From positions 1 through 38,300 of the forward strand of contig CASDXP010000007.1 of the NCBI GenBank assembly GCA_949285455.1: DNA of 38,300 nt, written 5' to 3'. The notes below the pieces were generated by a model. The model saw only the letters and a program-made list of their open reading frames with translations, was not told the DNA's origin and did not search any database. The stretch comes from an uncultured bacterium (GTDB lineage Bacteria > Bacillota_I > Bacilli_A > RFN20 > CAG-826). Position 1 is the first letter of the stretch; each line of letters opens with the position of its first letter. A program made the translations under genes and the position numbers. Below are positions 1 through 38,300 of the stretch, piece by piece.

Positions 1-15
1 TATCACCTTTCTCAT
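1..15 (-). CDS. Start of a minus-strand gene (partial)
   Basis: Only the first five codons (MRKVI) lie in the window. The call rests on an ATG on the minus strand at 15-13 preceded by a clear GGAGG (complement of 26-30) at a spacing of 10 nt. The product cannot be identified. It would be divergent from the membrane protein gene at 161. Confidence 0.45.
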
Positions 16-126
16 ATGTGTATAACCTCCGTTATTAGATTATACATTTAGGACATTTTCCCTCGTAACTACTTAAGACATTATCACTTGGAACTTATAC
101 CTTTTTTCTATCTTAAAGATAGATTA

Positions 127-154
127 TTGACAAAATAATTAAACTAAATAAAAT
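127..154 (+). promoter_or_regulatory. Sigma-A-type promoter giving a predicted leaderless mRNA
   Basis: A perfect -35 TTGACA (127-132) and a -10 TAAAAT (149-154) are separated by 16 nt. The expected transcription start, about 7 nt after the -10, falls on the A of the ATG at 161. No Shine-Dalgarno sequence precedes that ATG. Confidence 0.6.
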
Positions 155-160
155 AAAGAC

Positions 161-646
161 ATGGCGAAAAAAATATCTAAAAAATCTAGTGTTCATCATT
201 ACCGTATTAAAGAAACTTCTTTACTTGGTTTATCTTGTGCAGCTTTATTGACATTAAGCGTTTTATTGATGTTTTTAAATGCTTTTCATCTTTCAAGTTT
301 TACTTACTTCGATTTGATGTTTGGAAATTCTAATTTATTAGGTAAACCTGTCGTCTCTTTAATTATCTTGTTTATTCTTGCTCTTATTTTAATCGTTCTA
401 TGTTTATTATATCGTTCTAAAATAGATTCAAGATTTTATTTACTTGGTCTTAGCATCGCTCAAATAGCTTTAGCTATCTTATTTTATTTATCTCCTTACT
501 TTGCTTTGCTAGAAGGCGTCATCTCTCGTCTTAGTTTATATGGTCACGCGGTCGCATCGACTATTTTCGCTAGTTTCATCTTATTAAGTGGTTTAATCGC
601 TTTAGGCTACGCCTTATATTTAGTCATTAAAAAGAAGGATGCATGA
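161..646 (+). CDS. Four-helix integral membrane protein of unknown function
   Basis: A 161-residue protein with a short basic N-terminus (residues 1-20) and about four hydrophobic helices (roughly 21-43, 63-84, 92-114 and 129-155), ending in KKKDA. No family motif is recognised. The stop codon overlaps the surE start by four bases (ATGA), so the two genes are almost certainly co-translated. The start codon has no Shine-Dalgarno sequence and sits directly after a strong -10 box, suggesting leaderless translation. A small accessory membrane protein is all that can be inferred. Confidence 0.75.
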   Translation: MAKKISKKSSVHHYRIKETSLLGLSCAALLTLSVLLMFLNAFHLSSFTYFDLMFGNSNLLGKPVVSLIILFILALILIVLCLLYRSKIDSRFYLLGLSIAQIALAILFYLSPYFALLEGVISRLSLYGHAVASTIFASFILLSGLIALGYALYLVIKKKDA

Positions 647-1335
647 AAAATATTTTGCTCGTCAACGATGATGGCTACGATAGCGAAGGAATCGTCGTTT
701 TAGAACGTTTAATTAACAAATGCGGTCGCGTTTTTAAATTTGCCCCAAAAGAGCACATGTCAGGGAAAGGGATGTCCATCACCTTATTTTCTCCTATTCG
801 TTATGAAAAAATAAGCGAAGATCATTATAAAGTAGAAGCGACACCTGCGACGTGCGTTGATGTGGCTATTGCTTTATCTAAAACTAAATTTGATCTTTGT
901 TTTTCTGGCATCAATAGTGGCCCAAATCTAGCGCAGGACACCCTTTATAGTGGAACTTTAGGTGCGGCCTTAGAAGCAAATATCAATCATATTCCTTCCA
1001 TCGCTTTTTCTTGTTTTGACAATTATTCGCTCGTAGAAAAACATTTTGATGATGTTTTGCGTTTCATCGATGAACATCATCTTTTAGATAAAGTGTGCAC
1101 AATTAACGTCAATTTTCCTAGAGGAAACGAAGTGAAAGGTATCTTACTTACCAGACTAGCGAGTAGAGAAGATATTTATCATCCTCTCATCGAAAAAGAT
1201 GCGATTAGATTTAACCGCGATATTGGGGTTAATACAAGAAGTTTAAAATATGATCAATTCGCTATCGAAGAAGGTTACATTTCAATAAGTGTCATCTTGC
1301 CTAGTTATACGCTAGATGAAAGCGCCTATCATTAA
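643..1335 (+). CDS. surE: 5'/3'-nucleotidase SurE
   Basis: SurE is a divalent-metal-dependent nucleoside monophosphate phosphatase of the cytoplasm that can also trim short polyphosphate and oligonucleotides. The 230-residue length is close to the family norm of about 250. The hallmark metal-binding motif VNDDG is at residues 7-11. The second signature, SGINSGPNL followed by YSGTLGAALEA, is also present with its metal-ligand Asn. The start overlaps the upstream membrane gene by 4 nt, with GAAGGA just upstream. The C-terminus is short after the last recognisable strand, which is common in compact Bacilli homologues. No clear terminator follows; a repeat array begins at 1393. Confidence 0.93.
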   Translation: MKNILLVNDDGYDSEGIVVLERLINKCGRVFKFAPKEHMSGKGMSITLFSPIRYEKISEDHYKVEATPATCVDVAIALSKTKFDLCFSGINSGPNLAQDTLYSGTLGAALEANINHIPSIAFSCFDNYSLVEKHFDDVLRFIDEHHLLDKVCTINVNFPRGNEVKGILLTRLASREDIYHPLIEKDAIRFNRDIGVNTRSLKYDQFAIEEGYISISVILPSYTLDESAYH

Positions 1336-1392
1336 TTTTTGTTCCATTTTACTTCTAGTTAAAAAAGTTAGAGTAGTTCTATGATTTTTTAA

Positions 1393-1445
1393 TTTACTTC
1401 TACGATAACTTCTACGATAAATGAATAACTTCTAGGAAAGATTAG
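1393..1445. repeat. 53-bp perfect direct repeat, left copy
   Basis: This stretch is identical over all 53 bases to 2970-3022 (offset 1577). It contains two back-to-back 12-mers ACTTCTACGATA (1396-1407, 1408-1419) and a variant ACTTCTAGGAAAG from 1428. It overlaps the stop codon of the AlbA_2 gene at 1442-1444. The pair brackets that single gene. Confidence 0.95.
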
Positions 1446-2875
1446 GCAAGTTTAACTAAATCGTGATTAGTATAATATAAATCAGCTTTTAAACTTTCGT
1501 TACGAATGAGCAAATCGCTATCGACGAGAGGGTAAAGAATATTTTTTCTTAAATGAGTAGAAACGCTTACTTTCAAGTAGGAAGCAATCTCTTCAATTGT
1601 TCTAGGTTTGAAGTAACAATAAGACAGGATATCTCTTTGTTTTTTCGTTAGTAAATTATAGTTAAAACATGTTATATGCGGATTATCTTCTTCATTCGTT
1701 AGTGGCTGAGTGAAGTGGATGTTAGGTAAGGTAAGTGTAAAATAATTTTCTTTGCTAGTGACGAAGGGTTTTTTCTCTTTAGGCATATAGGCGTAATCTT
1801 GACTTATTTTATCGAAACCAGAACCTTCTTTTTCCATGTATTTAGTAATGTTTAAAATTTCACAAATAATTTCATTTCTTCTCGTCGGTAAGATATTCGC
1901 AATATCTTTTTCCTCATTCAATAAGATGTGGTTAGTCATCCCGCCAGGCGAAGTAATTTCTAAACGATCTAAAAATAAATCTATTTCAATTATCGCATCT
2001 TCATAATAATAATTTTTATGTGCGAAAGCGTTAACGACACCTTCAAAAATAGAACGAATTGGATAATCTGGTTCAGATTTTCTTCCTTCATCCAATTTTA
2101 TTTCAATGTAAGAAATATGGTTTCTTATCGTCTCCATCACTTTGTCGATGCTTTCAAGAATATTTTCTTTAATGTCGAGCAATTTTTGAAAAGTATTAAC
2201 TCCTTTACTAAAGCCGAACCATTTCGTCACTTTTAACGCAGTCAAATTGTCACAATAATCATCTTTGAATAGTATCGCTCCTTTTCTTAAATTGCCTTCT
2301 TCATCAAAGAAGCGGTGGGAATGAAGTATTTTATCGTTAAGAGGATGACCATTCATATTTTCGAAAGTTTTAAAAAGGCGAGTAAAATCTTCCTTGCGAT
2401 ATTTTATATTTGTCTCGCTAGTGTCAAATTTATCTTGATTACTTCTTAAGACGAGATTAACTATTTCTTGTCGGTTAGCCGCCCGATTTTGTCCTTCATC
2501 GCGTACATATATAGCAGGCACACCGTGCATCGATAAGACGACCGGTAGTTCTTGGCTTGGGTGGATGTGAATTTGAATGACGTATAGATTATAAGCAATC
2601 TGATGATAAGAAAAATCATATTTAGGAAGAGGGGAAAGATGTGTTTTCACGTTGCGATGAAATAATTGCACTTGCTTATCCACTAAATCTTTAGTTAAGC
2701 CGATGCTTTCTTTCGCATCGTTTATACCAACATAAATGTCACCGCCATCTCCGTTAGCGAATCCAGCGATAGTTTTCAACCAACTTTCCGCTTGCGCACC
2801 ATCGTTTAAAAATTGTTTTAGTTCAATCTTTTTTGTTTCGAAAGGAATATCTAGCTCAAATTTAGAAACTGTCAT
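1442..2875 (-). CDS. AlbA_2 (Schlafen-type) / HATPase domain protein with C-terminal winged helix
   Basis: A 477-residue protein of the large bacterial AlbA_2 'putative DNA-binding / ATP-binding' family, usually described as a predicted transcriptional regulator. Three parts are visible. The AlbA_2 domain (about 14-140) has IELK at 17-20 and the glycine-rich GDGGDIYVGI at 42-51. A GHKL-type ATPase region (about 276-385) has EGVVNAFAHKNY (278-289), SPGGM (309-313) and the G-box EGSGFDK (350-356). A helix-turn-helix/winged helix lies at about 405-465. The start is well supported by GGAGGAA nine bases upstream. The gene is alone on its strand between SurE and the glycerol-phosphate operon. It is flanked by identical 53-bp repeats, and iterons stand upstream of its promoter region, suggesting autoregulation or a mobile cassette. 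The biochemical role of the family is largely unproven. Confidence 0.85.
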   Translation of the reverse strand: MTVSKFELDIPFETKKIELKQFLNDGAQAESWLKTIAGFANGDGGDIYVGINDAKESIGLTKDLVDKQVQLFHRNVKTHLSPLPKYDFSYHQIAYNLYVIQIHIHPSQELPVVLSMHGVPAIYVRDEGQNRAANRQEIVNLVLRSNQDKFDTSETNIKYRKEDFTRLFKTFENMNGHPLNDKILHSHRFFDEEGNLRKGAILFKDDYCDNLTALKVTKWFGFSKGVNTFQKLLDIKENILESIDKVMETIRNHISYIEIKLDEGRKSEPDYPIRSIFEGVVNAFAHKNYYYEDAIIEIDLFLDRLEITSPGGMTNHILLNEEKDIANILPTRRNEIICEILNITKYMEKEGSGFDKISQDYAYMPKEKKPFVTSKENYFTLTLPNIHFTQPLTNEEDNPHITCFNYNLLTKKQRDILSYCYFKPRTIEEIASYLKVSVSTHLRKNILYPLVDSDLLIRNESLKADLYYTNHDLVKLA

Positions 2876-2938
2876 AACACTAAGTTCCTCCTATCACCAT
2901 TAATATTTTAAAAATATTTTTAGGAAAAATCTAGTATT

Positions 2939-2996
2939 ACTTCTACGATAACTTCTACGATAGATGTATTTTACTTCTACGATAACTTCTACGATA
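2939..2996. repeat. Iteron array: four copies of ACTTCTACGATA
   Basis: Exact 12-mers at 2939-2950, 2951-2962, 2973-2984 and 2985-2996 form two tandem pairs separated by 10 bp. A related ACTTCTAGGAAAG begins at 3005. The array lies 64-121 bp upstream of the AlbA_2 gene start and 110 bp upstream of the divergent glycerol-phosphate operon. It is therefore placed like an operator array for one or both. Confidence 0.9.
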
Positions 2997-3022
2997 AATG
3001 AATAACTTCTAGGAAAGATTAG
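2970..3022. repeat. 53-bp perfect direct repeat, right copy
   Basis: Identical to 1393-1445. It includes the second iteron pair and the variant unit. Together with the left copy it encloses the AlbA_2 gene and its upstream region. Confidence 0.95.
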
Positions 3023-3109
3023 AAGCAAACTTTATTTTAAAAATATCAACCTAATACATTTAAATAATAATTGTTTTATGTTAAATTAAATACGAAGGAG
3101 CGAGTTACT

Positions 3110-4828
3110 ATGACTGCTCGTAAAAGAAAAGTATCAAAAATAATTAAAAAACACCAATTGGATGTTAGTTTTCATATCATCGATAATCTTTTCTTATCAG
3201 TGGATGGAAAGATCGATCATTATCTCGACGGGGTCAAGCTTTGTTTAGATTTAGCGAAGAGTAAATTATTTAAACATGTCATCAATAATTTGAAAGCTTT
3301 AGATGTCGAAGAAGAAAAGATTTATCAGCCTTCGATTAAAGATAAGAAATTAGAAGGATTAGAATACGATGTGGCTATCATCGGTGGGGGCGTCATAGGA
3401 TCTAGCGTCGCGATGCAATTATCCATCTATCCTTTAAAAGTTATCGTCTTAGAAAAAGAAGAAGATATTGCTTTAGAAGCTTCTTCAAGAAACGATGGTT
3501 GCATTCATCCCGGCATCGATTTAAAAAAAAATAGTTTAAAACTTTATCACCTAAGACGTTCTTTAAAGATGATTAAACCTTTGAGCGAACAATTAGATTT
3601 CGATTATGCGGAAGATGGCCAAATGATCGTCTTTTCAAAATGGGGTTACGCTCAAGCGGCTAAGTTATATTTATCGCATAAAGTAAGAAGTAATAATATT
3701 CCAGGTTACGTCTATTTAAAGAAAGAAAAACTTTGGGAAAAAGAACCAAATTTAGATAAGAAATTTAAATATGGATTTTTCTTTCCGCAGTGCGGTGCGG
3801 TCTCACCATATGAGATGAGCATTGCTCTTATGGAATATGCACACTCAAATGGTGTAGAAGTAAGTTTAAACACTTGCGTTGAAGGATTTAGCATCGAAGA
3901 TAATAGAATTAGTGAAATTAAAACAAATCGCGGTAAAATGAGGGCTAAATTAGTGATAAATGCCGCGGGTGTCTTCGCTGAAGATATCGCAAAACTTGCT
4001 CATGATCATTATTTTTCTATTCATCCAAGGAAAGGAACAGATATCATTTTAGACAAAGATTCTTATCCTTTATTATCTACTTCTGGTATGACCGCGTTAG
4101 ATTCTTTAAAAGCGAGGAAAAAATCGCATTCGAAAGGGGGAGGAGTCATTCCTACCGTCGATAAGAACGCTCTCATTGGCCCGAATGCGATCGAAACGCC
4201 TTATAAAGACGATTATAGCGTCGATAGAACAATTTACGATGCCTTATTTAAAAAATATCAAAATTATATGCCTTCTTTAAACAAAGGCATGACTTTAACT
4301 TATTTCACTGGTGTGCGCGCTCCAACGTACGAGGAAGATTTCATCGTGGAAAGAGGCCATTTTATCCAAAATATAATCCACGCGGCAGGCATTCAATCGC
4401 CAGGTTTGACAAGCGCGCCTTCCATCGGACTTACGATCAAAGATTTATGTTTAGAATATTTCCATATTCATGAAACGAAAAAAGATTATATTAAGACGAG
4501 AAAAAGAATCCCTTTAATTAAAGATTTAAACGATGAAGAAAAAGAAAAATTAATTAAAAGTGATTCAAGTTTTGGAAAGATTTGTTGTAGATGTGAAGAA
4601 ATAAGCCTAGGAAGTGTCAAGGAAGCGATAAGGCGTTGTTTCGATGTTCCGACGGTCGATGCGATTAAAAAGCGTGTACGCGTGGGAATGGGCAAATGCC
4701 AAGGCGGTTTTTGTCGACCGGAAGTGATGATGGAAATCGCTAAGAGTTTAAATATTGATTTAAAAGATGTTCGCATTAAAGGCGAAGAAAGTAATTTATT
4801 AGATATAGGGGGTCATTTCGATGATTAA
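3110..4828 (+). CDS. GlpA-like FAD-dependent glycerol-3-phosphate dehydrogenase with BFD [2Fe-2S] domain
   Basis: Predicted to oxidise sn-glycerol-3-phosphate to dihydroxyacetone phosphate, passing electrons to the partner encoded next. From the ATG at 3110 the protein has 572 residues. This start is preferred to a TTG 39 nt upstream because GAAGGAG stands nine bases before it. Residues 1-80 form an extra N-terminal domain with a BON-like pattern. The dinucleotide-binding GGGVIG is at 92-97, the DAO-type oxidoreductase body runs to about 450, and a C-terminal BFD-like Fe-S domain has Cys 493, 495, 530 and 535. The last two are in GKCQGGFC. This layout matches anaerobic GlpA. The gene overlaps the next by 8 nt, so the operon is translationally coupled. 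Substrate assignment is by family and context; other DAO-family substrates are possible. Confidence 0.85.
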   Translation: MTARKRKVSKIIKKHQLDVSFHIIDNLFLSVDGKIDHYLDGVKLCLDLAKSKLFKHVINNLKALDVEEEKIYQPSIKDKKLEGLEYDVAIIGGGVIGSSVAMQLSIYPLKVIVLEKEEDIALEASSRNDGCIHPGIDLKKNSLKLYHLRRSLKMIKPLSEQLDFDYAEDGQMIVFSKWGYAQAAKLYLSHKVRSNNIPGYVYLKKEKLWEKEPNLDKKFKYGFFFPQCGAVSPYEMSIALMEYAHSNGVEVSLNTCVEGFSIEDNRISEIKTNRGKMRAKLVINAAGVFAEDIAKLAHDHYFSIHPRKGTDIILDKDSYPLLSTSGMTALDSLKARKKSHSKGGGVIPTVDKNALIGPNAIETPYKDDYSVDRTIYDALFKKYQNYMPSLNKGMTLTYFTGVRAPTYEEDFIVERGHFIQNIIHAAGIQSPGLTSAPSIGLTIKDLCLEYFHIHETKKDYIKTRKRIPLIKDLNDEEKEKLIKSDSSFGKICCRCEEISLGSVKEAIRRCFDVPTVDAIKKRVRVGMGKCQGGFCRPEVMMEIAKSLNIDLKDVRIKGEESNLLDIGGHFDD

Positions 4829-6074
4829 AAAGATGTACGATGTCGTCATCATCGGTGGTGGCCCGGCGGGCTTAAGTGCGGCTAAGGAAGCAAGAAAATA
4901 TTTTAAAGATATATTAATTATCGAAAGAAAAGATACTTTAGGCGGTATTTTGCTTCAATGTATTCACGATGGTTTTGGCTTAATGCGTTACAAAGAAGAA
5001 TTGACGGGACCAGAATATGCTTCTAAAGAAATAGATAAATTAGAAGAAGATATCGACGTCGCTTTAAATGCGAACGTCTACTATCTTAAATCGTTAGAAA
5101 ATGAAGATATCGAAATTAAATTTTATGACATGGAAGGTGTCCATCATCTACTTGCTCATAAATTGATCTTAGCGAATGGGTGTCGGGAAAGAAGTAGTAA
5201 AGAAATTACTATTTTAGGTACGAATCCAGCAGGTGTTTATAGCGCAGGTGAGGCACAATATCTCATCAACATCTTAGGTAAACTTCCGGGTAAAAGATGT
5301 CTCATCTTAGGTAGCGGTGACATCGGTTTAATTATGGCGAGAAGGCTCACTTTAGAAGGAGCGAAAGTCCTTGGAGTTTACGAGATAAAAAATACTCCGA
5401 GTGGATTAGAAAGAAATATTGTGCAATGTTTAAAAGATTACGATATTCCTTTACATTTAAGCATGACTGTTTCTAAAGTGCATGGAAGAAAGAAACTAGA
5501 AGCGGTAAGCGTCGTTAAAGTCGATGAAAATATGAAGATGATCGAAGGAAGTGAAGAGATCATTCCTTGCGATACTTTGATCATTTCCGCTGGTCTTATC
5601 CCGATGGCGGATATGTCGAAGAAATTAAATATTTTAAAATCGCCTTTGACGAAAGGACCAATCGTCTCACAAAATTATGAGACGAACATTCCTCACGTCT
5701 TCGTTTCAGGGAATGCACTTCACGTTCACAATTTAGTGGATGATGTTTCTTATACTGGTGAACGCGCGGCTTACTTTGCTTCCTTAAATTTTAAAGAAAG
5801 AAAATATGTCGATTTATCATTTGATAAATTTATTAGTTACGTCGTCCCTCAAAAAATTGACGTTAGCAATTTAGAAGATAACTTCGATCTAGCTTTTAGA
5901 GTTAAAAAAGAATTAGAAGATGTCACTTTAAGATTGAAGATGGATGAGGAAGTGATTTTCCAAAGGAAATTTATTAAACTGCTTCCTCCTGAGATGGTTT
6001 TACTCAATGTTAAGTTAACGAAGAAAGAATTTAATAAATTACATGTAGAAGTGGAGGAAAAGAAGAAAATATGA
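4821..6074 (+). CDS. FAD/NAD(P)-dependent oxidoreductase, partner of the GlpA-like dehydrogenase
   Basis: A 417-residue flavoprotein with the FAD-binding GGGPAG at 12-17 and a second dinucleotide fold GSGDIG at 164-169. The motif LGGILLQCIHDGFG (40-53), with a Cys at 47, is typical of oxidoreductases found beside GlpA-like proteins and DUF1667. It probably receives electrons from the dehydrogenase and passes them to or from NAD(P). Spacing supports a complex: it overlaps the previous gene by 8 nt and the next by 4 nt. The RBS GGGGGT lies inside the upstream gene. The C-terminal 80 residues are lysine-rich and not assigned to a domain. Confidence 0.82.
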   Translation: MIKKMYDVVIIGGGPAGLSAAKEARKYFKDILIIERKDTLGGILLQCIHDGFGLMRYKEELTGPEYASKEIDKLEEDIDVALNANVYYLKSLENEDIEIKFYDMEGVHHLLAHKLILANGCRERSSKEITILGTNPAGVYSAGEAQYLINILGKLPGKRCLILGSGDIGLIMARRLTLEGAKVLGVYEIKNTPSGLERNIVQCLKDYDIPLHLSMTVSKVHGRKKLEAVSVVKVDENMKMIEGSEEIIPCDTLIISAGLIPMADMSKKLNILKSPLTKGPIVSQNYETNIPHVFVSGNALHVHNLVDDVSYTGERAAYFASLNFKERKYVDLSFDKFISYVVPQKIDVSNLEDNFDLAFRVKKELEDVTLRLKMDEEVIFQRKFIKLLPPEMVLLNVKLTKKEFNKLHVEVEEKKKI

Positions 6075-6427
6075 TCCACCATTTAACTTGTATCATCTGC
6101 CCGAATGGCTGCGCTTTAACTTATGATGATCAACTAGATGAAGTGAAAGGTAATAAATGTTTAAGAGGGGAAAAATTTGCTAAAGAAGAAATTTTAAATC
6201 CGAAAAGAAATTTGACTGCCTTAGTGAGAACAACTTTTAAAAATCAACCAGTGGTAAGTGTGCGTCTAAGTAATAAAATACTGAAAAAAGATATTTTTAA
6301 AGCCATGGAATTAATCGATAAAATACTCATCGATCATCCGATGAAATTAGGGGATGTCATCATCGAAAACCTATTAGATTATAAGGACGTTAATGTCATC
6401 TTAACAAAAGAAGTGAAAGGAGAGTAA
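6071..6427 (+). CDS. DUF1667 protein, Cys-rich subunit of the G3P oxidation complex
   Basis: A 118-residue protein with an N-terminal cysteine cluster (C7, C10, C14, C30; CX2CX3CX15C) in the pattern TCIICPNGC, probably binding Fe-S or zinc. DUF1667 proteins are habitually encoded with GlpA-like and FAD/NAD oxidoreductases, and this one overlaps the preceding gene by 4 nt (ATGA). The role is inferred to be electron transfer or assembly of the dehydrogenase; no biochemical function is established. It could be viewed as a minimal stand-in for the GlpC/B electron-transfer part. Confidence 0.8.
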   Translation: MIHHLTCIICPNGCALTYDDQLDEVKGNKCLRGEKFAKEEILNPKRNLTALVRTTFKNQPVVSVRLSNKILKKDIFKAMELIDKILIDHPMKLGDVIIENLLDYKDVNVILTKEVKGE

Positions 6428-6431
6428 AATC

Positions 6432-8162
6432 ATGTCTAAGCCTTACAAAGATTTTGAACCAAAATGGTACGAAAGTGATTATAGCGATAAGTCGTATCGT
6501 AGCATCTTCCGTTGGGGGGATAAAAATTTTCATAAACACCCGAACGAAAATCTTTATAAAGCGATCAAATCATATTTTCATATGAGCGATGAAGATTTTA
6601 AACAATACGATGGTGACATCGGTTTAGATGAAGTACATTTCGATGTTCCTAAAAAAATTATCAAAGATGAAGATATTAAATACTTTAAAAAATTATTAGG
6701 TGATGAATTCGTAAGAGACGATGATTATTCACGTCTTTCTGTCTCTTACGGTAAGACGATGTTCGATCTATTGAGGCTTAGAAAGAAAATTATCGAAAAT
6801 ATTCCTGACGTCGTCTTATATCCTAATAGCAAAGAAGAAATTGAAAATATTGTGGCGTATTGTAATGCACATTTAATTCCAGTTTACGTTTACGGCGGTG
6901 GTTCGAGCGTGACACGTGGGGTCGAAGCGATGAAAGGTGGCGTCTCTTTAGATATGCGCCTTAGATTTAATAAAGTCGTTTCCTTCAACGAATTTGATCA
7001 AACGATTACAGTCGAAGCTGGGATGAGTGGCCCTAAACTTGAACATTTATTAAATAATGCGATCGAAGAATTTAAGGCCAAGCGAGCTTATACTTGTGGT
7101 CATTTCCCACAATCTTTTGAATATTCGAGCGTGGGTGGTTGGGTCGTCACCCGTGGCGCGGGACAAAATTCGACTTATTATGGAAAGATTGAAGATTTAG
7201 TTTTAGCCCAAGAATATGCGACCCCAATTGGTAATTTTAAAACTTCAAATTATCCAAGGGAAGCAACTGGCCCATCGATCAATCACATCATGATGGGAAG
7301 CGAAGGAGCGTTCGGCGTCTTGACGCATGTCACTTTAAGAATATTTAGATATATGCCTAAAAATCGTAAAAGATTTTCTTTCATGTTAAGAAATTTTGAT
7401 GAAGCGATTTTGATGGCGAAAGAAATTATGCAATGTGAATGTGGTTTCCCTAGTGTCTTCAGATTAAGCGATGCAGAAGAAACTGATCAAATGTTGATGC
7501 TTTATGGAGTGGACCACGGACTTTTAAATAAAGCTTTATCAAAACTTGGTTATAAGCCGCATGAAAGATGTCTATTTTTAGGCTTCACTGAAGGGGAAAA
7601 GAAATTTGCTAAAAACGTCTATAAGAAAGTGAAAAAAATTGCTAGGAAATATCATGGCTTATCTTTGACAGGTAAAGTGACTAAAGCCTGGGAAAAAGGA
7701 AGATTTAACGACCCCTATTTAAGAGATAGTATGCAAGATTTTGGTATCATGACTGACACTTTAGAGTGCAGCGTGAATTGGTCGAACATGGAAAAAGTAC
7801 ATCAAGAAGTGAGAAAATTTTGTAAATCTCGCCCCGATACGGTGTGCATGACGCATATGTCACACGTCTATCCTCAAGGGGCAAATTTATATTTTATTTT
7901 CATCGCTAAGATGAACGAATTAGATGATTTTAAGTCTTATCATACTGGCATTTTAGATGCGATAAGGAATAGTGGAGCGGCGATGAGCCATCATCACGGT
8001 ATCGGTAAGATGTTCGGCCCATGGCTCGAAGGTTATCTAGGTAAACTAGCCTACGGCACGATCGAAGTATTGAAGAAATATTTCGATCCAAATAATATTA
8101 TGAATCCAGGGGGAACGTTAGGTTTAGATTTGAAAGAGGAGGAAAAAAGATTTCACCAATGA
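6432..8162 (+). CDS. FAD-binding oxidase resembling alkyl-dihydroxyacetonephosphate synthase (AGPS)
   Basis: A 576-residue vanillyl-alcohol-oxidase-superfamily flavoprotein. The FAD-binding domain (about 120-300) has YGGGSSVTRG at 154-163. The C-terminal region strongly recalls AGPS, the ether-lipid enzyme that swaps the acyl group of acyl-DHAP for a fatty alcohol: MTHMSHVYPQGANLYF, then SHHHGIGK at 519-526 (the triple His is an AGPS active-site hallmark) and KKYFDPNNIMNPG near the end. It starts 4 nt after DUF1667 with AAGGAGAG upstream and overlaps the lipid kinase gene by 4 nt. The neighbouring G3P dehydrogenase would make DHAP, so an ether-lipid role is attractive. No DHAP acyltransferase is present, and a D-lactate/glycolate-type oxidase is the main alternative. 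Confidence 0.82.
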   Translation: MSKPYKDFEPKWYESDYSDKSYRSIFRWGDKNFHKHPNENLYKAIKSYFHMSDEDFKQYDGDIGLDEVHFDVPKKIIKDEDIKYFKKLLGDEFVRDDDYSRLSVSYGKTMFDLLRLRKKIIENIPDVVLYPNSKEEIENIVAYCNAHLIPVYVYGGGSSVTRGVEAMKGGVSLDMRLRFNKVVSFNEFDQTITVEAGMSGPKLEHLLNNAIEEFKAKRAYTCGHFPQSFEYSSVGGWVVTRGAGQNSTYYGKIEDLVLAQEYATPIGNFKTSNYPREATGPSINHIMMGSEGAFGVLTHVTLRIFRYMPKNRKRFSFMLRNFDEAILMAKEIMQCECGFPSVFRLSDAEETDQMLMLYGVDHGLLNKALSKLGYKPHERCLFLGFTEGEKKFAKNVYKKVKKIARKYHGLSLTGKVTKAWEKGRFNDPYLRDSMQDFGIMTDTLECSVNWSNMEKVHQEVRKFCKSRPDTVCMTHMSHVYPQGANLYFIFIAKMNELDDFKSYHTGILDAIRNSGAAMSHHHGIGKMFGPWLEGYLGKLAYGTIEVLKKYFDPNNIMNPGGTLGLDLKEEEKRFHQ

Positions 8163-9085
8163 AACATGTCTTTATTTTAAATCCGAAAGCTGGTCCTAAA
8201 TCGCGCGTGGAAGAGATGACTTCTTACATCGAAGAAAATCTTTCTTCTTTAGATTATGAAATCTACGTCACAAAAGCTCCAAAAGATGCGACCTCCTTTA
8301 CGAAAAATTATCTAAAAGAACATCCGGATATCGACATCAGATTTTATTCTTTAGGTGGGGATGGAACGTTAAATGAAATCGCTTCCGCTTTAGTGGGTGT
8401 TAAACGCGCTTCGATCGCGGCTTATCCTTTAGGAAGTGGGAATGATTTTATCAAAGTATTTGGTAAAGTCGATGACTTTAAAGATTTAAAGGCGCTTACG
8501 ACTTCTCCGACGAAAGTTATCGATTGTTTAATGTTAGATAATCTAACTTGCGTCAATATCGTCTCTTACGGTTTCGATGCTTCCGTCCAATTTCAGATGC
8601 AAAAATATCGTCGCTTACCTTTGACTGGCGGTAAAACCGCTTACAATATGGCAGTGCTCAATGCTTTCTTATTTAGGATGAATTATCCGATCGAAGTTTA
8701 CGTCGATAATAAATTATTTTTCGATGGGAAAGCCTTACTTATGGCAGTAGCGAATGGTATTTGTTACGGGGGAGGTTATTTCTGCGCGCCTAAAGCGAGA
8801 GTGGATGATGGTTTCATCGATGTTTGTCTCGTGTCGAAAGTTTCTAGATTGAAGATTATGTCTTTGATTAAAGTTTATAAAAATGGATTGCACCTCGATG
8901 AACCAAGATTAGAAAAATATGTCCATTATACAAAAGCAAAAGATGTCTATATTAAGGCTAAGGGTAACAAGAAAATTTCTTATCAAATCGATGGTGAACC
9001 AGGGAAGATTAAAGAGATGCATATTAAAATCTTAAAAGAGGCTTTAAACTTCGTCATACCTTCTCACCTCATAAAAAATAATTAA
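8159..9085 (+). CDS. Diacylglycerol kinase-family lipid kinase (YegS/DgkB type)
   Basis: A 308-residue soluble lipid kinase predicted to phosphorylate diacylglycerol (or an alkyl analogue, sphingoid base or other lipid alcohol) with ATP at the membrane face. The nucleotide-binding GGDGT is at 66-70, followed by LNE. The second glycine loop PLGSGND is at 90-96. The C-terminal beta-sandwich carries ANGICYGGGY (near 198-207) and the IDGE motif near the end. Length is normal. It overlaps the AGPS-like gene by 4 nt and is the last gene of the operon starting at 3110. The genomic setting suggests that it returns (ether) diglycerides to phosphatidic acid. Confidence 0.88.
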   Translation: MKHVFILNPKAGPKSRVEEMTSYIEENLSSLDYEIYVTKAPKDATSFTKNYLKEHPDIDIRFYSLGGDGTLNEIASALVGVKRASIAAYPLGSGNDFIKVFGKVDDFKDLKALTTSPTKVIDCLMLDNLTCVNIVSYGFDASVQFQMQKYRRLPLTGGKTAYNMAVLNAFLFRMNYPIEVYVDNKLFFDGKALLMAVANGICYGGGYFCAPKARVDDGFIDVCLVSKVSRLKIMSLIKVYKNGLHLDEPRLEKYVHYTKAKDVYIKAKGNKKISYQIDGEPGKIKEMHIKILKEALNFVIPSHLIKNN

Positions 9086-9113
9086 AAAGGCCACTAATAT
9101 TTTGTATTATTAT

Positions 9114-9122
9114 TGTTATAAG
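9114..9122 (+). promoter_or_regulatory. Extended -10 promoter for the degV gene
   Basis: TGTTATAAG (TGnTATAAG) lies 38 nt before the degV start. No good -35 is seen at the expected distance, as is normal for extended -10 promoters. The resulting leader of about 30 nt carries AAAAGGAG. Confidence 0.45.
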
Positions 9123-9160
9123 AAAAAACACATCACATTTAAAAGGAGAAAAATTAATAC

Positions 9161-10009
9161 ATGAAAATTATTATCTCATCAGAATCTAGTCAAGACTTAG
9201 GTCAAGAACTCATTAAGAAACACAATATTAAAATTATTCCCTTCCAATTAATTATCGGTTCTAGAACTGGAAAAGATGGTGTCGATTTATTCGCAGAAGA
9301 CATTTTCAAATATTATGACGATACGGGCAATCTCGCTCATACGTCCGCGATTAATGAGGCAGAATATGCGACATATTTTGAACAATTATTGAAAGAAGGG
9401 GACGGTGTCATCCACATTTCTTTAGGTTCAAAAATATCTAGTTCGTGCGGAAGTGCGATGAAGGCTGCGGAAAGATTCGCGGGTAAAGTTAAAGTTATCG
9501 ATTCCCAATCTTTATCGACCGGTATTGGTTTACTTGTCATGTACGCCGCAGAATTAAGAGATGAAGGTAAATCGTTAGATGAAATCTACGAACAAGTTAA
9601 CGCTCGTGTCCCCCATGTTCAAGCCTCCTTCGTCTTAGAAAAAGTCAATTTCTTGTATAAGGGTGGAAGATGTAGCGCTCTTTCTTATTTAGGAGCGAAC
9701 ATTTTAGGCATCAAACCACAAATTGTCTTAAGAGATGGAAGATGCGTTTCCGGTCGTAAATTTAGAGGTAAATTTAACGAAGTAGTGAAAAAATATGTCG
9801 ATACGACTTTAGAAGAATTTAACCATCCTGATTATCATATGGTCTTCATCACCTATACGACCGCGGATGATGAAATTGTCAATTGGATCGAAGTGACATT
9901 AAAAGCGAAAGGCTTCAAAAATATCTACATCACTAAAGCGGGTGGAACTATCTCTTGCCATTGCGGCGCGCATACGCTTGGCATCCTTTATTTTAACGAT
10001 GGAAAATAA
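9161..10009 (+). CDS. DegV family fatty-acid-binding protein
   Basis: A 282-residue DegV/FakB-fold protein. In Firmicutes such proteins bind fatty acids and, where FakA is present, present them for phosphorylation. Visible features are the N-terminal strand with ISSESS (5-10), the loop TSAIN (61-65) that holds the lipid carboxylate in the family, ISLGSKISSSCGSA (86-99), and the C-terminal AGGTISCHCGAHTLGILY. The start has AAAAGGAG ten bases upstream. It has its own promoter, 75 bp behind the lipid operon, and fits the lipid theme. No FakA kinase gene is in the window, so the partner is unknown. Confidence 0.88.
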   Translation: MKIIISSESSQDLGQELIKKHNIKIIPFQLIIGSRTGKDGVDLFAEDIFKYYDDTGNLAHTSAINEAEYATYFEQLLKEGDGVIHISLGSKISSSCGSAMKAAERFAGKVKVIDSQSLSTGIGLLVMYAAELRDEGKSLDEIYEQVNARVPHVQASFVLEKVNFLYKGGRCSALSYLGANILGIKPQIVLRDGRCVSGRKFRGKFNEVVKKYVDTTLEEFNHPDYHMVFITYTTADDEIVNWIEVTLKAKGFKNIYITKAGGTISCHCGAHTLGILYFNDGK

Positions 10010-10039
10010 GTAAGTTTTCATTGCAAGTAATTTGATACC

Positions 10040-10058
10040 GAGATGAGACTCTCTTTTT
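10040..10058 (+). terminator. Weak possible terminator after degV
   Basis: A short GAGA-TCTC stem (10040-10043 with 10050-10053) is followed by TTTTTC. The stem is only 4 bp, so this is tentative. Confidence 0.25.
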
Positions 10059-10100
10059 CATTTTTTCTTGTATTATATAAAGTGAAAGGAGAAGTGAAAT

Positions 10101-10424
10101 ATGTCTTATAATAAAGATAAATTTCCGTGTGGCACATTGCTTATCGCTATGCGCGACGTGAACGTCTATCTTCTACAAGATGTAAACGATTTAAATTTAC
10201 ATCACGAAGATGCGAATGATTTCATCGTCGAACGTGACGGGCGTTACGTACGCGTGAACGAGCCCAGTCTGAAAATAGACTGTGACGACGTCGAACGCGC
10301 GGCATTCGCCTTATTTAGCCGTCATAGCATCAAAGCGATGTATTTGCTCGTTAACGAACACGAAGTTTACGCGTTATCGTTAGACGGAATGAACGTCAAA
10401 TTGACGAAGATCACGCTAGAATAG
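10101..10424 (+). CDS. Hypothetical small protein, CpG-dense gene
   Basis: A 107-residue soluble protein with GAAAGGAG nine bases before the ATG and its own downstream terminator. No family is recognised. The sequence has no signal peptide or membrane segment and is rich in Asp, Val, Asn and Arg; a mixed alpha/beta fold is plausible. The base composition is odd. I count about 37 CpG dinucleotides in 324 bp, much denser than the flanking genes, which points to a different history or strong codon bias. An AT-rich stretch, TTGTATTATATAAAG, just upstream probably contains the -10. Confidence 0.75.
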   Translation: MSYNKDKFPCGTLLIAMRDVNVYLLQDVNDLNLHHEDANDFIVERDGRYVRVNEPSLKIDCDDVERAAFALFSRHSIKAMYLLVNEHEVYALSLDGMNVKLTKITLE

Positions 10425-10441
10425 GAAATTATTAACGTAGT

Positions 10442-10478
10442 AAAAAGGCTAGAAAGGATAACCAATTTAGCCTTTTTA
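10442..10478 (+). terminator. Rho-independent terminator
   Basis: AAAAAGGCTA (10442-10451) pairs with TAGCCTTTTT (10468-10477), followed by ATTTTTG. It closes the small gene ending at 10424. Confidence 0.85.
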
Positions 10479-10842
10479 TTTTTGCTCGTTTTTCTTAAAA
10501 TCGCTGGGCCGAAAGAAAAGTTGGGGTCAAATTGATAGCAAAAATTGCAGTAGAAAAGTGTTCTTTTATGTTAATCAAAACCATTTCCCTTCATTTTGTA
10601 TTTATTGAAGTAGTGAACCTTTTATAATTATCATCTCATCTAAATGATGTTACGTGAAACATCGTTATTAATTCACGTGAAGTATGATTCATTAATCAAT
10701 GACACTATTTATTCTAATTATATCTTTTTTACCTTCAAGTAAATTTTTTAATTAATGATGTACATCTAATATTCATTTTAAAAAGGCAAAATGAGCGATT
10801 TAAGCCACTTTTATTCATTCATCGATAAATTTATCGAACATA
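10479..10842. other. AT-rich intergenic stretch without a supported gene
   Basis: No open frame with a start and RBS is convincing on either strand. The one structure seen is an inverted repeat ACGTGAA (10652-10658) / TTCACGT (10672-10678) with a 13-bp spacer. It could be an operator or the remains of the decayed gene downstream. Confidence 0.5.
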
Positions 10843-10865
10843 AACAAAAGAGTGCTTGCGCACTC
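10843..10865 (-). terminator. Terminator of the decayed surface-protein gene
   Basis: On the minus strand GAGTGC (complement of 10860-10865) and GCACTC (complement of 10850-10855) form a perfect 6-bp stem with a GCAA loop, followed by TTTTGTTT. Confidence 0.8.
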
Positions 10866-10898
10866 AATTGTTAGTTATCTTTTTTAATAGATGAACGA

Positions 10899-11279
10899 TT
10901 AACGATTATTTTCTTGTTTACGACGTCTAATAGAATAGATTACAAGGGCGACGATCGAAGTAATCGCGCTTAAAGCGATGACGACGATGATGACCGTTTG
11001 CGAATTGTTCATAATGTCAGAATAGAAAGCTGGGCTAGAAGAAGCATTGGTAAGGGCAAGTTGACCTTCCATCGCAGCAATCTTATCTTGAACGGTCACT
11101 TTGTTAGTTCTATCACCAGCATAACCTGTATCGCCATTAGCGAAATCGCTAATAGTGGCACTGTCTAAACCAGTCGCACCTTCAACGTGCCATGTCGTTT
11201 TTAATGTTTCAATATTATTAAAACCATTATCAGCATCGTTTTCGCAGGTGTAATAAGCTTTTATGTAAAATAATTTTAT
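10899..11279 (-). pseudogene. 3' remnant of a TM-anchored surface protein, paralogue of the gene at 11541-12479
   Basis: The minus-strand frame is open from 11279 down to the stop at 10899. It encodes a tail aligning with the C-terminal third of the intact neighbour: AYYTCENDADNGFNN against GYYTCSSDMDNGYGN, a similar D-F-G stretch, then a TM helix and the basic tail RRRKQENNR against MKRRHSKKN. There is no signal peptide, no good start with an RBS at the 5' end of the homology, and a stop just upstream. A GTG at 11099 could start a 66-residue peptide but would split the homologous domain. The terminator at 10843 survives. It is best read as a 5'-deleted duplicate. Confidence 0.75.
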
Positions 11280-11473
11280 TTAATTTATTGAAATATAGAA
11301 AGGGTAGGTACTTTATTTATTTTAGATATGCTAAAAAGAAGAAAAGAGTCCTTAGAAGAAATAATAGTAGTATTTTAAATTTAACTGATTAATTACTCGT
11401 TTAAGCAATATTATCACTTAGTTAATCGTTACTTTCTCATTATTTTTTATTCTTTTTTTCAAACTATTAATAA
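11280..11473. other. AT-rich spacer, nothing recognised
   Basis: This lies between the truncated paralogue and the terminator of the intact gene. No homology to the missing N-terminal part is visible, which suggests deletion rather than simple frameshift decay. Confidence 0.5.
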
Positions 11474-11512
11474 TAAAAAAGTAGCGATCTTTTATCGGAG
11501 AAGACCGCTACT
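11474..11512 (-). terminator. Terminator of the surface-protein gene
   Basis: The minus strand reads AGTAGCGGTCTT, a short loop, then AAGATCGCTACT followed by TTTTTTATT. The stem is long, with one G-T pair. Confidence 0.88.
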
Positions 11513-11540
11513 GAAAGAATAAATTTAATTATTTAACTAA

Positions 11541-12479
11541 TTAGTTCTTTTTGGAGTGACGACGTTTCATGCTAATGAAGACGATAGCAGAGACGGAAAC
11601 GACACTTAATAAAGTTACGACAGCAATGATAATACCATTATCCATGTTGCCGAAGGAGATACCAAATAATAGTGAAGATTCAGCGGTGGATGCTTCATAT
11701 CTTGCTTTCATTGCTTCATATTTGGTCCAAACGTTAGTGGAATTTTCGACACGTTCACCGGTGGCATAATCTTTGCCTTCGAAATCATTAATTAAGACTT
11801 GATCCATACCTTCATTAGGTGTAAACCAAATTCCACCTTCAGCAGCTTCTGGATTGTGAATCCAAGTTTTGGTGAATTCAGCCCAATTACCGTAGCCATT
11901 ATCCATATCGCTGGAGCAAGTATAATAACCTTCTAATACATGTTTATAAGCACCAGCAATAGCGCTATTTTTGCCATATTCAGATTGAAGACTTCCGCGA
12001 GAGAATTGTATGCCATTATCCCAAATATAATAAATTTGTGCATTATCACCTGTAAAATAGGTGTAAGGAGCAAAGGTATTATTACCTTCTGCATCCGTGC
12101 CAGTGTTGATTTCGGCTGCTTCAGTGTTCCAAGTATCAGCATCATTTCGAATGTAGAAAGTTATTTTTCTACCAATCGCTGTTTTTGGAACATCGTAGTA
12201 TGCTAACCAATTAGCACCGGTCTGGACTTGTGCATAGCCTGCTGCTTCAATTGTTTGTTCAACAGCCGTACCCTCCTCATTATAAATGCGAACAGAGGTA
12301 ACATTTCCTTCAGTGTAATTATTTCTGTTAACCCACATACGGAAGCTAAGAGCAGAAGTATCGACATCACCTTCAGCAGCGGAGGTAGATACCATTCCTT
12401 TTGGCGCCATAAGGCCCGCTAATGCACCAACGGCCACAGCTGCACCAATAAATGCAAAGAACATTTTTTTAATTTTCAT
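11541..12479 (-). CDS. Secreted, C-terminally membrane-anchored surface protein, possible carbohydrate-binding
   Basis: A 312-residue protein with an N-terminal signal peptide (1 to about 35, ending TSAAEG), an extracellular region, a C-terminal hydrophobic helix (about 283-302) and a basic tail MKRRHSKKN. There is no LPxTG motif, so anchoring is by the helix. The ectodomain is rich in Trp, Tyr and Asn. Its N-terminal half (for example FRMWVN, WLAYYDVP, KITFYIRN) looks like a beta-sandwich of the starch-binding type, but no family can be named with confidence. AAGGAGGAA lies ten bases upstream of the start. It is transcribed separately from the starch operon (terminators on both sides) but sits directly beside it. 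A truncated paralogue follows. Confidence 0.72.
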   Translation of the reverse strand: MKIKKMFFAFIGAAVAVGALAGLMAPKGMVSTSAAEGDVDTSALSFRMWVNRNNYTEGNVTSVRIYNEEGTAVEQTIEAAGYAQVQTGANWLAYYDVPKTAIGRKITFYIRNDADTWNTEAAEINTGTDAEGNNTFAPYTYFTGDNAQIYYIWDNGIQFSRGSLQSEYGKNSAIAGAYKHVLEGYYTCSSDMDNGYGNWAEFTKTWIHNPEAAEGGIWFTPNEGMDQVLINDFEGKDYATGERVENSTNVWTKYEAMKARYEASTAESSLLFGISFGNMDNGIIIAVVTLLSVVSVSAIVFISMKRRHSKKN

Positions 12480-12654
12480 GCGTTAAAGTTCCTCCTTTCA
12501 AGAAATTATTAACAATTTAGTGAAAATTGTCGTATTTTTTGAACGTTACGCAGAAACGTGTTCATATTTCTGATAACTATTTTATTAGTTTTACTAATGT
12601 ATAGCAATAAAAAAATAATTATATACGTAGTATATAAATTTTAATTAAAGTGGA
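12480..12654 (-). promoter_or_regulatory. Upstream region of the surface-protein gene with an imperfect palindrome
   Basis: A leader of more than 100 nt contains GAAC...GTTC at 12541-12563 (four outer base pairs, a bulge, then three more). It could be an operator or an mRNA hairpin. A possible extended -10 (TGCTATACAT on the minus strand) lies further upstream, without a good -35. Confidence 0.3.
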
Positions 12655-12685
12655 TAAAAAAGAGGAGAGTTTTTAGTTCTCCTCT
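12655..12685 (-). terminator. Terminator closing the starch lipoprotein operon
   Basis: The minus strand reads AGAGGAGA (complement of 12678-12685), a 9-nt loop, TCTCCTCT (complement of 12661-12668), then TTTTTATCC. It is the first terminator seen after the pullulanase gene start at 24223, marking a six-gene unit. Confidence 0.85.
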
Positions 12686-12711
12686 TCTTAAATAATTGTT
12701 AAGAATGATAA

Positions 12712-13512
12712 TTAGTTCGCAGCTTCAATCCAAATGCTGAAGTCATTCACATTGTTATTATATATCTTAAGATAAATGTTATAACTTCCAGCTGTGACAA
12801 CTTCGATGTTACCATAACCACCAGTTTGTTGCTTCATCGCACCGGTAGAAATTGCACTTCCTTCACCTGTTTCCCAGTTGCCGGCGAACCAATCGTGTTC
12901 CGGTTCTTTATCATTACAAATTTTCCATAAGTCGCCTGTTTCAAATTCGACGCCTAAGGCCATATATTCGGCACAATTTGGAATGAGTGGTTTAGGATTA
13001 ACATCCATTATGATACCACCTTCTGGTTCCCATTCTGTGCCGGTGACGAATGAACCTTCACCAACGATGTAATAATTATCGCCTGTCGGGGTAGGTGGAA
13101 TATCTCCACCTCCACCTCCATCCACAAGTGGGAAGTCACCTGTGTAATTGAAGAAAGCGTATAAGATCATCCCATCTTCACTAGGAACTTCACTATGCCT
13201 TGTTGGTGAACCGTTTCCATCGTAAGATAGCCACGTTTCAAATTCGACATTTTCTTGCGTGGAAGTAACGCTAGTTTTATCAGGTAAAGCGCTGCCTGGT
13301 TTAGCGACGTAAGTAATGGTGTTTTCTAAGAATAAAGTGGGAACTTTTTCTCCTAGTTCACCATCATATCTTCCTTCATCAGAAAGGACGAGATAAGTCG
13401 TAACATCTTCTTCCGCATTTTGAATATGATCCATCGTTGGAGGAAGAGGATTTGAGCACGCCCCGAGGGCGAAGGAGCCAAGGGCTAATAATGTGATAAA
13501 TAATTTTTTCAT
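12712..13512 (-). CDS. Lipoprotein with one probable glycan-binding module
   Basis: A 266-residue lipoprotein with lipobox LGAC (Cys19). An N-terminal domain (about 30-125) of unknown type is followed by a Gly/Pro linker (131-142) and one copy of the module shared by the operon's lipoproteins (146-263: YYIVGEGSF, EYMALGVEFETGDLWKICN, AGSYNIYLKIYNN). The module pattern recalls SusE/SusF- or X25-type starch-binding domains, but that is an inference from layout. It is the last gene of the operon, 23 bp after the amylase gene, with AAAGGAG about 14 bases upstream. Expected location is the outer face of the cytoplasmic membrane. Confidence 0.78.
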   Translation of the reverse strand: MKKLFITLLALGSFALGACSNPLPPTMDHIQNAEEDVTTYLVLSDEGRYDGELGEKVPTLFLENTITYVAKPGSALPDKTSVTSTQENVEFETWLSYDGNGSPTRHSEVPSEDGMILYAFFNYTGDFPLVDGGGGGDIPPTPTGDNYYIVGEGSFVTGTEWEPEGGIIMDVNPKPLIPNCAEYMALGVEFETGDLWKICNDKEPEHDWFAGNWETGEGSAISTGAMKQQTGGYGNIEVVTAGSYNIYLKIYNNNVNDFSIWIEAAN

Positions 13513-13535
13513 AAGTTAGTTCTTAACTCCTTTCT

Positions 13536-16178
13536 TTACGATTTAGTAACGATGATGCCATAAGGCGTCAAGCGTCCATTTTCATTCGCGCCATTTAAGG
13601 CCCAAACTTGTTCTGCGCCAGATACGCTTACTGTCGTCGTTTGTCCATCCATACCAGCATTAATGTAGATGTGGAAGGTTCCACCTTCAGCAGTGATGAT
13701 GAATTCATATAAGTCAGTAATCGCGCCATTCACACCTTGGTAAGAATAGAATTCGCCATATTGACGTTTAATTTGAGCGAGAGTTTTGTAAAGATTTAAC
13801 ATAGAATTTGGATCACTTGCTTGTTGCTCGCTATTGGCGAGTGTAGCGTTATAATCGTCCCATGTGACATGATATTGATCAAATTGATAATCAGTGGTCA
13901 TGTCTTGATATTCGCCACCCCACTTAAATGGTTGACGATACCATAAATCTTCATTGTTCGCATAATCATATAGCGCAATATGTTCATTCAAGTTACCGCT
14001 CATACCAAGTTCATCACCGTAATAGATGAAGGAAATACCTGGGTTGAGCATGATGGTTGCCGCGTGTACTTTCGCACGATTAATTTGCGTTTCCGTACCA
14101 GTTATGGCTTGCGTATGTGAGATGTTATTAACTCTATTGATCGCACGGTCGACGTCATGGTTAGAAGTAAATGGTGAGTTGATGAAGTCAGGTCTATTAC
14201 CTTCTGGTACTTGGACACCATTCACGTTATTAGAGCCATTTCCAGAGTAATTAGAATAGGTTTCAGTGTTTTGCGTCGTACCAGCAAAGCTTGCATTCAT
14301 ACCAGAAGTCGTACGATACAAGTATTCTTGCGTATGGTAATAAAGTGAGAAGTCAAGTTGCGAATCCATCGATTGATAGTAGTAAGCAATTCTTTGACCC
14401 CAACCATCTAAGTTTTCACCTACTAAGAAGCAATCGGGATTGATAGCTTTAAGTTGAGCGTTAAATTCTTTCCAGAAGTTGACGTTCTTAGTCATGTCAC
14501 TTGAATAATCAAATGGGACAGTTACTTCTTCTAGTTGTTCGGTGTCATAATATGTTCTTTCACCGATATCGGAGATAATTAAGTCGTTTCCGTATTCATC
14601 GACTTCATCACGCATGTAAATATGTTTGACGGCGTCAAGTCTAAAGCCATCGAGACCGAAGGATAACCAATATTTAGCCATGTTGATGACTAAGTCTCTC
14701 GTAGCTTGACAATCGTAATTGAGTTCAGCCATACCAGAACCAAACTTACCGTAATAATAGTAATGTGATTCGCCATCGCGATACCAATCTGGATGGTCTT
14801 CAACTGGAATTTGAATGTATTTGCCATCTTCATATTTTTGGACGAGATCACCTTCATATTTCCAGTGGTAGAGGTCACGGTAGTTAATTTCATTACCGTA
14901 TGGATCTGTGCCTTTTCTCGCATTTTGTGAATTTTGGAACCACACGTTATTTTTCGAAGTATGGTTAAGGACGAGGTCCATCAAGACTTTCATACCTAAT
15001 TCATGGGCTTTATAAAGTAGTTCACGGTAATCTTCGATTGTACCAAATTTTGGATCGATTTGATAATAATCGACGATATCGTAACCATGATATGAATTAG
15101 ATAATTGTATCGGTGTAAGCCATAAGACTTGGACACCTAAATCATCTAGATACGGTAAGGCATTGATAATACCTCTAATATCACCTAAGCCATCGCCGTT
15201 AGAATCAGCGAAGCTAGCGACGAAGATTTGATAGCCAACACCTAAGCCTTTGAAAGCTTCAGCGGTCGGTGACATACCGAAATTATCTTGACTTGAATTG
15301 ACGTTAGATTCACTACGGTATTGACCAGTTGTATCAGTGATAGTTGGATTAACTTCGTATTCTTTATCGTAATAGAACGTGTAATTAGCGACGTTACCTT
15401 GGATGCAGAAGATGTGCATTGCACCATTTTCTCTCCAATGGGTTTGGAAATCGTTGATGTAAGTATCCGCACCTCCATCGCTCACCCAGTGCGTACCGCC
15501 ACCCATCGATTCTTCTTGCATGATTAAGAAGCCGACACGTGTTGCACCTTCGAAGTTGAGAGGATTACCAGTTCTACCTCCGACGATGTCAGTGCGTGTT
15601 AAATCGATATCCATGATGCGGCCAGATTGCACTAAATCTTGGCCTTCGCCACCAATATTGGTCATCCATGAACTAGTCATAGCGCGATAATTAGCAGTGA
15701 CTTTAGGATTGTTAGCGCCCCAAAGGGTACCTTCTAGGTTAGAAGGGGCTGCTTCCCAGAACCAAATAGCGTAATTATCGTAATCTTCAAATGTGCCGCT
15801 AGTTCTGAGGTAGTGGATGTAGACGTGACCTTCTTCAGACCAAGAATCGAGCCAATCTTCATATTCTTCAGAATCCATGCCACCTACTACTTCTGCATCA
15901 TATAAAGCATTCGTCGTAAATGATGATTGAACATTAGTTAAATCTTTATCCCATCCTTTAAACGTATAGGAAAAGATATCATCGTCAGGTCTAGTTGGGG
16001 TTGGGCCTTCGTAGACGGCTGTTCCGCCAGCTTCGACGGTATCAGTGAATAAAGTTTCTCCATCCCAGTTAGCGAAAGTGACGTTATAATAGCCTGGCGG
16101 TGGTGGAGTTGGACCAGGTGGATCGCAACTGACCACTAGTAGCGTCACTAAACCTAACATTAAATATTTAAGTTTCAT
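13536..16178 (-). CDS. GH13 alpha-amylase lipoprotein with InlB-like repeat and CBM41-like domain
   Basis: An 880-residue surface lipoprotein (lipobox VVSC, Cys18, then a Pro-rich linker) predicted to hydrolyse alpha-1,4-glucan. Order: InlB/Listeria-Bacteroides-type repeat (about 31-95), a CBM41/PUD-like domain (about 116-272; IHYLR..DYDNYAIWFWE, HWVSDGGADTYIND), then GH13 (about 312-800) and a C-terminal beta domain. The GH13 part shows the calcium loop NGDGLGD (327-333), DLVLNHTS (401-408), GFRLDAVKH with nucleophile Asp515, LVGEN with acid/base Glu588, and SNHD with Asp675. All catalytic residues are intact. Subfamily and exact product cannot be fixed; a neopullulanase-like or maltogenic activity is possible. 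It lies between two module lipoproteins in the same operon. Confidence 0.9.
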   Translation of the reverse strand: MKLKYLMLGLVTLLVVSCDPPGPTPPPPGYYNVTFANWDGETLFTDTVEAGGTAVYEGPTPTRPDDDIFSYTFKGWDKDLTNVQSSFTTNALYDAEVVGGMDSEEYEDWLDSWSEEGHVYIHYLRTSGTFEDYDNYAIWFWEAAPSNLEGTLWGANNPKVTANYRAMTSSWMTNIGGEGQDLVQSGRIMDIDLTRTDIVGGRTGNPLNFEGATRVGFLIMQEESMGGGTHWVSDGGADTYINDFQTHWRENGAMHIFCIQGNVANYTFYYDKEYEVNPTITDTTGQYRSESNVNSSQDNFGMSPTAEAFKGLGVGYQIFVASFADSNGDGLGDIRGIINALPYLDDLGVQVLWLTPIQLSNSYHGYDIVDYYQIDPKFGTIEDYRELLYKAHELGMKVLMDLVLNHTSKNNVWFQNSQNARKGTDPYGNEINYRDLYHWKYEGDLVQKYEDGKYIQIPVEDHPDWYRDGESHYYYYGKFGSGMAELNYDCQATRDLVINMAKYWLSFGLDGFRLDAVKHIYMRDEVDEYGNDLIISDIGERTYYDTEQLEEVTVPFDYSSDMTKNVNFWKEFNAQLKAINPDCFLVGENLDGWGQRIAYYYQSMDSQLDFSLYYHTQEYLYRTTSGMNASFAGTTQNTETYSNYSGNGSNNVNGVQVPEGNRPDFINSPFTSNHDVDRAINRVNNISHTQAITGTETQINRAKVHAATIMLNPGISFIYYGDELGMSGNLNEHIALYDYANNEDLWYRQPFKWGGEYQDMTTDYQFDQYHVTWDDYNATLANSEQQASDPNSMLNLYKTLAQIKRQYGEFYSYQGVNGAITDLYEFIITAEGGTFHIYINAGMDGQTTTVSVSGAEQVWALNGANENGRLTPYGIIVTKS

Positions 16179-16244
16179 GAGCGTCCGCTCCTTTCAAAAG
16201 ATAATATAAAAGATTTTTTAAATTAAGATTAATAATTATTAATA

Positions 16245-17252
16245 TTAAGCTGCAACAGCGACCCAAGAAGAGGTTCCGCCATCAGCGTAAAGTGTACCAT
16301 AAACTGTATAACGACCAGCGGTTTGTACGACAGCGTTCGTATTTTCAATAGCCATTAAACCAGTGGTGAAAACTTCACTTTCACCATTATGATCGATCCA
16401 CTTGGACATATCTTCGTTACAAACTTTCCAATTATCACCAACTTGGAAATTCATCGTAATCATCCATTCGTGGCTACCTTCGGTGCCAGGATTTGGATTA
16501 ACTTCCATTTCAAAGCCACCAGAAACGTTCCAAGTTGCCCCAGTGAAAGATGGACCTTCACCGACGATATAAAGACTATCTTCGGCTGGATCAGGTAACG
16601 TAATAGCGCCTACCCAAAGTTCGATTGCACCATCGAGCCAGAATTTAAGATACATAGAATATGTACCAGCGGTGACGACAGTTGAAGTACCTGCGGCGTC
16701 GTGAGTTAAATCACCGACGTAATATGCACTTCCAGCATCCTTAGCGGGGTCTTGATCACGATATGAAGTAATTAAGACTGTTTCATCTTCATCTGCATCA
16801 TAGATGATAAAAGTATCATCTTTTGCTAAGGTGACACCTTCTACCATATATTCTTCACAGTTTGGATCAGTATTACCTTCATTTAACGTTAATGGGTAAG
16901 TAGTAGAGTTATTAACCATAAGATTTAAACCCGCAAGAACTTCACCACCTCCAATTGGAGTAGAAGTGTATTGCGCGGTCGTGGTAAAGGAAGATTGAAC
17001 GTTCGTCAAATCTTTATCCCAACCACTGAAAGTGTAAGTATATTCACTATCAGCTGGTCTAGTAGGAGTTTCACCTTCGTAGACGGCTGTTTCGCCAGCC
17101 TTGACTGTATCAGTACCTAAGACTGTTTCATCGTAATTGACGAAAGTGACAGTAAATTCACCTTCTGGTCCTGGTGGGACTGGGTCAGGCTCATCACAAC
17201 CCGTTAGTAAGCCAATCGATGCTGCTAATACTGCTAATAATTTTAGTTTCAT
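16245..17252 (-). CDS. Lipoprotein with InlB-like repeat and two probable glycan-binding modules
   Basis: A 335-residue lipoprotein with lipobox LTGC (Cys19) and an Asp/Pro-rich linker. An InlB-type repeat (33-98; VTFVNYDETVL, PTRPADSEYTYTFSGWDKDL) is nearly the same as the one in the amylase, even in the following VQSSFTT. Two modules follow: 107-218 (EEYMVEGVTLAKDDTFIIYD, AGTYSMYLKFW) and 226-335 (LYIVGEGPSF, GDNWKVCNEDMSKW). Conserved aromatic residues in each module could form a sugar platform. There is no catalytic domain, so the inferred role is to capture starch for the co-encoded enzymes. Confidence 0.78.
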   Translation of the reverse strand: MKLKLLAVLAASIGLLTGCDEPDPVPPGPEGEFTVTFVNYDETVLGTDTVKAGETAVYEGETPTRPADSEYTYTFSGWDKDLTNVQSSFTTTAQYTSTPIGGGEVLAGLNLMVNNSTTYPLTLNEGNTDPNCEEYMVEGVTLAKDDTFIIYDADEDETVLITSYRDQDPAKDAGSAYYVGDLTHDAAGTSTVVTAGTYSMYLKFWLDGAIELWVGAITLPDPAEDSLYIVGEGPSFTGATWNVSGGFEMEVNPNPGTEGSHEWMITMNFQVGDNWKVCNEDMSKWIDHNGESEVFTTGLMAIENTNAVVQTAGRYTVYGTLYADGGTSSWVAVAA

Positions 17253-17300
17253 ATTTAATCTATTTATCCTCCTTTAGATATGTATACGAAAACAATATAT

Positions 17301-19985
17301 TTATTCTACTGGAGTAGGAGTCGCAACTTGAACCCAAGTTGAATAATCCCCATCCGCATAGAATGATAGATAAATAGTATAAGTGCCGGCTTGGTCGACG
17401 ACGACGTTTTTATCACTATCTTCAGTGACGTGCATCATGTTTTCAGCGAAAACACCTGGTGTGCCGCCATTTTGCCAAGCGTGCCAATTAGTGGTGCCTT
17501 CAGTGACAGTTACAAGTTTCCAAGTATCACCAACTTCAAAATCGATAGTAATAGTGTATTCAGTGGCAATATCTCCACTTGGATTTGGATTAGTTTCCAT
17601 TTTTACGCCACCCGCGGCATTCCAAGTAAGAGTTGGATCAGTTAAGAAAGAACCACTTCCAACGACGTAAGCCCCATCTTCAACAGTTGGTGTAGGAGCG
17701 GGTTCAGTAATTGGAGTAGCGTAAACTTCGATCCAATTAGGATTATCGGTGTAATTATGAATGTAGATATCATATTCACCCGGAGTGACCACTAAGATGT
17801 TATCTTTGGATTCATTTCCTGCTGCGCCTGGGGCGAGTAAATCACCAGTGGAGAAGGCTGAACCATTAGAATAAGCACTTACGTTAACGTAATTTTCTTG
17901 CGTTACATCGTAGAATCTAAATTGATCACCAGCTTCTAAAGTTAGACCAGTAATCATATATTCAAATACATAATTTGTGGCTGCGTTAGGATTAGCTTGT
18001 AATTTGATACCAGATTCAACTGTCCAAGGATCTAAACCTTCTTCAACAAATGAACCATCACCAACGATGTACATTCCTTCAGTCGTAGGTGTAGGTGGTT
18101 CTGGCGTAGTGATAGGTGTAATCCAAACTTCGTACCAACTTGGATTATCTACGTAGTTATGAAGATAAATGCTATATTTACCCGGAGTGACCACTAAGAT
18201 GTTATCTTCTGTTTCATTTGCACCGGTTCCAGGTTTAAGCATATCACCGACACTAAAAGCGGAGCCAGCGGTAGCGGAGTCATTGTAGCCACCGACGGTA
18301 ATATAAGTTTCGTTTGTAGCGTCGTAGAATCTAAATTCATCGTCAGCCGCTAAAGTTAGATCAGTGATCATGTATTCAGCGACGTAAGTTTCACTCGCAG
18401 CAGTGTTAGCTTGTAATTCGATGCCAGATTCAACTGTCCAAGGATCTAAACCTTCTTCAACAAATGAACCATCACCAACGATGTACATTCCTTCAGTCGT
18501 AGGTGTAGGTGGTTCTGGTTCACTTACGCGTGGAGAATAAAGTTCGATTGCACCATCATCCCAAAATTTAAGATAGAAAGTGTAAGAACCAGCGACGTGA
18601 ACAATGGAAGTACCAGCATTATCGTGACTTAAATCACCGACGTAATATGCACTTTCGGCATCTTCTACTGCATCTTGATCACGATAAGAAGTAACTAAAA
18701 CAATTTCATTATCATTGTTTTTAATTGTAAAAGTATCATCAACTTCTAAAGCGATACCAGTAGAAATCATGTATTCTTCACAATTAGGAATTTCATTATT
18801 TTCATTTAAAGTAAATGGATGAGAAGTCGTACCTACGACAAGGTTATAACCTTCTTGTGGAGTGGGTGGAATTTCGATTGGGGAAGAAACGTAAGTAGCT
18901 TTCGTAGTGAAAAATTCTTGTACGTTTGTGATATCTTTATCCCAGCCATTGAAAGTATAGGTATATTCACTATCATCTGGTCTAGTTGGAGTTTCGCCTT
19001 CGTAGACGGCAGTTCCACCTTCTTCGACGGTATCGACAAATAAGACTGTATCATCATAATTAGCGAAAGTGACGGTGTAAGTGGTAGGTGTTTCTCCTCC
19101 ACCGATTTCACTCGTGGTGTAACTTGCGATTAAATCGACGTCATCTTCAATTTTATAAGTGGCTAAATCGATGAGTGTTTCTGTTTCATCACCATCTACG
19201 TACCAACCTTTAAATGTATAAGAAATATTTTCTTCGACATTATCAGGTAAAGTTGGAGTTTCTCCTCCGTAAACAGCGTAAGTTTCGCCTTCTCTTAAGC
19301 CATCGACGTAAAGGCGAGTATTTTCTTCATCCGCGTTATAGAAACTAACGACGTAAACGACATCGTCTAACTGTGTTTCTCTTTCGTTATAGACGCTATA
19401 GAAGTCTTGATAACTAATGCGGCTTATCGTCTCTGAATTTGATGGAGTAGTAACTTCGTTATCTTCATCTAAGTAAACAAAGCTATCCCATGCGTAGCCA
19501 TAAGCATCGTTAATGGGTAACATTAAAGTTTCAACTTCAGGAATGAGTTCATCGATGTCTCTTAAAGTATCACTTTCAAGCATCCAACCTTCGTAAAGTA
19601 AATCTTCTTCTTCTAAAGTTGGTGCGGTATCAACTTCTGGATCAAAATCTTCCGAGATAGCGGTTTTATAAAAACGCATTAGATAAGAAGTTGAGAATGT
19701 GGCGGTTATCGTCGTATCTTTTTCAATTTCATAAAGAGTTTTATCCCAGCCAGTCCAATTATGTCTAATACGATCATCATCGGATGGTTTGCTAGGAGTT
19801 TGACCTTCATAAATCGCATTAGCGCCATGCTCTACTTCGGTCGTATAAAGAGTGGTGCCATCATAATTTTTGAAGATGACTTCATAAGTTGTGCCAGGGG
19901 GAACTGGATCTGGCCCTGGATTGGAGCACGCCCCTAAAATGAGAGCGAACGCTCCAAGGATTGGAAGTAAGATTTTTTTCATCAA
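17301..19985 (-). CDS. Large lipoprotein with InlB-like repeats and four probable glycan-binding modules
   Basis: An 894-residue lipoprotein (MMKK signal, lipobox LGAC, Cys20) preceded by GGAGG. The N-terminal half has InlB-type repeats at about 33-97, 207-290 and 302-367, around an unassigned segment (100-205). The C-terminal half has four modules at about 379-485, 499-624, 637-757 and 771-888, separated by Pro/Thr linkers (EPEPPTPTTEG, PEPPTPTTEG). Modules two and three begin with the identical peptide GMYIVGDGSFVEEGLDPWTV, reflecting a 95-bp exact DNA repeat. This is the most repeat-rich protein of the operon and the best candidate for multivalent polysaccharide binding. No enzyme domain is present. 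Confidence 0.8.
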   Translation of the reverse strand: MMKKILLPILGAFALILGACSNPGPDPVPPGTTYEVIFKNYDGTTLYTTEVEHGANAIYEGQTPSKPSDDDRIRHNWTGWDKTLYEIEKDTTITATFSTSYLMRFYKTAISEDFDPEVDTAPTLEEEDLLYEGWMLESDTLRDIDELIPEVETLMLPINDAYGYAWDSFVYLDEDNEVTTPSNSETISRISYQDFYSVYNERETQLDDVVYVVSFYNADEENTRLYVDGLREGETYAVYGGETPTLPDNVEENISYTFKGWYVDGDETETLIDLATYKIEDDVDLIASYTTSEIGGGETPTTYTVTFANYDDTVLFVDTVEEGGTAVYEGETPTRPDDSEYTYTFNGWDKDITNVQEFFTTKATYVSSPIEIPPTPQEGYNLVVGTTSHPFTLNENNEIPNCEEYMISTGIALEVDDTFTIKNNDNEIVLVTSYRDQDAVEDAESAYYVGDLSHDNAGTSIVHVAGSYTFYLKFWDDGAIELYSPRVSEPEPPTPTTEGMYIVGDGSFVEEGLDPWTVESGIELQANTAASETYVAEYMITDLTLAADDEFRFYDATNETYITVGGYNDSATAGSAFSVGDMLKPGTGANETEDNILVVTPGKYSIYLHNYVDNPSWYEVWITPITTPEPPTPTTEGMYIVGDGSFVEEGLDPWTVESGIKLQANPNAATNYVFEYMITGLTLEAGDQFRFYDVTQENYVNVSAYSNGSAFSTGDLLAPGAAGNESKDNILVVTPGEYDIYIHNYTDNPNWIEVYATPITEPAPTPTVEDGAYVVGSGSFLTDPTLTWNAAGGVKMETNPNPSGDIATEYTITIDFEVGDTWKLVTVTEGTTNWHAWQNGGTPGVFAENMMHVTEDSDKNVVVDQAGTYTIYLSFYADGDYSTWVQVATPTPVE
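18010..18104. repeat. 95-bp internal direct repeat, copy 1
   Basis: Identical to 18424-18518 (offset 414 bp). It encodes the linker and opening strand of a module in the 894-residue lipoprotein. Confidence 0.93.
18424..18518. repeat. 95-bp internal direct repeat, copy 2
   Basis: Identical to 18010-18104, while the rest of the two modules has diverged. This implies gene conversion or a recent recombination tract. Confidence 0.93.
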
Positions 19986-20016
19986 TTTTTATCCTCCAAA
20001 AATTATATTTTAAAGG

Positions 20017-21171
20017 TTAGGCTGCTGAAGCAGCGACCCACATGGAGAAGTGTGTAGTCGGTGCATCAGCGTAAACCTTAAGATAAATATCGTAATTGCC
20101 AGCGACATCTACGACAGCGTTATAGTTACCATAACCATCATCGACAGTGTGCATAAGATTTGCGGCGAAAGCGCTTCCTTCGCTAAGTTCCCAGCCACTA
20201 TTGACCCAAGTCGCACCATCCCAAGAACAAATCTTGAAGGTGTCGCCTTCTTCAAATGGTTGATTAAGTAGCATGAATTCTTCGCCATCCTTGAATGAAG
20301 ATTCTTCATTTAATAACATCGGGACACCGCCTGCGGCATTCCAAGTTAAACTTGGATCAGTTAAGAATGAACCATCACCGACGACGACCCATTCACCATC
20401 GCCATCTTTAACGATAGATAAAGCGCTGACCCAAAGTTCATAAGAGGTCGTACTCACTTTTAGATATAAGTCGTAAGTACCGGCGTATGCGACGGTCACG
20501 ACATTATCTTGATGAGTCATATCACCGACGAAGAATGCACTTTGTGCATCGCTTTGTGGGTTACGATCACGATAATTAGTGATGACGATATCCTCACCGT
20601 TCGCATCGAGGAATTTGAACTGATCACCGACGTCGAATGTCACTTGTAAAGCCATGTATTCGTTGATGCCAGCATCTTCTGGATCTTCATGGTAATCAAG
20701 TAAGATACCGCTATCTTTATCCCACGGTGTGCCGCCATTCATGAAGGCGCCTTCACCTACGAGATAATATTCCATATCTTCAGGTGGAATGACTATAGGT
20801 GGAACGTAACTTGAATCCCATTGGCCATAAATATATAAGAATTGACCGACGACGTTTGGATTAGGGCAAGTGTAAGTATCGAAATCGATGAGATCGGACA
20901 TATCACCTAATAAAGGTTTAAATGACCAGCCGAGGAAAATATCGAAGGCAGGATCATTAGATGTAGGATTAGTGGAAGGGGGAGTAATCTTTTCACCATA
21001 CTTTGCAGTTACTTCGTAGAAAGGATCCTTTAAATCCTCTTCATCACTATTTTCAAAGAAGTAGAAATGGACTGGGGTTTCTGGAACTGGGGGAAGGGGA
21101 TCTGGTTCTGGAGCACAGCCGACGACTAAAAGTGAAGCGAGGGCGGCGAGAAAAAACATTTTCTTTTTCAT
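20017..21171 (-). CDS. Lipoprotein with two probable glycan-binding modules
   Basis: A 384-residue lipoprotein when started at the ATG at 21171. This start gives a proper signal (MKKKMFFLAALASLLVVGC, lipobox Cys19) and has AAGGAGGAAAG upstream. The longer open frame to 21255 would run into the pullulanase gene and bury the signal. After a Pro-rich linker, residues 33-125 resemble a degenerate InlB-type repeat (FLGW, YGQW). Modules lie at 135-250 (YYLVGEGAF, VGDQFKF, AGTYDLYLK) and 261-384 (WVVVGDGSFLTDPSLTWNAAG, GDTFKICSWDG). The second is close to the last module of the 894-residue protein. It starts 19 bp after the pullulanase stop. Confidence 0.8.
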   Translation of the reverse strand: MKKKMFFLAALASLLVVGCAPEPDPLPPVPETPVHFYFFENSDEEDLKDPFYEVTAKYGEKITPPSTNPTSNDPAFDIFLGWSFKPLLGDMSDLIDFDTYTCPNPNVVGQFLYIYGQWDSSYVPPIVIPPEDMEYYLVGEGAFMNGGTPWDKDSGILLDYHEDPEDAGINEYMALQVTFDVGDQFKFLDANGEDIVITNYRDRNPQSDAQSAFFVGDMTHQDNVVTVAYAGTYDLYLKVSTTSYELWVSALSIVKDGDGEWVVVGDGSFLTDPSLTWNAAGGVPMLLNEESSFKDGEEFMLLNQPFEEGDTFKICSWDGATWVNSGWELSEGSAFAANLMHTVDDGYGNYNAVVDVAGNYDIYLKVYADAPTTHFSMWVAASAA

Positions 21172-21190
21172 CTTTTCTTTCCTCCTTTCC

Positions 21191-24100
21191 TTAATAGCCA
21201 TAGGCAAACATGAGAAGTTGATATCTTTCCATGCTCGCGCAATCGGCTTTGCCATCGATTCTAGAATTGAACATTAAGGTGCTTGTATCCATAGACATAG
21301 AAACACTATTGTTGTCCGCTCTTCCAGAGAAGGCAATGTAATAATTTCCACCGCTAGTTCTTTCGGTGCAGAAGCCAAAAGCAGTAGAGCCACTTTCGGT
21401 TTGCCAACCTTTTGTAATAGAAGTATTATCGGGGAAATCGATTAAAGTTTTTGAAATGATATCTTTTCTTAATTGAATCATTTCTTGGAATTTTTCAAAG
21501 TAAGGAAGCATGTTATGCTTAACGCCATTATAGTCGGTGATAGAAATCTTACGATCATATTGGAAAGCATTACATAGATCGCTTGAACGATAAGAGTTAT
21601 GAGAGATGATTTTGCCATACATTCTCACTTCTGGAGTGCATACTGGACCTGGTTCATAATCTTCCGCATTTGGATCTCGATAAGATGGTAAATCAGGATA
21701 AGGAATAGCATCGTTATCAGGATTATCTGGATCATCGTTTATGACGAGCGCTTTACTTCTAAAGATTTCTTCACCGGATTGCATGAAAGCAACGCCTTGT
21801 GAGAACATGACCGCAGCATGGACTGCGACACTTGCTGTTGCGACAACTTCTGGATTTGGTTCATATTCTGGCCCAGGAGTAAGTTCATCGGTTTCTTTTA
21901 ATGTGTAATTTAGTTGATCCCAAGCAGTGTAGTTATCGTGACAAGAAGCATAATTTATCGTTTGGACAGCGTTAGAGTAACCGCCATAGGAATTGACGCC
22001 TTGTAACATTTGGACGACTTCATTAGCCTTACCAGCGACATCGCTTGCGCCTTGGGAAATAAAACCATAACCAGGATAAGGAACATTCGTTCCATAACCG
22101 AAGTCATTACCGCCTCTGATGGCGTTACGGCCACCATCGTTGAAACCACCGACAGTGCTCGGATTTTCTTGTGTTGGATATAAATCACTATAAGCAGCAG
22201 CAGTATCGGTACCTTTAGTGCCTGGATCACCATTGTAACCACCAGAAGTCCAACCTTCACCGTAGACGACGATATCTGGATCAACTTCGTATAAAGCTTT
22301 TCTTACTTTATCCATCGTGCCAGTATCGATTAAACCCATGAGGTCGAAACGGAAACCTTTAATTTTAAATTCAGAGGCCCAATAGACGACGCTATCGACG
22401 ATGAATTTAGAAGCCATGGTCGCTTCAGTTTTTACTTCGTTACCGCAACCAGCGCCATCAGTGTAGAAACCTTCCTCGTTCGTTCTAAAATAGTAACGAG
22501 GCATAATTTTATTTAAGTTATTAGATGAGACGGATGAAACGTGGTTGTAGACGACGTCCATGATGATACGTGTATGATTAGCGTTCTGCGCGTATTCTTT
22601 CACAAGAGTTTTAAGTTCGGTGACACGTACTTCACCATTGTATGGATCGCTTGAATAACCACCTTCGACGACGTTGTAGTTAAGCGGGTTATAACCCCAG
22701 TTGAATTTGACTTCAATTTCACCATTATCTTGATCGAAGAATGGTAAGATTTGTAAAGCGTTCACACCTAATTCTTCGATGTGATCAAAACCAGTTTTAA
22801 CAGTGACACCATCTTGGGTGTAAGTTGTTCCCTTTTCGTAGAAGGCAGGGAATGTACCACGTGGGGATTTTCCATTCCATGTATCATCCATCGTAAGGTC
22901 ACGGATGTGAATTTCATAGATCGATAATTCACGGCGGTCAACGATATCATAACCTTCGACGCCATCCCAAACTTCTGGAACTTCATCCCAGCCTTCAGGA
23001 TCGGTAGCGTCCAAATCAAGAATCATACCGCGAACACCATTGATGCCAGCGCTTCTTGCGTATGGATCAACGACTTCATTATTGCCGTTCACATTGATGA
23101 CGTTATAGGTGTAATATCGACCATTTAAATCACCTTCATCTTCCGCGGTGACAGTCGTTTGCCAAACGCCACCTTCGGAAATGTACATGCTATATGATAA
23201 ATAATTATCACCCACCAAATCATCGATGTAACTTGGTGTGCCGCGTCGATAGAGACGAAGTTCCACTAAAGCGGCGGTTGGAGCCCATAATTTAAAGGTC
23301 GTTTGACTCGGTGAATAAGTGACACCTAAATCATCGCCGTCATAAGTGTAGAATTCTTCGAATCTTGGGGTGCTATATAATGGTTCTAGCGACACATTAT
23401 AAACACGTGTTCTTTCCAAATTATCATCGAAGATAACCGCGAGTTGGAAGACGATATTTGGTCTAATCGTGGTCGGTAATTCGATATCCCACGCATAGAC
23501 AGTTTCGTCTGAACCATCTGGACCTGTTCCTTCTGAAACGTAAGAAGTTTCTTCTGGCTGACCAGTTTTGATGACGAAATTTTCATAGCGTGTACGTTGC
23601 ATATCAGCGTTCAAACGATAATAAGAAGCGGTGAGGGCGTAAAGCTTATAAGAATTGACTGTGCCATCACCTTCGACGTGAATCGTTTTCCAATCGCTGA
23701 ATTCGTAACTAGTAAGACGTGCCCCTAAGGTTTCTTCGTAAGTAGAATAAACTTCGACGGCACCTCCGACACCTTCTAGACACCAGACGGTTAAACTACC
23801 ATCTTCAGCGAAGGTGTAATCTGCGTAATTGATTGGGGTGTCGAGAGATTGACCTTGCCAAGTCCCGACGTTTTTGATGATGAAGTTGAAAGTCGAATGA
23901 GCGGGCCATTCGCTCGGATCGATGATGACGTACATGCCGTAGTCTTCATGAATTCCGTCCGCTTCAAGTTCAACACCATCTTGTCCACCAGCCCAAAGCC
24001 AGAAACGCTTAGTCGTATAATCAGGAATGTTCATACGATAATAAATCGTTAGACTTGTAGGGATCGTGGAGTCTTGGGCCTCAAATTCACCTATGAAATG

Positions 24101-24223
24101 AGGAATATCTTCTTCTTCAAAAAAAAGATTTTGGTCCTCAAAATCGTAGGCCAAACTTGTGCCGAGAAGGGAACCGCATGCTACAAGAAGTGTAGCAAAC
24201 AAGCTCAAATGTTTTGGTTTCAT
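21191..24223 (-). CDS. pulA: Secreted type I pullulanase (GH13)
   Basis: A 1010-residue debranching enzyme that hydrolyses alpha-1,6 bonds in pullulan and starch. A signal peptide is present; LVAC at 13-16 could be a lipobox, but cleavage after SLA at 25 is the alternative. Order: CBM41/PUD-like domain (about 52-160), an unassigned beta domain (about 165-285), CBM48 (about 300-395), the GH13 catalytic barrel and a C-terminal beta domain. The type I signature is present as FNWGYNP (507-513, usually YNWGYDP). Catalytic residues are Asp627 (GFRFDLMG), Glu656 (VYGEGW) and Asp763 (SCHDN). GAGGAG lies six bases before the ATG. It is the first gene of the operon, and 120 bp with a terminator separate it from the glucosidase gene. 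Confidence 0.93.
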   Translation of the reverse strand: MKPKHLSLFATLLVACGSLLGTSLAYDFEDQNLFFEEEDIPHFIGEFEAQDSTIPTSLTIYYRMNIPDYTTKRFWLWAGGQDGVELEADGIHEDYGMYVIIDPSEWPAHSTFNFIIKNVGTWQGQSLDTPINYADYTFAEDGSLTVWCLEGVGGAVEVYSTYEETLGARLTSYEFSDWKTIHVEGDGTVNSYKLYALTASYYRLNADMQRTRYENFVIKTGQPEETSYVSEGTGPDGSDETVYAWDIELPTTIRPNIVFQLAVIFDDNLERTRVYNVSLEPLYSTPRFEEFYTYDGDDLGVTYSPSQTTFKLWAPTAALVELRLYRRGTPSYIDDLVGDNYLSYSMYISEGGVWQTTVTAEDEGDLNGRYYTYNVINVNGNNEVVDPYARSAGINGVRGMILDLDATDPEGWDEVPEVWDGVEGYDIVDRRELSIYEIHIRDLTMDDTWNGKSPRGTFPAFYEKGTTYTQDGVTVKTGFDHIEELGVNALQILPFFDQDNGEIEVKFNWGYNPLNYNVVEGGYSSDPYNGEVRVTELKTLVKEYAQNANHTRIIMDVVYNHVSSVSSNNLNKIMPRYYFRTNEEGFYTDGAGCGNEVKTEATMASKFIVDSVVYWASEFKIKGFRFDLMGLIDTGTMDKVRKALYEVDPDIVVYGEGWTSGGYNGDPGTKGTDTAAAYSDLYPTQENPSTVGGFNDGGRNAIRGGNDFGYGTNVPYPGYGFISQGASDVAGKANEVVQMLQGVNSYGGYSNAVQTINYASCHDNYTAWDQLNYTLKETDELTPGPEYEPNPEVVATASVAVHAAVMFSQGVAFMQSGEEIFRSKALVINDDPDNPDNDAIPYPDLPSYRDPNAEDYEPGPVCTPEVRMYGKIISHNSYRSSDLCNAFQYDRKISITDYNGVKHNMLPYFEKFQEMIQLRKDIISKTLIDFPDNTSITKGWQTESGSTAFGFCTERTSGGNYYIAFSGRADNNSVSMSMDTSTLMFNSRIDGKADCASMERYQLLMFAYGY

Positions 24224-24293
24224 ATAGAACTCCTCTGCATATATATTTGTCTTTATTTTAACAAATAATTATTAATTTAAAACAAGAAAAAAA

Positions 24294-24311
24294 ACACTCT
24301 TTTTAAAGAGT
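24294..24311 (-). terminator. Terminator of the alpha-glucosidase gene
   Basis: The minus strand reads CACTCTTTAAAAAGAGTG followed by a run of eight T. It separates the glucosidase gene from the pullulanase operon. The promoter of that operon must lie between about 24240 and 24290. Confidence 0.88.
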
Positions 24312-24344
24312 GAATTTGAAAAAAGTGTAAATAAATTAATAAAT

Positions 24345-26036
24345 TTATAATTTTTTGATAAGTAAATATACTTCGAATGGGCGAAGTGTATCATCTTCTT
24401 TAACGTCTTGGTAATTATGAAGTTTTATTTCGTAATTTGTTTTATCGAATGTGAAGATTACTTCATATGGTCTAAAGTTAGCGATGAGTACGAGTTCTTG
24501 ATCTTTGCCGTGACTATAAGCAAAAACATCTTCATTTTCATAATCGATGTAAGCGAAGTAAGCATCGTGGACGAGCGTTTCTATTTCCTTTTCTTTTCTT
24601 AGAGCCATCGCCGCTTTAAAGTAATGCAAAATTGAATCTTTATCTTTCAAGTTGGAAGCGACGTTAACGTCTTTATAATTTGGATTAATTTTTAAGTGCG
24701 GGGTAGCTTTAGAAAAGCCAGCATTTTCGCTATCATCCCATTGCATCGGAGTGCGACCTGAGACTCTAGCGGTGCGGTTTAAGAAATGAATCATCTTTTC
24801 TTCGCTAAATTTATGTTTGTTTTCTTCGATGAAATTTTGAGCGGAAACATCTTTAAAATCATCTAAATTGGTGTATAGAGTATTGGACATACCGATTTCA
24901 TCGCCGTAGTGAATAAAAGGCACACCATACATGAAAAGTAAAGTCGTGATTAAAGCTTTCGCACTTTCCTTACGATATTTAATACTTCCATATTGCGATA
25001 AGACACGTGGATGATCATGATTGTTCCAATAAATCGCTAAGCCTTTCGCATCTTTATAACAAGTTGACCACCAACGCATAAAACCATTTTTTAAACAAGT
25101 TAAATCTGTCTTAATTTCTTCGTCAGTTTTTTCAATTGAATCATAGGCACCATTACACCAAGCGGTATCAAAATTGAACACTAAGTCAATTGGACCATTT
25201 GTTTTGTTATTGTAACGAAGTGATTGTGTAGCGGAGATGGAACCGCCTACTTCACCGATGGTGACGATATCGTATTTAGAAAAGACGTTTTCATTTAATA
25301 AATCCAAATATTCAAATATTTCTTCTCGATTGGAAAATTTAGAAGGATCGAAGACGTAGCCGTTTTCATCTTTTTCACCAATCGCATCAGAAAAGCTCAT
25401 ATCTTTTGCGAGATGAGCGACTGCATCTAATCTAAAACCATCCACACCTAAATCTAAATATTTTTTAGCGATTTGATAAATCTTTTCACGAAGTTTTGGA
25501 TTGCTCCAATTTAAATCAGGCATCGTATTAGAAAAGCAGTGGAAGAAATATTCATCTAACTTTGGCTCATATTCCCAAGTGGAAGTAGAGAAGAAACCTT
25601 TCCAATTAGAAGGAGGTAGATTATTTTCTTTTCCTTTTTTAAAAATATAATAACCATATTCCTCATTATTTCTATCTTCGATAGCGTTCTTATACCACGC
25701 ATGTTCTTTAGAAGTGTGATTTAAGACGAAGTCGATGACAATCTTTATATTTCTTTTATGTGCTTCATGTAATAAAGTAATCAAATCTTCATCTTGACCA
25801 AATAAAGGATTGATATGTTCAAAGTCGCTCACATCGTAGCCATAATCATCCATCGGTGATTTAAAGATAGGGCAAATCCAAATAAGGTTGATGCCTAAAT
25901 ATTGTAGGTAATCTAATTTTTGAATGATACCTTGTAAGTCACCTAAACCATCCCCATTCGTGTCAAGATATGAACTGGGGTAGATGATGTAGCCTATCGT
26001 CTCGTTTAACCAATCCTTTGACTTCATACTTAACAT
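24345..26036 (-). CDS. Cytoplasmic GH13 alpha-glucosidase (oligo-1,6-glucosidase-like)
   Basis: A 563-residue enzyme without a signal peptide, expected to split short malto- or isomalto-oligosaccharides inside the cell. GH13 motifs: NGDGLGD (27-33), DFVLNHTS (102-109), GFRLDAVAH with Asp204, GEVGG with Glu262 and NNHD with Asp341. The fifth conserved region reads MPDLN (172-176) rather than QPDLN, placing it in the intermediate group between oligo-1,6-glucosidases and neopullulanases. Region II (DAVAH instead of DVIN) also departs from classic oligo-1,6-glucosidases. No Shine-Dalgarno is seen. A TTGATG-16-TATATT promoter ends 3 nt before the ATG, so Met4 (ATG at 26027) may be the real start on an almost leaderless mRNA. 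Confidence 0.88.
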   Translation of the reverse strand: MLSMKSKDWLNETIGYIIYPSSYLDTNGDGLGDLQGIIQKLDYLQYLGINLIWICPIFKSPMDDYGYDVSDFEHINPLFGQDEDLITLLHEAHKRNIKIVIDFVLNHTSKEHAWYKNAIEDRNNEEYGYYIFKKGKENNLPPSNWKGFFSTSTWEYEPKLDEYFFHCFSNTMPDLNWSNPKLREKIYQIAKKYLDLGVDGFRLDAVAHLAKDMSFSDAIGEKDENGYVFDPSKFSNREEIFEYLDLLNENVFSKYDIVTIGEVGGSISATQSLRYNNKTNGPIDLVFNFDTAWCNGAYDSIEKTDEEIKTDLTCLKNGFMRWWSTCYKDAKGLAIYWNNHDHPRVLSQYGSIKYRKESAKALITTLLFMYGVPFIHYGDEIGMSNTLYTNLDDFKDVSAQNFIEENKHKFSEEKMIHFLNRTARVSGRTPMQWDDSENAGFSKATPHLKINPNYKDVNVASNLKDKDSILHYFKAAMALRKEKEIETLVHDAYFAYIDYENEDVFAYSHGKDQELVLIANFRPYEVIFTFDKTNYEIKLHNYQDVKEDDTLRPFEVYLLIKKL

Positions 26037-26039
26037 TTT

Positions 26040-26067
26040 AATATAAAATGAAATTCAATTTCATCAA
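26040..26067 (-). promoter_or_regulatory. Promoter of the alpha-glucosidase gene
   Basis: On the minus strand TTGATG (26067-26062) and TATATT (26045-26040) are 16 nt apart. The predicted transcription start falls within or just after the first ATG, which would favour the ATG at 26027. Confidence 0.45.
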
Positions 26068-26242
26068 TTATTTTCATAAATTTTTGTAAGTAGAACACTA
26101 ATGAAAGAATTTGTTTAAATTAAAGGATAAATGCGGAAATAATCCATGGAAGATAAGGATGAATTTTAAGTGACATCGAACAAAAATAATGAACAAATAA
26201 GACATGAATGTATAAAAAAATGAGAAAAAACAAAATTATAAC

Positions 26243-26271
26243 TTGAAGAAAGGACATGGAGCGATTATAGT
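26243..26271 (+). promoter_or_regulatory. Promoter of the zinc-ribbon membrane protein gene
   Basis: TTGAAG (26243-26248) and TATAGT (26266-26271) are separated by 17 nt. The transcript would start near 26278, with a short leader carrying GTGAGGGA. Confidence 0.5.
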
Positions 26272-26304
26272 TAAATTAGAATTTAAAAAAGTGAGGGAAA
26301 GCTT

Positions 26305-27891
26305 ATGAAAAAATGTCCTAAATGTGGCGCTTTTGTCGGCAAGACCCAAGCAAAGTGCCGCAATTGTGGTTGTGATCTTCTTTCGCCTGAACCAGTTAAA
26401 AAAGTTGTTCAACCGAAAGTAGAAGCACCAAAACCCGCACCTCAAGTTGAAGCTAAACCCGCACCTACGCCTGCTCCAGCAGCTAAGCCAGCAGGTAAAG
26501 TGCTCGTCGCAAGAAAAGTTGAAGGTGTCATCGAAATTGTCATCTGTCCTCGTTGCGGTGGTAAGAACGCCGCCAGTGCAGCTTATTGTTCGCACTGTGG
26601 ACAAAAACTTGGTGTCTTAAAAGAACTTCAAGAAGAGAAAAAAGAAGAACCAAAATTAGTGAAATGCCCACATTGTGAAAAAGATAATGTGGAGGACGCT
26701 ATTTACTGTGCTTACTGTGGTAAATCATTAGTAGAAGAACCAGAGCCAGAAGTAGTAGCGGAACCTGAACCAGTCGAAGAACCAGTCGTCGAAGAACCTC
26801 CAGTCGTCGATGAAGAAGTCGCCGCTCCTATCGCTATCGAAGAAGCGGAAGTAAAAGAAGAAACTCCTATTGAAATCGAAGAAGTTTCCACTATTGTGGA
26901 AGAAGAAAAAAACGAGGAAAAGAAGGCACTAGTCGTCCCTTTTACTAAATTATCGCGTTTAAGCATCATTTTAATGCTCGTCGCGACGATGGTTTTAGGT
27001 GTTTTGCCAATTCTTGTAGTTAATGTTAATAGTTTAGGCGGTTTCGATAATGCATTTATGACTTACATTGACGCATTGATAAACTTTAACACTCAAGTGA
27101 TGTTTACTTATTATAGTATGGCTGTATGGTTCTTATTACCTATGGTTGTTTGTGTAATTTACGCTATCGTGGCTTTTGGTATGTTGATTTTCAATATTGT
27201 CAAAGGCTTTGATAAATATCGTAACTACTCAACGTTATTCGCTCCTACTGTAGCATTTGCGTTTTATTTCATGATGATTACTGCTGCTAGTGCTAGTTCT
27301 TGGAATTTCTTCTTCAGTGCGTCTTTATGGCCTAATATGATTATTGCTATTTTGATAATCCTTGCTACTATTTTAGGAATTGTCGCGAACATCTTACGTA
27401 AAGTTGAACGTAAAAACGCTAATCTTTTATCTACGCAAACAATTATTAAAACAGTCTTTGGCTACGTCGGCGCAGCAATTGTCCTTGCTGGCTTATTCCT
27501 AATGTTCACTGATGCCTACTTTGCTGCTACAGTTGCATATTTCATGCGACAAGATGTAACGAGTGCAACTCCGCCTGATTTGGTTCCGTTTATTTTCGGT
27601 ACTCTTAATTCAATCATAGTGCCAATTTTCATGGCTTCAGCAACGCGAACACTTATTGGCTTGAGCACGGATGGTGTGCGTTATCGTAGTGCAATTGCTG
27701 GTGCTTCATTTGCATTAGCAAGTTACGTTTTCATTCTTGTTGGCGCTATCGTCACTAACTCGATCTCTGGTCTTGCAATTGTCACTTACGTCTTCCTTGC
27801 TTTAAGTGTCATCATCCTTGTTGCCGCTTCGGTGCTTGGTTACTTCAAACGTAAAGAAGATAAAGCTTTATTACAAGAATACGTTGAGTAA
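26305..27891 (+). CDS. Multi-pass membrane protein with three N-terminal zinc ribbons
   Basis: A 528-residue protein. Three four-Cys zinc ribbons are visible: C4/C7/C18/C21, C81/C84/C95/C98 and C121/C124/C135/C138. The first two are joined by a Lys/Pro/Ala linker (29-65). An acidic Glu/Pro/Val-rich region (about 143-210) follows, then about eight hydrophobic helices from 215 to the end. The ribbons are expected to be cytoplasmic, where they could bind protein or nucleic acid. No specific function is recognised. It is monocistronic: its own promoter lies upstream and a strong terminator follows. The gene is divergent from the alpha-glucosidase. Confidence 0.82.
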   Translation: MKKCPKCGAFVGKTQAKCRNCGCDLLSPEPVKKVVQPKVEAPKPAPQVEAKPAPTPAPAAKPAGKVLVARKVEGVIEIVICPRCGGKNAASAAYCSHCGQKLGVLKELQEEKKEEPKLVKCPHCEKDNVEDAIYCAYCGKSLVEEPEPEVVAEPEPVEEPVVEEPPVVDEEVAAPIAIEEAEVKEETPIEIEEVSTIVEEEKNEEKKALVVPFTKLSRLSIILMLVATMVLGVLPILVVNVNSLGGFDNAFMTYIDALINFNTQVMFTYYSMAVWFLLPMVVCVIYAIVAFGMLIFNIVKGFDKYRNYSTLFAPTVAFAFYFMMITAASASSWNFFFSASLWPNMIIAILIILATILGIVANILRKVERKNANLLSTQTIIKTVFGYVGAAIVLAGLFLMFTDAYFAATVAYFMRQDVTSATPPDLVPFIFGTLNSIIVPIFMASATRTLIGLSTDGVRYRSAIAGASFALASYVFILVGAIVTNSISGLAIVTYVFLALSVIILVAASVLGYFKRKEDKALLQEYVE

Positions 27892-27918
27892 GAATAATTA
27901 ATTCAATTAAGAAAATTG

Positions 27919-27949
27919 AGAGTCTAGAAAAAATCTAGGCTCTTTTTTT
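27919..27949 (+). terminator. Rho-independent terminator
   Basis: AGAGTCTAGA (27919-27928) pairs with TCTAGGCTCT (27934-27943), including one G-T pair, and is followed by seven T in total. Confidence 0.9.
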
Positions 27950-27970
27950 CTATGTTTTTAAAACATAAAA

Positions 27971-27979
27971 TGCTATATT
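27971..27979 (+). promoter_or_regulatory. Extended -10 promoter, near-leaderless
   Basis: TGCTATATT (TGnTATATT) ends 9 nt before the ATG at 27989. The predicted start is about three bases before that ATG. Confidence 0.45.
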
Positions 27980-27988
27980 ATTAAGGCT

Positions 27989-28405
27989 ATGGAAAAAGAA
28001 TATATTAGTGCTAGATATCGTAAACAGATCGATAAGTTCAAAGATGAAACTTATGAAATTTTATTGAAGGATGAAAGATTTTGCTTTGCAAAAGGTGTTT
28101 CTCTTAAAGAAGTTGATGAAATGAATAAATTGATAAAAAACAAGATAGATGAACGTTTTAATAATGATTTATCTTCTCTTATCAATCTAATTTGTTTGAG
28201 CGAAAATCTTGATGATGAAAACGCTAAGAGCGAGGTCTTGAACCTTCTAAATGAAATATTGTTAGATTTTAAAAGCGAAGCAAGCTATGAGACGCTTAAG
28301 CGTTATCGTTTTTCCAAAAAGTTTTTAAAATGGGGAGTCTTTTCCTTAGTGGTCGCGCTTATTTTCTTTGCTATTATCTTCGCAGTCGTGTTAGGAACTA
28401 GGTGA
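27989..28405 (+). CDS. Hypothetical tail-anchored membrane protein
   Basis: A 138-residue protein with a charged, mainly helical cytoplasmic part (1-110, possible coiled coil) and one C-terminal hydrophobic helix (about 114-135) ending LGTR. It is not assigned to a family. It lies 7 bp upstream of the dCMP deaminase gene and appears to be the first gene of the long operon that ends with the RimK-like gene. Only a weak AAGG precedes the start, and the -10 is very close. Confidence 0.7.
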   Translation: MEKEYISARYRKQIDKFKDETYEILLKDERFCFAKGVSLKEVDEMNKLIKNKIDERFNNDLSSLINLICLSENLDDENAKSEVLNLLNEILLDFKSEASYETLKRYRFSKKFLKWGVFSLVVALIFFAIIFAVVLGTR

Positions 28406-28412
28406 AAACATT

Positions 28413-28889
28413 ATGGAAAATAATTACTTAAATTGGGAAGAATATTTTATGGGTTTAGCGTTACTTTCTAGTTTACGCAGTAAAGACCCTAATTCTAAAG
28501 TAGGGGCTTGCATCGTCGATGACGATCATAAAGTCGTTTCTATCGGCTATAATGGTATGCCAAAAACTTTAGATGAAGATAAATTATCCTGGAATAAAAA
28601 TGAAGGTTTAGATTCGAAATATCTCTACGTTTGTCATGCTGAATTTAATGCAATTTTAAATGCGAAAGATGGCATTAGATTAAATGGTTCGACTTTATAT
28701 GTCACTTTATTTCCATGCAACGAATGTACGAAAGCCGTCATCCAATGTGGTATTAAAGAAATCATCTATTTAGATGATAAATATCACGATACTTTGTCTT
28801 GTCAAGCATCGCGCAAGATGCTCGATTTAGCAGGCATTAAATATCGTAAATATGAAGGGCGATTAATCGAGGTGAATTTGAAACGATGA
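28413..28889 (+). CDS. dCMP/cytidylate deaminase (ComEB type)
   Basis: A 158-residue zinc deaminase predicted to convert dCMP to dUMP for thymidylate synthesis. Zinc and catalytic residues are intact: HAEFNAI with His75 and Glu77, and PCNEC with Cys102 and Cys105. The conserved N-terminal region SKDPNSKVGACIVD is present. Length is normal for the dCMP deaminase/ComEB group. The gene overlaps ecfA1 by 4 nt. In Bacillus the ComEB name reflects an operon with competence genes, which are not here, so the metabolic role is preferred. Confidence 0.9.
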   Translation: MENNYLNWEEYFMGLALLSSLRSKDPNSKVGACIVDDDHKVVSIGYNGMPKTLDEDKLSWNKNEGLDSKYLYVCHAEFNAILNAKDGIRLNGSTLYVTLFPCNECTKAVIQCGIKEIIYLDDKYHDTLSCQASRKMLDLAGIKYRKYEGRLIEVNLKR

Positions 28890-29710
28890 GTGCGTTGCGT
28901 TTCGCTCATGTCTTTGCATCTTACGAAGAAGGAAAGGACGTCTTAAAAGACGTTTCTTTTTCAATTGCAGAAGGCGAATTCGTTTCCATCATCGGCCATA
29001 ATGGTAGCGGTAAGTCCACTTTAGCGAAACTTGCGGCGGGTTTGCTCGAAGTCGAAAAAGGAGAAATTTACATCTACGATGAATTGCTCACTCCAAAAAG
29101 TGTGACTAAATTACGTAAAAGAATTGGTATTGTCTTTCAAAATCCTGATAATCAATTCATTGGAGCGTCAGTCGAAGACGACATTGCTTTTGGTTTAGAA
29201 AATCAAAACGTTCCTAGAGAAGAAATGCAGAGGAGAGTAAAACAATTTTCCACTCTTACTGGCATGGAAGAATTTTTAGATAAAGAACCACAAAATTTAT
29301 CAGGTGGACAAAAACAAAGAGTGGCAATTGCCGGTGTTTTAGCCATGAATCCTGACATTTTAATCTTAGATGAAGCGACAGCGATGCTAGATCCTAAAGG
29401 TCGAAAAGATATGATGGATATCGTCTTTAAACTAAGGAAAGAAAAACCCTCTTTAACGATCATTTTAATTACGCATGAAATTGAAGAAACATTGCATAGC
29501 GATCGCATCATCGCTTTGAATGATGGAGAAGTTTATTTAGAAGGAAAGCCAGAAGAAGTTTACGCGAATGAAGATAAACTTCTCGCTATCGACTTAGATA
29601 TTCCTTTCATATTTAAGATGAAAAAAGCCTTAAAAGAAGAAGGAATAGATGTAGACGATATTGCTAATTTAGACGACTTAGCGAGGTATTTATGCCAATT
29701 AAATGCGTGA
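28886..29710 (+). CDS. ecfA1: ECF transporter ATPase EcfA1
   Basis: A 274-residue ABC ATPase of the energy-coupling factor module that drives vitamin or micronutrient uptake. Walker A GHNGSGKST is at 37-45, the Q-loop FQNPDNQF (84-91) is typical of Ecf/Cbi ATPases, the signature LSGGQ is at 138-142 and Walker B ILILDE at 158-163. It overlaps the preceding gene by 4 nt and ecfA2 by 19 nt. EcfA2 and EcfT follow directly. No S-component gene is present, so this is a shared (group II) module serving substrate-binding subunits encoded elsewhere. Confidence 0.95.
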   Translation: MSALRFAHVFASYEEGKDVLKDVSFSIAEGEFVSIIGHNGSGKSTLAKLAAGLLEVEKGEIYIYDELLTPKSVTKLRKRIGIVFQNPDNQFIGASVEDDIAFGLENQNVPREEMQRRVKQFSTLTGMEEFLDKEPQNLSGGQKQRVAIAGVLAMNPDILILDEATAMLDPKGRKDMMDIVFKLRKEKPSLTIILITHEIEETLHSDRIIALNDGEVYLEGKPEEVYANEDKLLAIDLDIPFIFKMKKALKEEGIDVDDIANLDDLARYLCQLNA

Positions 29711-30546
29711 ATTTAAATTACGTTTACAATAAGAAAAGTCCTTTGGAGCAAGAAGCTTTAAAAAATATTAATTTGCTCATTGAAGATGGGGTCTATCTTG
29801 CTATCGTCGGTCATACAGGAAGTGGGAAATCCACTTTAGTGGAACATTTTAATGGTTTGCTTTTTCCTACGACTGGTGAAGTTCATATCGATGAGTATGT
29901 TTCTAATAATAAAAGAAGAAAAAATAAGAAATCTCTTTTAGCGTTAAGACAAAAAGTTGGCTTAGTGTTCCAATTCCCTGAATATCAATTATTTGAAGAG
30001 ACAGTTTTAAAAGATGTGATGTTTGGTCCTAAAAATTTTAAAGTGTCTTTAGAAGACGCAACCATTAGAGCAAAAGAAGCTTTAAATAGCGTTGGATTAG
30101 ATGAAAGTTATTACGAACGTTCACCTTTTGAACTAAGTGGAGGAGAAAAAAGAAGAGTAGCGATCGCCGGTATCTTAGCGATTAATCCCTCCACGATAGT
30201 TTTAGATGAGCCGACCGCGGGTTTAGATCCGAAAGGGGCTAAAGAAATTTTAAGTTTACTTAAAAAGTTACATGAAGAAGGAAAAAATATTATTATCGTC
30301 ACACACGATATGAATATTGTTTTAAATGAAGTAGAAGAGGTTATTTTATTAAAAGATGGTGAACTTATCGCTCAAGATGATCACCTTTCCATCTTCCGAT
30401 ATGATTTAGAAGATTTATCGTTAGAAATTCCTAAGTCTTATCAATTCGTAGAGGCGTTAAATAAGCATGGTTTTCATCTAGATATTTCTAAGGTACAAGA
30501 TATTAAATATCTTGCTCAAGAGATTGTTAAGGAGATTAAAAAATAA
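29692..30546 (+). CDS. ecfA2: ECF transporter ATPase EcfA2
   Basis: A 284-residue ABC ATPase that pairs with EcfA1. Walker A GHTGSGKST is at 40-48, the Q-loop region FQFPEYQLFEE (93-103) is characteristic of EcfA2, the signature LSGGEKRR is at 148-155 and Walker B TIVLDEPT at 168-175. The ATG lies 19 nt inside ecfA1 with GCGAGGT just upstream. It is followed after 2 nt by ecfT. Confidence 0.95.
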   Translation: MPIKCVNLNYVYNKKSPLEQEALKNINLLIEDGVYLAIVGHTGSGKSTLVEHFNGLLFPTTGEVHIDEYVSNNKRRKNKKSLLALRQKVGLVFQFPEYQLFEETVLKDVMFGPKNFKVSLEDATIRAKEALNSVGLDESYYERSPFELSGGEKRRVAIAGILAINPSTIVLDEPTAGLDPKGAKEILSLLKKLHEEGKNIIIVTHDMNIVLNEVEEVILLKDGELIAQDDHLSIFRYDLEDLSLEIPKSYQFVEALNKHGFHLDISKVQDIKYLAQEIVKEIKK

Positions 30547-30548
30547 TT

Positions 30549-31409
30549 ATGGCTAGTTTTACTTTAGGAAGTTACGTGCCATATAATTCTTTCGTCCACA
30601 AGATGGATCCAAGGCAGAAGATTTTAGCTTTAATTTTACTCATGGTCGCTATTTTCATGCCCTTGACGAATTTTACTTCTTCTTTTATCGTCTCTGGAGC
30701 GATATTTATTTTCTTACTTATCATCATGTGGATCGCTCACGTCTCGTTATTAAATTTATTGAAGTCTTTAAGGGCATTATGGTTTTTAATTATCTTTTTG
30801 TTATTAATTAATGTTTTCATTCCAATTTCTGGAAGGAATCATCCGGCTTTTAATATTGGCGATTTCATCGTCTATTGGGATTCGATCTTACAATCGTTAA
30901 AAATCATTTTAAGATTATTTATGATGATTCAAGTGACGATGATTTTAACTTCGACTACAAAACCATTAGATTTAACTTACGGTTTAGAATGGTACATGAC
31001 ACCTTTCAAATTAGTGAAATTTCCCGCGCATGAAATTGCGATGGTCATCTCTATTGCTTTAAGATTTGTTCCTACTTTATTAGATGAAGCTGATCGCATC
31101 ATGAAAGCCCAAGCTTCACGTGGAGTCGATTTTAAACATGGTTCCATCAAAATGAAATTTAAATCTGTCATCGCTTTGATCATTCCTTTATTCGTCTCAT
31201 CTTTTCAAAGAAGTGAAGAACTCGCGAATGCGATGGAAGCAAGAAATTACGATCCAAGAGCGAAACGCTCTAGATATCACATTTTAAAATTTCACTTCAA
31301 AGATTTATTTTCTTTCTTAGTGTGCGCTTCGATCATGGGTTTCATCATATATTTAAGCGTCGCTCAAATTGATATACTTGGAGTGTTTGGAGTCATTAAC
31401 GCATGGTAA
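30549..31409 (+). CDS. ecfT: ECF transporter transmembrane subunit EcfT
   Basis: A 286-residue membrane scaffold that couples the two ATPases to S-components. About five or six hydrophobic helices are visible (roughly 27-45, 48-68, 76-93, 110-135 and 256-276). The two cytoplasmic coupling helices contain the family motifs: KAQASRGVDF (about 191-200) and NAMEARNYDP (about 226-235), both of the A-R-G/A-R-x type. Its stop overlaps truA by 7 nt. Confidence 0.94.
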   Translation: MASFTLGSYVPYNSFVHKMDPRQKILALILLMVAIFMPLTNFTSSFIVSGAIFIFLLIIMWIAHVSLLNLLKSLRALWFLIIFLLLINVFIPISGRNHPAFNIGDFIVYWDSILQSLKIILRLFMMIQVTMILTSTTKPLDLTYGLEWYMTPFKLVKFPAHEIAMVISIALRFVPTLLDEADRIMKAQASRGVDFKHGSIKMKFKSVIALIIPLFVSSFQRSEELANAMEARNYDPRAKRSRYHILKFHFKDLFSFLVCASIMGFIIYLSVAQIDILGVFGVINAW

Positions 31410-32140
31410 AAAGAATTTTAGGTTTATTAAGTTATGATGGTGCTTATTTCAATGGCTTTCAAACGCAATTAAGTAAAGATAGCGTCCAAGACGAAGTCGA
31501 ACGAGTATTAAGTAAGATACTTAATAAAGAAGTAAGAATTGCTGCTTCAGGAAGAACGGATAAAGGTGTGCACGCGCATGGACAAACTTTCATCTTCGAC
31601 ATCGATAAAGAAGTCGATTTATTTAAGTTACAAGGAAGTGTGAATGCTTTACTTTCTAAGCACGTTAGACTATTAGCGTTATATTTTGTTTCTAACTCTT
31701 TTCACCCTCGTTATAATGCGTTAAAAAAGCATTACCGTTATCGTATTTATAATGGCGCAATTTTATCTGTATTTGATGTTGATAGAGTTACATTGATTAA
31801 AGATGAGATCGATGTAAGTAAATTAAAAGCGACGTTAAATTTATTTATAGGTCAACATAATTTCTTCAATTTCACGAGCAAGGAAGAAGATAAAAATCAT
31901 TACGTAAGGACGATATTTAATATCGAGGTAAAAAACACTAATTCTTACATCGATATCGATTTATATGGGGATGGGTTCATGCGTTATATGATTCGCATGA
32001 TTATCGGAACTTCGCTTCAGGTCACTTTAGGTAAAGAAGAGGAAAGTTACATTTTAGAAAGACTAGACCACGAAGAAAAAAATAAGACGATGTATAATAG
32101 TGAAGCATCAGGTCTATATTTAATGGAGGTCTATTATTGA
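31403..32140 (+). CDS. truA: tRNA pseudouridine synthase A
   Basis: A 245-residue enzyme making pseudouridine at tRNA positions 38-40. The catalytic motif ASGRTDKGVHA is at 48-58 with Asp53. The second conserved block FHPRYNALKKHYRYRIYNG and the C-terminal GDGFMRYMIRMIIG are present. Placing truA after ecfA1-ecfA2-ecfT is a classic Firmicute gene order. The start lies inside the end of ecfT. Confidence 0.96.
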   Translation: MVKRILGLLSYDGAYFNGFQTQLSKDSVQDEVERVLSKILNKEVRIAASGRTDKGVHAHGQTFIFDIDKEVDLFKLQGSVNALLSKHVRLLALYFVSNSFHPRYNALKKHYRYRIYNGAILSVFDVDRVTLIKDEIDVSKLKATLNLFIGQHNFFNFTSKEEDKNHYVRTIFNIEVKNTNSYIDIDLYGDGFMRYMIRMIIGTSLQVTLGKEEESYILERLDHEEKNKTMYNSEASGLYLMEVYY

Positions 32141-32141
32141 T

Positions 32142-33038
32142 ATGCAAGGGCTCATCGTCATCAACGCGCATGGATTTAGTGAAAATACTTTCAAACAAGT
32201 TTCTGCTTTGAAAGCTAAATTCGATGCCTTAAATGTAAGAATTGATATTCGCACGAACGCTGATATTCTTACTCATATCGATGAATTAGGAAATATTGAG
32301 GCTTCTTTCATTTTGAAGTATGACTTTGTCGTCTATTTAGATAAAGACCCTTACATCGCTTTGATGATCGAAAGAAGTGGAGTAAGGATGTTCAATAATG
32401 GCTCCGCTATATGTTTATGTGATGATAAGATGCTTACGCATATCGCTTTAGCGAATCACTCTATTAAGATGCCGAAGACAATTTCCTCTCCGTTAGTCTA
32501 CGATCACTCTATCAGCGAAGAATTTAAAAATAAATTAATGAAAGAATTTAATTTTCCTTTAATTATCAAAGAAGTTTATGGTTCATTAGGGTTAAAGGTT
32601 TATTTAGTGCACGATGAAAATGAACTTAGTTTCTACATGGAAAAATTAGTGAATGTTCCACACATTTATCAAGAATTTATTTCTTCCTCTTTTGGTAAAG
32701 ATGTTCGTATCATCGTCATCAACCATCAAGTCGTCGCCTCGATGGAAAGAAACTCCAAAGATGATTTCCGTTCGAACATCTCTTTAGGAGGAGTAGGTAA
32801 AAAGATTAAATTAAGTCAAGAATTTGAAGAAGTAGCTATCAAAGCTTCTAAAATCTTAGGTTTAGATTATTGTGGAGTAGATATCCTTTATGGTCCTAAT
32901 AATAAACCTATTTTATGCGAAGTTAATTCTAATGCTTTCTTTGAACATATTTCTAAAATTAGCGGGGTTGATGTTGCAGAAGTTTACGCGAAATACATCG
33001 TAAGAACGATGAAACGAAAAAAAAGAAGTAAAATTTAA
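32142..33038 (+). CDS. RimK-like ATP-grasp ligase
   Basis: A 298-residue ATP-grasp enzyme. The central part has the nucleotide-binding LIIKEVYGSLGLKVYLV (about 145-161), YQEFISSSFGKDVRIIVI and the metal-binding C-terminal LCEVNSNAFFE. The fold is that of RimK/LysX-type ligases, which join an amino acid (often glutamate) to a protein or small-molecule carboxylate; the substrate cannot be read from the sequence. It has GGAGGT upstream within truA and is the last gene of this operon. Confidence 0.83.
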   Translation: MQGLIVINAHGFSENTFKQVSALKAKFDALNVRIDIRTNADILTHIDELGNIEASFILKYDFVVYLDKDPYIALMIERSGVRMFNNGSAICLCDDKMLTHIALANHSIKMPKTISSPLVYDHSISEEFKNKLMKEFNFPLIIKEVYGSLGLKVYLVHDENELSFYMEKLVNVPHIYQEFISSSFGKDVRIIVINHQVVASMERNSKDDFRSNISLGGVGKKIKLSQEFEEVAIKASKILGLDYCGVDILYGPNNKPILCEVNSNAFFEHISKISGVDVAEVYAKYIVRTMKRKKRSKI

Positions 33039-33060
33039 CGTAAACAAGTGCTTCAATTAG

Positions 33061-33069
33061 TGCTATTAT
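33061..33069 (+). promoter_or_regulatory. Extended -10 promoter for yebC
   Basis: TGCTATTAT (TGnTATTAT) lies 21 nt before the yebC ATG, followed by the RBS GAGGTG. Confidence 0.45.
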
Positions 33070-33090
33070 TTATAAACGAGGTGAAAATTT

Positions 33091-33798
33091 ATGGGTAGAC
33101 ATTTTGAAGTCAGAGCCAAAGCTATGGAAGCGACAGCGAAGAAAAAATCCGCTATTTACATGCGCGCTTCTAAAGAAATTTATATTGCCGCTAAACAAGG
33201 GACGCCTGATCCTGATTCCAATTTAGCGTTACGTTCCGCGATCGATAAATATAAGAGCCAAGGGGTGCCAAAAGATGTCATCGAAAGAGCGATTAAAAAA
33301 GCGGCTGGAGGCGAACAAGAAGCCTACATTGCTGGTCGCTATGAATTTTTTGGTCCAGGTGGATCTTTACTTATCGTCGATTCATTAACTGATAATCCTA
33401 ATCGTGCCTTAGTGGAAATTAAAACTGCTGTTGTACGTAAGGGTGGTCACATGGCTAACGTCTTATATAATTTTGAAGAAAAAGGGCTCTTCGCTTTCAA
33501 TGGCGCAAAGGAAAGTGAAGTAGAGGAAGCTTTAATTCTTAATGATGTCGATGTAACGGAAGTAACTGAAGATGACGGGGAAATTACCGTTTTAGTCGCG
33601 CCTCATGATTTTTCTAAAGCGCGCGATATCTTAACTGATCAATTAGGAATTAAAGATTTCTTAGTAAGTGAAATTCAATTTATTCCTAATGAAAAAATTA
33701 CTCTTTCTGGCGAAGATTTAGAAAAGTTCACAACTCTTATTGATACGCTAGAAGAATTACAAGACGTCCAAGCAATTTATCATAACGTGCAATTATAA
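33091..33798 (+). CDS. yebC: YebC/PmpR family (TACO1) protein
   Basis: A 235-residue member of the YebC family, long annotated as a transcriptional regulator and now also linked to relief of ribosome stalling on proline-rich stretches. Recognisable segments include the N-terminal SAIYMRASKEIYIAAKQGTPDPDSN, split here by context into YMRASKEIYIAAK and PDPDSNLALRSAI, then VPKDVIERAIKKAAGG, YEFFGPGG, and DNPNRALVEIK. Length is normal. GAGGTG precedes the ATG. Its 3' end overlaps the convergent sirtuin gene by 6 bp. The Pro-rich linkers of the lipoproteins in this genome are the type of substrate that a stall-relief factor might help translate, but that is speculation. Confidence 0.94.
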   Translation: MGRHFEVRAKAMEATAKKKSAIYMRASKEIYIAAKQGTPDPDSNLALRSAIDKYKSQGVPKDVIERAIKKAAGGEQEAYIAGRYEFFGPGGSLLIVDSLTDNPNRALVEIKTAVVRKGGHMANVLYNFEEKGLFAFNGAKESEVEEALILNDVDVTEVTEDDGEITVLVAPHDFSKARDILTDQLGIKDFLVSEIQFIPNEKITLSGEDLEKFTTLIDTLEELQDVQAIYHNVQL

Positions 33799-34542
33799 AT
33801 TTAAACTATCGAACAAATAAGCGAAAACATCTTTTAAATCATCTTGAATGACAAGATTAGCAAGGTGATCAAAAGGTGTTTTTTCTTTATTGATAATTAC
33901 TAAGTTATTTCCTTGAAAATAATTTATGAGTCCGCTTGCAGGATAGACTCTTAAAGAAGTTCCTAAGACGATCATCGTATCAGCGTTTAAAGTTGCCTTC
34001 AATGCACCATCAAGAATATGTTGATCAAGTGGTTCTTCATATAAGACGACATCAGGTTTGATGAGATGATGGCATTTAGGACAAGTTGGAAGTGGTTTTA
34101 ATTTTAAAATATCATCTAATGAATAATAGCTATTGCAATGAATACAATGATTAGAAAAGATCGTTCCGTGTAGTGGGTAGACATTATCGTTTTTTAAACA
34201 TTCATGTAAACCATCGATATTTTGGGTGATAATTGAGACTTTTTTCTTCTTATCTAAAGATAATTTGTATAAGACTTCGTGAATAATATTTGGTCTAGCC
34301 TCTTTATGAACCATGAAACGAAAATAATAATCGTAAAAAGTATCAGGGTGAGTAAAGAAGAAAGAGTGCGATAGAATTGTCTCGACTGGAAGAGCGTAAC
34401 GCACTTCGACTTGACGCACACTAGAAGGGGAGCGAAAGTCTGGAATAGAAGATAAAGTAGAAACACCTGCGCCTGTTAAAAAGACGAGATTTTTTGCATT
34501 TTCAATGATGTTTTTAAGCTTGATTAAATCGAAATCTTCCAT
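33793..34542 (-). CDS. Sir2-family NAD-dependent protein deacylase
   Basis: A 249-residue sirtuin that removes acyl groups from lysines using NAD. The NAD-binding GAG (24-26) and PDFR (34-37) are present; the usual SGIPDFR reads SSIPDFR. TQNID (106-110), catalytic His125 in PLHGT, and a zinc site C133/C136 with C154/C157 are intact. The C-terminal GTSLRVYPASGL block is also conserved. No Shine-Dalgarno is present. The -10 lies six bases upstream of the ATG, so the transcript is probably leaderless. It is convergent with yebC, overlapping by 6 bp, and no shared terminator is visible. Confidence 0.92.
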   Translation of the reverse strand: MEDFDLIKLKNIIENAKNLVFLTGAGVSTLSSIPDFRSPSSVRQVEVRYALPVETILSHSFFFTHPDTFYDYYFRFMVHKEARPNIIHEVLYKLSLDKKKKVSIITQNIDGLHECLKNDNVYPLHGTIFSNHCIHCNSYYSLDDILKLKPLPTCPKCHHLIKPDVVLYEEPLDQHILDGALKATLNADTMIVLGTSLRVYPASGLINYFQGNNLVIINKEKTPFDHLANLVIQDDLKDVFAYLFDSLNL

Positions 34543-34548
34543 GTATTA

Positions 34549-34557
34549 ATTATAACA
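34549..34557 (-). promoter_or_regulatory. Extended -10 promoter of the sirtuin gene, predicted leaderless
   Basis: The minus strand reads TGTTATAAT, a perfect extended -10. Only six bases separate it from the ATG at 34542, so transcription should begin on the start codon. Confidence 0.6.
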
Positions 34558-34654
34558 AAAAATAAAGAAAATAGATGATTAATTCAAAAGTATGTTTCAC
34601 ACAATTTTAATGAGGTGAAAAAATTCCTAAAAAAGAAAATCGATGATTTTTCTT

Positions 34655-34683
34655 TTGACAGGTCTTGCTTAAATATGTATATT
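34655..34683 (+). promoter_or_regulatory. Promoter of rplM-rpsI
   Basis: A perfect -35 TTGACA (34655-34660), a 17-nt spacer and TATATT (34678-34683). Transcription should begin near 34690, at the base of the leader hairpins. Confidence 0.75.
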
Positions 34684-34689
34684 TATACG

Positions 34690-34746
34690 TGGCACTTAAC
34701 TGCCTAAATTGTAGTCCCGGTAAGAATACAGTTTGGTTCAGGAGGT
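34690..34746 (+). promoter_or_regulatory. Probable L13 leader (ribosomal protein autoregulatory RNA)
   Basis: Two hairpins lie between the promoter and the rplM RBS. The first is GGCA-CTTAAC-TGCC. The second has arms CTAAATTGTA and TACAGTTTGG, ten pairs including two G-T, closed by a 13-nt loop containing GTCCCGGTAAGAA. Position and shape match the Firmicute L13 leader, through which excess L13 represses its own operon. The second stem ends just before AGGAGG, so L13 binding could affect translation or early transcription. Confidence 0.7.
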
Positions 34747-34753
34747 CAAAATT

Positions 34754-35194
34754 ATGCAACGTCAAACTACGTTAGCGAAACCACGCGAGGTCAAACGTAC
34801 ATGGTATGTCGTCGATGCAACCGATAAACCATTAGGTCGTCTCGCTTCGGAAGTCGCAGTTGTGTTGATGGGTAAAAATAAACCCACTTACACACCCAAT
34901 GTCGATTGCGGTGATTACGTCATCGTCATCAACGCCAAAAAAGTTGCTTTAACTGGCAACAAGCTTCTTCAAAAGAAGTATTACAATGTCTCCGGTTATT
35001 CCGGTGGCTTACGCACGAGAAGTGCGAAAGATATGGTCGAACGTTATCCAGAGGAAATGATTGAACGTTCCGTCTGGGGAATGTTACCCAAAGGCCCACT
35101 TGGTCGAAAGATTTTGAAAAAACTTTTCGTCTATGCGGGTGAAGAACATCACCATGAAGCACAAAAACCAGTCGTGCTCGAAGTGGTGAAGTAA
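34754..35194 (+). CDS. rplM: 50S ribosomal protein L13
   Basis: A 146-residue large-subunit protein. The ATG at 34754 is chosen because AGGAGG stands eight bases upstream; an upstream in-frame TTG would add seven residues and cover the RBS. Typical blocks are [28 protein letters not shown], and the C-terminal [20 protein letters not shown]. It is followed after 10 bp by rpsI, the standard pair. Confidence 0.97.
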
Positions 35195-35204
35195 GGAGTG
35201 AAGT

Positions 35205-35603
35205 ATGGCAAAGAAAGAAACTTTACAATATTACGGCACTGGACGTCGTAAATCGTCCATCGCTCGTGTCTATCTTACTCCTGGTAAAGGTAAAATTATC
35301 GTCAATGGTGTGGACGTTAACACCTACATGCCGCATGACACTCTCGTGATGGATTTAAAACAACCACTCGAAGTGAGCGGAAATGCGGATAAGTTCGATG
35401 TAAGCGCTCACGTGCATGGCGGTGGCTTCAGTGGTCAAACTGGAGCGTTACGTCTCGGCATCGCAAGAGCTTTACTCGAAGCAGGTGTCGATCGTAAAGT
35501 CTTAAAAGATCACGGTTTATTAACGCGTGATAGCCGTGCGAAAGAACGTAAGAAATACGGTCTTAAAGCCGCAAGACGTGCGCCCCAATTCGTCAAACGT
35601 TAA
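35205..35603 (+). CDS. rpsI: 30S ribosomal protein S9
   Basis: A 132-residue small-subunit protein with the N-terminal [16 protein letters not shown] (9-24) and the conserved C-terminal tail [10 protein letters not shown], whose last residues (usually SKR) reach the P-site tRNA. TFVKR/QFSKR-type endings vary; QFVKR is slightly unusual. AAGGAG precedes the start. It is the last gene of the rplM operon, closed by a terminator. Confidence 0.97.
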
Positions 35604-35625
35604 TCATTTATTTTTACTTCAACTT

Positions 35626-35655
35626 GCCATCAGCGAAAACTGGTGGCTTTTTTTG
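35626..35655 (+). terminator. Terminator of rplM-rpsI
   Basis: GCCATCAG (35626-35633) pairs with CTGGTGGC (35640-35647), followed by seven T. Confidence 0.92.
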
Positions 35656-35704
35656 TTGCATTTTACTTTTGTTTAGCCTTATAATACTAAATCGTCAGCG
35701 ATAT

Positions 35705-35781
<77 letters not shown>

Positions 35782-35796
35782 ATGTCGAAGACTTAG

Positions 35797-35820
35797 GCCC
35801 CTGATGACAGGGGCTTTATT
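35797..35820 (+). terminator. Hairpin between tRNA-Ile and tRNA-Val
   Basis: A perfect 7-bp stem, GCCCCTG/CAGGGGC, with an ATGA loop followed by TTTATTCTT. It is probably a terminator or processing signal that separates tRNA-Ile from the other three tRNAs. Confidence 0.7.
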
Positions 35821-35827
35821 CTTAAAT

Positions 35828-35903
35828 GGATACTTAGCTCAGTTGGGAGAGCGTTTCCTTCACACGGAAGAGGTCGTAGGTTCGATCCCTATAGTATCCA
35901 CCA
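35828..35903 (+). tRNA. tRNA-Val (anticodon CAC)
   Basis: The acceptor GGATACT pairs with AGTATCC, the anticodon stem is TTTCC/GGAAG and the loop is TTCACAC. CCA is encoded. CAC reads only GUG, so another Val tRNA must exist elsewhere. Confidence 0.95.
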
Positions 35904-35910
35904 GAAAGAT

Positions 35911-35986
35911 GCCGTCTTAGCACAATTGGCAGTGCAATTGATTTGTAATCAATAGGTTGGAGGTTCGAGTCCTCTAGACGGCACCA
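35911..35986 (+). tRNA. tRNA-Thr (anticodon TGT)
   Basis: The acceptor GCCGTCT pairs with AGACGGC, the anticodon stem is ATTGA/TCAAT and the loop is TTTGTAA. CCA is encoded. Confidence 0.96.
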
Positions 35987-36000
35987 TATTTATATTTACT

Positions 36001-36085
36001 GCAGCTATGGCGGAATTGGCAGACGCGCTAGACTTAGGATCTAGTGAGGCAACTCGTACAGGTTCAAGTCCTGCTAGCTGCACCA
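36001..36085 (+). tRNA. tRNA-Leu (anticodon TAG)
   Basis: The acceptor GCAGCTA pairs with TAGCTGC, the anticodon loop is CTTAGGA and a long variable arm is present. CCA is encoded. It is the last tRNA of the cluster; the flanking DNA changes composition after it. Confidence 0.96.
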
Positions 36086-36224
36086 TCTTATAACTAACAT
36101 TTTGATACAAAGTAAGGGTATTGAAATGAACGATATTTGCTCGAGAAATCGGACTTTTTTAATTTTTGGCGTTTTGCTAGTAGATAAAATTAAATTAGAA
36201 CCGACGGATTTTTAAAATTTGGTT

Positions 36225-36300
36225 CTACTAGAAAAATGAAAGCCTACTAGATAAACGTTTCTCTACTAGAAAAACGATACCCTACTAGAGAAATGATACC
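36225..36300. repeat. Four tandem 19-bp repeats (CTACTAGA units)
   Basis: Units begin at 36225, 36244, 36263 and 36282, exactly 19 bp apart. Each opens with CTACTAGA, A/T-rich bases and a G (consensus CTACTAGAnAAAnGATACC). The last two differ at only two positions. A degenerate CTAGTAGATAAA at 36177 may be an eroded outlying unit. Confidence 0.9.
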
Positions 36301-36360
36301 CCTATGTTTTTGAGAAAAATCTCATAAAAATTCGTTGTTTCTATCGAAATATTATCGATT

Positions 36361-36522
36361 ATGGAGACAGCATTAAATTTCAATTTATCGACCTATTCAT
36401 TTCCTTGCACTGATATTGGGTTAATCAGTACACCAAAAGTAAAGATTAAAGACCTAATTGGTGATTCTAATAAAGTAACAATCATCGTTCCTAGAGATTT
36501 AGCTAAATATGGAAGAATTTAA
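36361..36522 (+). CDS. Possible 53-residue orphan peptide or gene fragment
   Basis: An open frame starts METALNF and ends VPRDLAKYGRI. There is no Shine-Dalgarno and no recognised family. The residues VKIKDLIGDSNKVTIIVPRD look protein-like, so it may be the remnant of a lost gene. Low confidence. Confidence 0.25.
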   Translation: METALNFNLSTYSFPCTDIGLISTPKVKIKDLIGDSNKVTIIVPRDLAKYGRI

Positions 36523-36565
36523 ATAGTTAATTAATTTAAACTGATCGCTTTTTCAAAACCAAAAT

Positions 36566-36653
36566 AATTGCGCAGTATATTTATTATAATAATTGAGTGA
36601 TAATAGTATTAAACTGAGCAAAAATATTTACTTTTTAGAAATTGCGCAGTATA
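36566..36653. promoter_or_regulatory. Two operator-like direct repeats and promoter of the DUF4143 gene
   Basis: The 14-mer AATTGCGCAGTATA occurs at 36566-36579 and 36640-36653. The second copy runs into a -10 TATAAT (36650-36655), with TTTACT 17 nt upstream (36627-36632). The palindrome AGTATAATACT covers the -10. A protein bound to the repeats would block this promoter. Confidence 0.6.
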
Positions 36654-36679
36654 ATACTATCGAAATAAGAGGTGTATCT

Positions 36680-37861
36680 ATGATAATCCGTGAAAAATAT
36701 TTAAAACAAATAAGACCTTTTTATGAAAGTGACTTAGTCAAAATAATAACTGGCATAAGAAGATGTGGTAAATCTGTTATTCTAAAAACCATATATGACG
36801 AACTGAATCATATCACCTCAAATACAATATATTTAGATTTTGAAGACGCTGATGATTTAAAAAAAGCTGATTCTGCTGATTTGTTGTTAAATTATATAGA
36901 ACAAAACAAAAAAGATGGGAAATGCTATATATTTTTAGACGAAATTCAAAATGTAAAAGAATGGGCAATTGCTGTAAGAACTCTTAGACTTCATAATAAC
37001 TCTGTATTTATCTCTGGCTCTAATTCAAAGTTACTATCTAAAGAGTTTGCTACTGAATTATCTGGGAGATATATTTCCTTTAGAATTAGACCTTTTGTTT
37101 ATAGAGAAATTGTTGAGTATTCAAATCAAATCGGAAGGAATTTTAATGTTACAGATTATTTAATATGGGGAGGTTTTCCAAAAAGATTTGATATGAAAAA
37201 TGATGAGTCTACAATTCGATATTTAAAAGATTTGGAAGACACAATTGTTATAAAAGATTTAATAAAAAGATATAAAATTAAAAAGCCTGATTTATTTAAA
37301 AAATTCGTTAATTTTGTTTTAAGAAATAATTCTAGAATATTGTCAGCAAGATCGATTCATAAATACCTAGCTGGCCAAGGCATTGAGTGTTCGTCGAATA
37401 CAATATTAGGTTATATGCATTACCTTAAAGAGGCTTATGTTATCGATGAATTGCCCCAATACTCTACAAAAGTTAAAAGAGAATTAAGTTTTAATCATAA
37501 ATTATATAATTCAGATGTATCCTTTAATTCTTTGAAAGTTGATAACAACAGATACGATTTTGACCATAATTTAGAAAATATTGTATATAATGAACTTTTA
37601 TACATGGGTTATGATTTAAAAGTGTTTGATAACAAGGGAAAAGAAATAGATTTTATAGCGACAAAAAATGGAAAAAAATATCTAGTGCAAGTTGCTTATA
37701 GTGTTGTTGATGAAAAAGCTTATAAAAGGGAATTTAGTGCATTTTCTAATTTGGATAATAGCAATCAAAAAATATTAATAACAAATGATGCAATAGATTA
37801 TTCAACATCTACAGTACGTCATATTAGACTTGAAGATTTCTTGTTGATGGATGAATTATAA
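36680..37861 (+). CDS. AAA (AAA_14) ATPase with DUF4143 domain
   Basis: A 393-residue ATPase when started at the ATG at 36680, which has AGAGGTG upstream; an in-frame TTG at 36593 would read through the promoter. Walker A is GIRRCGKS (25-32) and Walker B YIFLDEIQ (83-90), followed by the sensor-like ISGSNSKLL. The C-terminal DUF4143 region has the nuclease-like pattern EIDFIATKNGKKYLVQVAYS. Proteins of this family are common in gut anaerobes, often in variable islands, with no settled function. The gene is clearly more AT-rich and CpG-poor than the core genes upstream, suggesting transfer. It overlaps the next frame by 11 nt. Confidence 0.86.
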   Translation: MIIREKYLKQIRPFYESDLVKIITGIRRCGKSVILKTIYDELNHITSNTIYLDFEDADDLKKADSADLLLNYIEQNKKDGKCYIFLDEIQNVKEWAIAVRTLRLHNNSVFISGSNSKLLSKEFATELSGRYISFRIRPFVYREIVEYSNQIGRNFNVTDYLIWGGFPKRFDMKNDESTIRYLKDLEDTIVIKDLIKRYKIKKPDLFKKFVNFVLRNNSRILSARSIHKYLAGQGIECSSNTILGYMHYLKEAYVIDELPQYSTKVKRELSFNHKLYNSDVSFNSLKVDNNRYDFDHNLENIVYNELLYMGYDLKVFDNKGKEIDFIATKNGKKYLVQVAYSVVDEKAYKREFSAFSNLDNSNQKILITNDAIDYSTSTVRHIRLEDFLLMDEL

Positions 37862-38126
37862 TATTCCATATTTGAAAGCAAATGTCACTGCATTTGTCAC
37901 TCCTAATATCACTCCTTTTTCCTCGCTTAATAAAATTGAGCAAGAAGTATTTGATTTAATAGAAAATAATTCGAAGATTACAAGAAAAGAAATCGCTATT
38001 AAAATAAATAAAACAATAAGAACCGTTCAAAGAATAACTGATAAACTTGTTGAAAAAAAGATGCTAATAAGAGTTGGCAGCAATCAATATGGTTATTGGG
38101 AAGTTATTAAAAAAATAAGGAGTTAA
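37851..38126 (+). CDS. Small winged-helix protein resembling the tail of AlbA_2-family proteins
   Basis: A 91-residue protein. The N-terminal stretch with ANVTAFVTPNITPF (10-23) resembles the NVT/TP-repeat linker that precedes the winged helix in AlbA_2/HATPase proteins. The rest (28-88) is a helix-turn-helix of that type: KITRKEIAIKINKTIRTVQR, then VGSNQYGYWEV. It could be the detached tail of a lost AlbA_2 gene or a genuine small DNA-binding partner of the ATPase. Overlap of 11 nt with the ATPase gene supports coupling, but no clear RBS precedes its ATG. Confidence 0.6.
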   Translation: MNYNIPYLKANVTAFVTPNITPFSSLNKIEQEVFDLIENNSKITRKEIAIKINKTIRTVQRITDKLVEKKMLIRVGSNQYGYWEVIKKIRS

Positions 38127-38127
38127 T

Positions 38128-38300
38128 ATGTTAAATATCGGTGATGTAGTTAATATATATGATATATCATACACAATCGTAAAACTTTTAGGGCATGGTA
38201 AAGGTGGATATTCATATCTAGCAACAACTGATAATAAAAAATATGTATTAAAACAAATCCATCACGAGCCTTGTTCTTATTACCAATTTGGTAACAAAAT
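38128..38300 (+). CDS. Protein-kinase-like protein (partial, 5' end)
   Basis: The frame starts at an ATG with AAGGAG a few bases upstream and runs off the window after 57 codons. It shows a glycine-rich nucleotide loop LLGHGKGGYSYLA followed by KYVLKQIHHEP, whose Lys fits the ATP-binding lysine of protein and small-molecule kinases. A Ser/Thr kinase or aminoglycoside-phosphotransferase-like fold is likely. Catalytic motifs lie beyond the window. It starts one base after the stop of the preceding small protein, so the three genes may form one operon. Confidence 0.65.
   Translation, partial: MLNIGDVVNIYDISYTIVKLLGHGKGGYSYLATTDNKKYVLKQIHHEPCSYYQFGNK

Follow-up and report, generated by a model that had tools for sequence, protein, structure and literature searches.

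A predicted cell-surface starch capture-and-digest operon with SusE/SusF-type modules in a probably wall-less lineage of Bacilli

Genome-reduced, peptidoglycan-poor Bacilli are widespread in animal guts. They are uncultured, and what is said of their feeding is for the most part guesswork based on lists of pathways. In this work we looked at one locus of such a bacterium, in which two starch-degrading enzymes are encoded together with four lipoproteins, and the question that it raises is what the lipoproteins do beside the enzymes. The window that was analyzed is the entire contig (C7), 38,300 nucleotides long, of a 1.106 Mb genome that is 97% complete. Our answer, which we hold to be probable, is that the operon is a cell-surface unit for the capture and digestion of starch in a lineage of Bacilli that is probably wall-less; the starch ligand, the exposure, the cooperation between the proteins and the uptake route are the parts of it that we infer.

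Operon layout and gene content

The six genes lie on the minus strand and are read from 24223 to 12712 in the order Pul, B3, B4, B2, Amy and B1. An earlier reading of the locus, made without database searches (the sequence-only reading), had located the six reading frames at these places and described a pullulanase, an amylase lipoprotein and four lipoproteins without enzyme domains, and all of this was borne out, the domain content by Pfam and TIGR matches and by a module HMM. The start of B3 was corrected to 21171 instead of 21255, with a Shine-Dalgarno sequence (AAGGAGG) and an ATG that come after the Pul stop at 21191. The intergenic gaps across the six genes are 20-66 bp. A terminator precedes the operon, where the upstream GH13 gene ends (24295..24312, minus strand; a 7-pair stem followed by 8 T) and another one is found past B1, at the operon end (12656..12685, minus strand; stem 12684-12678 / 12668-12662, the 7-pair GAGGAGA/TCTCCTC, a loop of 9 and a T run). 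Together with the short gaps, these flanking terminators make the single transcription unit that had been proposed, from Pul to B1, a well-supported prediction. A promoter scan gave no excess above shuffles, and no operator common to the operon and the maltodextrin loci was seen.

Pul (21191..24223, minus strand) is predicted to be a secreted type I pullulanase with a CBM41-like PUD domain, a CBM48 domain and a GH13 catalytic domain (TIGR02104, PF02922, PF03714). Its score against TIGR02104 is 446 bits, where the cut-off is 504.5, and this is by far the best family. The catalytic motifs GFRFD, YGEGW and CHDN are all present, and the N-terminus contains a possible lipobox (LLVAC) at residue 16, for which a signal peptidase I site is the alternative. 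Amy (13536..16178, minus strand) is a GH13 alpha-amylase lipoprotein with the lipobox VVSC, a spacer domain and a catalytic domain (PF00128, 1.9e-79) that retains GFRLD, GEN and NHD; a CBM41-like stretch was recognized in it by eye. The upstream GH13 gene (24345..26036, minus strand) is a separate unit and its product, which has no signal peptide, is of the oligo-1,6-glucosidase / phosphotrehalase type (PF00128, 9.2e-126; TIGR02403, 3e-144, below the cut-off of that family) and is a likely cytosolic step.

The four non-enzymatic lipoproteins, which we call binders, are B1 (12712..13512, lipobox ALGAC), B2 (16245..17252, LLTGC), B3 (20017..21171, LVVGC) and B4 (17301..19985, ILGAC), all on the minus strand. 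B1 has a conserved N-terminal domain and one module, B2 a spacer domain followed by two modules, B3 two modules, and B4 List_Bact_rpt-type spacer domains followed by four modules. The module HMM recovered these copies (1, 2, 2 and 4 in B1, B2, B3 and B4, as had been counted before), each with an i-Evalue of at most 2.6e-38, and had no match in Pul or Amy. The HMM was trained on the same window copies that it then found, and it is for this reason that the independent support for kinship between the modules comes from their pairwise identity of 19-71% and from the invariant columns V, E, D, V, G, Y and Y. Of the shared pattern that had been noticed, the N-terminal YxVGxGSF part is absent in two of the nine modules, the first ones of B2 and B4.

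Module family and sugar-binding site

When only the nine modules of the window were searched against PDB sequences, there was no useful match. Modules of relatives were added to those of the window in an alignment of 33 sequences (A3), and when the A3 profile was compared with all PDB sequences SusF came first (3.7e-4), the CBM20 of glucoamylase next (0.015), and SusE was found at 0.12 and 0.23. Weak, partial matches of this profile to SH3 domains (E 0.02-0.7) were rejected as local resemblances to the GD-x-F-K-I segment. The sole relevant Pfam family is SusF_SusE, which is matched by 6 of the 33 members of A3 (best 2.5e-6); single window modules match Pfam weakly (SusF_SusE 9e-4, CBM_20 0.011) and none of them is over the curated SusF_SusE cut-off. 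The model structure of the B1 module (12718..13083, minus strand), which was predicted with a pLDDT of 93, is a beta-sandwich of ~120 residues. Its three best fold matches among 350,542 PDB chains are SusF (4FE9), SusE (4FEM) and the X25-2 module of Sca5 (7RPY), with Foldseek E-values of 1.6e-3 and 1e-2. X25 is the name given to the modules of SusE, SusF, the Bacillus acidopullulyticus pullulanase and the Ruminococcus bromii scaffoldins (PMC9112005). A match to a non-glycan family, which the sequence-only reading had named as evidence against its own proposal, was looked for and the outcome was the opposite, with SusF, SusE and X25 as the best matches. Based on the profile and the predicted fold, the window module is related to the SusE/SusF modules by homology, beyond analogy, with a sequence relation that remains remote. 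A likeness to CBM20 is also seen beside the glucoamylase match: the whole of B4 is over the Pfam CBM_20 cut-off (32.4 bits against 23.3, 7.9e-8), with the best stretch in module 4. However, single modules fail against CBM_20 at 0.01, and the fold search favors SusE/F.

In the Sca5 X25-2 module, maltotriose is contacted by W509, W620, W661, K654, N564, N684 and N687 (PMC9112005). Four columns of A3 are largely conserved: W18 (W in 32/33), K54 (K in 28/33), W65 (W in 23/33) and N92 (N in 30/33). By alignment order and a similar K-to-W spacing, these columns appear to fit W620, K654, W661 and N684/N687 of Sca5. All four residues of the WKWN quartet are found in the last module of every binder, at the C-terminus and farthest from the membrane, that is in the single B1 module, module 2 of B2 (16251..16583), module 2 of B3 (20026..20400) and module 4 of B4 (17322..17681; all on the minus strand), and likewise in the orthologues of two other genomes (G044 and G042). 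In the remaining five of the nine modules, all of them inner and on the same strand, the site is altered or lost. Module 1 of B3 (20419..20778) has an incomplete WKIV, modules 2 and 3 of B4 (18111..18497 and 17709..18083) have the conservative variant WRYN, and the first modules of B4 (18525..18830, -TVT) and B2 (16602..16952, -ITT) have lost the site. Judged by these residues, four of the nine modules appear to be fully competent and two almost so, and the other three do not.

The site-less inner modules, which are conserved in the genus, may have a role in spacing or assembly. One possible option is that this is an ordinary surface amylase/pullulanase operon in which starch affinity is minor and the binders do no more than tether the enzymes and keep them spaced, or build a complex by protein-protein contacts of inner modules with a YRD motif. 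An ITxYRD segment is indeed conserved in the inner modules of B2, B3 and B4 without the sugar site, and spacer domains come before the modules. Yet the terminal module of each binder retains its complete site, and in relatives a single-module binder suffices between both enzymes, which makes this option unlikely in our judgment.

Distribution and linkage to GH13 genes

The module is present in 67 of 224 genomes and in 18 of 35 genera of the taxonomic family, one named record being from goat reticulum, and it is rarer outside the order (28 genomes in a class-wide sample of 395). GH13 genes are found in 36 of 57 module loci, and among 20 control stretches one has them (Fisher p 3.9e-6). In this comparison the 57 loci are not independent, since they come from related genomes, and the control set is small. 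In 27 of those 36 loci the GH13 gene is directly adjacent or fused to the module gene. This linkage was counted with catalytic domains only, since queries that also include modules or spacer domains give false GH13 calls. Typically, a single small lipoprotein with the module is encoded between the pullulanase and the amylase (L055, L093, L094, L106, L113, L118, L136 and L137, among others), and this arrangement is also seen in a neighboring family. This pullulanase-binder-amylase core is enlarged in the genus of the window, to nine modules.

Distant relatives of the module are also part of large Ig-like surface proteins and of proteins of the 5'-nucleotidase type, some of them without GH13 genes nearby, and for this reason the fold alone is no proof of starch binding. 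It could be that modules of the X25 fold bind other ligands (host glycans, other polysaccharides, nucleic acid or protein) and that their starch-enzyme neighborhood is a habit of the lineage, an explanation that would also suit the two inner module types that are site-less yet strongly conserved in the genus. The binding residues speak otherwise: at GH13 loci 54 of 96 modules have the whole quartet (counted as complete when made of W, K/R, an aromatic residue and N), and in other places 9 of 43 do (p 1e-4); the cases in which it is lost include exactly the 5'-nucleotidase-type proteins (FIIQ, YQYQ). In addition, two relatives (L054 and L049) encode a GH13 amylase with the module as part of the same protein. 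With these observations we regard a ligand other than starch-like glucans as very improbable.

Pullulanase itself occurs in nearly all genomes of the family (216 of 224), which agrees with the PulA encoded by environmental Tenericutes (PMC7301438). Another hypothesis is that the capture system is real and is directed mainly at glycogen, of bacteria or of animals, over plant starch. The linkages of glycogen are identical to those of starch, glycogen is available in animal guts, and the pullulanase family is general in this group. Against this, the sequence has nothing that separates glycogen from starch, and multivalent, spaced binders would suit large or insoluble granules better than a soluble glycogen; glycogen as the main target is possible but rather doubtful. 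We retain starch as the probable target in what follows.

Cell envelope, uptake and comparison with known systems

The organism had been taken as of Gram-positive type, and this was not borne out. The genome has no match to the penicillin-binding transpeptidase family PF00905 or to PF00953 (MraY), and none of the four genomes of the genus contains PF00905, nor do 22 of 29 relatives. Peptidoglycan loss was described for related uncultured orders (PMC10868615). These absences, which are probable and not certain given the 97% completeness of the genome, point to a cell that is peptidoglycan-deficient and probably wall-less, in which membrane lipoproteins would face the outside. Signal peptidase II was found in the genome.

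The lack of a nearby ABC transporter, as had been noted, holds for the window, where no sugar ABC transporter is found and the only set is of ECF type (28886-31409), but importers exist elsewhere in the genome. Two carbohydrate ABC loci are located on contig C1, at 137-145 kb and 189-197 kb, and contain a solute-binding protein, two permeases, a MalK-type ATPase and GH13 genes, as in maltodextrin-type loci. In a relative (G080, L049) the orthologous operon is contiguous with a transporter: a binding protein and permeases are followed through an amylase lipoprotein, a pullulanase, two module lipoproteins and the amylase-module fusion. The system as a whole does not lack an ABC importer, which is absent only from the contig of the window. 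Compared with the maltodextrin ABC loci known in Bacillota, the likeness is in these transporter loci with their GH13 genes, and the difference is the extra binder set, which in the window is unlinked to the transporter.

The mechanism that we consider most likely is that the C-terminal X25 modules of B1-B4 would keep chains of alpha-glucan at a cytoplasmic membrane that is open to the outside, with the spacer domains keeping the modules away from it. Amy would cleave the alpha-1,4 bonds and Pul the alpha-1,6 bonds at the cell surface, the released maltodextrins may enter via the maltodextrin-type ABC importers encoded elsewhere in the genome, and cytosolic GH13 enzymes (such as the product of 24345..26036) would complete the degradation.

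The division of labor had been compared with that of SusD-G. What stands of this comparison is the presence of non-enzymatic, SusE/SusF-like module lipoproteins beside GH13 enzymes; SusD has no counterpart, in accordance with its absence as claimed before (no PF07980 in the genome), and SusC is not among the Pfam matches of the operon genes. Since SusD is missing, the operon is not a member of the SUS class, and it probably works like the SusE/F/G part of it. With SusE and SusF of Bacteroides thetaiotaomicron it shares non-enzymatic lipoproteins that begin with a spacer domain and continue with modules of one fold in tandem, whereas here there is no SusD, no outer membrane is expected, four binders carry nine modules, and an ABC importer would take the place of SusC. 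With Sca5 and Sas20 of the R. bromii amylosome it shares pairs of X25 modules in non-enzymatic surface proteins of a member of the Bacillota, and the matching W, K, W and N (PMC9112005). In R. bromii, however, these proteins depend on cohesin-dockerin contacts and cell-wall anchoring, and here lipid anchors are predicted with no dockerin (no PF00404 in the genome) and probably no wall. The suggestion that such a surface starch-capture set was new is correct only in part, as the modules belong to the described type X25 (PMC9112005), but a search of the open-access literature found no operon of this kind described for wall-less Bacilli.

On balance we lean toward the idea that gut wall-less Bacilli, in which neither a wall nor an outer membrane would be an obstacle, evolved their own SUS-like system around the old pullulanase-binder-amylase core, with X25 lipoproteins of the cytoplasmic membrane corresponding to SusE/F, surface GH13 lipoproteins to SusG and an ABC importer to SusC/D. 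If so, the operon gives a concrete feeding route for one of these lineages, in which starch is captured and digested at a naked membrane. The SusE/F-type module would then be at work in a third type of envelope, and its binding principle would be separable from the outer-membrane porin that is usually tied to it.

Downstream of B1, a unit of its own (11541..12479, minus strand) encodes a protein with a signal peptide and a C-terminal membrane anchor. Its model structure (pLDDT 50) is too poor for use; a weak CBM41-like Pfam match (0.005-0.007) is seen in its genus relatives only, and the product is a possible accessory surface protein.

X25-like modules outside the window

The X25-like module, a putative starch-binding domain, also occurs in three proteins of the calcineurin-like phosphoesterase or 5'-nucleotidase type (L057:9415-11289, L031:1405-3324 and L032:52-1914), each with one N-terminal copy in which the sugar site (W18/K54/W65/N92) is lost. 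Judging from sequence, the fold has been put to a non-starch use in these proteins. Very large multi-module proteins of 1250-1550 aa, found in genera other than that of the window (loci L101, L105, L111, L124 and L134), may be additional surface starch binders; they carry several modules with complete sites, and GH13 genes lie ~1 kb away. Within the window's genus, a lipoprotein of 421-422 aa (L058:190-1458, with relatives in L092 and L096) has one divergent module with the site WAWD or WQWD and no GH13 genes nearby.

Proteins of the maltodextrin ABC loci

In the window's own genome, the first maltodextrin ABC locus is adjoined by a protein with two weak X25-like modules (L062:18762-20000; sites WQEN and WGAN). 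The second encodes a MalK-type ATPase of 868 aa (L063:10548-13154), whose C-terminal extension of ~500 residues has no Pfam match. A 924 aa MalF-type permease in the relative G080 (L049:16445-19219) has ~670 residues preceding its permease domain.

A probable gene remnant in the window

The 126-codon open stretch without a start at 10899-11279 (-) is probably the remnant of a gene truncated at its 5' end. It resembles the C-terminal part of tail-anchored proteins of 535-554 aa in the relatives G044 and G042 (L046:4944-6551).
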